This document shows positions 1-64,000 of a stretch of 64,000 bases of DNA, piece by piece (within the stretch, counting starts at the first letter, position 1; the number at the start of each line of letters is the position of its first letter). The notes under the pieces are model-generated. The model had not been told where the DNA came from, did no database searches, and worked only from the letters and a program-made list of their open reading frames with translations. The stretch spans positions 3,117,001 through 3,181,000 of the forward strand of contig NZ_CP026118.1 in NCBI RefSeq assembly GCF_004101865.1, written 5' to 3'. The position numbers were made by a program, and so were the translations under genes. Source of the stretch: Halobacillus litoralis (lineage in GTDB: Bacteria; Bacillota; Bacilli; Bacillales; Halobacillaceae).

Positions 1-618
1 GTTTTGAGCTTCTGCGGCATCGAGTAAGGCTGTGTCTTGCATATCCGTCAAAGTTCCGTCTGCTCTGATCGCATACATGAATGGGGTGAGGTATGTGAAA
101 TGCTCTCCAAGTGCAATCACTTCCTGTGCTCCTTGGGGTGTCGTCTGTGTCGTATACGCATTGATTTCTGTCGAGGGTCTTGCTGCGGCGGGGATCCTAA
201 GTGGTGTCCCGACATTGATGAGCGCAGGATTCGAAATGTTGTTCGCCTGCACGATTTGGCTCACTGTGACACCATTGCGGTTGGCGATGCCCCATAGATT
301 GTCACCAGGCTGCACGACATACGTGAAATAAGGAAGAATCAACATTTCGCCAATATATAAAAGGGATGGGTCAGCGATGTTGTTCATTTCCGCTAGCTCG
401 CCTGTCGTGACGCCGAACCTTTGTGCAATCGACCACAGCGTATCCCCCTTCTGGATGACATACTCTTTATTCGTTTCAGGAATGACAAGCGCCTGCCCGA
501 TGACGACGACATTAGGGTTGGATAGCTGATTTACGAGAATGATCTGATTGATGTTGGAACCATAGTATTGAGCGATCTGCCATAGAGACTCTCCCTGTTG
601 TACGACATGAATTCTCAT
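1..618 (-). CDS. LysM / GH18 spore peptidoglycan hydrolase, SleL (YaaH)-like, partial
   Basis: Reading leftward from an ATG at 618, the frame stays open to the window edge (206 codons), so the C-terminal part is missing. Three LysM repeats are visible at about residues 3-47, 52-97 and 100-146, each with a VVQxGDxLWxIA-like start and an IP end. A segment from about residue 160 (LGEHFTYLTPFMYAIRADGT) matches the opening of the glycosyl hydrolase 18 domain of spore N-acetylglucosaminidases. Known SleL/YaaH proteins carry two LysM domains and cleave cortex fragments during germination; a third LysM here is a small difference. GGAGAG lies just before the ATG. The product is probably a spore protein acting on cortex peptidoglycan. 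The family is clear; the exact orthologue is not, because the catalytic DxxDxDxE motif lies outside the window. Confidence 0.85.
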   Translation of the reverse strand, partial: MRIHVVQQGESLWQIAQYYGSNINQIILVNQLSNPNVVVIGQALVIPETNKEYVIQKGDTLWSIAQRFGVTTGELAEMNNIADPSLLYIGEMLILPYFTYVVQPGDNLWGIANRNGVTVSQIVQANNISNPALINVGTPLRIPAAARPSTEINAYTTQTTPQGAQEVIALGEHFTYLTPFMYAIRADGTLTDMQDTALLDAAEAQN

Positions 619-883
619 AGGGTCTCTCCTTCATTTTTATAACGTTTATATATAGAAGGTATGTACAGGAAACTTGTCCTATTTTACTGCTGTGATGGTG
701 AAGAGGTAGTTTTGCAAAAGCAGCAGGGGAAAATTCAGCTTAATAAATTGCGGGAGTGGAATGAAAAATTTTAATGGAGAGGACGGTTACTTGGAGAAAA
801 AAGGTTTCAAAGCGAGATGCAGGGACGCGATTTTTGTATAAAAAAAGAAGTTGGGACAAAAACGATAACTGCTACTGGAAAAG

Positions 884-1018
884 GCGAACGATAGAGTAGA
901 ATGGACCAAATGGAGCGTAGGTAACATACGTAGACTCCCTGCGGGGACAGCGCGAGAAGCCCTCGGAAGAAAGTGGTCTTTGCTTCTGAGGAGACTGAGG
1001 CCGTGCCCGATGAAGGTG
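884..1018 (+). repeat. Degenerate Bacillaceae-type intergenic repeat
   Basis: The core reads GACTCCCTGCGGGGACAGCG, then GAGACTGAGGCCGTGCCCG about 60 bases on. These two blocks recur in the better-kept repeats of this window (CCTGCGGGAACAGCGCGAGC and GCTGAGGCCGTGCCCGCGG), so this looks like a diverged relative of that family. It has no coding potential. Confidence 0.5.
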
Positions 1019-1023
1019 AAATA

Positions 1024-1316
1024 TGTTGAGGCTACTGAAGAACTGCAACTTTCTGAGTTATGCATCAAAGAAAGGCCGGACAGGACGATTTTATCGTTCA
1101 ACTCGGCTTCTTTACTTCGATGAGACATATAAAAATCAATGAAAATCACTTTTTTTAGATAGGCCTCGTTGATTCCACGATGAGCGTTCGGTGGTGACGC
1201 CTGCGGGAAAAGCACGAGTCGAAGATCCACTTGGTCAAGTGATCTTTTTGACCAAGTTAGCTGAGGCCGTGCCCGCGGCAAGCATCCACCGACAAGCGAT
1301 TCGTGAGAAGCAACAA
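1024..1316 (+). repeat. Dispersed repeat R1, copy A (composite, full length)
   Basis: The core (1163-1316) runs from CCTCGTTGATTCCACGATGA to TTCGTGAGAAGCAACAA. Inside are CCTGCGGGAAAAGCACGAG, an inverted repeat ACTTGGTCAA...TTGACCAAGT (10-bp stem) and GCTGAGGCCGTGCCCGCGGC. It is preceded by a second conserved block (GAGTTATGCATCAAA, then a hairpin-like GATTTTATCGTTCAACTCGGC) that also precedes copy C, partly copy B, and in reverse follows copy G. Other core copies lie at 16491, 36911, 40406, 40688, 40970 (cut) and 60461. Confidence 0.85.
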
Positions 1317-1369
1317 AAAATGTTAACAGCTCCACTAGATTGAAAAGGGTTTTTCAGTAGCCCCAAGGA

Positions 1370-1442
1370 TGTTGCCGGAGCGGCGTATGCATTTTTTGCT
1401 TCATAAAGAAAACCCGAACGACTTGTTCGGGTTTTCTAGTGG
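1370..1442 (-). terminator. Terminator-type repeat R2, copy a (after yjzC)
   Basis: The hairpin AAAACCCGAAC...GTTCGGGTTTT (about 1408-1436) lies just past the yjzC stop in the leftward direction and ends in a T-rich run. The sequence beyond it (ATACGCC.CTCCGGCAACAT in reverse) is conserved at 21683-21719, so the terminator sits inside a repeated unit. See the copies at 21619 and 40313. Confidence 0.75.
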
Positions 1443-1484
1443 AAAAATTATTTTATTCCAGCGTCTTCTTGATTAGATATATTC

Positions 1485-1670
1485 TTAAGAACTTTTAACC
1501 CAGTGGGCGGCTTCATTGCTTGAAGGAGACGGTGGGAACTGTTCTCCTTTTTCCAGTTTGATTTCTGTATTATCATTTGCGGTTGAACCACCACTGACGA
1601 GACTTTCTACCTTGAATGTTCCATTTTCTTCTGCTTTTTCACCAGTTTTGTAAGTCTTTTTGTTAGCCAT
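1485..1670 (-). CDS. yjzC: YjzC family small protein
   Basis: A 61-residue protein with ATG at 1670 behind a strong GGAGGTGGAG ribosome site. The pattern YKTGEKAEENG near the start, then IKLEKGEQFPP and a tryptophan close to the end, matches the YjzC family, small conserved Bacillaceae proteins of unknown function. It is a single gene, followed by the R2 terminator hairpin. It is rich in charged residues with no membrane segment, so it is probably cytosolic. Confidence 0.75.
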   Translation of the reverse strand: MANKKTYKTGEKAEENGTFKVESLVSGGSTANDNTEIKLEKGEQFPPSPSSNEAAHWVKSS

Positions 1671-1996
1671 TGTAACTCCACCTCCAAATGAAATTTAGAA
1701 AGGATTCATCCTTTGCTATGTTTAGTGTGTTACCGTTTATTTTTGCCCCTAAACGCAAATTACATAATTTAACTTTTTGTTATGATAATGTAATATTAAA
1801 AGGGACCAGAATGAAAAGTGGCCGTTAATAAACATAAGAACAAAAATGAATGAACCAGTCCTTTAAGGTTCCAGTGGGACCACAGGGATTATTTACAAGA
1901 GTTTTACCAGGTTTATTATAAATTTCCACTTTAAACTGTTATAATTAAATATAGTGATAATAACTATTATTTGTATGAAATGAAGGGGTCAATGTT
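1671..1996. other. Divergent intergenic region yjzC / galU
   Basis: AT-rich spacer that must hold promoters for both flanking genes. Towards galU there is a TATAAT (near 1939-1944), a plausible -10 without a convincing -35. On the yjzC side a small inverted repeat AAAGGAT..ATCCTTT (about 1699-1714) falls in its leader. No small reading frame with a ribosome site was found. Confidence 0.4.
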
Positions 1997-2881
1997 ATGA
2001 GTAAAATCAAAAAGGCAATCATCCCTGCTGCTGGGCTAGGCACAAGGTTTTTGCCTGCTACAAAAGCAATGCCGAAAGAAATGCTTCCGATCGTGGACAA
2101 GCCTACGATCCAGTACATCGTCGAAGAGGCGATTGAATCTGGAATCGAGGATATCATCATCGTAACCGGTAAAGGGAAACGTGCGATTGAAGACCATTTT
2201 GACAAAAACTATGAACTGGAAGATAACCTTGTAAGCAAAGAGAAATTCGACATGCTGGAAAAAGTGAATGAAACGTCCAATGTCGACATTCACTATATCC
2301 GCCAGAAGGAGCCGAAAGGATTGGGCCATGCTGTATGGTGTGCGCGTAAATTCATCGGTGATGAACCATTTGCCGTGCTATTGGGCGATGATATCATCCG
2401 TGCCGAGGAACCTGGTCTGAAGCAATTGATCAACCAATTTGAAAAGACGCGTTCTTCTGTCATCGGTGTCCAGCAAGTGCCTGACGATCAAACCCATCGT
2501 TATGGAATCATCGATCCAGAAAACCAGGAGGATCGCCTGTATCAAGTGAAGACATTCGTCGAAAAACCGCCACAAGGTCAAGAACCATCGAACCTTGCTA
2601 TTATGGGTCGTTACATTTTGACGCCTGAAATCATGATGTTCCTCGACAAACAGGAAAAAGGGGCCGGCGGAGAAGTTCAGTTGACCGATGCGATTCAGAA
2701 GCTGAACGGAATCCAGCGCGTGTTCGCTTATGACTTTGACGGTGCTCGCTATGATGTGGGTGAAAAATTAGGCTTCATTCAAACGACGATTGAAATCGCC
2801 TTGGAACGTCCGGATCTTAAAGATGATGTGATGGATATTCTGAAAGGTTTAGTGGCAAAAAACGAACAAGTGAAGAAATAA
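1997..2881 (+). CDS. galU: UTP--glucose-1-phosphate uridylyltransferase
   Basis: 294 residues, close to B. subtilis GtaB (about 292). The N-terminal nucleotide-binding signature [20 protein letters not shown] is intact, followed by [15 protein letters not shown], the GLGHAVWCA segment and a KTFVEKP region, all typical of bacterial GalU/GtaB. It makes UDP-glucose from UTP and glucose-1-phosphate for glycolipid, teichoic acid and other envelope glycan synthesis in the cytosol. The start is ATG at 1997 behind GAAGGGG. It is monocistronic, with a terminator directly after the stop. The glucose-1-phosphate it uses would also be a product of the phosphorylase at 27.5 kb. Confidence 0.95.
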
Positions 2882-2895
2882 TGCGAAAAATAGTT

Positions 2896-2930
2896 AAGGC
2901 AGTACCTGATAATCAGGGCTGTCTTTTTTT
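2896..2930 (+). terminator. Rho-independent terminator after galU
   Basis: The imperfect stem GGCAGTACCTGAT...ATCAGGGCTGTC is followed by seven T residues, 15 bases past the galU stop codon. Confidence 0.8.
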
Positions 2931-3080
2931 GTGGGCGATGGTTTAGTGTTCGCTTATGAAAAGTTCATTCCTTTCCTTTGGAATCGAGTTTTCCATTAAA
3001 AAAGACTCTTTACGTGTTCAAGTTTTAATCAGCTTTATGTTAATATACAGTGGTGTTAAATATTTCTGGGGGATTGAATT

Positions 3081-3212
3081 ATGGAAAGGTTAGAAGAATT
3101 ACAGAGAAATCTTGTGAGTGAATTTGAAGACAAATTAGAACGGGAACTCACTATAGAAGAAAGAGAATTCTTACACTGGCTAGCAAAGGAACAAGCAGAG
3201 GAAGAGAGATAA
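3081..3212 (+). CDS. Small hypothetical protein (43 aa) upstream of sda
   Basis: An ATG at 3081 with a good GGGGGAT ribosome site opens a 43-codon frame ending at 3212. The protein is very acidic and probably helical (start MERLEELQRNLVSEFEDKLE, end HWLAKEQAEEER), without a signal or membrane segment. It lies 29 bases before sda on the same strand with no terminator between, so the two are probably co-transcribed. I do not recognise the family; a role near Sda is only suggested by position. Confidence 0.6.
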   Translation: MERLEELQRNLVSEFEDKLERELTIEEREFLHWLAKEQAEEER

Positions 3213-3241
3213 AGTTTTTTATTATAGGAGTAGGATCAGGC

Positions 3242-3397
3242 ATGAATAAACTTTCAAATGAGGCACTGCTCTCAGCATACTATGCAGCTAAGAAGCAAAA
3301 CTTGGATCCAGAGTTCATATCGATTATTGAAGAAGAAATAAAAGTCAGGAAGTTGCATGTGATCTATGGTGATGGCGAAAAAAGTCAAATAGAGTAG
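3242..3397 (+). CDS. sda: Sporulation histidine kinase inhibitor Sda
   Basis: 51 residues from the ATG at 3242. The first 37 residues match the Sda helical hairpin: KLSNEALLSAYYAAKKQNLD, then PEFISIIEEEIKVR, equivalent to the LSDELL...YFKA...FIELIENEIKRR pattern of B. subtilis Sda. Sda binds KinA/KinB and blocks autophosphorylation, so sporulation waits for DNA replication. The C-terminal tail (HVIYGDGEKSQIE) is a few residues longer than in B. subtilis. In B. subtilis sda is driven by DnaA; I saw no clear TTATNCACA box in the 200 bases upstream. A terminator follows closely. Confidence 0.85.
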   Translation: MNKLSNEALLSAYYAAKKQNLDPEFISIIEEEIKVRKLHVIYGDGEKSQIE

Positions 3398-3416
3398 GAT
3401 GTCTTCAGTTGAGTAA

Positions 3417-3444
3417 GAGTCACCTTCATGGTGGCTCTTTTTTA
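3417..3444 (+). terminator. Terminator after sda
   Basis: Perfect 8-bp stem GAGTCACC/GGTGGCTC with a TTCAT loop followed by TTTTTTT, 20 bases after the sda stop. Confidence 0.85.
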
Positions 3445-3661
3445 GGATGGCATATCGTCGATCAGAGGCATTCTTAGATTCGCTCTGTAAAAAAACGAAC
3501 GGATGCAGGAACAGGAAGCGAACCTCTCGATGCTGCTTGTCCCCCAAATAGCAGATTCTTGTAAAAATTAGGTTAAGACATACAATAATTTTGATAAGGT
3601 GATAAAATAATAGAAGAAACATCAAGAATTTACATAAAAAATCCAACTGGAAAGGGAAGAT

Positions 3662-6184
3662 GTGAGAGTGAAAAAGAATCAGAAACAATGGTGGCTTCGC
3701 TCGGCCCTTGGACTCGGTTTGGCAGCCTCTGTGGTATTGCCATCGACAGTGATGGCGGAAACGAATGAGGATGTCGTAGATTTACGGTTGATGGAAACGA
3801 CGGATCTGCACAGCCATGTGATGAATTATGATTACTTTTCCGGACAGCAGGATGACACGGTCGGTCTCGTCAATACAGCGGCATTGATCAACAGTGCAAG
3901 GGATGAAGCTTCGAACTCTATGCTATTTGATAATGGCGATTTGATCCAAGGGAACCCGATGGCTGATTATGTTGTCGATCAGGAAGTTCTTGATGAGGAA
4001 GGGAATGTCCATCCTGTCTATCAAGCGATGAATCTATTGGACTACGATGCGGGGAACTACGGAAACCATGAGTTCAACTATGGACTGGATTTTCTCGATC
4101 AGGCGATTTCCGGATCTGAGTTCTCTTATGTGAACGCAAATGTTTATAAAGCGGGTGCAGAGGATGAAAACTATTTCGATCCCTATGTGATCCTTGATCG
4201 AGAGGTTGTCGACCAGGACGGGGAGACCCACACGATCAAAGTAGGAGTAATCGGTTTTGTCCCACCACAAATCATGACATGGGATAAAGACAATCTTGAA
4301 GGTCATGTTACGACTCGTGACTTGAAAGAAACGGCAGAAAAATTCATTCCGCAAATGAAAGATGATGGGGCAGATGTGATTGTCGGAATCGCTCACTCCG
4401 GCCTTGGTTCGACTGAGGAATACGTGGAGAGGGCGGAAAACCAGACCTATCAATTATCGACGGTCGATGGTTTCGATGCTTTGCTTTTCGGTCACTCTCA
4501 CCAAACTTTCCCAAGTCAGGACTATGCTTCTCTTGATGGCAAGCATAACATTGATTTGAGTACAGGGACGATTAACGGTGTGCCGACGACCCAGGCTGGA
4601 TTCTGGGGTTCTGATTTAGGAATCATCGATTTACAGCTGGAAAAAACAGCAGGTGAATGGGATGTCGTTGATGGACAATCGGAAGCGCGTCCAATCTATG
4701 ATTCTGAAACAGGCGAACCACTGGTAGAGCCGGATCAGAAGATTGTCGATGCCGTAAAAGAGGATCATGAAGGGACGCAGGAATATGTAGCCACTCCTGT
4801 CGGCGAGACGGAAGCGCCGTTATACAGCTATTTTTCCCAAGTTCTAGATGACCCGACGGTCCAAATCGTCAATGATGCCCAGAAGAGTTATATTGAAAAA
4901 TATATTCAAGGAACGGAACTTGAAGGATTGCCTGTACTTTCTGCTGCCGCCCCCTTCAAAGCTGGACGCGACGGTGTCGGTGACTACACTGACATTCCTG
5001 AGGGCGGTTTAGCGATCAAAGACACGACGTCCCTCTACAAGTACCCGAACACGGTAAGGGCGACGAAGATCAACGGGGCTCAAGTCATCGAATGGCTCGA
5101 GTGGAGTGCGGGACAATTCAACCAGATTGATACAGCTACAGAAGAAGCGCAACAGCTTGTCAAAGAAAATACAAGTACAGAGCCAGGGTTCCCGAGCTAC
5201 AACTTTGATGTCATTGACGGAGTCACGTATGAAATCGATGTGACAGAACCTGCCCGTTACAACAATGATGGTGACAAAATCAATGATAGCCACCGTATCG
5301 TCAATGTGGAATTCAATGGCGAACCTATCGATCTTGAGCAGGACTTCCTGGTAGCGACGAACAACTATCGGGCAGCTTCCAAATTTGCTAATCCTGATGG
5401 AGATAATGTTGTGATTGAATCTCCTGATGAAAACCGCCAAGTTCTCGTCAATTATATCCGTGAAAATGGCACGATCAATCCACAGGCAGATGGCAACTGG
5501 TCTTTTGCTCCGATAGAAGATGATGTCACATTGACATTCCGCTCTTCTCCAGAAGGCCAGCAATATGCACAACAGGAAGAGAATATCACTTACCTTGAAA
5601 CACAATCAGATGGGTTCGCTCAATACGCTGTTGAATTGACAGCTTCAGAACCATCCGTATCCTTCCCGGATGTGCCTGAAAACTATTGGGCTGCTAATGA
5701 GATTTATGCACTGGCTGAAGACGGGGTCATTAAAGGTTATCCAAATGGAAACTTCGGACCAGAGGATAAATTGACTCGTGTTCAGTTTGCGATGCTGCTG
5801 ACAAGAGAGCTAGGACTGACGGCAGAAGGAGAAAATCCTTTTGAAGACGTGCCTGAAAGATACCAGGAAGCAGTCACAGCTGCCTTCGAAAATGGAATCG
5901 TCAACGGGGTATCCTCTGATCGCTTCGATCCTGATGCTTTGATCAACCGCGAACAGATGGCCGCAATGGTCGTCCGTGCTTTTGAATTCAAAGACGGCGA
6001 AGAATACGATCCGTCCGGTGAACTCCCATTTGAAGATCAAAACCAAATCCGCATCGGGTTTGTAGATGAGGTTACGGCCGCTTATGAGCTCGACCTCATG
6101 ATCGGTGTGCCAGGAAACAAATTTGCACCAAAAGGAACAGCAAGCCGGGCAGAAGCGGCTACGGTTGTGCATCGTTTGAGATAA
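3662..6184 (+). CDS. cpdB: Cell-surface 2',3'-cyclic-nucleotide 2'-phosphodiesterase/3'-nucleotidase with SLH domains
   Basis: 840 residues. An N-terminal signal peptide (about 1-32, ending near VMAET) is followed by a metallophosphoesterase domain with ligand motifs METTDLHSH, DNGDLIQGNPM, GNHEFNYG, GIAHSG and FGHSHQTFP. A 5'-nucleotidase C-terminal domain comes next (AAPFKAG, YKYPNTVRATKI, EWSAGQFNQID). Much of this follows E. coli CpdB closely. The last 180 residues hold three S-layer homology repeats (about 664-715, 725-775, 785-840), which normally bind pyruvylated wall polymers. It probably releases phosphate and nucleosides from extracellular RNA breakdown products at the cell wall. 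GTG at 3662 is used, with AAAGGGA before it; GTG at 3668 is possible. A terminator follows. Confidence 0.92.
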   Translation: MRVKKNQKQWWLRSALGLGLAASVVLPSTVMAETNEDVVDLRLMETTDLHSHVMNYDYFSGQQDDTVGLVNTAALINSARDEASNSMLFDNGDLIQGNPMADYVVDQEVLDEEGNVHPVYQAMNLLDYDAGNYGNHEFNYGLDFLDQAISGSEFSYVNANVYKAGAEDENYFDPYVILDREVVDQDGETHTIKVGVIGFVPPQIMTWDKDNLEGHVTTRDLKETAEKFIPQMKDDGADVIVGIAHSGLGSTEEYVERAENQTYQLSTVDGFDALLFGHSHQTFPSQDYASLDGKHNIDLSTGTINGVPTTQAGFWGSDLGIIDLQLEKTAGEWDVVDGQSEARPIYDSETGEPLVEPDQKIVDAVKEDHEGTQEYVATPVGETEAPLYSYFSQVLDDPTVQIVNDAQKSYIEKYIQGTELEGLPVLSAAAPFKAGRDGVGDYTDIPEGGLAIKDTTSLYKYPNTVRATKINGAQVIEWLEWSAGQFNQIDTATEEAQQLVKENTSTEPGFPSYNFDVIDGVTYEIDVTEPARYNNDGDKINDSHRIVNVEFNGEPIDLEQDFLVATNNYRAASKFANPDGDNVVIESPDENRQVLVNYIRENGTINPQADGNWSFAPIEDDVTLTFRSSPEGQQYAQQEENITYLETQSDGFAQYAVELTASEPSVSFPDVPENYWAANEIYALAEDGVIKGYPNGNFGPEDKLTRVQFAMLLTRELGLTAEGENPFEDVPERYQEAVTAAFENGIVNGVSSDRFDPDALINREQMAAMVVRAFEFKDGEEYDPSGELPFEDQNQIRIGFVDEVTAAYELDLMIGVPGNKFAPKGTASRAEAATVVHRLR

Positions 6185-6193
6185 ATGATCAGA

Positions 6194-6229
6194 AGAGGGA
6201 GAACTTTTTAATGTTCTTCCTCTTTTTTT
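6194..6229 (+). terminator. Terminator after cpdB
   Basis: Stem AGAGGGAGAAC/GTTCTTCCTCT followed by a run of T residues, 10 bases past the stop codon. Confidence 0.85.
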
Positions 6230-6288
6230 GTTAACAGAAAGATCACTATAAATATGATAGACTACCAATATATGTTAGGAGGGGGATT

Positions 6289-6867
6289 ATGAATAAGAAA
6301 CGCATAGCTTTGATCGTCTTAGTGGCTGGCCTGGCGATTTATGCAGGAACATTACATATGAAACTCAATTCGTACCATCAATTTGTAGAAGATGAGGAAT
6401 TTACACCTGCCTCGATTATGCTTGAGGAAGAATTTATTTTATATAATTTGAATCCAATCATTGAGGAATCGATTGAAAAAGAAAAACTCAGCCGAAAAAA
6501 TTTATCCAACTTACTATATACCTTTAGGAATGTAAGAGGCCATATTATAAGTTTAGCCGATATGGCTGAGCGGCTGGAGGGGGAGGAAGTCAATAGGAAT
6601 CATCTCTTTGAACAACTCTCTGAAATCATTTATACCATGGAAAGAATGAAGAATGAAAACAATGGAAGTGTAGAGCTGAATGAAGAACAAATCAATTTTC
6701 TTGAAGACGTTATGAACCTGAATGATGAAATGTACAGTGTATTCAAAGAGTATGAATCCGTTTCGAATGAGGAGCGGAAGAATTTCGACCGTGATTACTG
6801 GATCGATTACATAAAAGGTATAGTACGGGAGACGAGAGGAATTGTTGTGAGAAAAGTTTTTGACTAA
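6289..6867 (+). CDS. Hypothetical membrane-anchored protein (192 aa)
   Basis: It starts at ATG 6289 behind a strong TAGGAGGGGG site. An N-terminal hydrophobic segment (about residues 5-21, IALIVLVAGLAIYAGTL) looks like an uncleaved anchor or signal, followed by a charged, mainly helical domain rich in Glu, Asn and Lys with no motif I recognise. The bulk of the protein probably faces outward. The lipoprotein gene follows 15 bases after the stop, so the two are probably an operon. Confidence 0.65.
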   Translation: MNKKRIALIVLVAGLAIYAGTLHMKLNSYHQFVEDEEFTPASIMLEEEFILYNLNPIIEESIEKEKLSRKNLSNLLYTFRNVRGHIISLADMAERLEGEEVNRNHLFEQLSEIIYTMERMKNENNGSVELNEEQINFLEDVMNLNDEMYSVFKEYESVSNEERKNFDRDYWIDYIKGIVRETRGIVVRKVFD

Positions 6868-6882
6868 ACAGGGAGGTAATTC

Positions 6883-7728
6883 ATGAGAAAATTCCTGACA
6901 CTGCTGGCTTTACTAGTGATTATCGGATGCTCCGAGAACAGTGAACCTACAGACGAATCTCAAGAAGATAACCAGGCGGATAACTCTTCAGGTCTCCCAC
7001 ATAAAATCGGGGAGCCGAACGACAAGGTTCAGCCTCCTGACCGTGCTCAGTGGACAGCTGAAGATATTTACGAACAGACAGAATATGAGCCATATACAGG
7101 GAAGTTCTTCAAAGGCCTTTTTGCTCACAACACCTTTTTCATGGTAGAGCCTGGAGCAGATGTCGGTTCTCATGAATCCTTTCCAGACGAGAAGGTCCGC
7201 GTCCAGCTTGTGGAGCGAAAGAGAAATTTGGAAAAGGTGGAAATGGTGAAAGAAAAGGTCTATCAAGATGGGGAAAAACTGGCCGTCCAGCTTCCGGATC
7301 AAACCGGTGTCCTTTATACGTTCAGCCAGGAAGTTCTAGGGGAAGATGATCAGGTGCTCGATACCGATGCCGTCGTCTACTACGTCCCGCCGGAAGAAAT
7401 GAACGCAAGGATGTATGTCGATAAGCTCAAGTTTTCCCAAGATGACACCATGGAAGTGCATATAGAAATTTGGGGCCCGACAATTCTCGAGTTCGGGACG
7501 CCTTATAACTTGCAGCAGTACACGAGCAATCGTTGGAATGATGTACTCGGGGATGATAAGGCTTTCACATCAATCGGCTACACGCTTCAATCGGATGAAA
7601 CCCGCACCCAGAAGATAGATTTAAGCAGACTGGAATTGAGTCCAGGAAAGTACAGGGTCATTAAATCATTTGATGCTCAAAATACGGAGGTGGAAGCGGT
7701 TTTGAGTGTGGAGTTTGAGATTGAGTAG
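6883..7728 (+). CDS. Lipoprotein with Ig-like C-terminal domain (hypothetical)
   Basis: 281 residues. A short signal peptide ends in a lipobox (VIIGC, Cys16), followed by an acidic Ser/Glu/Asp linker, so a membrane-anchored extracellular lipoprotein is expected. The mature part has a region like DIYEQTEYEPYTGKFFKGL and a C-terminal beta-rich domain ending in LSPGKYRVIKSF, which resembles the bacterial Ig-like fold found in many Bacillus surface proteins. It is paralogous along most of its length to the minus-strand protein at 30468-31331 (shared patterns: VRVQL..R...LEK, MLYS/VLYTFS, WGP, EEGKYRVIK/SPGKYRVIK). Ribosome site GGGAGG. Function unknown. Confidence 0.7.
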   Translation: MRKFLTLLALLVIIGCSENSEPTDESQEDNQADNSSGLPHKIGEPNDKVQPPDRAQWTAEDIYEQTEYEPYTGKFFKGLFAHNTFFMVEPGADVGSHESFPDEKVRVQLVERKRNLEKVEMVKEKVYQDGEKLAVQLPDQTGVLYTFSQEVLGEDDQVLDTDAVVYYVPPEEMNARMYVDKLKFSQDDTMEVHIEIWGPTILEFGTPYNLQQYTSNRWNDVLGDDKAFTSIGYTLQSDETRTQKIDLSRLELSPGKYRVIKSFDAQNTEVEAVLSVEFEIE

Positions 7729-7732
7729 TATT

Positions 7733-7783
7733 AAAGAAGTGCCTGTCCTCAGCTTCGTTAGCTGGGGGTTGACACTTCTTTTG
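7733..7783 (+). terminator. Terminator after the lipoprotein gene
   Basis: A long hairpin with outer stem AAGAAGTG/CACTTCTT and inner stem CCTCAGCT/AGCTGGGG round a TTCGTT loop, followed by TTTTG. It lies just past the stop at 7728. Confidence 0.7.
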
Positions 7784-7950
7784 TTTGGCTCGATTATGAA
7801 GGCTTTTGGACAGATTGTTAGTTGCTTTGGCATGATTCTGCTTGAAGTTGGACTGATTATGAGGCGGTTGGAAAAATTAATGCGTGGAGCGGCCGGATTA
7901 TCGCTCCTTTTGGACAGAAAAACCTGCCATCTTGAATCCGCTGGAAACAT
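7784..7950 (+). repeat. Degenerate 21-bp tandem repeat array (family P21), array 1
   Basis: About eight units start at 7784, 7805, 7826, 7847, 7867, 7888, 7909 and 7930, nearly all 21 bp apart. The common start is TTTGGACAGATT (variants TTTGGCTCGATT, TTTGGCATGATT, GTTGGACTGATT) and the second half varies. The array lies between a terminator and the 122-residue gene at 7993 and recurs on the other side of that gene at 8368-8540. Confidence 0.75.
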
Positions 7951-7992
7951 ACCGATATTAAAGAAAAGAGATCTTGAGGGAGCTGTAGAAGC

Positions 7993-8361
7993 GTGCAAAA
8001 GTATGAGCTGTTTAAAAAAGTCAATAAAAGTGTCGAGGAAATGGATTTGGTCACAGCCAGAACATATATGGAAGAAAACTTCGAGGCACTTGATGAAAAC
8101 AAGCATCAATTAAACCGCAATGCCCGGGAGCTGCTCAAGTTTTTTGCGGAGAAAAGAGAAAAAGGAGAGAAGCCGCTCACTCGCCAGGAACTCTCTGATT
8201 TGAATTCGATGAATATCTATTCGACCAGATTTGATGTGCGGGGGCTGAAGCTGCTGATCAAGGATAAGGAAAGCTTGTTGATGAAAAAGGAAGCACTTGG
8301 TTACTTGAATTCAGATGCGAAAACATTGTTGGCGGGGATGGGTGCGATTGAGAAAGGGTAA
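7993..8361 (+). CDS. Hypothetical cytosolic protein (122 aa)
   Basis: GTG start at 7993 preceded by GAGGGAG ten bases upstream. An internal ATG at 8041 has no usable spacing. The protein is charged and predicted mainly helical (start MQKYELFKKVNKSVEEMDLV, later LNRNARELLKFFAEKREKG) with no signal or membrane segment. It has the look of the short conserved Bacillaceae proteins of unknown function; I do not recognise a named family. It is an isolated gene framed by two 21-bp repeat arrays. Confidence 0.55.
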   Translation: MQKYELFKKVNKSVEEMDLVTARTYMEENFEALDENKHQLNRNARELLKFFAEKREKGEKPLTRQELSDLNSMNIYSTRFDVRGLKLLIKDKESLLMKKEALGYLNSDAKTLLAGMGAIEKG

Positions 8362-8367
8362 TCCCAG

Positions 8368-8540
8368 GAGTTGGGACCGGCTGTTCCTGAGTTTCGCTTG
8401 ATTAAAGGTGAGTTTGGACAGATTCTCCGTAAGTTTGGATGGATTCACAATGAAACCGGACAGATTCACCAGTAACCTGGAAAGATTTTTGTCTGGTTTG
8501 GACAGAATAACACTCAGTTCAGCCAGAAAACCTTTCCGAA
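8368..8540 (+). repeat. Degenerate 21-bp tandem repeat array (family P21), array 2
   Basis: Units begin at 8368, 8389, 8410, 8431, 8452, 8474, 8495 and about 8515. The clearest units read GAGTTTGGACAGATTCTCCG and AAGTTTGGATGGATTCACAA. Spacing is 20-22, mostly exactly 21. It starts seven bases after the stop of the 122-residue gene and ends at the terminator hairpin. A frame inside it (8408-8590) shows a 7-residue periodicity only because 21 is a multiple of three; it has no ribosome site. Confidence 0.8.
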
Positions 8541-8546
8541 TAGAAA

Positions 8547-8580
8547 AAAGCCCGTTCTCCAGAATGAAGAACGGGCTTTT
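8547..8580. terminator. Bidirectional terminator
   Basis: Stem AAAAGCCCGTTCT/AGAACGGGCTTTT with A-rich and T-rich flanks, between the rightward 122-residue gene and the leftward TRAP permease gene. It can serve both. Confidence 0.85.
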
Positions 8581-8624
8581 CCTATACTGAGGATCGTTTT
8601 TCGCATGAATGTCAAAGAAAGGAT

Positions 8625-10583
8625 TTAGGATAACGTTGCTTGTTGATTTTCCGTACCCTCATTTTTGTTACGGATCCACTGGACAACTGTGATGAGACAG
8701 AAAATGCCCACTCCGATCAAGGATATGATGAAGTTCGGGTAAACGAGCAACAGTCCGCCTGCGAATAAGGCGAATCGCTCCAGCCAGCTGACTTTTGTTA
8801 CATAATAACCGATCATAGCTGAACTGATGGCGGCCATCCCTAAGAGTGCGGTGACCACACTGATCGAGACGTTTACCGCATTTGCATCTCCTTGCAACAG
8901 CAGGATAGGGTTGGTCACGAAAACGTATGGGATGATGAAAGCGGCAATCGCCAATTTGACAGCTGTCACCCCTGCTTTCATCGGATTTGCCTTCGCGATC
9001 CCGGCCCCGGCGTACGCGGCTAAACAGACGGGCGGCGTAATATCTGCGACGATGCCGAAATAGAACACGAACATATGGACAGCAATGACAGGCACATCAA
9101 ATGCGAGCAAGGCAGGAGCTGCCATCGTTGCAGTTACGACATAGTTGGCTGTCGTCGGCAGTCCCATGCCGAGAATGATACAGGCGATCATCGTGAAGAA
9201 CATGACAAGGAAGAATTGACCTTGAGCAAGGTCGATGATTCCACCGGCAATCTTTGGTCCAAGACCGGTTATTGTCACGGTTCCTGCGATTATACCGGCG
9301 GTCGCACAGGCGGCGATGACCGGGAGTGCGACACGAGCGCCTTCTTCGAGTAGCTTGATGATCCCTTTTAGTGACATCCGGGTTTCTTGTCGGAAGAAAC
9401 TGATGACAAAGGCGGTTGCGATTGCGAATAAGGCCGCATAAGTCGGTGTACGTCCAGACAGCAAGAAGCCGATAATAATGACAAGCGGAAGAAAGAGATC
9501 GAGCCGTTTCAACAGCTTGTTCGTTTTCGGCAGTTCTTCTTTTGTAAGCCCGCGAATGTTTTGTTTCCGTGCTTCAAAGTGGGTTCCCAAGAAAACGCCC
9601 GAAAAATATAATAGGGCTGGGATGATGGCAATGACAATGATTTCGTTATATGGGATGCCGGTGTAGGAAGCCATGATAAAGGCGGCTGCTCCCATAATCG
9701 GCGGCATCAGTTGACCTCCTGTTGAGGCAGAAGCTTCTGAAGCTGCCGCGAAATGCGGTTTGAAGCCAGCATTTTTCATCATCGGAATCGTGAATGACCC
9801 TGATCCGACTGTGTTGGCTACAGAACTTCCGCTGACCATCCCTTGCAGTCCACTTGCTGCAACGGCTGCCTTCGCTGTTCCACCTGTATAACGGCCGGTC
9901 AGCCGGAGGGCGAGGTCATTGAAAAATTGTCCGATATTCGTTTTGACTAAAATGACCCCGAAAAAGAGGAACAAGAAAATGTAAGTGGATGAAATTTGAA
10001 TCGGGATTCCAAAAATTGCGCTTGAACTGAAAAACATTTTGGTGGCTAAAGACGGCCAGTCAAAACCGGCATGACCGATGATCGGAATGAAATTGCCGAA
10101 TAATCCATAAAGCAGTGCCACCATTGCAATAATGACAATAGGCAGGCCGACCACTCGTCTTGTTGCTTCTAGTAAAAGTATGATTCCAGCTGTTGCTACA
10201 ATCTGATCCATGTAAGTAAAACCGAAAATGATCGCTTCATTGATCAATCGTTCATAATTTTGAATGATATAAAAGTTCGTGTAGAGCGCCAGGGCAGCTA
10301 AAATGACGTCATACCAGGGAATTCCCCGTTTTGATGAAGAGGAAGGTTTGAACGGATAGAGCAGGTACACTAAGCACAAGGCTGCACCAAGGTGGATCGC
10401 CCCCTGCATCAGGGATACATAAGCCCCGCGGTAAGCGGTGTACAATTGAAAAATCGTAAGTGCGCTTCCTAGAATGAGTGTCAGCCATCCCCAGGCCCCC
10501 AAATTCGTGCGGAATGTACTTTCTTTATCATATTTCGCCATAAGCTCCTGCTTGTCTACTTCTTTGTTATCTTGTGTCGCCAC
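8625..10583 (-). CDS. TRAP transporter fused permease (DctQM type, TAXI family)
   Basis: About 652 residues with many hydrophobic segments: a 4-TM DctQ-like N-terminal part fused to a 12-TM DctM-like part. Motifs typical of the large TRAP subunit include GLQGMVSGSSVANTVGSGSF, TGGQLMPPIMGAAAFIMA, GLPTTANYV and ADITPPVCLAAYAGAGIAK. It works with the binding protein encoded just upstream to import an organic anion using a sodium gradient, useful in a salt-adapted cell. I prefer the GTG at 10583 (preceded by ACGGAGGTAG) to the longer frame from 10634. A hairpin lies in the 80-base gap after the binding-protein gene. The substrate is unknown; TAXI systems often carry glutamate or dicarboxylates. 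Confidence 0.9.
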   Translation of the reverse strand: MATQDNKEVDKQELMAKYDKESTFRTNLGAWGWLTLILGSALTIFQLYTAYRGAYVSLMQGAIHLGAALCLVYLLYPFKPSSSSKRGIPWYDVILAALALYTNFYIIQNYERLINEAIIFGFTYMDQIVATAGIILLLEATRRVVGLPIVIIAMVALLYGLFGNFIPIIGHAGFDWPSLATKMFFSSSAIFGIPIQISSTYIFLFLFFGVILVKTNIGQFFNDLALRLTGRYTGGTAKAAVAASGLQGMVSGSSVANTVGSGSFTIPMMKNAGFKPHFAAASEASASTGGQLMPPIMGAAAFIMASYTGIPYNEIIVIAIIPALLYFSGVFLGTHFEARKQNIRGLTKEELPKTNKLLKRLDLFLPLVIIIGFLLSGRTPTYAALFAIATAFVISFFRQETRMSLKGIIKLLEEGARVALPVIAACATAGIIAGTVTITGLGPKIAGGIIDLAQGQFFLVMFFTMIACIILGMGLPTTANYVVTATMAAPALLAFDVPVIAVHMFVFYFGIVADITPPVCLAAYAGAGIAKANPMKAGVTAVKLAIAAFIIPYVFVTNPILLLQGDANAVNVSISVVTALLGMAAISSAMIGYYVTKVSWLERFALFAGGLLLVYPNFIISLIGVGIFCLITVVQWIRNKNEGTENQQATLS

Positions 10584-10623
10584 TGATTCTACCTCCGTTT
10601 CACACACTTGATCATCAGTGAAA

Positions 10624-10650
10624 GAACCGGACAATAATCCTGCCCGGTTC
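10624..10650 (-). terminator. Intercistronic hairpin between TAXI binding protein and permease
   Basis: Inverted repeat GAACCGGACA/TGCCCGGTTC with a short loop and no strong T run. It probably reduces read-through or protects the upstream message, giving more binding protein than permease. Confidence 0.55.
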
Positions 10651-10663
10651 TCATTGAGATCAT

Positions 10664-11683
10664 TTATTCAAGGATGCCTTCTTCTTCAAAGTATTTCTTA
10701 GTACCAGGGTGAAGAGGAAGGTCTTGAGCGCCAGTGAGTGCACTGTCACTTGTTATGAGCTTCGCTTGAGCGATAGACATTTCACCGGAATTCTCATAAA
10801 GTGTCTTCGTAAGCTCGTACGCTAAATCTTCGCTGACTTGGCTGGTGGATCCTAATAGAAGGGCCATCGCCGTAATCGTTTGGACAGGTTCATCCTGCCA
10901 CTCATATGTGCCAGGCTCGACAGTATAAGCTTCATACTGGCTGTCTGCAACGACTTTCTCGAGTGCTTCACCTTCAATATTCAAGAACTTCACTTCGCCT
11001 GTGGCTGCATCCAGCTCGTCTGTTGTAGAAGATGGAACACCTACAACTGCAAAGGAAGCATCAATCGTATTATTTTGCAGTTTACTTTTCGCGTCACCGA
11101 AGCCTTCTTCGTATGCCTCATAGTCTCCTTCTTCAATTCCATAAGCGGAAAGGACCATTTCAGCCGCTTCGCGTGTCGCCCCGCCAGGAGGACCTACAGC
11201 TACACGTTTCCCTTTCAAATCTTCGATAGATTCGATTCCTGTAGAATCAAGGGTCACTACTTGAAGAGCTTCAGGATAAAGTGATCCAATCACCCCGACA
11301 TTCCCGACGTCTTTGCCTTCGAATTCGCCAGCACCTTCAACCGCATTAAGCATCGTGGTATTTTGCGCAATGCCCAGTTGGAAGTCTCCGGACTGGATTT
11401 TCGCAATGTTTTCCACAGAAGCTCCGGATTCAACGGAACTGACATCGAAACCTTCGACTTCAATCATATCTTTCCACAGGTTGGCCATCTCGCCGCCAAG
11501 TGGATAATAGACACCTCCGACACTACCTGTGCCCATCGTAAGGTTCGTCATCTCTTCTCCTTCACCGCCACCGCCTTCGCTGTCGCCGTTGGAAGAATTG
11601 TTGGTACCGCTTTCCCCACAAGCACTAAGTAACATGCTTACAGCCAGCAGGATGACAAAAGTAAATAATGAATATTTTTTCAA
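10664..11683 (-). CDS. TAXI family TRAP transporter solute-binding lipoprotein
   Basis: 339 residues. The start is TTG at 11683 behind AGGGGGGTAA. The signal peptide ends in the lipobox LLSAC (Cys22), then a Gly/Ser/Glu linker. The mature protein shows the TAXI pattern LTMGTGSVGGVYYPLGGEMA, then GIAQNTTMLNA, LKGKRVAVGPPGGATREAAE and VVGVPSS, as in periplasmic glutamate-type binding proteins of this family. It is anchored outside the membrane and delivers its ligand to the fused permease encoded 80 bases downstream. It is transcribed away from the M20 hydrolase cluster, which might process the same class of compound (inference). Confidence 0.9.
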   Translation of the reverse strand: MKKYSLFTFVILLAVSMLLSACGESGTNNSSNGDSEGGGGEGEEMTNLTMGTGSVGGVYYPLGGEMANLWKDMIEVEGFDVSSVESGASVENIAKIQSGDFQLGIAQNTTMLNAVEGAGEFEGKDVGNVGVIGSLYPEALQVVTLDSTGIESIEDLKGKRVAVGPPGGATREAAEMVLSAYGIEEGDYEAYEEGFGDAKSKLQNNTIDASFAVVGVPSSTTDELDAATGEVKFLNIEGEALEKVVADSQYEAYTVEPGTYEWQDEPVQTITAMALLLGSTSQVSEDLAYELTKTLYENSGEMSIAQAKLITSDSALTGAQDLPLHPGTKKYFEEEGILE

Positions 11684-12103
11684 AAAGATTACCCCCTAGT
11701 AATAGATTTGGAAATTGATAGGAATGGGCTTTTAAGCGTCATTCCCATTCAAATCAAATTAACTCCTTACATCTACATGATTTTACCTTGTTTCAGGGGT
11801 TATTACAAGAATATTTCAATAATTGAAAGCGTTTGTGCGCTGTCTGGGTGCTTTGTATTTTGGGGGGGTGTTTGAGACGTTGCGCTAATAAAAATGCTCT
11901 CAAGCTGAAGAATTCTGAGTTGCACCGATAAAAATTCTTCTGACGCCGGTAAAAGGGTCCTACCGCCGTTTTACAGCTATCTAAAAGGTAAATCAGCGTC
12001 TATAATGTTTAAGTCACATTTGACTTAAGGCAACCCTGTATTGTTTTATTGAGATATCAGAAAATTTACTAAAATCAAAATTATAGAAAAGGAGGCGGAA
12101 ATC
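11684..12103. other. Divergent intergenic region, TRAP transporter / M20 cluster
   Basis: About 420 bases. It should contain promoters for both directions. GAAAGCGTTT at 11825-11834 resembles half of a catabolite-repression site, but the other half does not match. A 20-bp period repeat array fills 11881-12000. The last 50 bases lead to the AAAAGGAGGCGG ribosome site of the M20 gene. Confidence 0.5.
11881..12000 (+). repeat. Degenerate 20-bp tandem repeat array (family P20), array 1
   Basis: Six consecutive 20-base units start at 11881, 11901, 11921, 11941, 11961 and 11981. The best units are TGCACCGATAAAAATTCTTC and TGACGCCGGTAAAAGGGTCC; the shared core is CGCCGATAAAA. Related arrays with the same core and spacing lie at 30343-30462 and 33971-34090. 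Confidence 0.75.
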
Positions 12104-13378
12104 ATGGCCGATATGAAAAGCATCCAGTCTTTTATCGAGGACAACCGTGAAGACTACATAGCATTGTTGAAAAGGATGGTGCAAGAGCCGAGTAAAGCAG
12201 GTGAGGAAGCAGGAGTTCAAAGCATAGTGGCTGATCGTCTATCTTCTAAAGGATTTGAAGTGGATCGTTGGGAGCTTGATTATAAGTTGTTATCCGAACA
12301 TGAAGCCTTTTGTGCTTCTCGAGCTGATTTTGATGGTAGTGAGAATGTTGTGGGTGTTTTGAAAGGAGAAGGGAATGGAAAGTCTATTTTGTTGAATGGC
12401 CATATCGATGTGGTTCCTGAAGGTGAAAGGGAGCAATGGAGGTTTGATCCATACTCCGGAAAAGTGGAAGATGGGAAGCTTTATGGACGTGGGGCGACTG
12501 ATATGAAAGGTGGGAATCTGGCTGCATTGCTTGCGATTGAAGCGATTCAGGGAGCTGGTATCAAGTTGAAGGGTGATGTGATCTTTCAAAGTGTCGTCGA
12601 GGAAGAGAGTGGCGGTTCTGGGACACTTGCGGCGATTGAACGGGGCTATCGTGCGGATGCGGCGCTCATTCCCGAGCCGACGAATATGCGAATTTTTCCT
12701 AAGCAGCAAGGCTCCATGTGGTTCAAAGTCCATATCTATGGAAAGTCCGCTCATGGAGGTACCCGTTATGAAGGTATGAGTGCGATTCAAAAAGCCGCCA
12801 TTGTTCATGAAGCCATTCTTGATTTAGAGAGGGAAAGAAACGAACCTCTTGATAGCCCGCTTTATCAAGGGAACCCAATTCCTGTGCCGATCAATATCGG
12901 GAAAATCGCAGGGGGGAATTGGCCTTCATCCGTCCCAGACCAAGTCACTATGGAGGGGCGAATGGGGGTAGCCCCAGGTGAATCATTAAATGACGCTAAG
13001 CGGGAATTCGAGGCACGTTTGGCGAAGCTTTACGAGGCAGATGAATGGTTTGCAGAGGCGCCTGTAGAAGTGGAATGGTTCGGTGCACGTTGGCTACCGG
13101 GAGAAATTGATGATGACCATCCTTTCTTGAAGACTTTGAAGGAAAGCTATCAATCTCAGGTTGGTGAACAGCCGGTTATCAAAGCTTCTCCATGGGGGAC
13201 GGATGGTGGATTATTAACGGCTTTGGCCGGTATCCCGACTGTTGTTTTCGGTCCAGGGGAAACGAATATGGCTCATTTCCCGAACGAGTATATTGAATTG
13301 GAAAGTATTTTTGAGACCGCTTCAATCATAGCGGAGACGGTGTTGGAATGGTGTGAAGCAGCGAGTGTGGAGGAGTGA
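12104..13378 (+). CDS. M20 family metallopeptidase/deacylase (ArgE/DapE type)
   Basis: 424 residues, ATG behind a strong AAAAGGAGGCGG. Typical M20 metal-binding blocks are present: LLNGHIDVVPEG, GRGATDMKGG and VVEEESGGSGT (catalytic Glu and bridging residues), then a dimerisation domain with KSAHGGTRYEG and a C-terminal HFPNEYIE. Such enzymes remove acyl or formyl groups from amino acids or cleave peptides with two zinc ions. Length and motifs fit the ArgE/DapE-like deacylases (the YodQ/YlmB type of B. subtilis). It heads a short rightward cluster with a second M20 hydrolase and an aldehyde dehydrogenase, so a catabolic role on an N-acyl or N-carbamoyl compound is more likely than arginine synthesis. 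The substrate is not determined. Confidence 0.85.
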   Translation: MADMKSIQSFIEDNREDYIALLKRMVQEPSKAGEEAGVQSIVADRLSSKGFEVDRWELDYKLLSEHEAFCASRADFDGSENVVGVLKGEGNGKSILLNGHIDVVPEGEREQWRFDPYSGKVEDGKLYGRGATDMKGGNLAALLAIEAIQGAGIKLKGDVIFQSVVEEESGGSGTLAAIERGYRADAALIPEPTNMRIFPKQQGSMWFKVHIYGKSAHGGTRYEGMSAIQKAAIVHEAILDLERERNEPLDSPLYQGNPIPVPINIGKIAGGNWPSSVPDQVTMEGRMGVAPGESLNDAKREFEARLAKLYEADEWFAEAPVEVEWFGARWLPGEIDDDHPFLKTLKESYQSQVGEQPVIKASPWGTDGGLLTALAGIPTVVFGPGETNMAHFPNEYIELESIFETASIIAETVLEWCEAASVEE

Positions 13379-13385
13379 AATTCAA

Positions 13386-13574
13386 ATGAATGTTGATGTT
13401 CTCATTCTATCTATTCAGTCGTCCTTCCTCGATTTATGCGGGTGACATTTTTTGCGTTGGCTGGCTGCCGACGATGGTGGCAGGTCTTGAGTGGAAACCT
13501 ATGAACAGTAAAGCCGCCATTGGGATTATGATTTTTGGAGCTTCTTTTTCATTCAAATTGGTTTATAAGGAGAG
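13386..13574 (+). pseudogene. Probable remnant of a sodium:solute symporter (SSS family)
   Basis: The 200 bases between the two M20 genes encode, in one frame from 13390, PSSIYAGDIFCVGWLPTMVA then GLEWKPMNSKAAIGIMIFG. This resembles the late transmembrane segments of SSS symporters (Pxxiy...fg...P..vagLfWKRaN.kGAiagmivG). The rest of a roughly 500-residue carrier is missing and there is no ribosome site. I read it as the tail of a deleted transporter gene that once sat in this cluster; SSS carriers often accompany hydantoinase or carbamoylase genes. A random match cannot be ruled out. Confidence 0.45.
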
Positions 13575-13580
13575 ATGGGT

Positions 13581-14819
13581 ATGAAAGTAGAAAGGCTGAA
13601 GCGGAGGTTTGACGAAATGGCTCAGATCGGGGCGACGGAGCGAGGAGGTGTCCATCGCCTGGCATTGAGTGATCTGGATCGTGAGGCAAGGGATCTTTGG
13701 ACCCACTGGTCGGAAGAGGCAGGATTTAAAGTGAGGGTCGACGACTTCGGCAATATGTTTGCCCGCTTAGAGGGGAATTTTCCAGAAAAAAAACCGATTG
13801 TCCTGGGTTCTCATTTAGATAGTGTACCTAAGGGAGGAAAATTCGATGGCACGCTGGGTGTGCTCGTCGGTTTTGAAATCATAGAATCGTTGCAAGAGAA
13901 GGCAGAGGACCTCAGCTGTCCGCTTGAAGTAGCTGTCTTCACTAATGAAGAAGGCGCGCGTTTCCCTACTCCCATGTTAGGGAGCGGGGCGATCACAGGG
14001 GTTTTTTCCAAGCAGCATGTGTATGATATGCAGGATGATGATGGCAAGCGTTTTGAAGATGAATTGAAGAGAATCGGCTATCAAGGTGAGGAAAAAAATC
14101 GCCTGAAGGAAGTAGAAGCATTTATTGAATTGCATATTGAGCAAGGGCCGCTTCTTGAAGCTAGAGAGAAACCTGTTGGTGTGGTCAAAGGGATTCAAGG
14201 ATTGTCCTGGCACAGAGTCCAATTCATCGGTGAATCTGATCATGCAGGAACGACGCCTTTGGAGCATAGGAAAGATCCATTGCTGAGTGCTGTCAAAGCC
14301 ATCAGCCGGATCAACAACTGGATCCATCGTTTAGAGGATGAAACTCTTGTCACCTTCGGAAAATTCGATACGCTCCCTGGCTCCATCAACGTGATTCCAA
14401 GCGAAGCGGTTTTCTCATTGGACATCAGGCATCCGGATCATTCCGTATTACTTGATCGAGTCGAAACGGTCAAGCATTTGATACGGGAAGTGGCTCTGGA
14501 GGATGATACCCAGAGTCTTTGTGAAGATCTTTCCTTCATGCCGCCCGTAGCCTTTGATGAGTCATTGATCGATACTTTACGGGAAAGTTGCAGAGCAAAT
14601 GAAATCGACTATTTAGAAATGTTCAGCGGGGCCGGGCATGACGCCATGTATATCGACCGGCTGGGAAAAACAGTGATGATATTCACGCCGAGCCAAGCAG
14701 GTAAAAGTCACTGCGAGGAAGAGGAGACCGACTGGGAGGACATTGAAAAAGCATTGAGAGTAATGCATGATAACGTCGCAAGACTTGCGCTTACCCACCA
14801 GCCCGCGGCAGATGAATAA
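13581..14819 (+). CDS. Zn-dependent M20 amidohydrolase, N-carbamoyl-L-amino acid hydrolase / allantoate amidohydrolase type
   Basis: 412 residues from ATG 13581. An ATG at 13575 touches the AAGGAGAG site, so the second one is better spaced. Motifs of the carbamoylase (AmaB/AllC) subgroup are seen: LGSHLDSVPKGGKFDGTLGV, FTNEEGARFPTPMLGSGAI, ELHIEQGPLLE, HAGTTPL and SGAGHDAMYI near the C terminus. These enzymes use two metal ions to hydrolyse N-carbamoyl amino acids or ureido acids to the amino acid, CO2 and ammonia. It lies downstream of another M20 enzyme and a symporter remnant, suggesting use of ureido or N-acyl compounds as nitrogen source. The exact substrate cannot be called. Confidence 0.85.
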   Translation: MKVERLKRRFDEMAQIGATERGGVHRLALSDLDREARDLWTHWSEEAGFKVRVDDFGNMFARLEGNFPEKKPIVLGSHLDSVPKGGKFDGTLGVLVGFEIIESLQEKAEDLSCPLEVAVFTNEEGARFPTPMLGSGAITGVFSKQHVYDMQDDDGKRFEDELKRIGYQGEEKNRLKEVEAFIELHIEQGPLLEAREKPVGVVKGIQGLSWHRVQFIGESDHAGTTPLEHRKDPLLSAVKAISRINNWIHRLEDETLVTFGKFDTLPGSINVIPSEAVFSLDIRHPDHSVLLDRVETVKHLIREVALEDDTQSLCEDLSFMPPVAFDESLIDTLRESCRANEIDYLEMFSGAGHDAMYIDRLGKTVMIFTPSQAGKSHCEEEETDWEDIEKALRVMHDNVARLALTHQPAADE

Positions 14820-14912
14820 TTTTTTCTATATCTTTGCTATACTTTTGGAAAGAAAAGGATATAAGTGATGTGATGAAGCGTCCAAATTTTCAAGATAAAA
14901 AGGAGCGAGAGC

Positions 14913-16346
14913 ATGCTGAATTATTCAACCTATTTGAATGAATTAAGAGATGAAGCAGGGGAGAATTATCCGCTGATTAATCCCCACACGAGAGAAGAAA
15001 TCGAAGAAATTCCCGAGTGTACCAATGAGCAAATGGAAACAGCGATCGCAAAGTCGTTAGCGGCCTTTGAAAAACTGAAGACATGGAGTTCTGCCGAGCG
15101 TTCGGAGGTTCTCGAGCGAACGGCGCGTATTGTAGAAGAAAATAGTGAAAGGTTCGCTAAAGCGATTGTGAATGAAGCGGGTAAGCCGGTTCGGTTCGCC
15201 AAAGGTGAAGTAGCGCGGACGGTGGAGACTTTGAAATTTTCTGCGATTGAAGCACGGAAGCTGGAAGGAGAATCGATCCGACTCGATGCAGCGAATAATG
15301 GCGGCGGCAGGGATGCCTACACGATCTACGAGCCGATTGGTGTCATAGGGGCGATCACCCCGTTCAATTTCCCGTTGAATCTAGTCATACATAAAGTGGG
15401 TCCAGCCATAGCCGCCGGGAATACGATCGTTGTAAAACCGGCTGAAAAAACTCCTTTATCTTCGCTGTTATTACGTGAAGCCTTCCTGGAAGCAGGACTC
15501 CCTGAAGGCGCGTTTCAGGTCATTACCGGCGAGGGGCCACGCCTTGGGAAAGTGCTGATCGATCATGAAGAAGTCGCGAAAATCACCTTTACCGGCAGCC
15601 CTGAGGTAGGAAAATTAATTAAATCCCAATCCGGACTGAAGAAAGTGACCCTTGAGCTTGGGAATAATTCTGCTCTATATATTGATGAAAGTCAGCATGA
15701 GAGACTTGATGACATAGCACAAAAAGCAGTTGTCGGTGCTTTTTCATATAATGGACAAGTCTGTATAAGTACTCAGCGCATCTATGTCCATGAAGCAGTC
15801 GCAGAGGAATTCACCCGTCATTTCATTGAGGCTACATCACAATTGAAATATGGGGATCCATTAGAAGAAAGTACTGATTTATCGGCTCTCATTGATGAAA
15901 AATCGCAAAAACGGCTGCTCGAATGGATCGTTGAAGCGAGCCACAACGGAGCTGAAATCGTCCATGGTGGAAAAGCCTGCCAGAACGGGATTGAACCGAC
16001 AATATTAAAAAGTGTCCAGGCATCTGACAAGGTCTCCTGTCAGGAAGTCTTCGGTCCTGTCGTCATCGTCAACGCAGTAAAGAGTGGTCAAGAGGCGCTG
16101 GCTGAAATGAATAACTCGAATTATGGATTGAATGCCGGCATTTTCACGACAGACTTATCCCAGGCGCTGCAGATGAGTCACCAATTAGATGTGGGACAAG
16201 TGCTGGTCAATGACATTCCGACCTTGAGATTCGACCACATGCCTTACGGAGGAAGAAAGGATTCGGGGTATGGGTATGAAGGCGTGAAATATGCGGTCCG
16301 TGAAATGGTGAAGCGGAAAATGATCAGTTTGAATTATAGTTTTTAA
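14913..16346 (+). CDS. Aldehyde dehydrogenase family protein
   Basis: 477 residues with AAAAGGAGCG before the ATG. All ALDH landmarks are seen: ITPFNFPLN (cofactor pocket), KPAEKTPLSS, FTGSPEVGKLI, LELGNNSA (general base Glu) and NGQVCISTQR (catalytic Cys), ending in MPYGGRKDSGYGYEGVKYA. The pattern is closest to the group that includes phosphonoacetaldehyde, lactaldehyde and sulfoacetaldehyde dehydrogenases rather than betaine aldehyde dehydrogenase, but the substrate is uncertain. It lies 93 bases after the carbamoylase gene on the same strand and may end the same transcript. It oxidises an aldehyde to an acid with NAD(P)+ in the cytosol. Confidence 0.85.
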   Translation: MLNYSTYLNELRDEAGENYPLINPHTREEIEEIPECTNEQMETAIAKSLAAFEKLKTWSSAERSEVLERTARIVEENSERFAKAIVNEAGKPVRFAKGEVARTVETLKFSAIEARKLEGESIRLDAANNGGGRDAYTIYEPIGVIGAITPFNFPLNLVIHKVGPAIAAGNTIVVKPAEKTPLSSLLLREAFLEAGLPEGAFQVITGEGPRLGKVLIDHEEVAKITFTGSPEVGKLIKSQSGLKKVTLELGNNSALYIDESQHERLDDIAQKAVVGAFSYNGQVCISTQRIYVHEAVAEEFTRHFIEATSQLKYGDPLEESTDLSALIDEKSQKRLLEWIVEASHNGAEIVHGGKACQNGIEPTILKSVQASDKVSCQEVFGPVVIVNAVKSGQEALAEMNNSNYGLNAGIFTTDLSQALQMSHQLDVGQVLVNDIPTLRFDHMPYGGRKDSGYGYEGVKYAVREMVKRKMISLNYSF

Positions 16347-16490
16347 TAATCTTGTAGAGTATTCAAGTTGTAAAATTCCAATCTACCCGTTTTTTGCTGC
16401 CTGCCTCCCACGCTGTTAAGTTGGAAGATTTTATCGTTCAACTCGGCTACTTTCAATGTACAAGAAAATCACTCTTTTAAGATGAACCAC

Positions 16491-16640
16491 TGTTGATTCC
16501 ACGATGAGCGTTCGGTGGTGACGCCTGCGGGAACAGCGCGAGCCGAAGATCCACTTGGTCAAGTGACCTTCTTGACCAAGTTAGCTGAGGCCGTGCCCGC
16601 GGCAAGCATCCACCGATAAGCGATTCGTGAGAAGCAACAA
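16491..16640 (+). repeat. Dispersed repeat R1, copy B
   Basis: Same order of blocks as copy A: TGTTGATTCCACGATGAGCG, CCTGCGGGAACAGCGCGAGC, the CTTGGTCAAG...CTTGACCAAG inverted repeat, GCTGAGGCCGTGCCCGCGGC, and an end at GAGAAGCAACAA. Nearly identical to copy C. Confidence 0.85.
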
Positions 16641-16684
16641 TAAACATTAATAGGAAATTGATCATTGAGGAAAATCACCCACTT

Positions 16685-16736
16685 ATGTTAACTATATAAT
16701 TTAACGGTTGACCAAATAGACATCTTCCGCTATTCT
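16685..16736 (+). promoter_or_regulatory. bioY promoter with probable BirA operator
   Basis: TTGACC (16708-16713), a 17-base spacer and TATTCT (16731-16736) form a sigma-A-like promoter. Overlapping it are ATGTTAACT (16685-16693) and GGTTGACCA (16706-16714), spaced like the half-sites of Bacillus BirA operators (TTGTTAACC...GGTTAACAA). BirA is known to repress the yhfU-yhfT-yhfS operon of B. subtilis, which supports the call. The right half-site is imperfect. Confidence 0.6.
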
Positions 16737-16771
16737 TCTTACTAGATACATAGAAAAGTAGGTGGAAGATC

Positions 16772-17344
16772 ATGAAACTTCGGACGATGCTTTACGCTTC
16801 TTTATTTGCAGCGATTATGGGAGCTTTAGGTTTCTTTCCTCCCATTGTGACCCCATTCACGCCTGTGCCGATAACGGCTCAAACACTTGGTTTGATGTTG
16901 GCGGGGTCCATTTTAGGTGCTAAACGCGGTGGATTGAGTATGCTTCTTTTCGTTTTGCTCATTGCGATCGGTGTTCCGCTTCTATCTGGCGGACGTGGAG
17001 GTCTTGGTGTATTTTTCGGACCTTCGGGCGGTTATATCATGAGTTATCCAATCGCCGCGTTCATTATCGGGTTTTTAGTCGAACGGTTTTGGAAGAACTT
17101 GAAGTTGTGGTACTATCTTGTGTTCAATTTCATCGGCGGCGTAGTGTTTGTTTATGCCTGTGGGGTAACTTACTTGTCGTTCATCACTAATACTCCGTGG
17201 CCGGCAGCGGCCTTCGCTGCTCTTGTGTATATCCCTGGGGATGTGGCGAAAATTGCCATCGCCTCAATCCTTGCCCAACAATTGAACCGGGTCTATCCTT
17301 TGATGCACAAGAACAGTTCGAACGATTATCAAAAAGCAGCATAG
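16772..17344 (+). CDS. bioY: Biotin transporter BioY (YhfU-like)
   Basis: 190 residues with about six hydrophobic segments. BioY signatures include FPPIVTPFTPVPITAQTLG near the N terminus, AGSILGAKRGG and GGRGGLGVFFGPSGGYIMSY in the middle. BioY is the substrate-binding S-component of ECF-type biotin transporters in the membrane. The neighbours match B. subtilis yhfU-yhfT-yhfS. Start ATG with GTAGGTGG upstream. A hairpin follows the gene before the next cistron. Confidence 0.92.
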   Translation: MKLRTMLYASLFAAIMGALGFFPPIVTPFTPVPITAQTLGLMLAGSILGAKRGGLSMLLFVLLIAIGVPLLSGGRGGLGVFFGPSGGYIMSYPIAAFIIGFLVERFWKNLKLWYYLVFNFIGGVVFVYACGVTYLSFITNTPWPAAAFAALVYIPGDVAKIAIASILAQQLNRVYPLMHKNSSNDYQKAA

Positions 17345-17348
17345 AAGA

Positions 17349-17375
17349 AAGGCTTGTCTCCCGGACAAGCCTTTT
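17349..17375 (+). terminator. Intercistronic hairpin after bioY
   Basis: Stem AAGGCTTGTC/GACAAGCCTT with a TCCCG loop and TTTT after it. It lies between bioY and the acyl-CoA ligase gene and is a plausible partial terminator that would lower expression of the downstream genes. Confidence 0.65.
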
Positions 17376-17398
17376 GGTCTATCCAGAGGGGGAATTTC

Positions 17399-18868
17399 AT
17401 GGCACTGATCGGAGAAAGAATTCACGAAAAAGCACGGTGTTTTCCGGAAAAAGAAGCGGTTGTCCATGGGAGAACAGTGCTTACATATGAGGAATTGCTA
17501 TACCAGATGATGACGTTAAAAAGGCAATGCACCTATCAATTAGGTTCCATGAAAGGTAAGAAAATAAGTTTTCTTCTGCCGAACGGACCGGAATGGCTTG
17601 TCGTCTTCCTAGCCGTGAGCTCGTCTGGAGGAATAGTGATTCCACTGGATCCGAAGTGGCCCAAATCGCAGCTTGATGATGTTTTGTTAGACGCCGACCC
17701 GGATTTGATCATCTACGACAAGGATTTGACGGACCTGTCTGGACGGGATCATGCGTACACATGGGATGAAATCAGCATTTTCCCTGAGCTGGAACTGCCT
17801 GCAGAGCAAATAAATGATGACGACATTTTTTACATCGGTTATACCTCTGGGACGACAGGGCGGCCGAAAGGATTCATGAGGGCCCACGCCTCCTGGGCTG
17901 ATTGCTTTTCGGAAGGGGCAGAAGTTTTTTCATTGAAGCAGGAGGATCGGATTTTTTCTCCTGGACCGCTCGTGCACTCCCATTTCCTTTATGCTTCCAT
18001 TCAAGCGCTTCACCTTGGTACAACGCTTCATCTTGTTTCTTCTTTTCAAGCAGAAGAGGTGTGGCGCGTGCTGGAAGACAAGGACATTACGGTTTTGTAT
18101 ATTGTCCCGACGATGTTCGAAGCTTTGAAACGGACAGAGATTTCTGGTCATGCTTCTTATTTGAAAACCATGATATCGTCCGGGGCGAAATGGGAGAAAC
18201 CTTCTAAACGGCAAGCCTCTCAACTTTTCCCTGAAACGGACATTTATGAATTTTTCGGCGCATCGGAACTCAGTTTTGTCAGTGTGCAGACGGTCTCAGG
18301 TCGTAATCTTCCTGACGGGGCTATCGGCACACCTTTTCCTCAAGTGGAATGGTCGATTCGCATAGACGCAGGCGATGAAGCGGCCGAGGGGGAAGTCGGG
18401 ATGTTGTTTGTGAAGAGTCCCTGGATTTTCGAGGGATATTTGAACAGACCCGAGCAAACAGCTGAGATGTTTGATGGAGATTGGGCAACGGTTGGAGACT
18501 TGGCTTACAAAAATGAAAGGGGACAAGTCATCCTTAGCGGCCGCAAACAAAATATGATCATCAGTGGCGGGTTGAATATTTATCCGGAAGAAGTGGAGCG
18601 GGTGATTCGTGATCATCCAGCGATTGATGAGGTGATCGTCCTTGGCCAGCCTGATAGCTATTGGGGAGAAAAAGTGACCGCAGTTTATACCGGGGATAAA
18701 TCATTATGCGTGGATCAGCTTGAGCTTTTTTGTAAGCAATGGTTACCGAAATACAAGTGTCCGAAAGAGTGGGTGGCTGTAGCTGATTTCCTATACACCT
18801 CCAGCGGAAAAGTGGCGCGGAAACAGATGCTTGATTGGCTTGCTGAAAAGGAGGGATTTCATGGGTGA
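17399..18868 (+). CDS. yhfT: AMP-binding acyl-CoA synthetase (YhfT-like)
   Basis: 489 residues from ATG 17399, chosen for the GAGGGGGAA site directly before it. The adenylate-forming signature YTSGTTGRPKG is intact. Later motifs are YEFFGASE, GDLAYKNERGQVILSGRKQN and a C-terminal lysine region SGKVARKQML, as in fatty-acid CoA ligases. The order bioY-yhfT-yhfS equals the BirA-controlled B. subtilis operon, so a link to biotin-related acyl chain supply (for example pimelate or fatty acid precursors) is reasonable but unproven. The stop overlaps the thiolase start by 8 bases, which suggests translational coupling. The acyl substrate is unknown. Confidence 0.85.
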   Translation: MALIGERIHEKARCFPEKEAVVHGRTVLTYEELLYQMMTLKRQCTYQLGSMKGKKISFLLPNGPEWLVVFLAVSSSGGIVIPLDPKWPKSQLDDVLLDADPDLIIYDKDLTDLSGRDHAYTWDEISIFPELELPAEQINDDDIFYIGYTSGTTGRPKGFMRAHASWADCFSEGAEVFSLKQEDRIFSPGPLVHSHFLYASIQALHLGTTLHLVSSFQAEEVWRVLEDKDITVLYIVPTMFEALKRTEISGHASYLKTMISSGAKWEKPSKRQASQLFPETDIYEFFGASELSFVSVQTVSGRNLPDGAIGTPFPQVEWSIRIDAGDEAAEGEVGMLFVKSPWIFEGYLNRPEQTAEMFDGDWATVGDLAYKNERGQVILSGRKQNMIISGGLNIYPEEVERVIRDHPAIDEVIVLGQPDSYWGEKVTAVYTGDKSLCVDQLELFCKQWLPKYKCPKEWVAVADFLYTSSGKVARKQMLDWLAEKEGFHG

Positions 18869-20009
18869 AGTAGTGCTCGTGGCGGGCAAAAGAACGGCAA
18901 TTGGAAAAATGGGAGGCGCTTTGTCACATGTGCCCCCTGAAAAACTTGCGAGTACGGTAATCCGGAAGTTGATGGCTGAAACGGAGCTGCCTCCGGAAGA
19001 AGTCGATGATGTCATCCTCGGTAATGTCGTCGGTCCTGGTGGAAATATTGCGCGGTTGTCAGCATTAGAAGCAGGACTCCCGGTTACTGTCCCTGGTGTA
19101 ACTGTCGATCGTCAATGCGGCTCTGGATTAGAAGCGATCATCATGGCAGCGCGGCTCGTGCAATCGGGTGCGGGGGATATCTATTTAGCGGGGGGTGTCG
19201 AGAGTACAAGTCTTGCGCCATGGAAAATGGAAAAGCCGGCGTCGATTCATGATCCACGTGGTCCATCATTGTATGGGCGGGCCCGTTTCTCACCGGAAGC
19301 GATCGGGGACCCGGAAATGGGTGAGGCGGCGGAGAATGTAGCGGAAATGTATCAAGTGCCGCGTGAAGCTCAAGATGCTTACGCCTATGCCAGCCACCAA
19401 AAAGCGGTCGAAGCCAAGCGGAAGGGTTGGTTCCAGGAAGAAACCGTCGAAGCTGATGGGGTCCATGAGGATGAGTGTCCTCGCCCGAATACTTCCATGG
19501 AAAAATTGACTTCCCTTTCGCCTGTCTTCCGGGAAGGCGGGACGGTGACGGCTGGGAATGCTTGTCCTATGAATGATGGTGCTTCGGTCGTGTTGGTCAT
19601 GTCTTATGACAAATGCCTTTCGCTTGGATTGACGCCGATCGTCCGATTTGTCGATTCCACAGTCGCCGGGGTCGACCCGAACTTGCTTGGCATCGGACCC
19701 GTTCCGGCAGTAAGAAAGTTGTTAGAACGGCAAAACCGAACCATAGAAGATGTTGATGTCGTCGAATTCAATGAAGCTTTTGCATCTCAAGTGATCGCTT
19801 CGTTGAAAGAATTGAGGGTTGATTTTCAAAAGGTGAATCTTGCAGGGGGAGCGCTTGCTTTAGGTCACCCTTATGGAGCCTCAGGTGCCATATTGGTGAC
19901 CCGGTTGCTGACGGAAATGAAACGCGGAGAGCTGAATTGTGGAATGGCGACTCTCGGCATTGGCGGGGGGATCGGACTTGCCGCTCTTTTCGAAAGGATG
20001 GGAAGATGA
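18861..20009 (+). CDS. yhfS: Acetyl-CoA C-acyltransferase (thiolase, YhfS-like)
   Basis: 382 residues, start ATG 18861 (AAAGGAGGGA before it; an upstream frame extension lies inside yhfT). Thiolase residues are visible: the nucleophilic Cys in VDRQCGSGLEA, NEAFASQ, the His in GGALALGHPYGASGA, and GIGGGIGLAALFE close to the C terminus. The final loop usually carries a CGGG-like Cys motif; here it reads GIGGGIG with no cysteine in that position (a Cys occurs six residues earlier, in NCGMATLG), so the second catalytic Cys may be displaced or absent and activity may differ. It forms or cleaves 3-ketoacyl-CoA. It sits in the BirA-type operon. Confidence 0.85.
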   Translation: MGEVVLVAGKRTAIGKMGGALSHVPPEKLASTVIRKLMAETELPPEEVDDVILGNVVGPGGNIARLSALEAGLPVTVPGVTVDRQCGSGLEAIIMAARLVQSGAGDIYLAGGVESTSLAPWKMEKPASIHDPRGPSLYGRARFSPEAIGDPEMGEAAENVAEMYQVPREAQDAYAYASHQKAVEAKRKGWFQEETVEADGVHEDECPRPNTSMEKLTSLSPVFREGGTVTAGNACPMNDGASVVLVMSYDKCLSLGLTPIVRFVDSTVAGVDPNLLGIGPVPAVRKLLERQNRTIEDVDVVEFNEAFASQVIASLKELRVDFQKVNLAGGALALGHPYGASGAILVTRLLTEMKRGELNCGMATLGIGGGIGLAALFERMGR

Positions 20010-20446
20010 TGGTCGAAGAAAAATGGGTGGACCATACGCTTGAATCTTCATCAATTCTTGTCCATCCCAATGAAATTCCATCATTCGCTGAGGCGATCTT
20101 TTTGAAAGATCCAATCTATTATGATGTCGAAGCGGCAAAAGCGCACGGCTATTCGCATATTCCGCTCCCTGCCACGATGCCCGTCACCTTTTGGAAAAAG
20201 TTCGACATCCCCTGGTTGGACGGGCTTGGTGGCGTCATCCATGCTAAACAGAGCTTTGAATACAAGACAACCTTAGTGGCTGACAGGGAGTATCAAGCAA
20301 CCTTATCACTGGATAAGGTCGAAACTAAAGAAAGCTCCCTTGTCATGATGGAATTTTTACATCATACGTTATCCATCTATCATTTGAATGTGCTGCAGTG
20401 CAAAGTTTATACCACCCTTATCGTGAAAGGTGGTGAATCGCCATGA
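20006..20446 (+). CDS. MaoC-like N-terminal (FAS1-like) dehydratase domain protein
   Basis: 146 residues. ATG at 20006 overlaps the thiolase stop (ATGATGG). Features such as DPIYYDVEAAKAHGYSHIPL and PATMPVTFWKKFD resemble the N-terminal half of two-part hotdog dehydratases, which pairs with a MaoC half to make an R-specific hydratase. The next gene overlaps by 4 bases and is just such a MaoC half, so the two probably form a heteromeric enoyl-CoA/3-hydroxyacyl dehydratase. It lies in a cluster with thiolase and reductase genes, which would complete a beta-ketoacyl cycle. These genes are absent from the B. subtilis operon. Confidence 0.75.
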   Translation: MMVEEKWVDHTLESSSILVHPNEIPSFAEAIFLKDPIYYDVEAAKAHGYSHIPLPATMPVTFWKKFDIPWLDGLGGVIHAKQSFEYKTTLVADREYQATLSLDKVETKESSLVMMEFLHHTLSIYHLNVLQCKVYTTLIVKGGESP

Positions 20447-20847
20447 ATACAGGGGAAGTCCTTACAGGAATAATAATTGAAGAAATCACAGGTGAGATGA
20501 TCGAGAATTACGCGAAAGCCTCTGGTGACGATAACTCGATTCATCTGGACGATGCCTCAGCTGAAAAAGCAGGATTCCCGCACGCGGTGGCTCACGGGAT
20601 GTGGTCGATGGGAGTCATTGATGCTTCGATCCACCGGTGGTTCAGGGGAAAACCGCCGATCAAAGAGCTGAGCACTTCTTTTATAAAACCATTGTTCAAA
20701 GGGGACAGCCTTTCAATAGAAGGAAAAGTTGCTAAGGAAGAAGCGGGAAAGTTTTTTGTCGATATTAAAGGGTTCAACCAACATCAGACGTGTGTCTTGA
20801 AAGCGAAACTGGTCATAGGGGGAAGCGAAGATGACGAACGTAAATGA
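20443..20847 (+). CDS. MaoC family hotdog dehydratase (R-specific enoyl hydratase type)
   Basis: 134 residues. ATG 20443 overlaps the previous stop as ATGA. The hydratase-2 signature is clear: ASGDDNSIHLDDASAEKAGF then AVAHGMWSMG, with the catalytic Asp and His in place. It catalyses reversible hydration of an enoyl-CoA to a 3-hydroxyacyl-CoA. With the preceding MaoC-N protein, the thiolase and the following SDR reductase it gives three of the four steps of a 3-ketoacyl cycle. Its end overlaps the next gene by 17 bases. Confidence 0.85.
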   Translation: MNTGEVLTGIIIEEITGEMIENYAKASGDDNSIHLDDASAEKAGFPHAVAHGMWSMGVIDASIHRWFRGKPPIKELSTSFIKPLFKGDSLSIEGKVAKEEAGKFFVDIKGFNQHQTCVLKAKLVIGGSEDDERK

Positions 20848-21610
20848 AGAAACCGTGATCGTAACCGGGTCCACCAAAGGAATCGGGCAGAGTACCGCCA
20901 TGGCTTTAGCTAAAGAAGGAGCAGCCGTCATAATTAATGGACGTAAGGATGCTGAAGTAGAAAGAGTGGTGGAACAGATTCGGCAGGCGGGAGGCAGGGC
21001 AGCAGGAGTCGCCGCCTGTGTCACCGAAGAGGCAACAGGGAGGCGTCTTGTCGAAGCAGCACTTGCGAACTTCGGAAACGTAACAGGTTTGATCAATAAC
21101 GCAGGGGTAACCAAAGATCGGATGGCCCATCGGATGGAACTTGGGGATTTCCAAGAAGTGCTCGATGTCCATGTCACGGGTGCGTTCATTCCCGCCCAGG
21201 CTGTCATCCGGCACTTACGCAGCCAAGAAAAATCCGGCTTCATCCTCAATATGACTTCACTTGCTGGCCTGATCGGCAATGTCGGCCAAGTGAACTACAG
21301 CGCAGCGAAGGCTGCCATTCTAGGGATGACCTGGACGCTGGCCAAAGAACTGGAGTCGAAATCGATCCAAGTAAATGCCATCGCCCCAGCTGCCCTCACC
21401 GATATGACGAGACCTCATATAGAAAAAGCCCAGCAACAAGCATCCAGTGAAGAGGAAGCGGCTTATTGGAATGTAGGCTCTGCCGAACAAGTCGCTCATT
21501 TTCTCATTGATTTCATCAAGAAGCGAGAGATGAATCAGACAGGCGAAACGTATGCGGTGAACGGTGAAGAAATAGGATACTGGCATCCACCCAGCTATGA
21601 ATTGCTGTAA
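20831..21610 (+). CDS. SDR family 3-oxoacyl reductase (FabG-like)
   Basis: 259 residues. Classical short-chain dehydrogenase motifs are present: TGSTKGIGQS (cofactor), NNAGVT, a catalytic Ser in NMTSLAGL and YSAAK (Tyr and Lys). It begins inside the end of the MaoC gene with AGGGGGAAG in front. By context it reduces 3-ketoacyl-CoA to the 3-hydroxy compound with NAD(P)H, last gene of the bioY-led operon. The C terminus (ETYAVNGEEIGYWHPPSYELL) is a little unusual. A terminator repeat follows. Confidence 0.85.
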   Translation: MTNVNEETVIVTGSTKGIGQSTAMALAKEGAAVIINGRKDAEVERVVEQIRQAGGRAAGVAACVTEEATGRRLVEAALANFGNVTGLINNAGVTKDRMAHRMELGDFQEVLDVHVTGAFIPAQAVIRHLRSQEKSGFILNMTSLAGLIGNVGQVNYSAAKAAILGMTWTLAKELESKSIQVNAIAPAALTDMTRPHIEKAQQQASSEEEAAYWNVGSAEQVAHFLIDFIKKREMNQTGETYAVNGEEIGYWHPPSYELL

Positions 21611-21618
21611 TCGATAGT

Positions 21619-21719
21619 TGAGGCTGGGACAAAAGAATTTTTCCGCTAGAAAACCCGAACGTAATTCCGTTCGGGTTTTCTTCATGAAGCCATAAATCAT
21701 ACGCCACTCCGGCAACATA
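21619..21719 (+). terminator. Terminator-type repeat R2, copy b
   Basis: It opens with GAGGCTGGGACAAAAGAA, then the hairpin AGAAAACCCGAACG...CGTTCGGGTTTTCT (21648-21682), then TTCATGAAGC and ATACGCCACTCCGGCAACAT. The last part is shared in reverse with copy a (1370-1442), and the first part with copy c (40313-40380). It serves as terminator for the bioY-led operon. Confidence 0.8.
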
Positions 21720-21820
21720 CTCCGCTTTCCACGGGCACGGACTACGCCTCCTCGGCAAGCAAAGCCCGCTTACTTCCGGGGTCTTCGCCACGTGTTGTTC
21801 CCGCAGGATACGCCGATAAA
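21720..21820. repeat. Degenerate GC-rich intergenic repeat
   Basis: Contains TCCGCTTTCCACGGGCACGG, CTCCTCGGCAAGC and GTTCCCGCAGGATACGCC, in reverse the CCTGCGGGAACA and CCGTGCCCG blocks of the R1-like family, separated by unrelated bases. It lies between the R2 copy and the RpiR gene. No coding potential. Confidence 0.5.
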
Positions 21821-21875
21821 ATTGCTATAATGCCGATCTCCCGCCAACTAATTCATGAACGAAGCACATAAAAAT

Positions 21876-22628
21876 CTATTCCTTGCTTGTCACATGCTTC
21901 AAGTAATACTCGAAAACAAGATCGGCAAGCATCATTAGAGAAGATCGTGCGGAGACGTCGTAGCCTTCGTAGGAAACCTTCTGGACTGGTGCGCTGATCG
22001 CTTTTTGTACATATTGATTGATGATTCCGTCCAAATTATTGGTAACGGCGACTGTCTGCACGTTCAAGTGATCGAGCTTATCTGCTGCCTTGACGAGGGT
22101 TTCTGTGTTCCCGCTTGAGGAGATGAAGATGGCGAGGTCCTTTTTCCCTATCCAGTTACTGATCAAATCGACCATATGGGATTCGTAAATATACGTAGAG
22201 GAGCGGTTCATCTGCATCAAACGTTTACTGAGGTATTCGCCGATCATTTTGGTGAGGCCCACGGAGATGATGACGATCCGGTCCGCTTTTTCAATGGCAG
22301 AGGCGACCCATTCTAAATCGTCCGGCTGCAGATGGTTCAAACTTTTTTTGATGTCGTCCTGGTAACGTTCGATCGGATTCAAGTTTTCAGGTAAGGAAGT
22401 ATGTTCGATGCCTTTCAAGAAGTATTTGAATTCGGCATAGCCTTCAAATCCGAGTTTGTGACACAGGCGTATGATCGTTGTTGTACTGACCGTGTTCTCT
22501 TCCGCCATTCGTGTCAGGGGCATTTTTTTAGATTCCTCTAAGTGGTGTTCGATATAGTAAAGGACATGTTTTTCGGAATGCGTCAGGTCGGGCAATGAGG
22601 TGGCGAATGTCTCCAGTAGTTTTCCCAT
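21876..22628 (-). CDS. RpiR/MurR family transcriptional regulator
   Basis: 250 residues from ATG 22628, with GAGAGGAGC before it; a longer frame to 22691 runs through the operator and lacks a ribosome site. The N-terminal HTH (about 5-75, ending VSTTTIIRLCHKLGFEGYAE) is typical of RpiR, followed by a SIS sugar-phosphate-binding domain (about 105-235: RIVIISVGLTKMIGEYLSKR, DLAIFISSSGNTETLVKAAD). It faces away from the PTS-mannosidase operon across a perfect 26-bp palindrome and is very probably its regulator, sensing a phosphorylated sugar such as a mannosylglycerate phosphate or mannose-6-phosphate (inference). In E. coli the equivalent locus uses a GntR-type regulator, MngR. Confidence 0.88.
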   Translation of the reverse strand: MGKLLETFATSLPDLTHSEKHVLYYIEHHLEESKKMPLTRMAEENTVSTTTIIRLCHKLGFEGYAEFKYFLKGIEHTSLPENLNPIERYQDDIKKSLNHLQPDDLEWVASAIEKADRIVIISVGLTKMIGEYLSKRLMQMNRSSTYIYESHMVDLISNWIGKKDLAIFISSSGNTETLVKAADKLDHLNVQTVAVTNNLDGIINQYVQKAISAPVQKVSYEGYDVSARSSLMMLADLVFEYYLKHVTSKE

Positions 22629-22670
22629 GATGAAAGCTCCTCTCTTATGAACTGATATGAGTATATCATG

Positions 22671-22696
22671 AGGAAATGTACAATTGTACATTTCCT
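22671..22696. promoter_or_regulatory. Perfect 26-bp palindrome, likely operator of the RpiR regulator
   Basis: The left arm AGGAAATGTACAA (22671-22683) is followed by its exact reverse complement. It lies in the gap between the divergent regulator and PTS genes, 42 bases before the regulator ATG and 85 before the PTS ATG. A second, weaker inverted repeat TTGTAA...TTACAA is at 22711-22728. Confidence 0.75.
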
Positions 22697-22744
22697 GTAT
22701 AACTACCGTCTTGTAAGCTGTGTTACAACTGTATTAGAGACAAA

Positions 22745-22758
22745 TGAAAACACTTTCA
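22745..22758 (+). promoter_or_regulatory. Candidate cre (CcpA) site before the mannosylglycerate PTS gene
   Basis: TGAAAACACTTTCA matches the cre consensus TGWAANCGNTNWCA at all but one position (A for G in the central CG). It lies 23 bases before the PTS start codon, as expected for catabolite repression of a sugar operon. Confidence 0.6.
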
Positions 22759-22781
22759 CAACTAACGAGAGGGTGAGGGAT

Positions 22782-24749
22782 ATGCAACTTGCACAAATGA
22801 CTGAAAAAGGTCTGGTACGTTTTGACCTCAAAGAGAACAAAAAAGAAGATGTGCTTTGGAAACTATCCGAAGATCTTCAGCAAAAAGGATATGTCACATC
22901 GACTGAGGAATTTTATGAAACCGTTTTAGAACGGGAGAAAATATCAGCGACAGGTTTGGAATCAGGACTTGCCATTCCACACGGGAAGTCTTCCGCTGTG
23001 AAAAAAGCTGGTTTTGCTGTCGCCCGGTTGGAAAATCCAATCGCGGACTGGGAAAGTATCGACCCGGATAACCAGGTGGAGCTTGTCTTTCTATTGGCGA
23101 TTCCTGAGGGTGAGGCGGGTTCTACTCACTTGAACCTTTTGGCAGAGTTAAGTACGCGTCTTATGGATAAGGATTATTACAACTCCTTGATGAGTGCAGC
23201 GAACCCTGATGAATTTCTCACTGCGTTGGACCACGAAGGTGAACCGGCCAAAGAAGAACCTCCACAAGAATATACGAAAACGGTCTTGGTGATTACCGCT
23301 TGTGCGGCCGGGATCGCCCATACCTATATGGCAGCTGAAGCTTTGGAGCAGGCAGGTAAGAAGCTTGGTGTCAAAGTTTATAGTGAGAAGCAGGGAGCGA
23401 ATGGTTTAGAGGATCCGCATTCAGATGAAATCATCCAGGGAGCGGATGGGATCATTTTTGCAACAGATATTTCACCAAAAGGGAAAGAGCGTTTCAAAGG
23501 GCTCCCATATGTGCAAACACGCGTAGCGGCTCCACTTGAGCGCGGTGAAGAACTGATTGAACAAGTATTGAACAATCCAGACGGAACTGTTCAGACGAAT
23601 GGAGATGAAGAATCTTCATCCCCCAATTCTCAAAATAAACAAGGCGTCCTCGCAGAAATGGGCCAGGCCATCATGACAGGGATTTCCTACATGATACCGG
23701 TCATCGTAGCGGCTGGTCTGATGATGGGAATTGCCAAACTGGGAGCGATTCCATTCGGGCTTGTCAATGAAATCAATGACATCAGCTATGCGACATCCGA
23801 CAATGAACTTTTCAAGATATTGCACTATCTCGATAAATTCGGTTTCATGATATTCCAGTTCATGTATCCGATCTTCGCAGCCTTTACGGCGTATGCTTTG
23901 GCTGACCGTGTCGGTATTGTGCCAGGTTTCATCGGGGGTATATTCGCAGCCGGGATCCACTACCGTTTCTGGGGTGTGGAAGATGGCATTCCCTCCGGTT
24001 TCTTAGGAGCTTTGATCCTCGGTTTAGCCGCTGGTTACATTGCCAAAACTTTAAATGAAAAAATCAAACTAAGCCGTAATTTGCAGGCGATGAAGCCGAT
24101 GCTCATTATTCCTGCAATCAGTATTCTTTCGATCTTTTTATTGAACTTTTATATTGTTGATCCTGTCTTCGGTGGGTTGAATGAACTGCTGAGAAACACG
24201 ATCGAATCTGCGCAAGAGTCTGGCGAAGTCGTGTTATCAACGATCATTGCCGCTGCCACTGCCTTTGATTTAGGTGGACCGATCAACAAAGCGGCCGGTG
24301 CCATCGCCATCGGACTTGCCGGTGACCAGATTTTCCCACTGACCGCCCGTGTGCTGGCCATTGTCATCCCGCCAATCGGATTGGGTCTTGCGACTGTATT
24401 GGACCGCTTCGTCGTCGGTCGTCGTGTTTTTGATGAAAACCTGCGTATTACCGGGAATACCTCCATTCTACTGGGCTTTATTGCCATAAGTGAAGGAGCG
24501 ATTCCATTCATGCTTCGCAACCCGTTGATCACGATTCCCATCAACATCATCGGAGCCATTATCGGTTCGGTGACGGCTGTGCTGCTCGGCGCGGTTCAGT
24601 GGTATCCACTGCCTGCATTCTGGGGTTGGCCGCTTGTCGACAATTTATGGGCCTACTTGATCGGCTTGTTTGTCGGTACGATGTTCATTGCGCTGACGAA
24701 CATTTTCATCCGATTCGCTCTGATCAAACGCGGACGCATGCAAATATAA
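22782..24749 (+). CDS. mngA: PTS fructose-family EIIABC, probable 2-O-alpha-mannosyl-D-glycerate permease
   Basis: 655 residues from ATG 22782 (GAGGGTGAGGG before it), close to the length of E. coli MngA. Domains in order: EIIA (about 1-150, phospho-His67 in GLAIPHGKS), EIIB (about 165-265, phospho-Cys174 in ITACAAGIAHTYMAAEA) and EIIC (about 300-655, many membrane spans, GHxx-like AISEGAIPFM). It imports and phosphorylates a sugar at position 6. Fructose permeases share this layout, but there is no 1-phosphofructokinase here; instead a GH38 mannosidase, a GH13 phosphorylase and a glycerate kinase follow, so mannosylglycerate (and perhaps glucosylglycerate) is the best guess. The assignment rests on context. 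Confidence 0.82.
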   Translation: MQLAQMTEKGLVRFDLKENKKEDVLWKLSEDLQQKGYVTSTEEFYETVLEREKISATGLESGLAIPHGKSSAVKKAGFAVARLENPIADWESIDPDNQVELVFLLAIPEGEAGSTHLNLLAELSTRLMDKDYYNSLMSAANPDEFLTALDHEGEPAKEEPPQEYTKTVLVITACAAGIAHTYMAAEALEQAGKKLGVKVYSEKQGANGLEDPHSDEIIQGADGIIFATDISPKGKERFKGLPYVQTRVAAPLERGEELIEQVLNNPDGTVQTNGDEESSSPNSQNKQGVLAEMGQAIMTGISYMIPVIVAAGLMMGIAKLGAIPFGLVNEINDISYATSDNELFKILHYLDKFGFMIFQFMYPIFAAFTAYALADRVGIVPGFIGGIFAAGIHYRFWGVEDGIPSGFLGALILGLAAGYIAKTLNEKIKLSRNLQAMKPMLIIPAISILSIFLLNFYIVDPVFGGLNELLRNTIESAQESGEVVLSTIIAAATAFDLGGPINKAAGAIAIGLAGDQIFPLTARVLAIVIPPIGLGLATVLDRFVVGRRVFDENLRITGNTSILLGFIAISEGAIPFMLRNPLITIPINIIGAIIGSVTAVLLGAVQWYPLPAFWGWPLVDNLWAYLIGLFVGTMFIALTNIFIRFALIKRGRMQI

Positions 24750-24759
24750 ATCATCAGCT

Positions 24760-24786
24760 GGCCAGCCCCTTCCACCGGGCTGGCTG
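24760..24786 (+). terminator. Intercistronic hairpin between PTS and mannosidase genes
   Basis: GCCAGCCC/GGGCTGGC stem with a 7-8 base loop and no T run. It is probably a stabilising or attenuating hairpin inside the operon rather than a full stop. Confidence 0.5.
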
Positions 24787-24809
24787 TATGCTTAAGGAGG
24801 ACAGCTTTT

Positions 24810-27473
24810 ATGGCTGAAAAACGTGTGTATGTCGTTCCTCATTCCCATTGGGATAGGGAATGGTATTTTACAATAGAAGATTCCAATTTATTATTAGCTG
24901 AAAATCTCGATCACTTGATCGACTTACTTGAAACAAACGAAGATTATCATGGCTATATTTTTGATGGTCAAATTTCGATTGTGGATGAATATTTGAAAGT
25001 ACGACCACAGAACGCAGAAAGGCTGCGGGCCCTTGTCGAAGCAAAACGGATTTTTGTCGGCCCCTGGTACACACAAGCGGATTCACTGCTTGTCCATAAG
25101 GAATCACTCGTCCGTAATCTGCTCTATGGGGTGAAAGGCGCGGAAGCGATGGGTCATTCGATGAACATCGGATATTTACCGGATATTTTCGGTCAAAATC
25201 AATATTTGCCGTCATTATTCAAAGGGTTCGGTATTGAGTACTCGATTTTGCAGCGTGGGATTTACCTGGATCAACTGGATGAAAACTTGAACTTCACGTG
25301 GCAGTCACCAGATGGAGAGCATGTGAAAGCGAACCTCTTAGAACTGGGGTATGGACCGGGGAAATTTTTGAGTGCGGAAGAAGAGTTCCATAAAGAACGC
25401 TTACAGCCGATGCTCGACTCTTTATCTGAATTGAACCGTGATACGGACCACTTGCTGCTGCCATCGGGTGGGGATCAGGTGCTCGTCCGCAGTCACTTTC
25501 CTGAAACCATCGAACGGCTGAATGAGCAAGATGATCGTTATGAATATATTTTATCCGACTATGAAACATTCATGGAAGATACATGGGACAGGCAAGATTT
25601 CGATCACACGGTGGAGGGGGAACTGATTGCGACAGAAGGTTCGCGCATTCATAACACGATCGCCTCCCAAAGGTATGACATTAAAAAATGGAACCATATC
25701 GTCGAGCGCAAAATCATCAATCAGCTCGAACCACTAGCTGTCATCGGTTCCACCCTTGGCTTGAAATATCCGCAAGCCTGGCTTGATGAGATGTGGAAAA
25801 ATCTTTTCGACGTCCACGCCCACGACAGTATTGGTGGTTGCAACTCCGACGATACCAACCGTGATATTGTTCAGCGTCTTGTGAAAATCGACCGGCAGGC
25901 GGATGGATTGATGAATTTGTTGAAAAGGCAGATGACCTCAGCTGTTCGTGAGCGTTTGGAGCAAGAGGATATCTTCCTCGTATTCAACACAGCAGCGAAA
26001 AAGTATCAAACCTCTGTGAAAACGGTGTTGTTTACCAGGGAAAAGGACTTTTATGTTCGTACACTCGAGGATGGGCTTGTTAATTTCAGCATCATCGATC
26101 AAGAATACTTGAGTGGTGGCAAGAAGATTGTCGTCACCGCTGATGGCGATCAGGAAGTAGAAGTGCCCGGCTATTACCGTACAGAAATCCTTTTGGAAAC
26201 CATGGAAGTGCCGCCGCTTGGTTATTTGACTCTGCAAATCGATGAAAAGGAAGCAGCTATGGACGCATTGGAGGAAACGAAGAAAAATCATATCGAAAAT
26301 GATCGGTTCCGTGTTGAATGTACGGATGGAAAACTCCTGCTCCGTGAAAAAGGTTCTGATCTTGTCGTAGAAAACTTGATTCAATTTGAAGACACAGGTG
26401 ATGCAGGCGATTCCTATGATTATTCGCCATTGCCTGGTTCAGGATCGATCATTACGGAAGCTGCGAAATTGAAGGATGTCTACACTTCCGCTTTGGTCGA
26501 AAAAATGGTTGTGGAACATTCGGTGACACTCCCTGCTGATCTTGGAGCTCGCAGAGAAGGGCGCCATGATGAAACCTTGACCATTGAAACAGAACTGGAG
26601 CTGCGAAACGGGGAAAGCTTCGTTCGCGTCCAACATGAAATCGATAACAGAGTGGACGATCACCGCGTCCGCGTTCTCATTCAGACCCCTGTAGAGCGAC
26701 CGGACTCCTCCTTCGCCGACCAAGGTTATAGCTTGATCGAACGGGCAACAGAAAATCCACGGATGGACGTATGGCAGGAGCAAGGGTATAAAGAAGCACC
26801 AGTACCCATCTATAAGGTTGAACAATTTGCCGGCGTCCAGGGAGAAGAAGGTACTTTCGCTGCCCATACAAAAGGGTTGAAGGAGTACGAAGTATTGAAA
26901 GAAGAAGGCAGATTCGCTCTCACATTGTTCCGTAGTGTCGGTTTGCTCGGCCGTGACGATTTACTATGGCGCCCAGGCCGGGCTTCAGGCATCAACAACA
27001 AGGTCGTCCGCACACCTGACGCCCAAATGCACGGCAAGATGACCTTTGAATATGCCATCCAAATGAGCTCAAACCAGGTCGAGGTTTCGGAACTCTTTGC
27101 AACTGCAGATCTTTTTCAGGAAAGGTATGTCACCTATCAAAATCAATCCCTCAACACATTCGAGGAACGTCTCGATCGGTTTGAGGTTCCACTTCCACTT
27201 AAGGGATTGCCTTCGTCCTATTCATTGGCTTCTTTAGAAAGTGACACGGTTTTCACTAGTTCCATCAAAAAAGCCCACGGTGGCGATGGGTATGTCATGC
27301 GACTCTTTAACCCTGAAGATACAAAGGCCGTATTCGAACTGAAGGGTGAAGGCTTGACTGATCTTCAATCTGTGAATTTAGCTGAAGAAGTTGTTCCTGT
27401 TGAACCGTTCGAAGTGGCTGCGAAAAGCTTCCAAACGATTCGAGTGAGCACGCAAGGAGGGACGAACGCATGA
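24810..27473 (+). CDS. mngB: GH38 alpha-mannosidase, MngB-like
   Basis: 887 residues with AAGGAGG before the ATG, about the size of E. coli MngB. GH38 features: zinc-binding HSHWDREW (His11, His13, Asp15), catalytic nucleophile Asp125 in GYLPDIFGQ, and zinc-site HAHDSIGG. Long beta-rich C-terminal domains follow. In E. coli MngB cleaves 2-O-(6-phospho-mannosyl)-D-glycerate to mannose-6-phosphate and glycerate in the cytosol. The lack of a signal peptide and the adjacent PTS and glycerate kinase genes fit that job. A general cytosolic mannosidase is the alternative. Its stop overlaps the next start (ATGA). Confidence 0.88.
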   Translation: MAEKRVYVVPHSHWDREWYFTIEDSNLLLAENLDHLIDLLETNEDYHGYIFDGQISIVDEYLKVRPQNAERLRALVEAKRIFVGPWYTQADSLLVHKESLVRNLLYGVKGAEAMGHSMNIGYLPDIFGQNQYLPSLFKGFGIEYSILQRGIYLDQLDENLNFTWQSPDGEHVKANLLELGYGPGKFLSAEEEFHKERLQPMLDSLSELNRDTDHLLLPSGGDQVLVRSHFPETIERLNEQDDRYEYILSDYETFMEDTWDRQDFDHTVEGELIATEGSRIHNTIASQRYDIKKWNHIVERKIINQLEPLAVIGSTLGLKYPQAWLDEMWKNLFDVHAHDSIGGCNSDDTNRDIVQRLVKIDRQADGLMNLLKRQMTSAVRERLEQEDIFLVFNTAAKKYQTSVKTVLFTREKDFYVRTLEDGLVNFSIIDQEYLSGGKKIVVTADGDQEVEVPGYYRTEILLETMEVPPLGYLTLQIDEKEAAMDALEETKKNHIENDRFRVECTDGKLLLREKGSDLVVENLIQFEDTGDAGDSYDYSPLPGSGSIITEAAKLKDVYTSALVEKMVVEHSVTLPADLGARREGRHDETLTIETELELRNGESFVRVQHEIDNRVDDHRVRVLIQTPVERPDSSFADQGYSLIERATENPRMDVWQEQGYKEAPVPIYKVEQFAGVQGEEGTFAAHTKGLKEYEVLKEEGRFALTLFRSVGLLGRDDLLWRPGRASGINNKVVRTPDAQMHGKMTFEYAIQMSSNQVEVSELFATADLFQERYVTYQNQSLNTFEERLDRFEVPLPLKGLPSSYSLASLESDTVFTSSIKKAHGGDGYVMRLFNPEDTKAVFELKGEGLTDLQSVNLAEEVVPVEPFEVAAKSFQTIRVSTQGGTNA

Positions 27474-29158
27474 AAAATGAACTGTTAACTAAAATTGAAA
27501 AGCACCTGAGAGATATCTATGGAGAAGTTCGGAGCGAAGATCTCCAGCAATTTGAACAGTTGATCGCTGATTGGTCGGAGAAGGAGTCGACGACGCCTTC
27601 CGCACCGACAGAGCGGAATGTCTACTTGATCACTTATGGCGACAGTATTTATGAAAAAGGGAAACCGACACTTCCGACATTGAACCAGTTCTTGCAGGAG
27701 GAGGTCGGGGGCTCGATTACAGATGTCCACCTGCTCCCGATGTTCCCTTATACTTCGGATGACGGTTTTTCAGTCACCGATTACCGGAGGATTCATTCCG
27801 ATTTAGGTGAATGGGGAGATATTCGTTCCTTCTCTGAAGATTATCGTCTGATGTTCGATTTCGTTGCCAATCATATGTCTAAATCAAGCGAATGGTTTCA
27901 AAAGTATTTACAGGATGATCCCGCCTATACCAACTATTTCATCCCTGAACAGGAAGCGTTTGATACAAATGAAGTCGTGCGTCCGCGGACGTCCCCCTTA
28001 TTCCATGAGTATCAAGGGGACAATGAGAAGAAGACGGCCTGGACGACCTTCAGTGAAGACCAGGTCGATGTCAACTTCAAGCATCTCCCTGTGTTAGTGG
28101 AGATGACAGACATCCTGCTCTCTTATGCTCATCAAGGCGGGACAAGTATCCGGTTGGATGCCATCGGTTTCATATGGAAAGAATCGGGGACGACAAGCAT
28201 CCATCTGCCGCAGGCTCATGCGATCATCCAGCTATGGAATACGATCATCAATGCATTTCAACCGAACACGCAAATCATTACAGAAACGAACGTTCCTCAT
28301 AAAGAAAACATCAGCTATTTCGGAAATGGCACTGATGAAGCGAATATGGTCTATCAATTCACCTTGCCCCCGCTTGTTCTCTACAGCTTCATGAAGCATG
28401 ATGCTGCGAAATTGACCGAATGGGCGAAGACGATCAGTAAGGTTTCAGATCAAGCGACTTATTTCAACTTCCTCGCCAGTCATGACGGTATCGGGATGCG
28501 CCCGACGGAAGGGATTTTGGAGGAAGAAGAGAAGGATGAACTCGTTGCGCAAGTGAAGGCGAACGGCGGAGAGGTTTCCTATAAAAATAATCCCGATGGC
28601 AGTCAGTCGGTTTACGAACTGAATATCAACTACTCGGAAGCCCTTAAGAATAAGGGAGAAGATGTCACAGAACAAGACGAAATCGATAAAATGCTGGCGG
28701 CTCATTCGATTCTACTGTCATTCATCGGTGTCCCTGCCATCTATTATCACTCTTTGCTTGGCTCGAAGAATGATAGAGAAGGCATGCAGAAATCAGGAAT
28801 TCCGCGCCGGATCAATCGCGAAAAGCTTGAGTTGGAATCGATTCGTGAGCAGCTCCACAATGATTCAAGACGGGCTGGGATTTTTAATGGCCTGAAAAAA
28901 ATAATCGCCATCCGTCAAGAAGGAGGTGCTTTCTCTCCTTATGCAGAACAAGAAGTAATAGAGATGGATTCGCGTATCTTTGCGTTGAAGCGTCTGAATG
29001 TTGAAACAGGCGAGGAAGTCTTTTTTGCCGTGAACACCTCACGCGAAGCGGTCACGATTGACGTTCCTTTTAAAGGGGAAAACCTATTGGAGGATAATAC
29101 TGTGGAATCAGACGTCACATTACCGAAGTATGGATTCATCTGGCTGAAAAAAGTCTAG
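27470..29158 (+). CDS. GH13 (sucrose phosphorylase-like) glycosyl phosphorylase, probable glucosylglycerate phosphorylase
   Basis: 562 residues, coupled to mngB by a 4-base overlap with GGAGGGACG before the ATG. Barrel motifs: DFVANHMS, SIRLDAIGFIWKE (nucleophile Asp230), IITETNVPH (acid/base Glu272) and LASHDGIGMRP (Asp339). The order and the ETNVPHKENISYFGNG stretch fit the GH13 subfamily 18 phosphorylases, and the length equals E. coli YcjM, a glucosylglycerate phosphorylase. The expected reaction is glucosylglycerate plus phosphate to glucose-1-phosphate plus D-glycerate, with glycerate passed to the next gene's kinase. Sucrose-6'-phosphate-type specificity for a PTS-phosphorylated substrate is an alternative. 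No secretion signal. Confidence 0.8.
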   Translation: MKNELLTKIEKHLRDIYGEVRSEDLQQFEQLIADWSEKESTTPSAPTERNVYLITYGDSIYEKGKPTLPTLNQFLQEEVGGSITDVHLLPMFPYTSDDGFSVTDYRRIHSDLGEWGDIRSFSEDYRLMFDFVANHMSKSSEWFQKYLQDDPAYTNYFIPEQEAFDTNEVVRPRTSPLFHEYQGDNEKKTAWTTFSEDQVDVNFKHLPVLVEMTDILLSYAHQGGTSIRLDAIGFIWKESGTTSIHLPQAHAIIQLWNTIINAFQPNTQIITETNVPHKENISYFGNGTDEANMVYQFTLPPLVLYSFMKHDAAKLTEWAKTISKVSDQATYFNFLASHDGIGMRPTEGILEEEEKDELVAQVKANGGEVSYKNNPDGSQSVYELNINYSEALKNKGEDVTEQDEIDKMLAAHSILLSFIGVPAIYYHSLLGSKNDREGMQKSGIPRRINREKLELESIREQLHNDSRRAGIFNGLKKIIAIRQEGGAFSPYAEQEVIEMDSRIFALKRLNVETGEEVFFAVNTSREAVTIDVPFKGENLLEDNTVESDVTLPKYGFIWLKKV

Positions 29159-29174
29159 ATTGGAGGTGGATGCA

Positions 29175-30299
29175 ATGAAAATCGTCATCGCCCCCGATTC
29201 TTTCAAAGGCTCTCTGTCGGCAGACCAAGTGAGTCTAGCGATGGAAGAGGGGATACACGCAGCGGTCAAGGGGGCAGAGACCATCCGCATCCCGGTGGCG
29301 GATGGCGGGGAAGGAACGATCGATGCCCTTGGCAAATGGGTTTCCCGTGAAGTTCCAGTACAGGTGAAGGGACCGACAGGAGAGAAGGTAGACACATCCT
29401 TTGTCGAGCTTCCTTACGAAGGGAAGGTTGTCACTTTCATAGAGTGTGCCAGAAGTACGGGGCTGACCCTTGTACCTTCTGATCAGCGCAAACCCTTCTT
29501 GTTGAACTCTTTTGGCCTTGGCGAGCAAATACGTGCAGCGATCGAAAAGGGATCGAGGAACCTGTTCATTTCACTTGGAGGAAGCGCGACCACGGACGGC
29601 GGGACAGGTTTACTGCAAGCACTTGGCTATCGTTTTTTTGATGAAAAAGGTGAACGCTTACCAGAAGACCGCAATGTTTTGACTGAGATTGCCGACATGG
29701 ATGATCGTGATGTCTTACCAGAACTGGAAGACTGTAAACTGACAATCGCCTCTGACGTGACCAACCCTTTCTATGGAGAAAAAGGAGCAGCGCATGTTTA
29801 CGGCCCTCAAAAAGGCGCGAATCAAGAAGATGTGCTCCTATTGGATCAGGGGTTGGAAAAGTTTGCTGAAGCCGTCCGCGGTTATTCAGGCATCGATCTT
29901 CAGGAAATCCCAGGTGCTGGTGCAGCCGGCGGACTTGGAGGGGCGCTTGCGGGGGTTCTCCATGCTACCATGAAATCTGGCTTCCGAGTCGTCGCTGATT
30001 TAGTCAAATTAGATGAAATGATCGCAGGGGCAGACCTTGTATTGACAGGGGAAGGAAGCCTTGATGCTCAATCAGCCGATGGGAAAGTGCCTGTTTCGGT
30101 CGGGAAAATTGCCGATAAACATGACGTTCCGGCTGTCGCTGTTGCCGGGGCCGTCGAAACGGAGGGGGATTATACCCCTCTCACAGCCGTGTTCTCGATT
30201 CAGCCTGGTCCCTGTTCGCTGGAGCAGGCCGTGGAAGCGGAGACGGCTTATAACAATATCGTCCACATCACGAAGCAAGTGGTCCGTTTGAGGAAATAG
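29175..30299 (+). CDS. glxK: Glycerate kinase
   Basis: 374 residues from ATG 29175 (TTGGAGGTGG before it; a short upstream frame is not used). Family blocks: KIVIAPDSFKGSLSA at the N terminus, PVADGGEGTIDAL, SLGGSATTDGGTGLLQALG, SDVTNPFYGEKGA, GAGAAGGLGGAL and LVLTGEGSLDAQS. It phosphorylates D-glycerate with ATP to 2-phosphoglycerate (GlxK/GarK type), feeding glycolysis. Last gene of the mngA-mngB-phosphorylase operon: both upstream hydrolytic steps would release glycerate, so the operon makes one closed pathway. Confidence 0.92.
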   Translation: MKIVIAPDSFKGSLSADQVSLAMEEGIHAAVKGAETIRIPVADGGEGTIDALGKWVSREVPVQVKGPTGEKVDTSFVELPYEGKVVTFIECARSTGLTLVPSDQRKPFLLNSFGLGEQIRAAIEKGSRNLFISLGGSATTDGGTGLLQALGYRFFDEKGERLPEDRNVLTEIADMDDRDVLPELEDCKLTIASDVTNPFYGEKGAAHVYGPQKGANQEDVLLLDQGLEKFAEAVRGYSGIDLQEIPGAGAAGGLGGALAGVLHATMKSGFRVVADLVKLDEMIAGADLVLTGEGSLDAQSADGKVPVSVGKIADKHDVPAVAVAGAVETEGDYTPLTAVFSIQPGPCSLEQAVEAETAYNNIVHITKQVVRLRK

Positions 30300-30303
30300 G
30301 GAG

Positions 30304-30336
30304 TCGGCTGCTTGGGACAGGCAGCCGGCTTTTTTG
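30304..30336 (+). terminator. Terminator after glycerate kinase
   Basis: CGGCTGC/GCAGCCG stem followed by TTTTTT, just past the stop codon. Confidence 0.8.
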
Positions 30337-30342
30337 ATGGGC

Positions 30343-30462
30343 TTGCTGCGCCGCTGATTTTGTCTTTCCGGTATATTTCATTTTCTTCCACCGGTAAATG
30401 ACAGTTACGCCGATAAAGCAGCAAGTCAAGCTGGTAAATCTGCTATGACGCCGATTCCATTC
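30343..30462 (+). repeat. Degenerate 20-bp tandem repeat array (family P20), array 2
   Basis: Six units with cores at about 30351, 30368, 30391, 30410, 30431 and 30451, an average spacing of 20. Clear units are AGTTACGCCGATAAAGC and CTATGACGCCGATTCC. It lies between the glycerate kinase terminator and the stop of the opposing Ig-like gene. Confidence 0.7.
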
Positions 30463-30467
30463 GATGA

Positions 30468-31331
30468 TCAATTCTCGACTTCGAATTCGGCCGCTAAAGA
30501 AAATTCCACTTCGCCATCAGTGATTCTTATTCTTTTAATGACACGATACTTCCCTTCTTCCATTTCAAAATCCTTTAGACTTATGCTTGTCTTGTTTTCA
30601 TTTCCTGGAAGGACGACGTACTCGAGATCAGGGAAGGCGGAAATTTCATCATGATGCGGATGGATGCTCCATTCTCCGTTTTGATAGACTTGAATCGTGT
30701 ATCTGGCACCGTAAGAAAGTCTTCTCGGACCCCAGTTCGTCACTTTGTATTCAAGTATATATTCAGCAGAATACACATCTTTATCAAGGGAGAGTTTCGC
30801 ATTGATTTCTGGTTTTCCAGGTACGTAAACGATTCCTGCTATCGTATCGATGACTTCTCCTGTTTCATCCAGCATTTCTGCACTTACGGAATAAAGCATA
30901 TTCCGCTCTTCGGGGAGGGTGACGACGAGACCTTTCGCACCTTCCTCGTATATTTTCTCTTCGATTAGAGAAATCTTTTCTAATTCTTTCGTTCTTGAAA
31001 TCAGTTGTACTCTTACTGTTTTCCCCTCGGGCACCCCTTCTACATAAGTCCCTTGCTCTTCACCTTGTTGATAGATTGAGAAGTTTGAAATCGGGGATAC
31101 CATAATTCCTTTGAACCCTTCGCCAGTTGCAGGCCCATAGCCAGTTTTTTGGAGGACTTCTTCTTCTGTATATGGTCGTCTTTCTGTGTACATGAAGCGT
31201 TCTTTGTCTTGTTCACCGATTTGAGCGGGGATCTTCTGGCTTCCGCTTGAAGCAGGGAAGATATGGCTGACAACATTAGCGGCGACCACAATAAAAATGA
31301 ACGTCCCTAAAATTGTTATGTTTTTTCCCAT
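30468..31331 (-). CDS. Membrane-anchored Ig-like domain protein (paralogue of the lipoprotein at 6883)
   Basis: 287 residues from ATG 31331; GAGGAGGGG lies directly before it, so the longer TTG frame to 31346 overlaps the ribosome site. An N-terminal hydrophobic segment (about residues 5-22) has no lipobox Cys. The rest aligns with the lipoprotein at 6883-7728: TEEEVLQKTGYGPATGEGFKG, VRVQLISR.KELEK, MLYSVSAEML, TNWGPRRLSYG and EEGKYRVIKRI, the last like the Ig-fold C-terminal domain. It is probably outside the cell, tethered by the helix. Function unknown. It is convergent with glxK and divergent from glpF. Confidence 0.7.
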   Translation of the reverse strand: MGKNITILGTFIFIVVAANVVSHIFPASSGSQKIPAQIGEQDKERFMYTERRPYTEEEVLQKTGYGPATGEGFKGIMVSPISNFSIYQQGEEQGTYVEGVPEGKTVRVQLISRTKELEKISLIEEKIYEEGAKGLVVTLPEERNMLYSVSAEMLDETGEVIDTIAGIVYVPGKPEINAKLSLDKDVYSAEYILEYKVTNWGPRRLSYGARYTIQVYQNGEWSIHPHHDEISAFPDLEYVVLPGNENKTSISLKDFEMEEGKYRVIKRIRITDGEVEFSLAAEFEVEN

Positions 31332-31374
31332 CTTTCCCCTCCTCAATTGTTATTACTACTATGCTACCATTATT

Positions 31375-31393
31375 TGGAAACCTTTGTTTTCCA
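31375..31393. promoter_or_regulatory. Inverted repeat in the divergent glpF / Ig-like promoter region
   Basis: TGGAAA...TTTCCA with a 7-base spacer, about 20 bases upstream of the glpF -35. It is a perfect small inverted repeat. Binding protein unknown. Confidence 0.4.
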
Positions 31394-31414
31394 GAAGGAA
31401 TTTCGAATATTCAT

Positions 31415-31443
31415 TTGACACCGCTTTCATAAAGTTATATAGT
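31415..31443 (+). promoter_or_regulatory. glpFK promoter with overlapping cre site
   Basis: -35 TTGACA (31415-31420), 17-base spacer, -10 TATAGT (31438-31443). TGACACCGCTTTCA (31416-31429) overlaps the -35 and fits the loose cre consensus TGWNANCGNTNWCA, consistent with known CcpA repression of glpFK in Bacillus. Confidence 0.75.
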
Positions 31444-31478
31444 AATAGGCAACAAGTTAAACATGTGACGGAGATTTG

Positions 31479-31543
31479 GAGACTCACACTATTTTTGCGA
31501 ACTTTACCCAAAGTTTGCAGTTTAGTGGGGGTCTCTTTTTTTT
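31479..31543 (+). terminator. Leader terminator of glpFK, probable GlpP antitermination target
   Basis: A long hairpin between promoter and glpF: outer arms GAGAC/GTCTC and CACTA/TAGTG, inner arms GCGAACTTT/AAAGTTTGC, then eight T residues. In B. subtilis the glpFK leader ends in such a terminator and GlpP with glycerol-3-phosphate prevents termination. The glpP gene is not in this window. Confidence 0.8.
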
Positions 31544-31574
31544 CGTACAAAAAATGAAAAAAGGAGTGGAGATC

Positions 31575-33927
<2,353 letters not shown>

Positions 33928-33970
33928 TTGATAAGCGAGATGAGACAATCATTTGGCTATTTATAGAGTG

Positions 33971-34090
33971 CTGCGCCGACATTTTTGCTGGTTTGCCGAT
34001 AGAAATTCGAGTTGCATCCATAAAAATGTCAACTACATCGATATATTCCGTTTTACGCCGGTGAAAATACTGTAACGCCGATATAAGCTC
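33971..34090 (+). repeat. Degenerate 20-bp tandem repeat array (family P20), array 3
   Basis: Six exact 20-base blocks starting at 33971, 33991, 34011, 34031, 34051 and 34071. Units include CTGCGCCGACATTTTTGCTG, GTTTGCCGATAGAAATTCGA and TGTAACGCCGATATAAGCTC. It sits between the glpK stop and its terminator, so it is transcribed. Confidence 0.78.
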
Positions 34091-34130
34091 AGGTATGCTG
34101 TTTAATAACATAAATGAAATTAGAAAAAGG

Positions 34131-34158
34131 GAAAGTCAGGCGCTCGCCTGACTTTTTT
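34131..34158 (+). terminator. Terminator of glpFK
   Basis: AAGTCAGGCG/CGCCTGACTT stem with a 2-base turn followed by TTTT, about 205 bases after the glpK stop, beyond the repeat array. Confidence 0.8.
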
Positions 34159-34313
34159 GGTTATTAAGGCACCACAGTTGCAATGCTCACTGGTTCTATC
34201 TAATCATTTTTTCATAATTCATCTAAGAGAGATGCCAGTTTGTTAACAGAAAGTTTAATTTTGTCGAATAGAGTCCGCTCAAACCTCTGGCGGTATGTTA
34301 CCATATGTAAAAA

Positions 34314-34327
34314 AGATAACGGTTACA
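34314..34327 (+). promoter_or_regulatory. Weak cre-like site before citS
   Basis: AGATAACGGTTACA keeps the right half of the cre consensus (CGGTTACA) but not the first bases. It lies 19 bases before the citS start. The same CGGTTACA core is in the perfect site before tctC. Confidence 0.35.
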
Positions 34328-34345
34328 TAAGGGAGGGCGAGTAGT

Positions 34346-35932
34346 TTGAGGGTTTCGCTGCGTACAAAGATACTTGGGCTTGTGCTTTCCTTGCTGATTC
34401 TGGTCATCGGTATTCTGGCTGGGGTTTTCGCTTACATGGAAAAAGAAGAAGTGGAAGATCATATGGGGCAGCTGGCTCTCCAGGTTGCGAGTACGGTTTC
34501 TTTCATGCCTTCCATAAAACAGGCGTTCGAGACGGAGGATCCTTCTGAAATCATTCAGCCGATTGCGTTGAGTGTCCAGGAGGAATCGGGTGCGGAATTT
34601 GTCGTTGTCGGTAATGAGGAAAGCATTCGCTATGCCCACCCGGATGAATGGAAAATCGGAAAAAAGATGGTGGGTGGGGATAATGCGAGAGCGTTGAAAA
34701 ATGGCGACTATTACATTTCACAAGCGGAAGGGACACTCGGCCCTTCATTACGTGGAAAAGCGCCTATCATCAATGACAGTGGTGAAATCATCGGCATCGT
34801 TTCTGTCGGCTTTTTAATCGAAGATATCCGCGCGATCATATGGGATAAGCTGGCGAATGTGTTTTGGATTTCTCTCTTAGTCCTCGTTATTGGTGTGATC
34901 GGCAGCTTTCTTTTGGCCCGTAGTATAAGAAAAGATACGTTGGGCCTTGAGCCATACGAAATCACTTCTTTTTATCAAACGCGCGAAGCTATTCTCTCCT
35001 CTGTAAAAGAAGGAATCATTTCCATAGATGGAGATGGACGAGTGACGATGATCAATCAGTCGGCAATGGATTTGCTGAATCTCAGGGAAAAGACAGAAGG
35101 ACGACTGATCAAAGAAGTTTTCCCGAATACGCATATGCTCCAGGTGTTAGAAACGGGGGAATCGACTAAAGATGAAGAAATGATTTTGCAGGATAAAGTC
35201 GTCATCGTGAATCGGACACCGATCATCCATGAAGGAGCGGTGACAGGGGTGGTCTCCAGTTTTCGTGATAAGACCGAAGTGAGAGAAATGGTACAGGCTT
35301 TGTCTGAGGTGAAGCGTTACTCAGAAGGACTAAGAGCCCAAACTCATGAGTACACGAATAAGATGTATTTGCTATTGGGGATGCTGCAATTAGGCAATTA
35401 CCAGGAAGCGATGAAGATGATCGAGGAAGAATTTTCGAGTACACAGAAGCATCAGCGAGTCATTTTTGACCGTATTCAGGATGAAACCTTGCAAGCGATT
35501 TTGACGGGGAAAATGAGCCGGGCGTCGGAACAGAAAATCGATTTCACCATTCAGGAAGATTCCGAATTACAACAAATCCCCGGGCATATCAATCATGCCG
35601 ATTTGGTCACTGTCTTAGGGAATATCATCGATAATGCATTCGAAGCAGTCCGGACTCAAGCAGATAAACAGGTGGAATTTTTTGTTACAGATGTCGGTGA
35701 AGAGCTGGTTTTTGAAGTGACAGACAATGGTCCAGGGATTCCAGAGAGTAACTACTCGTACTTATTCATAAGAGGTTTTTCCACGAAACAGGGGGAAATG
35801 CGCGGCTATGGTTTGGCGAACGTCAAGGAAGTGGTCGATAAGCTGAAGGGGACGATGGAAATTACTGCGGCAGATGAGGGTGGAACCGTCTTTTCCATCT
35901 TCATCCCGAAGCATCGAGGGAGGCGAGTGTAA
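34346..35932 (+). CDS. citS: Sensor histidine kinase, CitS/DcuS family
   Basis: 528 residues. TTG start at 34346 with GGGAGG nine bases before it. Two membrane segments (about 9-30 and 170-192) flank an extracellular sensor domain of the CitA/DcuS PAS type. A cytosolic PAS (about 212-320), the phospho-acceptor helix EGLRAQTHEYTNKMYLLLGM and an ATPase domain (NIIDNAFEA, DNGPGIP, GYGLANVKEVV) follow. Such kinases sense citrate, malate or other di- and tricarboxylates outside the cell. It is coupled to citT and precedes a tricarboxylate transporter operon, which it probably switches on. Confidence 0.9.
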   Translation: MRVSLRTKILGLVLSLLILVIGILAGVFAYMEKEEVEDHMGQLALQVASTVSFMPSIKQAFETEDPSEIIQPIALSVQEESGAEFVVVGNEESIRYAHPDEWKIGKKMVGGDNARALKNGDYYISQAEGTLGPSLRGKAPIINDSGEIIGIVSVGFLIEDIRAIIWDKLANVFWISLLVLVIGVIGSFLLARSIRKDTLGLEPYEITSFYQTREAILSSVKEGIISIDGDGRVTMINQSAMDLLNLREKTEGRLIKEVFPNTHMLQVLETGESTKDEEMILQDKVVIVNRTPIIHEGAVTGVVSSFRDKTEVREMVQALSEVKRYSEGLRAQTHEYTNKMYLLLGMLQLGNYQEAMKMIEEEFSSTQKHQRVIFDRIQDETLQAILTGKMSRASEQKIDFTIQEDSELQQIPGHINHADLVTVLGNIIDNAFEAVRTQADKQVEFFVTDVGEELVFEVTDNGPGIPESNYSYLFIRGFSTKQGEMRGYGLANVKEVVDKLKGTMEITAADEGGTVFSIFIPKHRGRRV

Positions 35933-36612
35933 TGAAAGTCATGATCAGTGAAGATGATTTTCGTGTAGCGGAAATGCACGCCCAGTTTTTAAGAATGATC
36001 GATGGAGTAGAGGTTGTTGGAAAAGCGCTCAATGCAGAGGATACGTTGGACATGCTTGTCGAACATCAGCCGGACTTGCTTTTGCTGGACGTCTATATGC
36101 CTGATCAGCTTGGAGTCGATATCCTGCACGAAGTCCGTGAAAAAACACCGCAAGTGGATGTGATCATGATTACGGCCGCAAAGGAAAAAGAGATAGTAGA
36201 AAAAGCCTTGAAATACGGTATCGTTGACTACATCATCAAACCGATCACACTGGAACGTTTCCAGCAGACGATCGAGGATTATCAAAAACGGAAAGTATTA
36301 TTAGCAGAAGCAGAGACTTTCGACCAAACGATGGTGGATGAACTTATGAAAACCCCGCAAGAAGAGGCTGAATCATCCGCTCCCCCTGTACCTAAGGGCA
36401 TCGATCCGCTGACATTGGAAAAAGTGGAATCGATGCTGAAGCAGGCGAAGGAGGAAGGTTTGACCGCAGAACAAGCCAGTCTTCAAATGGGGGCTTCTAA
36501 AACGACAGCACGTCGATACTTGGAATATTTGATCACTATTCGTAAAGGAAAAGCAGAAATGAACTATGGCCGTGTAGGGCGGCCGGAAAGAAAATACTAT
36601 GTCCGCAATTGA
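35932..36612 (+). CDS. citT: Response regulator CitT
   Basis: 226 residues, exactly the length of B. subtilis CitT, and similar throughout. Receiver domain: acidic pair in ISEDDFRVAEMHA, phospho-acceptor Asp54 in LLLLDVYMPDQLG, and conserved KPIT. The C-terminal HTH (about 175-205, TAEQASLQMGASKTTARRYL) and the ending GRVGRPERKYY are typical of the group. The ATG shares one base with the kinase stop (TAATG). It is expected to activate tctCBA 0.6 kb downstream. A strong terminator follows. Confidence 0.93.
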   Translation: MKVMISEDDFRVAEMHAQFLRMIDGVEVVGKALNAEDTLDMLVEHQPDLLLLDVYMPDQLGVDILHEVREKTPQVDVIMITAAKEKEIVEKALKYGIVDYIIKPITLERFQQTIEDYQKRKVLLAEAETFDQTMVDELMKTPQEEAESSAPPVPKGIDPLTLEKVESMLKQAKEEGLTAEQASLQMGASKTTARRYLEYLITIRKGKAEMNYGRVGRPERKYYVRN

Positions 36613-36688
36613 ACCAGCCGTCGATAGGGAAACAACTGAAAAGCCCTTTTCAATTTAGAGGAGCATCTTTTTGAGTTATGCATCAATT

Positions 36689-36733
36689 AAAAAAACCTTG
36701 TTGAACGATTTTTTCGTTCAACAAGGTTTTTTA
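36689..36733 (+). terminator. Terminator after citT
   Basis: AAAACCTTGTTGAACG/CGTTCAACAAGGTTTT, 16 paired bases with a 6-7 base T-rich loop and TTTTTT after it. It also forms the hairpin part of the composite R1 repeat. Confidence 0.9.
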
Positions 36734-36910
36734 TGATTTCGATAAAACATTTCCATGTGCTTCTCTGGGAACTTCTCTTTCATGCCTTCATTCACAGTGT
36801 AAATGACCTGGCGTACGGATTTTGAGCAGTGGCACAGAACTTCTTCTGGAGAAGACGGAATATAGCGGTTTTCTTTTATAAATCAAATAAAATCACTCTT
36901 TTTCGATGGA

Positions 36911-37066
36911 CCTCGTTGATTCCACGATGAGCGTTCGGTGGTGACGCCTGCGGGAACAGCGCGAGCCGAAGATCCACTTGGTCAAGTGGACTTCTTGACC
37001 AAGTTAGCTGAGGCCGTGCCCGCGGCAAGCACCCACCGATAAGCGATTCGTGAGAAGCAACAACAA
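36911..37066 (+). repeat. Dispersed repeat R1, copy C
   Basis: CCTCGTTGATTCCACGATGA through to GAGAAGCAACAACAA, with the inverted repeat CACTTGGTCAAG...CTTGACCAAG. Very close to copies A and B. Confidence 0.85.
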
Positions 37067-37148
37067 ACTTTTACCTTCAGTTATTTTCGAATCCGCCCGT
37101 GAATTTTATGTGGTTAATTACGTTTATTGCATTTAATATCGGTTATTT

Positions 37149-37162
37149 TGAAAACGGTTACA
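37149..37162 (+). promoter_or_regulatory. cre (CcpA) site before tctC
   Basis: TGAAAACGGTTACA fits the consensus TGWAANCGNTNWCA without mismatch, 70 bases before the tctC start. Confidence 0.75.
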
Positions 37163-37231
37163 TAATTGTCACAATATTATAAACTAGCATCAACACTTGA
37201 TAGATTAGCAAAAAAGAGAGGGGCTTATTTG

Positions 37232-38242
37232 ATGAAGCACTTATGGTTATTCGGTTCTATCTTATTGGTTTTGGTATTGGCTGCTTGTGGAGGTTCGTCG
37301 GAATCAAGCGGGGATGGAAATGGAGAAGGAGATGGCGAATGGACGCCTGAGAAGAACGTTGAGATTGTCGCTCCTGCTGGCGCTGGTGGCGGCTGGGATA
37401 CGACAGCGAGATCTGTCGGTAAGATTCTGGAGGAAGAAGAAATTATGGAGCAAAGTGTTGGTGTCGTGAATAAAGAAGGTGGTGGCGGAGCCGTCGGCTG
37501 GTCTTACATCAATAGCACGAACAACCCGCATAACATTTTCGTTTCTTCGCCTCCGCTTATTTTTGTACCACTGAATGGGCAATCTGATTTGTCTCATGAT
37601 GATTTCACACCACTTGCGAATATGATTGCTGACTATGGTGCGTTCGCAGTTGCCGAAGACGCAAAATGGGAGAACCTGAATGAATTGTTTGAAGACATGA
37701 AGAAAGATCCGTCCAGTGTCACGGTTGTCGGAACATCTTCTCCTGGTTCTATGGACCATATGCAGTTCGTTGCTATCGCTAAAGAAGCTGGTGTAGACAT
37801 TCAGAAAATCAAATATGTATCGGCTCAAGATGGTGGAGGAATGACGCAGATCCTGAACGGAAGTGCTGACGTTTATTCGACAGGTATTGCCGAAACGGTT
37901 GAACAGGTGAAGGCTGACAAAGTCCGTGTACTTGGGATTACTGCTGAAGAAAGACTTGAAGGAGAGGTTTTATCTGAATTCCCTACAGCTAAAGAACAGG
38001 GAATTGACGCTACTTTTGTTAACTGGAGAGGGTTCTTCGGTCCAGGAGATATGACAGAAGGACAAGTGAAATATTATGAAGAAAAACTGAAAGAAGTCAG
38101 TGATTCAGAAGCTTTTGCTGACATACGTAAAAACTATGGCTGGAACGAGATGTATATGGATAGTGAAGAGTATGGCAAGTTCCTTGATGAACAAAAAGAA
38201 GAATTGGGTACTCTGATGGAAGAACTGGGATTGAATCAATAA
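37232..38242 (+). CDS. tctC: Tripartite tricarboxylate transporter substrate-binding lipoprotein
   Basis: 336 residues from ATG 37232 (GAGAGGGG before it; the longer frame from 37166 has no ribosome site). The signal peptide ends with lipobox VLAAC, then a Gly/Ser/Glu linker. Mature motifs of the TctC/Bug family: VEIVAPAGAGGGWDTTARSV near the N terminus, and TVVGTSSPGSMDHMQF and VLGITAEERL later. It captures citrate or a related tricarboxylate outside the membrane for TctAB. The sensor-regulator pair upstream and the cre site suggest induction by substrate and repression by glucose. Confidence 0.9.
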   Translation: MKHLWLFGSILLVLVLAACGGSSESSGDGNGEGDGEWTPEKNVEIVAPAGAGGGWDTTARSVGKILEEEEIMEQSVGVVNKEGGGGAVGWSYINSTNNPHNIFVSSPPLIFVPLNGQSDLSHDDFTPLANMIADYGAFAVAEDAKWENLNELFEDMKKDPSSVTVVGTSSPGSMDHMQFVAIAKEAGVDIQKIKYVSAQDGGGMTQILNGSADVYSTGIAETVEQVKADKVRVLGITAEERLEGEVLSEFPTAKEQGIDATFVNWRGFFGPGDMTEGQVKYYEEKLKEVSDSEAFADIRKNYGWNEMYMDSEEYGKFLDEQKEELGTLMEELGLNQ

Positions 38243-38246
38243 GGGT

Positions 38247-38272
38247 GAAAGGGTCTGGTTCCAGGCCCTTTC
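38247..38272 (+). terminator. Intercistronic hairpin tctC / tctB
   Basis: GAAAGGG(T)CTGG/CCAG(G)CCCTTTC hairpin with a TT loop and no T run. It probably sets a higher level of TctC than of the membrane parts. Confidence 0.6.
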
Positions 38273-38302
38273 CTATTTACCACTAAGGTGAAGGTGATAC
38301 GT

Positions 38303-38761
38303 GTGCTGAAAACATTGAATCAAAAAATTAGTATTGTGCTGATTTTGTTGGCTGCGGGTTATTTGTATATGAGCTACAACTTGAAAGAGTACTCCTATGT
38401 GCCGGTGGATTCAGATTTTCTGCCTAAGGTGCTTGGTTATTTATTGATTGTGCTCGCTGTGTTTTTATTTTTTGATAAGTCATCAGAAACAGAAGAAGAA
38501 AAGGAGAAGAGGCAGGTTCCAAGAAGTGAAATTCTTGTATTGCTTGCGGTCGGAGGCATGATTTTTCTTTATATTTTCTTATTAGAGATCATTGGATTTG
38601 TGCTCAGCTCCGTATTGTTCGTCTTTTGCTGCTCTTTATTTTTGGGATATCGCAAGCACAAAATCAATGCGATGGTGGCGGTCATTTTTCCACTCGTCAT
38701 GTATTTATCGTTCAATTATCTTTTGCAAATTAGTTTACCTCAAGGGATATTACCATTTTAG
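38303..38761 (+). CDS. tctB: Tripartite tricarboxylate transporter small permease TctB
   Basis: 152 residues from the GTG at 38303 (AAGGTGAAGGTG before it; a GTG at 38288 is possible). Four hydrophobic segments at about 10-27, 39-57, 75-98 and 105-145, and the short N-terminal loop before the first span, are typical of TctB. The protein is poorly conserved in general, so the call relies on size, topology and position between tctC and tctA, as in all known TTT operons. Confidence 0.82.
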   Translation: MLKTLNQKISIVLILLAAGYLYMSYNLKEYSYVPVDSDFLPKVLGYLLIVLAVFLFFDKSSETEEEKEKRQVPRSEILVLLAVGGMIFLYIFLLEIIGFVLSSVLFVFCCSLFLGYRKHKINAMVAVIFPLVMYLSFNYLLQISLPQGILPF

Positions 38762-38776
38762 AAGGTGTGAGTTATT

Positions 38777-40261
38777 ATGGGTGCAGGTTTGATGGAAGGG
38801 TTTCAAGTTGCCTTTAGCTGGCAAGGAATATTATTTGTTCTTATTGGTGTAGTAGCGGGAACGTTGATCGGGATGATGCCGGGTTTGGGACCGATCAGTG
38901 CGATTGCCATCATGATTCCGATCACATATGGAATGGATCCCTCTTCTGCACTTGTTATGATGGCTGGTGTTTATTATGGTGCTGTCTTCGGTGGATCGAC
39001 CTCCTCCATTTTGTTGAATGCACCTGGGATATCAGGGACAGTTGCGACATCGTTTGACGGTTACCCCATGGCTCAGCGGGGCGAGGCAGGGAAAGCATTA
39101 GCGATTGCCGCGATTTCCTCCTTTGTCGGGGGAACGGTTTCAGTTGTACTGCTGATGCTTTTCGCTCCTGCTCTGGCGCAAGTGGCCGTATCTTTCGGTC
39201 CTGCCCAATATTTTGCGCTTATGTTCTTAGGTTTGACGGCCATCTCCAGTTTATCTGATGGATCGACAAATAAAGCTTTGATCACGGCTACGATGGGGTT
39301 CATGGTTGCGACCATCGGAATTGATGGCCAAACAGGGACGACCCGTTTTACATTCGGGAATGCCAATTTACTGGAAGGAATCGATTTCTTAGTCATCGCT
39401 CTCGGTTTGTTCGCATTGGCAGAGATCTGTCACCTTGTCATCAAAAGGAAAGACACCTCTCTTCAGAACCAGGGTGATATCGGAAGTCTGAAACTGACGA
39501 AGCAAGATTTCAAAGAAATGAGAGGACCGATGACGAGACAGTCTTTTCTCGGATTTATTTTAGGCGTGCTCCCAGGAGCAGGGGCGACCATCGCTTCGTT
39601 CATCGGCTATATTTCAGAAAAGAGAATAGCTAAACGACCGGAAGAATTCGGAAAAGGCTCGATCAAAGGATTGTCTGCTCCCGAAACAGCTAACAACGCT
39701 GCAACAAGTGGTGCTTTCGTGCCTTTGCTAAGCCTGGGAATTCCGGGGTCTGGGACGACAGCAGTCATGCTTGGAGCCTTCCTTGTCTTAGGCATCCAGC
39801 CAGGTCCATTGTTGATGGCTGACAGACCTGAAGTTTTCTGGGGAATCATTGCCAGCATGTATATCGGGAACATTTTCTTGCTGATTTTGAATCTGCCATT
39901 GATTCCTTACATTGCAAAAATCCTGAAAATCGCCCGTCCAATGCTCATCTCTCTCGTGGCGATTTTCAGTTTGATCGGTGTTTATGCCATCAGCTTCAGC
40001 ACATTTGATTTATATCTATTGTTGATCTTCGGTGTGCTTGGTTACTTGATGAGGTTGTTCAGTTTTCCAGCTGCCCCTTTCATTCTTGCCTTCATTCTAG
40101 GTGGAATGATGGAGCAGTCTTTCCGACAAACGATGACAGCTTCTGGAGGGGACATGATGGCACTGATTTCCGATCCGGTTTCGATCAGCTTATATATCGT
40201 AAGTCTGTTGTCCTTCGCGGTGCCGCTGATCCGTAACCGTAAGAGTGCGAGACAGGTGTAA
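38777..40261 (+). CDS. tctA: Tripartite tricarboxylate transporter large permease TctA
   Basis: 494 residues, about 12 membrane segments. TctA signatures: IGMMPGLGPISAIAIMIPIT, YGAVFGGSTSSILLNAPG, ATSFDGYPMAQRGEAGKAL and, in the second half, PGAGATIASFIGY, PETANNAATSGAFVPLLSLG and IPGSGTTAVMLGAF. It forms the sodium- or proton-driven channel of the transporter with TctB. Ribosome site AAGGTGTGAG. An R2 terminator repeat follows. Confidence 0.95.
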   Translation: MGAGLMEGFQVAFSWQGILFVLIGVVAGTLIGMMPGLGPISAIAIMIPITYGMDPSSALVMMAGVYYGAVFGGSTSSILLNAPGISGTVATSFDGYPMAQRGEAGKALAIAAISSFVGGTVSVVLLMLFAPALAQVAVSFGPAQYFALMFLGLTAISSLSDGSTNKALITATMGFMVATIGIDGQTGTTRFTFGNANLLEGIDFLVIALGLFALAEICHLVIKRKDTSLQNQGDIGSLKLTKQDFKEMRGPMTRQSFLGFILGVLPGAGATIASFIGYISEKRIAKRPEEFGKGSIKGLSAPETANNAATSGAFVPLLSLGIPGSGTTAVMLGAFLVLGIQPGPLLMADRPEVFWGIIASMYIGNIFLLILNLPLIPYIAKILKIARPMLISLVAIFSLIGVYAISFSTFDLYLLLIFGVLGYLMRLFSFPAAPFILAFILGGMMEQSFRQTMTASGGDMMALISDPVSISLYIVSLLSFAVPLIRNRKSARQV

Positions 40262-40312
40262 GCGGATTTGTAATAAAAGCTCTTGCACCGATACAGTAAA
40301 TCAAAATAAAGC

Positions 40313-40380
40313 GAGGCTGGGATAAAAGAATTTCCCACTAGAAAACCCGAACGAATTTTTTCGTTCGGGTTTTCTATATG
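40313..40380 (+). terminator. Terminator-type repeat R2, copy c (after tctA)
   Basis: GAGGCTGGGATAAAAGAA then CTAGAAAACCCGAACG...CGTTCGGGTTTTCTA (about 40339-40376). Same opening and hairpin as copy b, with the downstream conserved block missing. Confidence 0.8.
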
Positions 40381-40405
40381 AATCAATTAATGGATATGTT
40401 AAGGT

Positions 40406-41011
40406 TTGTTGCTTCTCACGAATCGCTTGTCGGTGGATGCTTGCCGCGGGCACGGCCTCAGCTAACTTGGTCAAGAAGAACACTTGACCAAATGGATCTT
40501 CGGCTCGCGCTGTTCCCGCAGGCGTCACCACCGAACGCTCCTGGTGGAAGCAACGAGGCTTATCTAAATAGGGTGTTTTTCTTTGATTAAGAAATCACAC
40601 GGAAGATCGTCCCGAGTCTGAATGGGAGTATATGGCACCAAGACCACTGAGAAGCCTTTTCTAATCCAGAGGGGCTATTATCGTTTGTTGTTGCTTCTCA
40701 CGAATCGCTTGTCGGTGGATGCTTGCCGCGGGCACGGCCTCAGCTAACTTGGTCAAGAAGATCATTTGACCAAGTGGATCTTCGGCTCGCGCTGTTCCCG
40801 CAGGCGTCACCACCGACCGCTCCTCGTGGAAGCAACGAGGCCAATCTGAAAAGAGTGATTTTCTTTGATTAAGAAATCACACGGAAGATCGTCCCGAGTC
40901 TGAATGGGACTATATGGAACCGAGACCACTGAGAAGTCTTTTCTAATCCAGAGGGGCTATTATCGTTTGTTGTTGCTTCACACGAATCGCTTGTCGGTGG
41001 ATGCTTGCCGC
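40406..41011 (-). repeat. 282-bp tandem array of dispersed repeat R1 (copies D, E and truncated F)
   Basis: Units start at 40406, 40688 and 40970, exactly 282 bases apart. Each begins TTGTTGCTTCTCACGAATCG (reverse of the R1 end); the R1 cores cover 40406-40558 and 40688-40840. The linker also repeats (AAGAAATCACACGGAAGATC, GTCCCGAGTCTGAATGGGA). The third unit stops after GGTGGATGCTTGCCGC at 41011, 28 bases before the xylonate dehydratase stop codon. Confidence 0.88.
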
Positions 41012-41038
41012 TGATCAAGGTGCTTGCACTTTTGGTTG

Positions 41039-43030
41039 TTAACTAGTAGTTATGTGTTCTTTTTCCAGTGCTTTTTCCCCTGCTCGCAATACTTCAATGA
41101 TGCGGTCGACATCATACACGCTTCCTTTCCATGTGCCGCCACTTACTTTTTGCAGCTCTGCCCATAGACGAGTATCATCAGGTAAATATTCCGACGGGTG
41201 GATATCCTCGTTTTGGCTGCGCTGGGCCAGGATTTCACTTCCTTCTTCTGGTGTGGCTGGCTGGTCTTCGGTGCCGAGAAAATGAAGGTGGCCAGACAGG
41301 TTGTGGGTGTCGATATAAACTTCCACTACATCATCGTCTTTCAATTTTCCGATTGGTCCATCTGCTAACCCTTCCGGTCCGATATGTCCGATGCAGGCGC
41401 CAGTCGATACACCAGAGAAGCGGGCATCTGTGAGAAGAGTGACGTATTTGCCGTAAGATAAGTGCTTCAATGCGGATGTAAGCTGATAGGTTTCTTCCAT
41501 ACCTGTCCCTAGTGGTCCGCAGCCAGTGACTGCCATGATGTCGCCTTTTTTAATTTCCCCATTTTTGATAGCGGTGATGGCTTTCCTCTCGCTTGTATAT
41601 ACTTTAATTTTTCCTTTGTGATAATATATTCCCTCTGCATCAATCACTTCAGGGTCGATGGAGGTGGATTTTATAACCGCTCCTTCTGGTGCAATGTTGC
41701 CGACCGGGAAGGTGATCGTTGAGGTGAGACCTCTTTCTTTGGCACGTTCTGGTGACATGATGACTTCTTCGGCTTTTACTTGGTCAGCGTCAGCCAAACG
41801 TTGTTTCATTTTAGCTCGTCGCGGCGAATGCTCCCACCATTCGAGGTTCTCTCGCAATGTTTTGCCAGTTACGGTCATGACATCCATGTGGAGCAAGCCT
41901 AGATTCTTGAGATGAAGCATGACTTCAGGTACGCCACCTGCCAGATAGGCTCTTACTGTCGGGTGATGGTCAGGGCCATTCGGGAGAACGCTTACAATTC
42001 TAGGTGTCTTCCGGTTCACTTCGATCCAATCTTCTACGGTCGGTATATCACATCCTGCTGCGTGAGCGATTGCCGGTATATGAAGGAGGAGGTTGGTGGA
42101 TCCACCGAAAGCGGCATGGACGACCATCGCGTTTTCGATCGCTTCATTTGTAACGATATCTTTAGTAGTTAATTTTTGATTGATCATCTCTAAAACGGCC
42201 TGGGAGGATTTCCTGCCCATTTCTTTCCATATATCTTGTCCGGATGGGGCCAGGGCTGAATGCGGGATCGACATGCCGAGCGCCTCGCCGACAACCTGGG
42301 CTGATGCAGCTGTCCCTAAGAACTGGCATCCCCCTCCTGGTGTCGCACATGCTACACAGCCGAGTTCAGCAGCTTCTTTAAGTGAAAGCTCATCATTGGA
42401 GTAACGGGCGCCGATGGTTTGAATTTTTCCGGCATCTTCTCCATATGTAGGGGGGAGCGTCACTCCACCAGGGATGATGACAGTCGGAAGGTCATGCATA
42501 GAAGCAAGTGCCATTATCATCGCTGGCAGTCCTTTATCACAAGTGGCAATTCCGACGACGGCTCTTCTTGTCGGCAAGGAGCGGATAAGTCTGCGATAGA
42601 CCTGTGCGGCATCATTCCGGTATGGAAAAGAATCGAACATTCCTGTCGTCCCTTGTGATCTGCCGTCACATGGATCGCTTACATATGCGGCAAAAGGAAC
42701 CCCTTTAGCTTTATGGACTTCCATTGCTGCTTCTTTCATGAGCATATCAACTTCCCAGTGCCCCGTATGATACCCAAGAGCAACCGGGTCGCCATTGCTG
42801 TCTTTCATCCCTCCCTGCGTACTAAGCATCAGGACTTGTTTTTCATTCAATTTATTCGGCTGCCATCCCATCCCGACATTTTGAGATAAACCGAACAGAT
42901 TCCCACTCGGAGAATTTCGGAGCATCTCGTCTGTAAGGGGAAGAGTTCCTCCAGGGCCAGGGGCTTTCGTTTCTATTAAATCGATGTCCGTTTCTGTGAA
43001 TTCCATGAGATTTTCTTTATGATTGCTCAA
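41039..43030 (-). CDS. xylD: YjhG/YagF family D-xylonate dehydratase (IlvD/EDD superfamily)
   Basis: 663 residues from TTG 43030, preceded by GAAAGGAGTG; longer frames overlap that site. IlvD/EDD features: GYHTGHWEVDMLMKEAA, SDPCDGRSQGTTGMFDS, VGIATCDKGLPAMI, ATPGGGCQFLGTAAS, AAFGGSTNLLLHIPAIA and TDARFSGVSTGACIGHIGPEG; three cluster-binding Cys regions are present. The size and the DPCDGRSQGT motif fit the YjhG/YagF xylonate dehydratases (about 655 aa) rather than dihydroxyacid dehydratase. It converts D-xylonate to 2-keto-3-deoxy-D-xylonate, second-half entry of the Weimberg route whose next enzymes are at 49.1-51.5 kb. It faces away from the ABC operon. Confidence 0.85.
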   Translation of the reverse strand: MSNHKENLMEFTETDIDLIETKAPGPGGTLPLTDEMLRNSPSGNLFGLSQNVGMGWQPNKLNEKQVLMLSTQGGMKDSNGDPVALGYHTGHWEVDMLMKEAAMEVHKAKGVPFAAYVSDPCDGRSQGTTGMFDSFPYRNDAAQVYRRLIRSLPTRRAVVGIATCDKGLPAMIMALASMHDLPTVIIPGGVTLPPTYGEDAGKIQTIGARYSNDELSLKEAAELGCVACATPGGGCQFLGTAASAQVVGEALGMSIPHSALAPSGQDIWKEMGRKSSQAVLEMINQKLTTKDIVTNEAIENAMVVHAAFGGSTNLLLHIPAIAHAAGCDIPTVEDWIEVNRKTPRIVSVLPNGPDHHPTVRAYLAGGVPEVMLHLKNLGLLHMDVMTVTGKTLRENLEWWEHSPRRAKMKQRLADADQVKAEEVIMSPERAKERGLTSTITFPVGNIAPEGAVIKSTSIDPEVIDAEGIYYHKGKIKVYTSERKAITAIKNGEIKKGDIMAVTGCGPLGTGMEETYQLTSALKHLSYGKYVTLLTDARFSGVSTGACIGHIGPEGLADGPIGKLKDDDVVEVYIDTHNLSGHLHFLGTEDQPATPEEGSEILAQRSQNEDIHPSEYLPDDTRLWAELQKVSGGTWKGSVYDVDRIIEVLRAGEKALEKEHITTS

Positions 43031-43053
43031 AAATAGCACTCCTTTCAATAAAA

Positions 43054-43067
43054 TGAAAACGCTTATT
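43054..43067 (-). promoter_or_regulatory. Near-cre site before xylD
   Basis: TGAAAACGCTTATT has the full left half and centre of a cre site but TT in place of the final CA. It lies 24 bases upstream of the xylD start codon. Confidence 0.4.
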
Positions 43068-43119
43068 TATTAAATGATTATGAATTTTCTAAACAAAATT
43101 GTCAACTATGTAGAACCTG

Positions 43120-43136
43120 GTTTTATAATATAAAAC
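43120..43136. promoter_or_regulatory. 17-bp palindromic operator, copy 1 (xylD)
   Basis: GTTTTATAATATAAAAC, an odd-centred perfect palindrome, 90 bases upstream of xylD. Its exact reverse complement occurs before the FAH/ALDH operon at 49069-49085, and both are preceded by AGAAC on the plus strand 8 bases before. Likely site of the IclR regulator at 48260. Confidence 0.75.
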
Positions 43137-43203
43137 GTTATATTGCAAAGAGATTTCAAAATATTCTTGATATCTTACAAACTATGAGGTATTATGACGT
43201 TAA

Positions 43204-43228
43204 TTAGTTCGTGCAATGGACAAACTTA
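43204..43228. promoter_or_regulatory. XylR-type operator before the ABC transporter operon
   Basis: The left half TTAGTTCGTGCA and the right half ATGGACAAACTTA match the arms of the site at 57446 at about 18 of 25 positions. The known Bacillus xyl operator has arms TTAGTTTAT and ATAAACAAACTAA. Confidence 0.55.
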
Positions 43229-43299
43229 GTTTTGGATTTTATTTTAGGAGGTGGATCTGCAGAAAGGGGTAGAATAAGGCTTGTTTTTTTACATGATAA

Positions 43300-43313
43300 T
43301 GAAAACGCTAACA
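43300..43313 (+). promoter_or_regulatory. cre (CcpA) site before the ABC transporter operon
   Basis: TGAAAACGCTAACA, no mismatch to TGWAANCGNTNWCA, 17 bases before the binding-protein start codon. Confidence 0.8.
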
Positions 43314-43330
43314 AAAAGGGGAGAGGTTCT

Positions 43331-44611
43331 ATGTTAAAACCGAAAATATGGTTGATGGCGATTGCTGTATTGATTTTTGCGGCAGGGTGTCAGGACAGTG
43401 AGAGTGCTTCTAACGGGGATTCCGGAGGTGGCGATTCTGAAACATTGACACTCTGGCATATTGAAACAGGTAAATCTGAAGTGGCACTCGAGGATGCGGT
43501 CAAGCGTTTCGAGGAAAGTCATGAAGGCGTCAACGTCGAGGTTGTCAGACAGGAAAATGACCCTTATAAAACGAAACTTTCTGTCGCTATGGGCGGAGGT
43601 ACACCACCAGATGTCTTCCACTCCTGGGGTGGCGGCTGGTTAGAGAAATTCGTAAATGCCGGCCAGGTGAAGGATATTTCAGAAAATATCGATACATCAC
43701 AATACTTGCCTGCAGCACTTTCACCTGCTGAATTCGATGGCAAGAACTACGGTGCCCCTTTAGCTATGGATATCGTACCCGTCTGGTATAACAAAGAGAT
43801 GTTCGAAGAGTACGGGCTTGAGGAGCCGGAAACTTATGACGAGCTGCTGGAAATCGTAGAAACATTGAAGTCCAATGACATTGTTCCATTTTCATTAGCC
43901 AACCAATCGAAATGGCCTGGTTCTTTCTATTACATGTATTTTGCTGAAAGATTCGGAGGCCCTGAACTTTTCAACGAAGCGTACAATCGTGAAGGCAGAG
44001 GCTTTGATGATGAAGCTTATATCAAAGCAGGAGAGAAAATCCAGGAGCTTGCTGAGATGGAAGCATTCCCGGATGGGTTCAACGGGATGAATTTTGATAC
44101 AGGTCAATCGAGACAACTCCTTTATGCTGAACAGGCAGGAATGATTGTTCAGGGGAACTGGATGCTTGGGACGACAAGAAATGATATGCCTGAGTTTGAA
44201 GAGAAACTTGGATTCTTCTTGTTCCCGACCATTGAAGGTGGACAGGGATCGAACAAGGATATCGTCGGTGGTGTAAGTCCAGTCTTCTCTGTATCTGAGA
44301 AAAGTGAAAAGCAAGAGCTGGCAGCAGAGCTTGTCAATGAGTTGACGAACAAAGAAACAGCACAGCAGTTGGCAAATACAGATGGGGCCATCTCTGCAGT
44401 CAAGGGCGTAGAGTACGATGATGAATATGTCCAGCAAATCAGCACAGTGCTGGAAGAAGCAGAATACATGCAGACATTCTATGACCAGACCCTTCCGCCG
44501 GAATTAGCTGAAGTCCACTTGGATACGACTCAGGCGTTGTTCGGTTTATCCATGACACCTGAAGAGGCGGCCAAGGAAGTCGAGGCAAAAGCAAAAGAAG
44601 TTCTAGAATAG
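43331..44611 (+). CDS. ABC transporter sugar-binding lipoprotein, probable xylo-oligosaccharide
   Basis: 426 residues from ATG 43331 (GGGGAGAGG before it; a frame from 43211 runs through the cre site). The signal peptide ends with lipobox FAAGC, then a Ser/Gly/Asp linker. The family 1 solute-binding fold is shown by TLTLWHIETGKSEVALEDAV, GTPPDVFHSWGGGW, LAMDIVPVWYNKEMFEEYGL and AEQAGMIVQGNWMLG. It belongs to the CUT1 sugar importers and resembles BxlE-like xylobiose binding proteins. The adjacent two permeases and GH43 xylosidase suggest xylobiose or xylo-oligosaccharides. A hairpin follows it. Confidence 0.85.
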   Translation: MLKPKIWLMAIAVLIFAAGCQDSESASNGDSGGGDSETLTLWHIETGKSEVALEDAVKRFEESHEGVNVEVVRQENDPYKTKLSVAMGGGTPPDVFHSWGGGWLEKFVNAGQVKDISENIDTSQYLPAALSPAEFDGKNYGAPLAMDIVPVWYNKEMFEEYGLEEPETYDELLEIVETLKSNDIVPFSLANQSKWPGSFYYMYFAERFGGPELFNEAYNREGRGFDDEAYIKAGEKIQELAEMEAFPDGFNGMNFDTGQSRQLLYAEQAGMIVQGNWMLGTTRNDMPEFEEKLGFFLFPTIEGGQGSNKDIVGGVSPVFSVSEKSEKQELAAELVNELTNKETAQQLANTDGAISAVKGVEYDDEYVQQISTVLEEAEYMQTFYDQTLPPELAEVHLDTTQALFGLSMTPEEAAKEVEAKAKEVLE

Positions 44612-44617
44612 AAACAG

Positions 44618-44657
44618 GAAAACTACATCAGGTGCACAGCTGCTTGGTGTAGTTTTC
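44618..44657 (+). terminator. Intercistronic hairpin after the binding-protein gene
   Basis: GAAAACTACA/TGTAGTTTTC with a 20-base loop region that can fold further. Typical place for partial termination between binding protein and permease genes. Confidence 0.6.
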
Positions 44658-44684
44658 ATATCCAACATGAGTGAGGTGAGAGGC

Positions 44685-45671
44685 TTGGCGAATAATGCAA
44701 AGAAATTGAGTGATGAGCAGGACCAGCACAGTGGGAGCGAGAAGGTCTACAGCCCTCCTGCACCGGTACGGTTAGATAAAGCGAAAAAGAAGAGGGAGAA
44801 ACAGGATTTATGGGTGATCATCGGTTTCATGGGTCCGGCTCTCCTGATTTATGGGTTATATGTCATCTATTCCATAGTGATGACCTTCTACTACAGTTTG
44901 TTTGAATGGTCAGGCATTGATAACAACATGGTCTTTAACGGGATTCAAAATTACATCACCTTGATGGGGGACGCCGTTTTTTGGACTTCCTTACAAAATA
45001 ACTTTCTTTTAGTCGGCGCTTCGTTATTGACCCAACTCCCATTAGGTTTAATTATGGCATTACTTTTATTCAGTCCTATCAAAGGGATGAGATTCTTCCG
45101 ATCGATCTATTTCATGCCTTTCCTGATGTCGACAGTAGCGATCGGTATCTTGTTCATCTATATCTTCGATGGAAACTTCGGGATTGTGAACCAGATCCTC
45201 GGACAACTAGGGCTGGAGTCATGGCAGAGAGGCTGGCTTGGAAATGAAGAGACGGCTATTTGGGCGGTTATCGCTACGGTTTGCTGGCAATTTGCACCTT
45301 TTTACATGATTTTATTCCGTGCAGCGATCGTAGGGATTCCGGAAGAATTGTATGAAGCTGCTGATATTGACGGAGCCAATTCCCGGAAGAAATTTTTTGC
45401 GATTACACTGCCATTGCTTGTTCCGACTATTATCACCTCTTCGATTCTATCGATTATCGGGGCACTGAAGTATTTTGATCTGATTTATGTCATGACAGAT
45501 GGTGGGCCGAACAACTCGACAGAACTGATGGCCACCTATATGTATGAACAAACCTTTACTAATTTCAATATGGGGTACGGGAGCAGTATCTCGTTCAGTA
45601 TGTTCATCATTGCGTTGATCGTCACCATATTCATCATCATTTTCGACCAGAAAAGGAAAGGAGCCAGCTAG
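44685..45671 (+). CDS. ABC transporter permease (CUT1, MalF-like)
   Basis: About 328 residues. The TTG at 44685 has GAGGTGAGAGG before it; ATG 44667 in the same frame has no clear site. A charged cytosolic N terminus (about 45 residues) is followed by six membrane segments and the EAA loop EELYEAADIDGANSRKKFFAITLPLL, the surface that contacts the ATPase. It forms the channel with the next gene product. No ATPase gene lies in the operon; in Bacillaceae the shared ATPase MsmX commonly serves CUT1 importers. Confidence 0.88.
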   Translation: MANNAKKLSDEQDQHSGSEKVYSPPAPVRLDKAKKKREKQDLWVIIGFMGPALLIYGLYVIYSIVMTFYYSLFEWSGIDNNMVFNGIQNYITLMGDAVFWTSLQNNFLLVGASLLTQLPLGLIMALLLFSPIKGMRFFRSIYFMPFLMSTVAIGILFIYIFDGNFGIVNQILGQLGLESWQRGWLGNEETAIWAVIATVCWQFAPFYMILFRAAIVGIPEELYEAADIDGANSRKKFFAITLPLLVPTIITSSILSIIGALKYFDLIYVMTDGGPNNSTELMATYMYEQTFTNFNMGYGSSISFSMFIIALIVTIFIIIFDQKRKGAS

Positions 45672-46493
45672 ATGTTGAAAAGAATCAGACAAATTCCTCT
45701 CTATGCCTTAGCGATCATCTTGTTATTGTTCACAGGTATCCCATTTTTCGTGATGGTAAGTACCTCTTTCAAAACTCAATTCGAGTTCATGAATTCTCCC
45801 TGGTCCTTGCCTGACAGTTTTTCGCTTGCCAATTATCAATTGTTATTCGAATCTGAGTTCTTCCGTTTCTTCTTCAATAGTGTCCTCGTATCGGTGATTT
45901 CGGTGGTCGCTGTTATCGTGCTTGGAGCGATGGCCAGTTTCCCATTGGCACGGATGCGCTTCAAGTTGAACAGGCCGCTGTTCATCCTGTTTTTAGTCGG
46001 AATGATGATCCCGATCCATACGACGTTGATTCCTATCTTTCTATTGACGAAAAACATGGGACTCTATGATACGATCTGGGCATTGCCTGGACCTTATATC
46101 GCGTTTGCGCTTCCGGTGTCGATCGTCATTTTCACGCAATTCCTTAAGGAGTTACCGAAAGAGTTGGAAGAGTCGGCTAAAATGGACGGCTGTGGACCAT
46201 TCCGGCTGTTTTGGAAAATTCTCTTCCCATTGTTGACGCCTGCTGTCGCAACGGTAGCGATCTATAATTTCATTCAGATTTGGAACGAGTTCATCTTCGC
46301 GCTTGTGCTGACGAACTCCGAAGAAAATGCGACCTTACCGCTTGGGCTGAGAGAATTCTATGGTCAGTTCTCTGTGAACGTGCCGGGAATCATGGCTGCC
46401 TTGACGCTTGGAAGTCTGCCGTTATTGCTCGTTTATCTTGTAGCACAGGAGAAGATCGTCAAAGGAATTGCGGCCGGTTCAGTCAAAGGCTGA
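45672..46493 (+). CDS. ABC transporter permease (CUT1, MalG-like)
   Basis: 273 residues. The ATG follows directly on the previous stop (TAGATG) with AAAGGAGCC as site, so translation is coupled. Six membrane segments; EAA loop KELEESAKMDGCGPFRLFWKI; conserved IWNEFIFAL after the fifth segment. It is the second channel half of the xylo-oligosaccharide importer. The xylosidase gene follows 39 bases on. Confidence 0.9.
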   Translation: MLKRIRQIPLYALAIILLLFTGIPFFVMVSTSFKTQFEFMNSPWSLPDSFSLANYQLLFESEFFRFFFNSVLVSVISVVAVIVLGAMASFPLARMRFKLNRPLFILFLVGMMIPIHTTLIPIFLLTKNMGLYDTIWALPGPYIAFALPVSIVIFTQFLKELPKELEESAKMDGCGPFRLFWKILFPLLTPAVATVAIYNFIQIWNEFIFALVLTNSEENATLPLGLREFYGQFSVNVPGIMAALTLGSLPLLLVYLVAQEKIVKGIAAGSVKG

Positions 46494-46532
46494 TCGGTAC
46501 TATTATTATTTAAAAGCTGAGGAGGAGTTTCA

Positions 46533-48149
46533 ATGCTTACCATTACCAACCCGGTTTTGCCCGGATACCATCCAGATCCTTCCATGCTGCGGGTCGGGGA
46601 AGATTACTATATTGCCACCTCTACATTCGAGTGGTTTCCCGGAGTTCAAATCTATCATTCCAGGGATATGGTCAACTGGAAACTTCAAACTTATCCGCTC
46701 ACCCGTTCCTCGCAACTGGATATGACCGGAAATATCGATTCCGGAGGCGTCTGGGCTCCATGTTTGAGCTATGATGATGGTCTGTTTTATTTGATTTACA
46801 CAGATGTGAAAAGCAGAGCAGGAGCTTTTAAGGATACTCATAATTATCTGATGACTGCCGAAGATATCAATGGCCCATGGTCTGAACCGGTTTACTTGAA
46901 CAGCAGCGGTTTCGATCCTTCTCTCTATCATGAAGAAGACGGCTCGAAGTGGCTGGTCAATATGATTTGGGACCATCGGAAAGGGACGAATTCGTTCGCA
47001 GGGATCGCACTCCAGGAGTATTCTGTTGAGGAAAAGAGATTAGTAGGTCCTGTTGAAAATATTTTCAAAGGGACAGAATTAGGATTGACAGAAGCGCCCC
47101 ATATTTATAAACGAAAAGGTTATTATTACTTGATGACCGCAGAAGGCGGGACAGGGTACAACCACGCGGTGACGGTCGCCCGTTCAGAAAATCTATCCGG
47201 TCCTTATGAAGTGGACCCTCACAATCCCATTCTCACCTCAAGTGAAGGGGACGTCCTGCAGAAATCCGGTCATGCCAGTTTAGTAGAAACACAGACAGGT
47301 GAATGGTATATAGCTCATTTGTGTGCCCGGCCGGTAAAAGAGCAGAAGTGCATGCTTGGCCGCGAAACAGCCTTGCAGAAATGTTACTGGTCAGAGGACG
47401 GATGGCTGAGGGTGGAAGGCGGTCCGCAGCCGCAAACCGAAATCAAGGCTCCAGGGCTGACACCTGCTCCGGTACCAGGAGAAGATCCGCACGATGACTT
47501 CACTGATTCTTCATTGAACCTGCACTGGAACTCCCTGCGTATTCCTTTTTCAGAGGATTGGCTGTCGCTGACAGAGCGCCCTGATCACCTCAGGTTGAAA
47601 GGACAGGAGTCGATGAGTTCTCTTCACAGACAGAGCTTGGTGGCGAGAAGGTTGGAAAGTCTTGATGTAGAAGTGGAGACGAGTCTCGATTTTCAACCAG
47701 AACATTTCCAACAGATGGCGGGGCTGATTTTTTATTATGATACAAGCGATTATATCTATTTAAGAACCACCCATGATGAAAACGCAGGTAAGGTCCTTGG
47801 CGTCATCCAGTCTAAGCATGGGCAGTATGATGAACTTTTGAATGAGGAGATTCCATTGCCGGATCAATCCCATTATTATTTGAAAGCACGAATGAATGGG
47901 GAGTGGCTGACATTTTTCTATTCCCTTGATGGTCGCACATGGGCAACACTCATCAGTGAGATCGACGCGAGTCATTTATCTGACGATGATGCGAATTTAA
48001 TTCGATTTACAGGGACTTTTGTCGGGATGTGTGCCCAGGATTTAAGCGGAACGAAGAAACCGGCTGACTTTGATTATTTCACTTATAAGAAGATTCCAGA
48101 GACAGCTCAAAAGGCGGCTATGGCGGAAAATACAAGCAGAAACACGTAA
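46533..48149 (+). CDS. xynB: GH43 beta-xylosidase, copy 1
   Basis: 538 residues (B. subtilis XynB about 533), GAGGAGGAG before the ATG. Catalytic GH43 residues: base Asp in PGYHPDPSML, pKa-setting Asp in [10 protein letters not shown], acid Glu in LTEAPHIYK. A five-bladed propeller is followed by a C-terminal beta-sandwich (about 325-530). No signal peptide, so it acts on imported xylobiose and xylo-oligosaccharides in the cytosol, releasing xylose for xylA/xylB. It ends the ABC operon. About half of the residues recur in the second copy at 54578-56194. Confidence 0.92.
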   Translation: MLTITNPVLPGYHPDPSMLRVGEDYYIATSTFEWFPGVQIYHSRDMVNWKLQTYPLTRSSQLDMTGNIDSGGVWAPCLSYDDGLFYLIYTDVKSRAGAFKDTHNYLMTAEDINGPWSEPVYLNSSGFDPSLYHEEDGSKWLVNMIWDHRKGTNSFAGIALQEYSVEEKRLVGPVENIFKGTELGLTEAPHIYKRKGYYYLMTAEGGTGYNHAVTVARSENLSGPYEVDPHNPILTSSEGDVLQKSGHASLVETQTGEWYIAHLCARPVKEQKCMLGRETALQKCYWSEDGWLRVEGGPQPQTEIKAPGLTPAPVPGEDPHDDFTDSSLNLHWNSLRIPFSEDWLSLTERPDHLRLKGQESMSSLHRQSLVARRLESLDVEVETSLDFQPEHFQQMAGLIFYYDTSDYIYLRTTHDENAGKVLGVIQSKHGQYDELLNEEIPLPDQSHYYLKARMNGEWLTFFYSLDGRTWATLISEIDASHLSDDDANLIRFTGTFVGMCAQDLSGTKKPADFDYFTYKKIPETAQKAAMAENTSRNT

Positions 48150-48216
48150 GGAAAATCTTTTTTGTCAGAATAGTAAGACTTGACTGTAAGATTCGCAGGT
48201 TATATATTGTATGTAA

Positions 48217-48230
48217 TGTAAGTGGTTACA
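48217..48230 (+). promoter_or_regulatory. Candidate cre site before the IclR gene
   Basis: TGTAAGTGGTTACA matches the cre consensus except T for C in the centre, 29 bases before the start codon. Catabolite control of the Weimberg regulator would fit. Confidence 0.45.
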
Positions 48231-48259
48231 CACTTTCACTTTATTTAAGGAGACAGAAG

Positions 48260-49033
48260 ATGCCGATCATACAATCTGTAGACAGAGCATTCAAAATCCT
48301 GGATTTGTTTGATGAGTTGAATCCAGAATTGAAAATCTCTGAAATCAGCACGAAACTCAGTTTGAATAAAAGCACCGTCCACTCCCTGCTGAAAACGTTG
48401 AAAGAGCACGATTACGTGAAGCAGGATGCGGACACAGGAAAGTATAGTCTCGGCATGAAGATCGTTGAGCGTTCAAACTTCCTGATGAACAGCATGGATG
48501 TCCGGTCGATTGCGAAACCATCCTTGGTGGAGCTGTCCATGGATACAAGTCTTGCCGTTCATTTGGTGATTCTGGATGGTCAGTCAGGTGTCTATATTGA
48601 TAAAGTCGACAGCCCTACGGCTATCATCGGCTATTCCCGCGTCGGCCGTCGTGTCCCGGTTCATTCCAGTGCCGTCGGGAAAGTATTGCTCGCCTATCAG
48701 CAGGAAGAAGCCAGAAATGAGATTCTGAAGGATTATCATTACAAAAAACAAACAGATAAAACCATTACGAACGATGAGGATTTTCAATCGGAGCTTACAA
48801 AAGTGCTTGCAAATGGTTATGCGATCGACGACGAAGAAAATGAGCCTGGAATCACCTGTTTAGCCATTCCGCTTTACGATCATTCAGGCAAAGTTATGGC
48901 AGCGGTCAGCATATCTGCTCCATCTACGCGTTTTGCGGGAGATCAAATCCATCCGATCATTTATAGGCTGAAACAGACGGGTGCGGCGATTTCCAAGAAA
49001 CTAGGTTATACATCTACTTTATCTCATGCATAA
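48260..49033 (+). CDS. IclR family transcriptional regulator, probable regulator of the Weimberg genes
   Basis: 257 residues with AAGGAGACAG before the ATG. Winged HTH at about 1-70 (IQSVDRAFKILDLFDELNPE, then ISTKLSLNKSTVHSLLKTLK) and the IclR effector domain (about 85-250: VILDGQSGVYIDKVDS, RVPVHSSAVGKVLLAY and PLYDHSGKVMAAVSISAPS). IclR/KdgR-type proteins bind palindromes and respond to keto-deoxy sugar acids. The gene lies directly before the FAH-ALDH pair, and a 17-bp palindrome sits before that pair and before xylD, so it is the likely repressor or activator of both (inference). Confidence 0.85.
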   Translation: MPIIQSVDRAFKILDLFDELNPELKISEISTKLSLNKSTVHSLLKTLKEHDYVKQDADTGKYSLGMKIVERSNFLMNSMDVRSIAKPSLVELSMDTSLAVHLVILDGQSGVYIDKVDSPTAIIGYSRVGRRVPVHSSAVGKVLLAYQQEEARNEILKDYHYKKQTDKTITNDEDFQSELTKVLANGYAIDDEENEPGITCLAIPLYDHSGKVMAAVSISAPSTRFAGDQIHPIIYRLKQTGAAISKKLGYTSTLSHA

Positions 49034-49068
49034 GGTAGATTATATTTTAGCCTACATTTCAGAACGGT

Positions 49069-49085
49069 GTTTTATATTATAAAAC
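49069..49085. promoter_or_regulatory. 17-bp palindromic operator, copy 2 (2-keto-3-deoxypentonate dehydratase operon)
   Basis: GTTTTATATTATAAAAC, exact reverse complement of the site at 43120. It ends directly before the GGAGGCG ribosome site, a position that would block elongation or the promoter if bound. Confidence 0.75.
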
Positions 49086-49097
49086 GGAGGCGATGTC

Positions 49098-50006
49098 ATG
49101 AAAATTATTAAATTCAAGAAACAGGATGGCTCCCCGCAGCTGGCTGCAGTTAAAAACGAAACTCTCGTATATCCTCTGCCTTACGAGGATTTCCTGGAAG
49201 TGATCCAGGATTCTGAAAAGAAAGGAGCCTCATGCTTAGCCATCGTCGAGAAAGCCATCGGGAAAGTAGAGGCGCTGCCAGTGGCGGTGGAGGATCTAAC
49301 CTTGCTTCTTCCTCTGGAGGCTGAAGAAGTATGGGCCTCTGGCGTTACATACTTGAAGAGTAAGAATGCGAGGAATTATGAAGCCTATGATGGGAAAGAA
49401 GAAGTGGCCGATTCTTATTATGACAAAGTGTACGATGCTGATCGCCCGGAAATTTTCCTCAAGTCTACGAGTAAAAGGACGATCGGGCCGGAACAGCCAG
49501 TTTATCTGCGCAATGATTCCAATTGGCAGATTCCTGAACCTGAGTTAGGCCTTGTCCTCAATAAATCAGGCAAGATCGTCGGTTATACAGTCGGTAATGA
49601 TATGAGCAGCCGTGACATCGAAGGGGAGAACCCATTGTATTTGCCACAGGCGAAAATCTGGAAGCATTCCTGTTCTTTCGGTCCAGCCATCCGCTTGGCA
49701 GAAACAGTAGAGGATCCTTATGATTTGTTGATTACTTGTAAAATCATCAGAAATGGCACCGAAGTTTTCGAAGAGAGTGCCAGCACATCCCAGTTGAAGC
49801 GCACCTATGATGAGCTGATCGAATATTTAATGCGTGATAATGACGTATTCGACGGCACCGTGTTGTTTACAGGGACATGCATCATCCCCGGCAATGATTT
49901 CACATTGGCAGAAGGGGATGTCGTGGAGATCACCATCCCGGAAGTAGGAACATTGAGCAATCCCGTTGAGAAAACACCTGTTTCAAATACAGTGACTTCA
50001 TCTTAA
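49098..50006 (+). CDS. Fumarylacetoacetate hydrolase-family protein, probable 2-keto-3-deoxy-D-xylonate dehydratase
   Basis: 302 residues with GGAGGCG before the ATG. FAH-fold C-terminal part: VWASGVTYLKSKNARNYE, DRPEIFLKS, metal-binding Glu pair in WQIPEPELGLVL, GNDMSSRDIEGENPLYLPQA and KIWKHSCSFGPAI. Length and the arrangement of the two blocks match 2-keto-3-deoxy-arabinonate/xylonate dehydratases (XylX, KdaD). The expected reaction is 2-keto-3-deoxy-pentonate to alpha-ketoglutarate semialdehyde plus water. The semialdehyde dehydrogenase gene follows 21 bases downstream and xylonate dehydratase has the same operator, giving a complete lower Weimberg route. Confidence 0.82.
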   Translation: MKIIKFKKQDGSPQLAAVKNETLVYPLPYEDFLEVIQDSEKKGASCLAIVEKAIGKVEALPVAVEDLTLLLPLEAEEVWASGVTYLKSKNARNYEAYDGKEEVADSYYDKVYDADRPEIFLKSTSKRTIGPEQPVYLRNDSNWQIPEPELGLVLNKSGKIVGYTVGNDMSSRDIEGENPLYLPQAKIWKHSCSFGPAIRLAETVEDPYDLLITCKIIRNGTEVFEESASTSQLKRTYDELIEYLMRDNDVFDGTVLFTGTCIIPGNDFTLAEGDVVEITIPEVGTLSNPVEKTPVSNTVTSS

Positions 50007-50027
50007 ATCTACTTAGGAGGTATGAAA

Positions 50028-51488
50028 ATGAGTGTAACGACAGAAACACAAAATTACTTGAACTATATCAATGGAAAGTGGAGTGAGTCTGAATCCAGTG
50101 AACAATTGAAAAGCACTAGCCCTGCCAATCCTGAAGAGGTTTTAGGACATGTCCAGGCTTCTACAAAACAGGATTTGGAAAGAGCGGTGGCCGCGGCTAA
50201 AGAAGGGCAGAAAAAATGGAAGAAACTTTCCGGAGCTGAACGAGGAAACCTTTTATTCAAAGTGGCCGATATTCTTGAGAATAATATCGAAGAGATTGCA
50301 GAGACAATGACAAGGGAAATGGGTAAAACCCTTCCTGAAGCGAAAGGTGAGACCAACCGTGGTGTGGCGATCCTGCGTTATTATGCCGGCGAAGGAATGA
50401 GAAAAGAAGGGGATGTCATCCCATCGACGGACAGCTCTGCCTTGATGTTCAGTAAACGGGTACCCCTTGGTGTGGTAGGAGTGATTACACCTTGGAACTT
50501 CCCTGTGGCGATTCCACTATGGAAAATGGTCCCGGCTTTAATTTACGGAAATACGGTTATTCTTAAACCGGCTACTGAAGCTTCCGTTACAGCTGCAAAA
50601 GTCATCGAGTGCTTTGATAAAGCCGGCCTGCCTGAAGGTGTAGTCAACTTTGTGACAGGTAAAGGCTCTGTCATCGGCCAAGGGTTGGCGGAACATAAAG
50701 ATGTGACAGCTGTTACGTTTACAGGATCAAACGCTACCGGAAACCACATTGGTCAGACCGTTGCAGCAAGAGGCGGAAAATATCAATTGGAAATGGGCGG
50801 GAAAAACCCATTGATCGTAGCTGACGATTGTGACTTAGACTTGGCTGTCGACGCAGCGATCAGTGGCGGCTTGAAGTCGACCGGACAAAAATGTACGTGC
50901 AGCAGCCGGGTGATCGTCCAGGCAGGTGTCTATGATAAGTTTAAACAGAAACTGCTTGAGAAAGTCAGTGAAATCAATGTCGGCGATGGCCTTGAAGCTC
51001 AATCATGGATGGGGCCATGTGCGAATAAAGAGCAATATGAAACGGTTCAAAAATATATTGAGATCGGTCAAAAAGAAGGCGCAGCATTGGTCTACGGTGG
51101 TCATACCATTGATAACGGCACGAACGGCTACTACATTGAGCCGACCGTTTTCGATGAAGTGTCGACAACCATGAAGATTGCCCAAGAAGAAATCTTTGGT
51201 CCTGTTTTAGCCTTGATGAAGGTGGAGACGATCGAGGAAGCCATCGAGCTGGCGAACGATGTTGACTTCGGATTGAGCGCATCGATCTTTTCGAAAAATA
51301 TTGATCACATCCTTTCGTTCATCGATGACATTGAAGCGGGCTTAGTAAGAATCAACTCCGAAACTGCCGGAGTGGAGCTGCAGGCACCATTCGGTGGTAT
51401 GAAAGCTTCCAGTTCTTACTCAAGGGAGCAAGGAGAAGCGGCGAAGGAATTCTTCACGACTATGAAAACTGTATTTCTTAAAGGGTAA
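50028..51488 (+). CDS. Alpha-ketoglutarate semialdehyde (2,5-dioxovalerate) dehydrogenase
   Basis: 486 residues from ATG 50028; ATG 50022 is only one base from the AGGAGG site. ALDH landmarks: [47 protein letters not shown] (Glu) and [14 protein letters not shown] (catalytic Cys, followed by an unusual extra Cys pair). Overall similar to B. subtilis YcbD, the semialdehyde dehydrogenase of glucarate use. It oxidises alpha-ketoglutarate semialdehyde to alpha-ketoglutarate with NAD(P)+, feeding the TCA cycle. Second gene of the operon; a strong terminator follows. Confidence 0.88.
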
Positions 51489-51503
51489 ATAATAGAATGA
51501 TAG

Positions 51504-51546
51504 AAAAAAAGCAAAGTCCAGTTCAAGCTGGCTTTGCTTTTTTTTA
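51504..51546 (+). terminator. Terminator after the semialdehyde dehydrogenase gene
   Basis: AAGCAAAG(T)CCAG/CTGGCTTTGCTT stem followed by a long T run. Confidence 0.9.
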
Positions 51547-51686
51547 TTGTCATCCAGTAGCCTTAGTCTGTTTCTTTGCTGGGAATGATAGCCTTTTAAC
51601 TATACAGATGTGTCCTTAAGATATCCAAGCCTTAATGATTGGGTGACAAAAACTGACAACACTTTTTGTAAAAAGATTAAAAATAC

Positions 51687-51711
51687 TTAGTTTATTCACT
51701 GTACAAACAAA
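51687..51711. promoter_or_regulatory. XylR-type operator before xylE
   Basis: Left arm TTAGTTTATTCA, right arm TGTACAAACAAA. It matches the site at 57446 at 21 of 25 positions. The first ten bases are those of the classical Bacillus xyl operator as I know it. Confidence 0.7.
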
Positions 51712-51736
51712 GTCAGTGCTGATACAATATTCATTA

Positions 51737-51750
51737 TGAAAGCGATTACT
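51737..51750 (+). promoter_or_regulatory. Candidate cre site before xylE
   Basis: TGAAAGCGATTACT agrees with TGWAANCGNTNWCA except for the last base. Confidence 0.6.
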
Positions 51751-51776
51751 GAAAATGAGAGGAGGAAGGAGTAGTC

Positions 51777-51812
51777 TTGTCTTCTACTCTGTTCGAGAAT
51801 GAAAAAGAATAA
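51777..51812 (+). CDS. Putative 11-codon leader peptide overlapping xylE
   Basis: TTG at 51777, six bases after a very strong GGAGGAAGGAG, opens the frame MSSTLFENEKE and stops at 51812, 14 bases inside xylE in another frame. The xylE ATG itself has no good ribosome site, so translation of the leader may be what delivers ribosomes to it. No in-frame upstream start exists for xylE. Speculative. Confidence 0.35.
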   Translation: MSSTLFENEKE

Positions 51813-53223
51813 GACCATTTACATTGTATTGATCACGTTAGTCGCTACATTAGGCGGTTTATTATTCGGTTATGATACTGCGGTCATTTCTGGTGCCGAA
51901 GGATCGTTGCAGAATTACTTTGCTGATAACTTGAACTTAAGCTCCCTTGTCCACGGATTGACTGTTTCAAGCGCATTGATCGGGTGTATCATCGGAGGGT
52001 TATTATCCGGATATTTTGCAACTCGGTTCGGACGTAAACGTACATTAATCTTAGCTGCTGTGCTATTTTTGTTTTCAGCATTAGGATCTGCTTATCCTGA
52101 ACTCCTTTTCTTCACAGCTGGGGAACCTAGTTATGCACTTCTCTTATTATTTAATGTTTATAGAATCATTGGAGGGATCGGTGTTGGTTTGGCATCTGCC
52201 GTTTCCCCGATGTACATTGGCGAGATTGCTCCCTCTCATATTCGGGGCCGTCTAGTTTCTTTAAACCAATTTGCGATTATTTTCGGTATGCTTGTCGTAT
52301 ACTTTGTGAACTGGGGAATTGCGAAAGGGCAGACGACAGAGTGGGTCAATGAGATTGGCTGGAGGTTGATGTTCGCTTCCGAAGCCATTCCTGCACTGTT
52401 GTTTTTGCTGCTTCTATTTACAGTTCCTGAGACACCGCGTTATTTAGCTTCACAGAATAAAAACGATGAAGCATTCTCGATCTTGAACAAAATCTACGAT
52501 AAGACGATGGCGAAAGCGACATTATATGAGATTAACAATTCATTCGATACACAAAAAGGAAAGCTATTTTCTTTTGGTGTTTCCATTGTCGTTGTGGGGA
52601 TATTGCTTTCTGTATTCCAGCAATTCGTCGGCATCAATGTGGCTCTCTATTATGCACCGCGAATTTTTGAAAGTATGGGTGCTGCCCGAGATGCTTCGAT
52701 GTTCCAAACGATTATTATGGGATTGGTGAATGTCATCTTCACTGTCATCGCTATTTTGACAGTCGATAAATTTGGCCGCAAACCACTATTGATCATAGGT
52801 TCTGTTGGGATGACAGTGGGGATGTTCGGGGTGGCAGGACTTGCTTACGCCAATGCGATTGGAATAGCGACACTTATCTTCATCATCATATATACAGCTT
52901 CCTTCATGATGTCCTGGGGGCCGATCGTATGGGTATTGATTTCTGAAATTTTCCCTAACAAAATCAGAGGACAAGCGGTAGCTATCGCCGTAGCGGCTCA
53001 ATGGGCTGCAAATTACTTCATCTCATCCACTTATCCAATGATGATGGAATTCAGTGGTGGCTTTACGTACACCTTTTATGGTGTGATGAGTATTCTTTCA
53101 GGTTTGTTCGTCTGGAAGTTCGTCCCTGAAACGAAAGGAAAGTCATTAGAACAATTGGAGATGCGCTTGCGTAGGGGAAAAGATGAAAAGGGGAATCACA
53201 AACCAATCGCCCAATCCAAATAG
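51799..53223 (+). CDS. xylE: MFS D-xylose:proton symporter (XylE-like)
   Basis: 474 residues, 12 membrane segments. Very close to E. coli XylE along its length: GGLLFGYDTAVISG, SALIGCIIGGLLSGY, YRIIGGIGVGLASAVSPMY, LNQFAIIFGMLVVY, FQQFVGINVALYYAP, MSWGPIVWVLISEIFPN and FVPETKGKSLEQLE. The xylose-contact residues known in XylE (Gln in LNQFA, the Gln-Gln and Asn in FQQFVGIN, the Trp in MSWGP and nearby) are kept. The start ATG 51799 aligns with XylE but lacks a close ribosome site; see the leader. It sits between XylR-type and cre sites and a convergent ROK gene. Confidence 0.93.
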   Translation: MKKNKTIYIVLITLVATLGGLLFGYDTAVISGAEGSLQNYFADNLNLSSLVHGLTVSSALIGCIIGGLLSGYFATRFGRKRTLILAAVLFLFSALGSAYPELLFFTAGEPSYALLLLFNVYRIIGGIGVGLASAVSPMYIGEIAPSHIRGRLVSLNQFAIIFGMLVVYFVNWGIAKGQTTEWVNEIGWRLMFASEAIPALLFLLLLFTVPETPRYLASQNKNDEAFSILNKIYDKTMAKATLYEINNSFDTQKGKLFSFGVSIVVVGILLSVFQQFVGINVALYYAPRIFESMGAARDASMFQTIIMGLVNVIFTVIAILTVDKFGRKPLLIIGSVGMTVGMFGVAGLAYANAIGIATLIFIIIYTASFMMSWGPIVWVLISEIFPNKIRGQAVAIAVAAQWAANYFISSTYPMMMEFSGGFTYTFYGVMSILSGLFVWKFVPETKGKSLEQLEMRLRRGKDEKGNHKPIAQSK

Positions 53224-53245
53224 TAACACTCCTATACATCTATCA

Positions 53246-53290
53246 AAAAAGGAGGATTGAGTGGCCAGGCCATTCAATCCTCCTTCATTC
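53246..53290. terminator. Bidirectional terminator between xylE and ROK gene
   Basis: GGAGGATTGA/TCAATCCTCC with an inner GTGGCC/GGCCAT pairing, A-run before and T-rich after. Confidence 0.85.
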
Positions 53291-53317
53291 AGATAACTGT
53301 TTCGCGGCCTACTGCTC

Positions 53318-54472
53318 TTAGAAAGAGTTTTCGATGAACTGTTCGACCATGTAATGGCTTGAGCCCAGTGCTGTCGTGTAGTGGGGCGATTGAGAGAAAG
53401 TGATCTCGACCTCTTCTTTATGGAAGCTTAACGTATGGCGGTCGACCGCTTCTCTAACGGATTCCTGGAGAAGGTCTTCAGCCATTGCCAGGCGGTTTCC
53501 GATCACGACTTTTGCAGGGTTGAACGTATTCAGAATATTACTGATCCCGATCCCTAAATGATAGCCGATGTCGGCGAACAAGGAAGCTACCTGTGGATTG
53601 CTTTCTGCTTCCTCTATCAGTGATTCTAAACTGGGATTCGGTGATTTTGACAATTTTTCTGCTTCGATGATCAAGGCTTTTTCTGAAGCGTACATTTCCC
53701 AGCACCCTTGACTTCCACAGGAACATTCCCGGCCATTTATATCAATCATCATGTGACCAAGTTCACCGGAAAAGCCTTTTTTTCCGCTGTAGATTTTTCC
53801 GTCGATAATCAGACCGACACCTATACCGATTCCGGCACTTACATAAACGATGTTATCTTTCCGGGAAGCGGCGGGGCTCTGTTTCCTTTCTTCATAGGCA
53901 CCTGCATTCGCCTCATTGTCAATCGTGACAGGGAGGTTGAAGGTCTGTTCGATTTCCTGTTTCAAGTTGACGCTTTCCCATTGCAGGTTCGGTGCTAACA
54001 GGATCGTGCCAGTATTGTCCACCATACCCGGGACACCTACGCCTATGCCAACGATGCCGTATGGAGAGGCTGGTGCTTCGTCTATTAAACTTTGGATCAT
54101 TTCTGTGATCACAGGAAGCAATTGGTTGAAATCATATTCGGAAATGGTTTGCCTTTGTTCGGAAACGATTTCCCCGTTCAAGTCGGTCAAGACGGCGATA
54201 ATATAGTTGACTCCAAGGTTGACCCCTATTGAAAAACCGGCTTTTTCATTGAAAAGAAGCATCAGAGGTCTTCTTCCTCCGCTGGAAGACCCCGGGCCGA
54301 GTTCGTAAATGATTTCCTCTTCGATCAATTCTGCGGCAAGAGAAGAGACGGTTCCTTTAGTGACGCCGAGCTTTTTAGCAATCGTTGTCCGTGATACAGG
54401 GGCTTCATTCATAATCGTCGTTAATATTCTTTTTTTATTTTGTGATTTAATGGATTGTTGAGACCAAGACAT
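53318..54472 (-). CDS. ROK family transcriptional regulator (XylR-like), copy 2
   Basis: 384 residues, the length of B. subtilis XylR. GGAGGAT before the ATG. Winged HTH at about 1-75 (PVSRTTIAKKLGVTKGTVSS), then a ROK sugar-kinase-like domain with GIGVGVPGMV, DNEANAGAYEE, GIGIGVGLII and zinc motif CSCGSQGCWEMYASE. It is similar to the other ROK protein at 56219-57409 but diverged in the HTH, so it may read a different site or sugar. Third gene of a leftward set with xylR and xynB copy 2; a hairpin precedes it. Confidence 0.88.
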   Translation of the reverse strand: MSWSQQSIKSQNKKRILTTIMNEAPVSRTTIAKKLGVTKGTVSSLAAELIEEEIIYELGPGSSSGGRRPLMLLFNEKAGFSIGVNLGVNYIIAVLTDLNGEIVSEQRQTISEYDFNQLLPVITEMIQSLIDEAPASPYGIVGIGVGVPGMVDNTGTILLAPNLQWESVNLKQEIEQTFNLPVTIDNEANAGAYEERKQSPAASRKDNIVYVSAGIGIGVGLIIDGKIYSGKKGFSGELGHMMIDINGRECSCGSQGCWEMYASEKALIIEAEKLSKSPNPSLESLIEEAESNPQVASLFADIGYHLGIGISNILNTFNPAKVVIGNRLAMAEDLLQESVREAVDRHTLSFHKEEVEITFSQSPHYTTALGSSHYMVEQFIENSF

Positions 54473-54537
54473 AGCTTTCTATCCTCCAGACAATCTGTCT
54501 ATACTTTAATCATTATTGTATCACATTTTTGAAATGG

Positions 54538-54573
54538 AACAGCCCCGGGCGGGTACTCCGGCCGGGGCTGTTT
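54538..54573 (-). terminator. Hairpin between xynB copy 2 and ROK copy 2
   Basis: ACAGCCCCGG/CCGGGGCTGT-like strong GC stem five bases after the xylosidase stop; T run is weak, so partial termination is likely. Confidence 0.6.
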
Positions 54574-54577
54574 GTCG

Positions 54578-56194
54578 TTATTTTTTTGGATGATCTTTGT
54601 ATAGGAAGTAATCAAAATCTGCATACTGATTTTGGCCTGAGGTGTCCTGGCACTGCATCCCGACAAATGCTCCTGTAAAGAAGCCGCCTCCGTCCACATA
54701 ATCATCGGAAAGTTTGTAAGAGGGCAGAGAGACGGGGACTGTATGCCACGTCAAACCATCGAAGGAATAGGAATACGTGTACGTGTTAGTTTCAACTTCC
54801 ACTCTTAAATAGACATCCTCCACATGCTCCGGAATGACGACTGGGTCCTCTAATGGTTGAAAGAATGAGAAATGATCGCAAATGGTCAAATCAAGGATTC
54901 TCGTATTCAATTCTTCATCCCAGGTGATTTGAAGGGCCGTCCAATTCTTCGTATTGTAATAGTTTACGAGTCCAGCAGCCTGTTGGAAGGTCTCCGGCCT
55001 GAAGTTCACTTTCGTTTCTGCACAAAAATTAAAATGCTGCCATCTCCGGGCTGCGAAGGCTTGGGTGAATGTTGATGTCAGGGATTCCTTTCCGTATATT
55101 CTCAGATGACTGGGTCTCTCCTCAAGGGAAATGATTCGATCATCAAGCGGGATACGCAAAGACTGAAAATGGTGATTTAGACGGCTGGAGTCGAAGTCAT
55201 CCTTCTCTGCAAAATCCTTGTCCCATTTGACTTCTTCAATCGCCGGTCCATCGATGACAGAGGAAGGTTGGTTACCGCCGGTAATGTACGGCCAGTCATT
55301 TTTCCATTCGATTCTCTGGATAGCCGTTTCCCTGCCTAGTGGACAATAGCCTCTGGGATCCAGCAGTGCATCATTTTCCTTTGGCAGTGGTCGCCCTGTC
55401 AAATGGACGAGAAACCACTCTTCGGTATGAGTTTTCACCATGGAAGCATGTCCTGCTTTTTGAAGAGGGTTTCTGGGATATGGCCAGGTAGTGATCAGTG
55501 GATTGTCCGGATGGACTTCATAAGGACCTCTCAGATTCGTAGAGCGGGCCATCGTCGCCTGGTGATCGTATTTGGTCCCCCCTTCTGCGGTGAGTAAATA
55601 ATAATAGCCATTCATTTTATAGAGATGGGGGGCTTCTGTAAGTTTTATGTCTGTGCCTTTGAAAATGATCTCAGGCTTACCGATCAGCTTTTCCTCATCG
55701 GGACTGTACTCCTGAAGGACAATTCCATAGAAGCTGTGGCGGCTGACGCGGTGGTCCCACACCATGTTCACTAAGTATTTCCTTCCATCATCATCGTGGA
55801 AAAGGGAAGGGTCGAAACCTGAACTGTTCAGGTGAACAGGATTAGACCATTCGCCGTCGATGGTCTCACATGTGACCAGATAGTTATGAGCGTCTTTCCA
55901 TTGGCTATCAACGACTTTCACATCTGTATAGATGAGCCAGAATTTCCCTTCACTGTAAGATAAGGCTGGTGCCCATACTCCGCCTGAATCCGGGTTCCCC
56001 CGCATGTCCAATTGTTCCACTCGGTTCAATGGACGGGCGATCAACCGCCAGTTTTTCAAATCCTTAGAATGATAGATTCCGACACCGGGATACCATTCGA
56101 ATGTCGATACAGCAATATAATAATCCTCACCTGCCCGGCAAATGCTCGGGTCAGGATGAAAGCCAGTCAAAATAGGATTTTCAATCGTTGCCAT
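54578..56194 (-). CDS. GH43 beta-xylosidase, copy 2
   Basis: 538 residues from ATG 56194 (AGAGGTGATGAGG before it; GTG 56203 and ATG 56200 are alternatives). Catalytic residues kept: Asp in [10 protein letters not shown], Asp in [10 protein letters not shown], Glu in [10 protein letters not shown]-terminal beta-sandwich as in copy 1. It has a [16 protein letters not shown] stretch that copy 1 replaces with a shorter KCMLGRET, near the active site, which may alter specificity. Cytosolic. It follows xylR by 24 bases, so xylose regulation and hydrolysis share a transcript. Confidence 0.9.
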
Positions 56195-56218
56195 CCTCAT
56201 CACCTCTTTAATAGTTTG

Positions 56219-57409
56219 TTAAACAATCATCGTGTGTTCGTGAATGTTGACTTTCAGAAAATTCTCGAACGTGAAGGCAGCCATTCCTAATGCAGAGGAA
56301 TGGGAATGGAATTCTGAGAAGTGGATATTCAAAGGATCCTGTTGAAACCAAAGTGCATTTTGCTTCGTTCTTTCCAGCATCGGCTGTTCAATCCATTGCT
56401 TGGCAGCTGTGATTCTATTGCCGATGATGACCCTGCTCGGGTTGAAAGTATTAATGATCGTTGTCAGACCGATGCCTAAATAGGTTCCGATCGAATGGAA
56501 CGAATCAAGCGCCTTTACATCACCATTCTCTGCTTTTTCAATCATTTTTTTCAGCGGGTCAGAGTCTTCCGGCAGATCGTTTAGCGAGAGTGCTTGTTCA
56601 GATGCGTATAATTCCCAACAGCCCTGATTTCCGCATCGACATCTCCGTCCACTTCCTTCAACGGTCATGTGACCCATTTCTCCGGAAAAACCATTCGTAC
56701 CTCTGTAGAGTTCACCGTTCATGATCAGACCGACACCGATTCCGACGCCCACGCTGACATAGACAATGTCCTTCTCCCAGCGGCCTTTGCCGAATGTCTT
56801 TTCTCCATAAACTCCGGCATTCGCTTCGTTCTCAATGATTACAGGGCAGGAGTAGCGCTGTTGGACCATATCTTTGACATCAACATTCTCCCAGCCGAGG
56901 TTCGGTGCTAAGAGGATTTTGCCTTCTTTACTGACCGCACCAGGAACACCGATGCCAATCCCGACGACACCATATTCACTTGACGGAGCCGTATACATGA
57001 GATGGTCGATCACTTTGAAAAGCTTTTCCTTAATATGCGCAAAGGAAAGGTCTTTAAAGTGGATCATTGATTCTTCGCAAATGTTTCCTACGAGATCTGT
57101 GCGGATGCCAAGAATGTAATTCACCCCGATATCAACACCGATTGAATAGCCTGCCTTTTCGTTGAACAGCAACATGACAGGTCTTCTTCCACCTTTGGAC
57201 TCTCCGGGACCTTTTTCATAAATCAAACCCTCATTTAATAGTTCCGTTACCTGGGAGGAAACTGTCCCTTTATTCAATTGGGTCTCGTTGGCGATATCGG
57301 CCCGGGAGATCGGAGACTTGTTCAGAATGGTTTCTAATACAAGTGATTTGTTGACATTTTTAATTGTGAATTGGTTCCAAGTCGTTTTCTTATTCATCGT
57401 TTTCCCCAT
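56219..57409 (-). CDS. xylR: Xylose operon repressor XylR (ROK family)
   Basis: 396 residues (ATG 57397 is an alternative, with GGGGAAAA before it). Close to B. subtilis XylR: NKSPISRADIANETQLNKGT, VSSQVTELLNEGLIYEKG, GGRRPVMLLFNEKAGYSIGV, GIGVPGAV, IENEANAGVYGEK, GFSGEMGHMT and zinc motif CRCGNQGCWELYASEQAL. XylR binds xyl operators and releases them with xylose. It faces away from xylA across the operator at 57446-57470, the classical arrangement. First gene of a leftward operon with a xylosidase and a second ROK gene. Confidence 0.93.
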   Translation of the reverse strand: MGKTMNKKTTWNQFTIKNVNKSLVLETILNKSPISRADIANETQLNKGTVSSQVTELLNEGLIYEKGPGESKGGRRPVMLLFNEKAGYSIGVDIGVNYILGIRTDLVGNICEESMIHFKDLSFAHIKEKLFKVIDHLMYTAPSSEYGVVGIGIGVPGAVSKEGKILLAPNLGWENVDVKDMVQQRYSCPVIIENEANAGVYGEKTFGKGRWEKDIVYVSVGVGIGVGLIMNGELYRGTNGFSGEMGHMTVEGSGRRCRCGNQGCWELYASEQALSLNDLPEDSDPLKKMIEKAENGDVKALDSFHSIGTYLGIGLTTIINTFNPSRVIIGNRITAAKQWIEQPMLERTKQNALWFQQDPLNIHFSEFHSHSSALGMAAFTFENFLKVNIHEHTMIV

Positions 57410-57445
57410 CGCTTTCCATTTTTTTAAAAGTATAGCACAATTTTA

Positions 57446-57470
57446 TTTGTTTATCCATTGGACAAACAAA
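57446..57470. promoter_or_regulatory. XylR operator between xylR and xylA
   Basis: A palindrome with left arm TTTGTTTATCCA and right arm TTGGACAAACAAA, almost perfectly complementary. It lies 37 bases before the xylR start and about 150 before xylA. Related sites: 51687 and 43204. Confidence 0.75.
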
Positions 57471-57549
57471 GATTAGTTTGGTAGTCTTTGGTTAAACATT
57501 CAAAAAACAATGAAAATTCATTACTTTTGAGAAGGAGGTCGCTTATTAA

Positions 57550-57563
57550 AGAAAGCGTTTTCT
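57550..57563 (+). promoter_or_regulatory. Candidate cre site in the xylA leader
   Basis: AGAAAGCGTTTTCT, a perfect palindrome with the cre core GAAAGCGTTTTC; only the outermost bases differ from the consensus. 60 bases before xylA. A displaced GAAGGAGG (57531-57538) lies just upstream. Confidence 0.6.
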
Positions 57564-57622
57564 CAGACTGTGACTCCCATTTATCAACCGAACTTAATTG
57601 CAAATATCAGGAGGTATATTAA

Positions 57623-58951
57623 ATGGCTTATTTTGATAACATCGATAACATTAAATACGAAGGTCCTCAATCCAACAATCCCTATGCATTCAAGTTTTAT
57701 AACCCAGAAGAAAACGTAGGCGGACGAACGATGGAGGAGTACCTTCGTTTCGGTGTCGCATACTGGCACACATTCACAGAAGATTTGTCCGATCCATTCG
57801 GTACAGGTACCGCGATCCGTTCATGGGATCGTTATGATGGGATGGACTTAGCTAAAGCGAGGGTAGAGGCGGCCTTCGAATTTTTTGAGAAACTGAACGT
57901 CCCTTATTTCTGTTTCCACGATGTCGATATTGCACCAGAGGGAAGTAATTTAAGGGAGTCTAATCAGAACCTTGATACGATTGTTGCCATGATCAAAGAT
58001 CACATGAAAGACAGCGGCACGAAACTGCTTTGGAATACGGTCAATAACTTCACCCACCCTCGTTTCGTCCATGGCGCAGCTTCATCCAACAATGCAGATG
58101 TTTTTGCCTATGCGGCAGCCAAAGTGAAAAAAGGTCTGGAAATCGGTAAAGAATTAGGGTCTGAAAACTATGTGTTCTGGGGCGGTCGTGAGGGTTACGA
58201 AACCCTTTTGAATACAGATATGAAACTGGAACTGGACAACCTGGGCCGCTTTTTCCATATGGGTGTGGATTATGCGAAAGAGATCGGGTTTGATGCTCAA
58301 TTCCTCATTGAACCGAAACCGAAAGAGCCGACGACCCACCAATATGATTTTGACGTCGCTTCCGGCTTCGCTTTCCTGCAAAAATATGATCTTGCTGATC
58401 ACTTCAAGTTCAATATTGAAGCAAACCACGCAACGCTGGCTGGACATACATTCGAACATGAACTTCATTATGCACGAATCAATGATATGTTAGGTTCTGT
58501 CGATGCGAATCAGGGCCACCCGTTGCTGGGCTGGGACACGGATGAGTTTCCTTCAGATCTTTACTCTACGACACTGGCAATGTATGAAATTATCAAAAAC
58601 GGCGGACTCGGTTCTGGAGGGTTGAATTTCGATGCGAAAGTGCGTCGAGGCTCCTTCGCACCTGAGGATTTATTCCATGCACATATCGCTGGGATGGACA
58701 GTTTTGCTGTCGGGTTGAAAGTAGCTCAGAAATTGGTGGATGACGGTGTTCTTGATAACCACCTGAATGAACGTTACAGCAGTTTCGGTGAAGGAATCGG
58801 CAAGGACATCGTGGAAGGGAAAACGGATTTCCACAAACTTGAACAGCATGCATTAGGGCTTGATGGCATTCAGAACCAATCTGGAGGCTTAGAGAAAATC
58901 AAAGCGAAAATCAATCAATACTTACTGACAATGTACGCAGAGGAGAAATGA
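57623..58951 (+). CDS. xylA: Xylose isomerase
   Basis: 442 residues, AGGAGGTAT before the ATG. Active-site residues: His99 and Asp102 in [23 protein letters not shown], metal ligand Glu in [27 protein letters not shown], and [20 protein letters not shown]. Belongs to the class II isomerases of Firmicutes. It converts D-xylose to D-xylulose. Four bases before xylB, so the two are co-translated. It sits behind a XylR operator and a candidate cre. Confidence 0.97.
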
Positions 58952-58954
58952 TCG

Positions 58955-60451
58955 ATGAACCATGTGATTGGTGTTGATTTAGGAACAAGTGCTGTAAAGC
59001 TATTGCTTGTCGACCGAACAGGCGGCATTGCTGCAGAAGTTTCTAAACCGTATCCTCTTATTCAAGAAAAAAGCGGGTACAGTGAACAAGATCCTGACGT
59101 TTGGGTGGAGCAGACGTTAGCTGGGCTGGAAGAGCTCGTCCAGCAAGCACCCTGTCCACCAGAAGAAATCGAGGGGATCAGTTTTTCAGGACAAATGCAC
59201 GGCCTTGTTTTATTGGATGATGAAAGAAATCCTTTGAGGAATGCAATTCTTTGGAATGATACCCGGACGACAAAGCAGTGTCATGACATCAACCGGCTGG
59301 TAGGAGAAGAACAACTGCTTGCGATTACGAAGAATCCGGCGTTAGAGGGTTTTACTCTACCGAAGATTTTGTGGGTGAAAGAAAATGAACCGGAGCTTTA
59401 TGAAAAAGCGGCTACTTTTGTATTGCCTAAAGATTACTTGCGGTACCGGCTGACGGGTGAATTAGCGATGGATTATTCGGACGCAGCGGGTACGCTATTG
59501 CTTGATCTGGTTTCGAATCAGTGGAGTGAGGAAATCTGTGAGACGGTTGGCGTCGATCCTGCCCTTTGCCCACCACTTGTCGGTTCTCATGAACAAACGG
59601 GGCATCTCGATTCCGTTAGCGCAGGTCGCACAGGCCTGACGATGAATACAAAAGTCTTTGCAGGCGGTGCAGATAATGCGTGCGGAGCGATCGGCTCAGG
59701 TATTTTGACGGACGGAAAAACATTGTGCAGTATCGGAACTTCTGGTGTCATCCTTTCTTATGAGTCCAGTCGGGATAAGGATTTTGCCGGCAAGGTCCAT
59801 TATTTCAATCATGGTGCCCCGGGGGCTTATTATACAATGGGAGTCACGCTTGCTGCCGGTGACAGCCTCAGCTGGTACAAGAATGTCCATGCACCTGAAG
59901 TACCTTTTGAACAATTTGTCCAGGGGGTTGAAGAAATCCCTGTCGGCTCTAATGGATTATTGTTCACACCTTATATATCAGGAGAGCGGACGCCGCATGC
60001 AGATGCCAATATAAGAGGCAGCTTCATCGGTATGAATCACTCCCATACAAGGAACGATTTCACACATGCCGTCATGGAAGGGATCACTTTTTCCCTGAAA
60101 GAATCACTCGAAATCTTCCGTGCTCATGGCAAAAAAATTGATACCATCGTTTCGACTGGCGGCGGGACTAAGAATGATTACTGGCTGCAGATGCAGGCAG
60201 ATATCTTCAACGCTGAAGTCGTCAAACTTTCCAGTGAACAGGGGCCGGGAATGGGAGCGGCCATGCTTGCCGCTTACGGTTGTGGCTGGTTCCAATCTCT
60301 TGAAAGCTGTGCAGATGAATTTTTGACGGTGGATAAGACTTATGTGCCTGGTCAAGAAAGAGTGGAGAAGTATGAGGTGTTGTTCGGCATCTATCAGGAT
60401 GTTTATGAACAGACGAAAGATCTGAATGAACGTCTTGTTGCTTATCGTTAA
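58955..60451 (+). CDS. xylB: Xylulokinase
   Basis: 498 residues of the FGGY kinase family: VIGVDLGTSAVKLLLVD at the N terminus, SFSGQMHGLVLLD, ILWNDTRT, KDYLRYRLTGELAMDYSDAAGT, AGGADNACGAIGSG and STGGGTKNDYWLQMQADI. It phosphorylates D-xylulose to xylulose-5-phosphate for the pentose phosphate pathway. Second gene of xylAB. Copy G of repeat R1 starts 10 bases after the stop; no separate terminator is seen before it. Confidence 0.96.
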   Translation: MNHVIGVDLGTSAVKLLLVDRTGGIAAEVSKPYPLIQEKSGYSEQDPDVWVEQTLAGLEELVQQAPCPPEEIEGISFSGQMHGLVLLDDERNPLRNAILWNDTRTTKQCHDINRLVGEEQLLAITKNPALEGFTLPKILWVKENEPELYEKAATFVLPKDYLRYRLTGELAMDYSDAAGTLLLDLVSNQWSEEICETVGVDPALCPPLVGSHEQTGHLDSVSAGRTGLTMNTKVFAGGADNACGAIGSGILTDGKTLCSIGTSGVILSYESSRDKDFAGKVHYFNHGAPGAYYTMGVTLAAGDSLSWYKNVHAPEVPFEQFVQGVEEIPVGSNGLLFTPYISGERTPHADANIRGSFIGMNHSHTRNDFTHAVMEGITFSLKESLEIFRAHGKKIDTIVSTGGGTKNDYWLQMQADIFNAEVVKLSSEQGPGMGAAMLAAYGCGWFQSLESCADEFLTVDKTYVPGQERVEKYEVLFGIYQDVYEQTKDLNERLVAYR

Positions 60452-60460
60452 TGGGGAAGT

Positions 60461-60765
60461 TTGTTGCTTCTCACGAATCGCTTGTCGGTGGATGCTTGCC
60501 GCGGACACGGCCTCAGCTAACTTGGTCAAGAAGATCACTTGACTAAGTGGATCTTCGGCTCGTGCTGTTCCCGCAGGCGTCACCACCGAACGCTCATCGT
60601 GGAATCAACTCCGGACCATCTAAAAAGAGTGATTTTCTTCGATTTAAAAAAGAAGATCACTCACTTTTCTTGTCCATTGAAAAAAGCCGAGTTCGCGATA
60701 AAATCTTCCTACTCGGTTCTTTAATTTGATGCATAACTCTAAAAAATGCAGTTCTTCAGTAGCCT
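60461..60765 (-). repeat. Dispersed repeat R1, copy G (composite)
   Basis: The R1 core in reverse (60461-60609) runs from TTGTTGCTTCTCACGAATCG to CATCGTGGAATCAAC. It is followed by the reversed accessory block (AAAGCCGAGTT..GCGATAAAATC, then TTTGATGCATAACTC and TGCAGTTCTTCAGTAGCCT), as in copy A. Confidence 0.83.
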
Positions 60766-60771
60766 TGCTGG

Positions 60772-60842
60772 TGCCTTCCGGGGTCTCACCCTGCCCTCTT
60801 TCCCCGCAGGAGTCTCGCCGTTCCCCTCCGCTCCTTGCCATA
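60772..60842. repeat. Degenerate GC-rich intergenic repeat
   Basis: CCTTCCGGGGTCTCACCCTG, then CCCCGCAGGAGTCTCGCC and CTCCGCTCCTTGCC; in reverse this is the GCGAGACTCCTGCGGGG pattern common between genes of Bacillaceae. Related to 21720-21820. Confidence 0.5.
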
Positions 60843-61062
60843 GAGGGTTATCGAAATCACATATGGGAGCCCCTGCTCTTTGATGGGGGAATCCTGTAGA
60901 AACGCAGAAGTTCTAGCCAATCCAGACGCAAAAACGCTGCTATAGAAGAAGTCCTCAAGCATGATTTTCACACATGAATCGTTGTGGTCACCTGAAGCAG
61001 AACCAGTCCTTTACTTGGTTGAGAAACCGTACTTAAGCGCTGGGATGATAATATTTATACGG

Positions 61063-61280
61063 AAAATCCCCATACAATCAAAAGTAGTTTCGAGCATTTT
61101 CCAATCGTATGGTGGCTGGGAAAACGGTGAGACTCCTGTGGGATGAACATGATCGGTGAGATCCCGTAAGGCGAAGCCTGAGGAAGCTCAGCACATGCCC
61201 ACGGAAAGCGATCCGTTTTCCCAGCCACCTTCTCCGAATACAAAAGCCTCGAAACTGAGTATTCTGGATATGGGGATTTT
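61063..61280. repeat. 218-bp imperfect palindrome (long hairpin element)
   Basis: Outer arms AAAATCCCCATA/TATGGGGATTTT, middle arms GTTTCGAG/CTCGAAAC and perfect 17-bp inner arms GGTGGCTGGGAAAACGG (61111-61127) and its complement (61213-61229). The 85-bp centre holds a degenerate GAGACTCCTGTGGG... repeat. It lies 35 bases before the aldo/keto reductase gene. Confidence 0.8.
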
Positions 61281-61314
61281 GTTGTTGTGTTTATTACGAA
61301 AGGGAGGGAATGGA

Positions 61315-62298
61315 ATGAATTATAATACACTCGGTAAGACAGATTTAAAAATCAGTGAACTGGGTTTCGGAACGTGGGCGATTGGTGGCAGCTGGGGGAA
61401 GACCAATGATGAAGAAGCCTTAAAAGCAATTGAATTGGCCGTCGAACGCGGGGTGAACTTTTTTGATACAGCCGATGTGTACGGGATGGGTCATAGTGAA
61501 GAGCTTTTAGCGAAAGCTTTGAAAGGAAAAGAATCACAGGTTCATATCGCTACAAAATTTTGCCGGCAAGGCGATATTCATGATCCGGAAACGTATACGA
61601 TGGCACAGGTTTCTTCTTATTTAGAGGATAGTTTACGTAGGTTGAATAGAGATCAAATCGACCTCTATCAAATCCATTGTCCACCATTAGAGATTTTGGA
61701 AGATGGACGTGTTTTTGAAGTACTCGAAAAGTTGAAGCAAGAAGGGAAAATCCGAAACTACGGTGTTAGTGTCGAGTCGGTCGAAGAGGGTATGTATGTT
61801 TTGGAAAATACGAATGTAGACGCCCTGCAAGTTATTTTTAATTTGTTCCGTCAAAAGCCCTTGGAGCAATTATTCCCTGCAGCAGAGGAAAAGGGCGTGG
61901 GTATCTTAGCACGCGTACCTTTGGCGAGTGGGTTACTGACAGGTAAATATACAGAAACACATAAATTTGAAGAAGATGATCATAGGAACTTCAACCGTGA
62001 TGGTGAAGCGTTCAATGTCGGGGAAACCTTCGCAGGATTAGAGTTTCCAAAAGGTGTGGAGCTGAGCAGCAAGTTGGATTGGATCGCAGAAGAGCGGGGG
62101 AATATGTCCAGGGCGGCTTTGAAATGGGTCATGCAGCAGGAAGAAGTGACAAGTGTGATTCCAGGATTCCGTAACCGAAAACAGGTGGAAGACAATTTGT
62201 CGGCTGTTGAGGTTAAGCCGTTTAGTGAGGGAGAACTAGAACAGTTACGTGATTTTTATCAAAAAGAAGTGCATGAGTTTATCAGAGGTGTTTATTGA
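61315..62298 (+). CDS. Aldo/keto reductase family protein
   Basis: 327 residues from ATG 61315 (GGGAGGGAA before it; a longer frame runs through the palindrome). AKR motifs: GFGTWAIGGSWG, catalytic Asp and Tyr in NFFDTADVYGMGHSEELL, Lys in HIATKF, DLYQIHCPP, GILARVPLASGLLTGKYT, and C-terminal VIPGFRNRKQVEDNL (cofactor). It reduces aldehydes or ketones with NADPH. It resembles the IolS/YqkF-type oxidoreductases. It is alone on its strand; whether it serves the pentose pathways next door is unknown. Confidence 0.85.
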   Translation: MNYNTLGKTDLKISELGFGTWAIGGSWGKTNDEEALKAIELAVERGVNFFDTADVYGMGHSEELLAKALKGKESQVHIATKFCRQGDIHDPETYTMAQVSSYLEDSLRRLNRDQIDLYQIHCPPLEILEDGRVFEVLEKLKQEGKIRNYGVSVESVEEGMYVLENTNVDALQVIFNLFRQKPLEQLFPAAEEKGVGILARVPLASGLLTGKYTETHKFEEDDHRNFNRDGEAFNVGETFAGLEFPKGVELSSKLDWIAEERGNMSRAALKWVMQQEEVTSVIPGFRNRKQVEDNLSAVEVKPFSEGELEQLRDFYQKEVHEFIRGVY

Positions 62299-62416
62299 TA
62301 ACAAAGGTTATAGATGTTCAACTCATGTATTTGGAGATTGGATGATGATTGTTAATGGGGAAGGTGGCTGCTTCAATCTATCAGGTTGAATGCTCCCCCT
62401 TCTTTACAAAGGAAGC

Positions 62417-62448
62417 AAAACGCTCAGGGATTACCCCCTGAGCGTTTA
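62417..62448. terminator. Bidirectional terminator between aldo/keto reductase and metE
   Basis: AAAACGCTCAGGG/CCCTGAGCGTTTa stem with A and T flanks. Confidence 0.8.
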
Positions 62449-62463
62449 AAAGTATGAAAATTT

Positions 62464-64000
62464 TCAGGAACCACTTACACTTTGTTTTACTTTCTCGCGT
62501 GCCTTTCGCGCTGCCTCAACCATGTTTGTGAGAGCAGCTTCGGTCTCTTCCGTTCCTCTGGTTTTCAATCCGCAGTCAGGATTGACCCAGAATTGACGAG
62601 GGTGAAGGACTCGTAAAGCGCGGAGGATGTTTGCTTCCATCTCTTCCACATGCGGAACTCTAGGACTGTGGATGTCATAAACTCCCAGACCAATTCCTTT
62701 TTCATAGGATATTTTCTCAAAGTCAGCTACAATTTCTCCATGGCTGCGCGCAGCTTCAATAGAAATGACATCTGCGTCCAATTGATCGATGGTAGTCATG
62801 ATCGTTCCAAATTCGGAATAACACATGTGTGTATGAATTTGGGTTTCATCTTTGACCAACGACGTTGCGAGTTTGAAGGCATATACAGCTTGTTCTAAAT
62901 AATCGTTCTGTTTTTCTTCTTTAAGCGGTAACCCTTCGCGTAAGGCAGGTTCATCGACTTGAATCATACGAATACTCTTATCTTCCAAGGCTTTTACTTC
63001 TTCTTGTAAAGCTAAAGCAATTTGCTTTGTTACTTCAAATCTGCTGATATCCTCTCGAACAAAGGACCAATTAACAATTGTGACCGGTCCTGTTAACATT
63101 CCTTTTATCGGTTTATCTGTCAACGATTGCGCATAGGCTATTTCATTCAACGTCATCGGTTGCTGGTGGACAACCTCTTTATAAATTATCGGTGGCTTGA
63201 CGCAGCGAGATCCATAGGACTGCACCCAGCCAAACCTTGAAAATACAAACCCCTCCAGCTTCTCACCGAAAAATTCAACCATATCGTTCCGCTCAAATTC
63301 CCCATGCACTAAAACATCCAGGCCCCATTCTTCCTGTCGACTGATCCACTCAGATATATTGTTTTTAATAAAAGTTTCATAGTAGGAGTCTGTCCACACC
63401 CCTTTTCTCCAATTCATTCTCGCTTTCCGAATCCCGTTTGTTTGAGGGAGACTGCCGATTGTCGTTGTCGGAAGTAATGGGAGGTTGAAATATTTCTCCT
63501 GAAGCTTCTGACGAGTACGATAATCAGAGGCTCTTTCGATTTTTTGTTCTTTCCATGTATTCGTTCGGTTTTTTGAGGCGTCCTTTTGTTCCTTGTCCCC
63601 CCATAACTGGATAAGGGCTTCCTTTTGTTTAGTCAATGTTTCTTCCACTGATTCTTTTCCTTCGTTTAATGCTTTCGTCAAGAGGGCTGTTTCCTGCAAT
63701 TTTTGATCAGCAAATGAGAGACCGTCTTTCAATACAGGATCAATCTCCTTCTCCGTCTCTATGGTTACAGGAACATGTAATAAACTGCAGGAAGGCTGCA
63801 CAATAAGACGTTCGTTATCTACCTTTTTTAATATTGTTTCCAGCTGTGTTAGCTGTTTTTCCAGGTCTGCTCTCCAAATATTTCTTCCATTTATTACACC
63901 AGCAGCGAGGGTTTTTTCCTTTGGAAAACCGTATGTTTTCAAATTATCCAGGTTTTTCCCACTATCGTGAACGAAATCAAGACCGATACCAGCCACAGGG
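62464..64000 (-). CDS. metE: Cobalamin-independent methionine synthase MetE, partial
   Basis: About 511 C-terminal residues; the frame continues past the right edge (PVAGIGLDFVHD is internal), so roughly the first 250 residues and the promoter are missing. Seen: LPLLPTTTIGSLPQTNGIRK (start of the C-terminal barrel), VLVHGEFERNDMVEFFGE, GMLTGPVTIVNWSFVRED, QVDEPALREGLPL, zinc-site His and Cys in HTHMCYSEF (about fragment residue 390), SIEAARSHGE and zinc-site Cys in WVNPDCGLKTRG. It methylates homocysteine with methyltetrahydrofolate to make methionine. A T-box or SAM-type leader, if present, lies outside the window. Confidence 0.95.
   Translation of the reverse strand, partial: PVAGIGLDFVHDSGKNLDNLKTYGFPKEKTLAAGVINGRNIWRADLEKQLTQLETILKKVDNERLIVQPSCSLLHVPVTIETEKEIDPVLKDGLSFADQKLQETALLTKALNEGKESVEETLTKQKEALIQLWGDKEQKDASKNRTNTWKEQKIERASDYRTRQKLQEKYFNLPLLPTTTIGSLPQTNGIRKARMNWRKGVWTDSYYETFIKNNISEWISRQEEWGLDVLVHGEFERNDMVEFFGEKLEGFVFSRFGWVQSYGSRCVKPPIIYKEVVHQQPMTLNEIAYAQSLTDKPIKGMLTGPVTIVNWSFVREDISRFEVTKQIALALQEEVKALEDKSIRMIQVDEPALREGLPLKEEKQNDYLEQAVYAFKLATSLVKDETQIHTHMCYSEFGTIMTTIDQLDADVISIEAARSHGEIVADFEKISYEKGIGLGVYDIHSPRVPHVEEMEANILRALRVLHPRQFWVNPDCGLKTRGTEETEAALTNMVEAARKAREKVKQSVSGS

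Follow-up and report, generated by a model that had tools for sequence, protein, structure and literature searches.

An RpiR-linked PTS-GH38-GH13_18-glycerate kinase operon of Halobacillus litoralis and its probable role in the linear breakdown of mannosylglucosylglycerate

Introduction

In Escherichia coli, mannosylglycerate is imported and cleaved through mngAB, and YcjM is a glucosylglycerate phosphorylase (GGaP). The mngRAB cluster consists of a fructose-family EIIABC gene followed by a GH38 gene, together with a divergent regulator gene, while the ycjMNOPQRSTU operon combines a GGaP-type GH13_18 gene with ABC import and a GH65 phosphorylase (YcjT being a kojibiose phosphorylase). The characterized GGaP enzymes of Meiothermus silvanus, Spirochaeta thermophila, and E. 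coli (EC 2.4.1.352) share a (T/S)ETN motif, a loop-A Glu, and a conserved −1 pocket, as described in the available part of a review that also covers sucrose-6F-phosphate phosphorylase operons, in which PTS genes and a GH13_18 phosphorylase gene occur together (PMC7178133). Mannosylglucosylglycerate (MGG) is regarded as a rare solute and has been reported in Petrotoga and in a marine planctomycete; the accessible sections of the literature on it cover its presence, structure, or synthesis (PMC3694870, PMC4555173, PMC13342039).

The locus described here, from Halobacillus litoralis, resembles each of these arrangements in part. Like mngRAB, it places a fructose-family EIIABC gene before a GH38 gene and opposite a divergent regulator gene, and it is predicted to release mannose-6-phosphate from a phosphorylated glycerate glycoside; its regulator, however, is of the RpiR type, and no match between it and E. 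coli MngR was seen in the reference-protein comparison. Like the ycj operon, it joins a GGaP-type GH13_18 gene to genes that could remove an outer α1,2-linked sugar, but these encode a PTS and a PTS-linked GH38 enzyme, operon partners that also set it apart from the characterized GGaPs. In sucrose-6F-phosphate phosphorylase operons, it is the departing fructose that carries the phosphate, whereas here the phosphate would be lost earlier, together with the mannose. A literature search of limited reach found no description of this gene order, which Franceus 2017, Cunha 2013, Mukherjee 2018, or Fernandes 2010 might mention.

Results

The locus lies on contig NZ_CP026118.1 (assembly GCF_004101865.1) within a stretch of 64,000 nt referred to as the window. 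Five open reading frames occupy positions 21876..30299, with the RpiR gene reading leftward and the EIIABC, GH38, GH13_18, and glycerate kinase genes reading rightward, and Pfam and NCBIfam profile searches backed the family assignment of each (Table 1). The operon of the original prediction is real, and the 4-base overlap that it noted between the GH38 and GH13 genes is present as ATGA at 27470-27473. As called, the ends of the RpiR (22691) and EIIABC (22668) reading frames overlap, only because both frames were called from start codons lying further upstream. Inspection of the ribosome-binding sites by eye places the likely starts at 22628 and 22782, respectively, leaving a divergent promoter of about 150 bases; the kinase start is more likely at 29175 than at 29160.

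Table 1. Features of the H. litoralis locus, in window coordinates
Feature	Position	Strand	Basis and remarks
RpiR-family regulator	21876..22628	-	Divergent; HTH_6 (PF01418) and SIS (PF01380); start from ribosome-binding site and MGKLL
Perfect 24-base palindrome GGAAATGTACAATTGTACATTTCC	22672..22695		Candidate RpiR operator
cre-like site TGAAAACACTTTCA	22745..22758	+	Read from the promoter sequence; one mismatch to the consensus
PTS EIIABC	22782..24749	+	PF00359, PF02302, PF02378; fructose/MngA superfamily, own clade
GH38 alpha-mannosidase	24810..27473	+	PF01074, PF09261, PF07748; clade linked to GH13
GH13_18, predicted glucosylglycerate phosphorylase, YcjM-like	27470..29158	+	PF00128; 43% identical to YcjM
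Glycerate kinase	29175..30299	+	PF02595; TIGR00045, 399.4 bits, above the cut-off of 168.45
Intrinsic-terminator-like hairpin with U-run	30298..30334	+	Behind the kinase gene; -25.1 kcal/mol, z -6.18

The predicted role of the EIIABC protein is uptake of the operon's substrate coupled to its phosphorylation. It carries both an EIIA histidine motif (AIPHGKS) and an EIIB cysteine motif (ITACAAGIAHT), the EIIB pattern being unmatched in 2 of 37 EIIABC rows of the window type (L027 and L028). Identity to E. coli MngA was 36%, and the score against the MngA model NF007293 was 486.3 bits, below the equivalog cut-off of 763. In a tree of 45 rows, 44 of them different and only 4 of the mng type, the window type formed its own clade apart from MngA (SH-aLRT 100); identical proteins were merged beforehand in the trees.

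The GH38 protein, 33% identical to E. coli MngB, scored 781.4 bits against the MngB model NF007331, for which the equivalog cut-off is 1138. A tree was built from 35 hand-picked proteins of the 83 distinct ones fetched, plus the window protein and E. coli MngB; it placed the former in a separate clade (SH-aLRT 100) and grouped MngB elsewhere with the paralogue from the H. litoralis genome. The zinc ligands, nucleophile, and acid/base (H13, D15, D125, H338; D222) are as in SpGH38, whose active site is given in the accessible part of PMC2815779, and were conserved in 50 of 50 rows, with the window protein counted twice. Seven further residues (Q89, Q129, Q223, R279, H281, R724, and S726) are common to the aligned PTS-linked GH38 groups, at a level of at least 95% in two large groups and in 6/6 and 2/2 proteins of the small ones, and are missing from 5/5 GH38 proteins for which the examined stretch contains no PTS gene, a comparison group of just five proteins. 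This pattern is consistent with 6-phosphomannoside substrates, and we predict that the enzyme is a 6-phospho-mannosyl-glucosylglycerate hydrolase. The residues that separate it from MngB were not enriched near the active site (17 of 46 within seven residues, compared to 47 of 130 shared conserved ones; p 0.53). Because they lie no nearer than shared conserved columns, the sequence offers no direct view of a changed aglycone site, and these residues were not counted as evidence for one.

The GH13 protein scored below the curated sucrose phosphorylase model and carries both published GGaP signatures, namely, TETN at residues 271-274 on strand 5, matching (T/S)ETN, and loop-A Glu383 in place of Gln; the Asn and the Glu were each found in all 61 aligned rows. 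Its catalytic triad is Asp230, Glu272, and Asp339, equivalent to Asp192, Glu232, and Asp290 of BaSP, and the protein is a predicted GGaP. Ten positions of the −1 subsite were identical in 61/61 rows. In sucrose phosphorylase, even slight alterations of this pocket are not tolerated, and it seems to be alike across GH13_18 (PMC7178133). The phosphoglucose of a PTS-delivered glucosylglycerate should not fit such a pocket.

The GH13 tree held 61 rows, cut to the last 575 residues, from 119 distinct proteins collected plus a few later additions; a lineage of 46-48% identity (L093-L100) and the GH13 proteins of the order-level GH38-positive genomes stand outside it. The nearest relative (81%, L089) belongs to an ABC operon lacking GH38, and relatives with 72-74% identity (L091 and L216-L218) are encoded last in operons of the ycj type, which also carry a kojibiose-phosphorylase-like GH65. 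On the tree, the PTS label required six changes, at least five of them forced by supported branches. Since close relatives belong to ABC operons, in which import leaves the substrate unphosphorylated, and the PTS label changes repeatedly, the GH13 substrate is probably unphosphorylated. In Epulopiscium (L042/L053), a glucose-type PTS lies beside GH13 without GH38, with a HAD phosphatase gene between the two. The glycerate kinase is predicted to form phosphoglycerate from glycerate.

To place the operon in a wider context, we used genome draws at the order (397), class (299), and family (44) levels. In the order-level draw, scored on the best 2 GH38 candidates per genome (best 4 and best 3 in two further scans), GH38 of the window type (at least 55% identity) occurred at 34 places in 34 genomes. 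A GH13 gene (matches with E of 1e-60 or better) followed on the same strand at a gap of 0-705 bases in 34/34 cases, from related genomes and thus not 34 independent events, compared to 0/42 for GH38 genes whose products are 33-37% identical to that of the window. This test covered 67 GH38-positive genomes and distances of up to 1 kb, with a 10-kb control. Within the order drawn, the GH38-GH13 pair spans ten family-level groups. In the family draw, window-type EIIABC and GH38 always occurred together, in 10 of 44 genomes; each of these genomes also has GH13, which in G332 is broken into two frames, and window-type GH13 was also present in 5 genomes without EIIABC and GH38. Within the family of G260, window-type GH38 was found in 1/38 genomes and GH38 of 35-36% identity in 3/38, G260 included.

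Among 51 loci found through GH13, 32 had the order EIIABC-GH38-GH13, and such recurrence argues that the order is not due to chance. The kinase gene lies directly behind GH13 in just 19 of the 32. Neighbors that the reference proteins did not recognize were searched with Pfam at L041, L042, L044, L046, L056, L058, L219, L220, and L221, and in the remaining loci other PTS types near GH13 are possible. At L219, a glycosyltransferase-like gene is next to LacI, ABC, and GH13 genes, and in G480 a shortened GH13 (65% over query residues 138-560) is located with an ABC ATPase/FtsX pair on one side and a kinase gene on the other. The H. litoralis genome also carries a separate mngRAB-type cluster (L088), whose products are 54% and 50% identical to E. 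coli MngA and MngB, respectively, and so plain mannosylglycerate is probably already handled.

The presence of both HTH_6 and SIS domains assigns the divergent gene product to the RpiR/MurR family, and it likely regulates the locus in response to a sugar phosphate. The palindrome in the divergent promoter gave one match in the window at up to 3 mismatches (0 expected), and its 20-base core was found in a single place in the 4.28-Mb genome at the same tolerance. At up to 1 mismatch, TGTACANNTGTACA was present in 28 of the 34 relatives with the promoter in the stretch, compared to 0.07% of shuffled regions; the other 34 of 68 stretches, nearly all short and ending before the promoter, were excluded, as no regulator was recognized. 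The palindrome is thus likely the RpiR operator. Catabolite repression by CcpA is possible through the cre-like site. A scan for sigma-70 patterns returned 10 sites, compared to 11.6 expected. The hairpin behind the kinase gene, supported by its folding energy (Table 1), was absent from the output of the same pattern scan.

Discussion

The sequence shows the gene set and its order, the clades, the signatures, the conserved palindrome, and the co-occurrence, whereas the substrate, the individual reactions, and the mode of control are inferred. The operon probably encodes one linear route for an α-mannosyl-glucosylglycerate, most likely MGG (Man-α1,2-Glc-α1,2-glycerate). EIIABC would import MGG and phosphorylate O6 of the outer mannose, and GH38 would hydrolyze the outer bond to yield mannose-6-phosphate and unphosphorylated glucosylglycerate. 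GH13_18 would then split the latter by phosphorolysis into glucose-1-phosphate and glycerate, which the kinase would convert to phosphoglycerate, with RpiR controlling the gene set via one palindromic operator. To our knowledge, MGG is the one natural compound of such composition, and the linkage of the outer mannoside, like its identity, rests on this. A marine mesophile accumulates MGG (PMC3694870), and the compound has the structure that the pathway needs (PMC4555173). This linear reading accounts for the placement behind a PTS of a phosphorylase expected to need an unphosphorylated glucoside, and it assigns a function to genes scoring below the curated MngA, MngB, and sucrose phosphorylase models.

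The original prediction had instead envisaged two parallel substrates, with one PTS importing both mannosylglycerate and glucosylglycerate, GH38 acting on the first and GH13 on the second, and a shared kinase. Its core, glycerate-linked solute breakdown by a PTS-linked MngB-like GH38, a GH13 with GGaP signatures, and one kinase, is retained here; moreover, the nearest characterized relative of each enzyme acts on those compounds, and both would give glycerate. The parallel use of two substrates has weaker support and appears unlikely, ranking second to the linear MGG pathway, which fits better. The separate mngAB-type pair of the same genome matches the E. coli proteins better (54% and 50%, compared to 36% and 33%), with the window proteins in separate clades, and the closed, invariant pocket of GH13 would have to take in a glucose phosphorylated at position 6. 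In addition, GH38 of the window type was always accompanied by GH13 (34/34 in the order draw and 10/10 in the family draw), in contrast to other GH38 (0/42), while GH13 also occurs without GH38. A linear pathway explains this asymmetry, whereas two parallel pathways do not.

It is quite improbable that the PTS and GH38 serve mannosylglycerate or another mannoside while the cotranscribed GH13 recycles the cell's own glucosylglycerate, only the kinase being shared; GH13 does lie beside a kinase gene with no transporter recognized nearby in L093-L100, and GGaP is suggested as a sink for self-made glucosylglycerate in the available part of a review (PMC7178133). This arrangement would leave unexplained why, in the genomes drawn, GH13 accompanied every window-type EIIABC-GH38 pair that was found. 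Equally improbable is that the same linear chemistry acts on a different α-mannosyl-glucosylglycerate, with another linkage or derived from a glycolipid or polysaccharide; the linkage is not fixed by sequence, and the GH38 family cleaves several α-mannosyl linkages. Against this, the compound of this kind for which accumulation as a solute is reported is MGG (PMC3694870, PMC4555173).

Under the linear MGG pathway, the gene set most likely takes up a rare three-part solute made by other microbes and dismantles it stepwise, and the distribution of the GH38-GH13 pair over ten family-level groups would imply that MGG occurs widely enough to repay its use as a nutrient. For the E. coli ycj operon, the pathway also suggests a kojibiosylglycerate as substrate; the inducer of that operon is suspected to be a kojibiose derivative (PMC6599011). 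More tentatively, GGaP may be the common final step in a modular peeling of glycosyl-glucosylglycerates, with PTS and GH38 removing mannose from MGG, or ABC import and YcjT/YcjU removing glucose from a kojibiosylglycerate, before GH13_18 splits the core. If this scheme is true, MGG gains a catabolic pathway and the missing natural substrate of the ycj operon is named. At L056, from Chloroflexota, ABC, GH38, GH130, glycosyltransferase-like, and GH13 genes lie together, the GH38 being of another type; the locus may represent a counterpart of this scheme that relies on ABC import.

Organization of the operon and separateness from mngAB

The elements of the operon, and the canonical mngAB-type cluster of the same genome, are listed in the table. 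The hairpin behind the glycerate kinase gene was absent from the output of the pattern scan. On one side, positions 17354-21610 carry an AMP-binding ligase, a thiolase, two dehydratase-like proteins and a short-chain dehydrogenase in a single run that looks like an acyl-CoA operon; just 3′ of the operon and separate from it lie an MIP channel and an FGGY-family (glycerol-kinase-like) gene (31476-33927).

Features of the window operon (window positions) and of the own-genome mng cluster
Feature	Position	Strand	Remarks
RpiR regulator	21876-22628	minus	divergent from the four-gene operon
Perfect 24-base palindrome	22672-22695		between the RpiR and EIIABC genes
EIIABC	22782-24749		first operon gene
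GH38	24810-27473		second operon gene
GH13	27470-29158		third operon gene; 4-base overlap with GH38
Glycerate kinase	29175-30299		fourth operon gene
Hairpin and U-run	30298-30334		3′ of glycerate kinase; -25.1 kcal/mol, z -6.18
Canonical mngAB-type cluster	L088 5688-11205 = G000:C1:3015687-3021204		RpiR, EIIABC, GH38; no adjoining kinase

Judged by sequence, the window operon is more than an mngAB pair with a phosphorylase added. The second RpiR-EIIABC-GH38 cluster of this genome (L088) lies about 118 kb away. Identity to Escherichia coli MngA is 54% for its EIIABC, and identity to E. coli MngB is 50% for its GH38; for the window proteins the values are 36% and 33%. Both window proteins scored below the cutoffs of the curated models (EIIABC, 486.3 bits against 763 for MngA; GH38, 781.4 bits against 1138 for MngB). 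In a GH38 tree of 37 rows, the 20 rows followed by GH13 formed one clade (SH-aLRT 100), with MngB and the own-genome paralogue outside it. The EIIABC tree placed 37 window-type rows (36 different) on one side of a branch versus 4 mng-type and 4 other rows; the EIIB pattern was unmatched in the window-type EIIABC of loci L027 and L028. GH38 residues distinguishing the window type from MngB were no nearer the active site than shared conserved residues (17/46 and 47/130, respectively, within 7 residues).

The RpiR regulator probably controls the window operon alone, because the palindrome is single in the genome and absent from the own mng cluster. It had one match in the window at up to 3 mismatches (0 expected), and its 20-base core occurred at one place only in the 4.28-Mb genome with as many mismatches allowed. 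TGTACANNTGTACA was present with at most one mismatch in 28 of the 34 relatives whose promoter lay in the stretch (12 exact; background, 0.07% of shuffled regions) and was missed at this threshold in L014, L015, L021, L033, L036 and L040; L088 lacked it at up to 2 mismatches.

Window-type GH38 was followed by GH13 in the genomes drawn

A linear pathway, in which EIIABC, GH38, GH13_18 and glycerate kinase act in turn on mannosylglucosylglycerate (MGG), predicts that GH38 occurs with GH13 and that GH13 also occurs without GH38; this is the asymmetry that we found. Among 44 related, hence not independent, family genomes, window-type EIIABC and GH38 shared the same 10, GH13 adjoined them in 10/10, in G332 as two separate frames, and neither occurred without the other two partners. 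Five further genomes had window-type GH13 (≥68%) without window-type EIIABC or GH38. The mngAB-type pair was found in 14 of the 44, never with GH13 adjoining; of the 10 with the window-type operon, 6 carried it.

In a draw of 397 genomes of the same taxonomic order, with the best candidates per genome scored (again related genomes, and not full counts), 67 had a GH38 match. Window-type GH38 occupied 34 places (34 genomes, 10 family codes) and was followed by GH13 in all of them, against 0 of 42 places for GH38 of 33 to 37% identity; 8 genomes held both kinds. A class-wide draw (299 genomes, best candidates per genome) gave window-type GH38 in two, both with GH13. Starting from GH13, 32 of 51 loci had the order EIIABC-GH38-GH13, with the kinase next in 19.

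L033 (3354-18463) and L040 (3479-17090) carry the GH13-linked and an mngAB-type operon in one stretch; in L154/L158 (G332:C1:673293-674971), GH13 is broken into two reading frames in an operon that has all its other genes; and L221 (G480:C24:138000-157000) has at 7339-9882 a truncated window-type GH13 and then a kinase, with no adjoining window-type EIIABC or GH38.

The GH13 enzyme and the predicted substrate

GH13 should act on an unphosphorylated glucoside, because of its conserved −1 pocket, its glucosylglycerate phosphorylase signatures and its ABC-linked relatives. Its sister in the GH13 tree is an ABC-linked GH13 without GH38 (L089, 81%, support 98/89), followed by L091 and L216-L218 (72 to 74%), which stand at the ends of ycj-type operons with relatives of YcjN, O, P, T and U. 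Import through an ABC transporter leaves the substrate unphosphorylated. On the GH13 tree, the PTS label has to change 6 times, and supported branches force at least 5 of these changes. Ten mapped −1 pocket positions were identical in 61/61 GH13 rows, namely 36 linked to a PTS, 14 to an ABC transporter and 11 others, some of the sucrose phosphorylase (BaSP) numbering behind the mapping being our assumption. The window protein bears (T/S)ETN at residues 271-274 and the loop-A Glu at 383, both described as glucosylglycerate phosphorylase signatures in PMC7178133. According to the same paper, substitution of Asn275 and Glu383, which we take to be the same two signature positions, severely lowered the activity of the Meiothermus enzyme; the glucose-holding −1 pocket of sucrose phosphorylase is rigid, not tolerating even minor changes, and is seemingly identical across GH13_18.

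GH38 enzymes are alpha-mannosidases, and MngB acts on the 6-phospho form of mannosylglycerate (PMC2815779). Q89, Q129, Q223, R279, H281, R724 and S726 were common to the aligned PTS-linked GH38 groups, and were absent in 5/5 GH38 proteins without a PTS gene in the stretch examined; these residues may bind phosphate. The PTS phosphate would leave together with the outer sugar, and the remainder would have to be glucosylglycerate for GH13 to act on it.

The original prediction had the operon degrade mannosylglycerate and glucosylglycerate in parallel; we now infer a single candidate substrate, MGG, with the linkage not set by sequence. MGG is alpha-mannosyl-1,2-alpha-glucosyl-1,2-glycerate (PMC4555173). 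It is known as a solute from Petrotoga and from Rhodopirellula baltica, a marine planctomycete in which it increases with salt and with nitrogen shortage (PMC3694870). The literature searched, of which some papers were available in part and which excluded several key papers, held no description of MGG breakdown. The host is presumably salt adapted, its nearest named tree relatives being Halobacillus and Thalassobacillus.

Other contexts of GH13

Because the same final enzyme stands beside both PTS plus GH38 and ABC plus YcjT/YcjU, our data suggest a modular scheme for glycosyl-glucosylglycerates with a shared final GH13 and exchangeable removers of the outer sugar. If true, the E. coli ycj substrate is predicted to be a kojibiosylglycerate, in line with a published remark that the ycj inducer may be a kojibiose derivative (PMC6599011).

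With the neighbors of the remaining loci inspected in part, a PTS of another kind adjoined GH13 solely in Epulopiscium (L042/L053, both loci from a single assembly), where GH38 is lacking. Here a glucose-type PTS, an HAD phosphatase and a GH13_18 with the phosphorylase signatures lie in a row (6009-10551), as if the phosphate had to come off first, a possible direct PTS route for glucosylglycerate.

A second phosphorylase-like GH13 lineage (L093-L100, 46 to 48% identical to the window's) has glycerate kinase directly 3′ in eight same-genus genomes; its neighborhood, which in L094 is limited to a 5.2-kb contig, gave no match to the PTS, GH38 or ycj-type ABC references. In L056 (Chloroflexota, 340-10752), an ABC transporter, another type of GH38, a GH130 and a glycosyltransferase-like gene lie beside a YcjM-like GH13.
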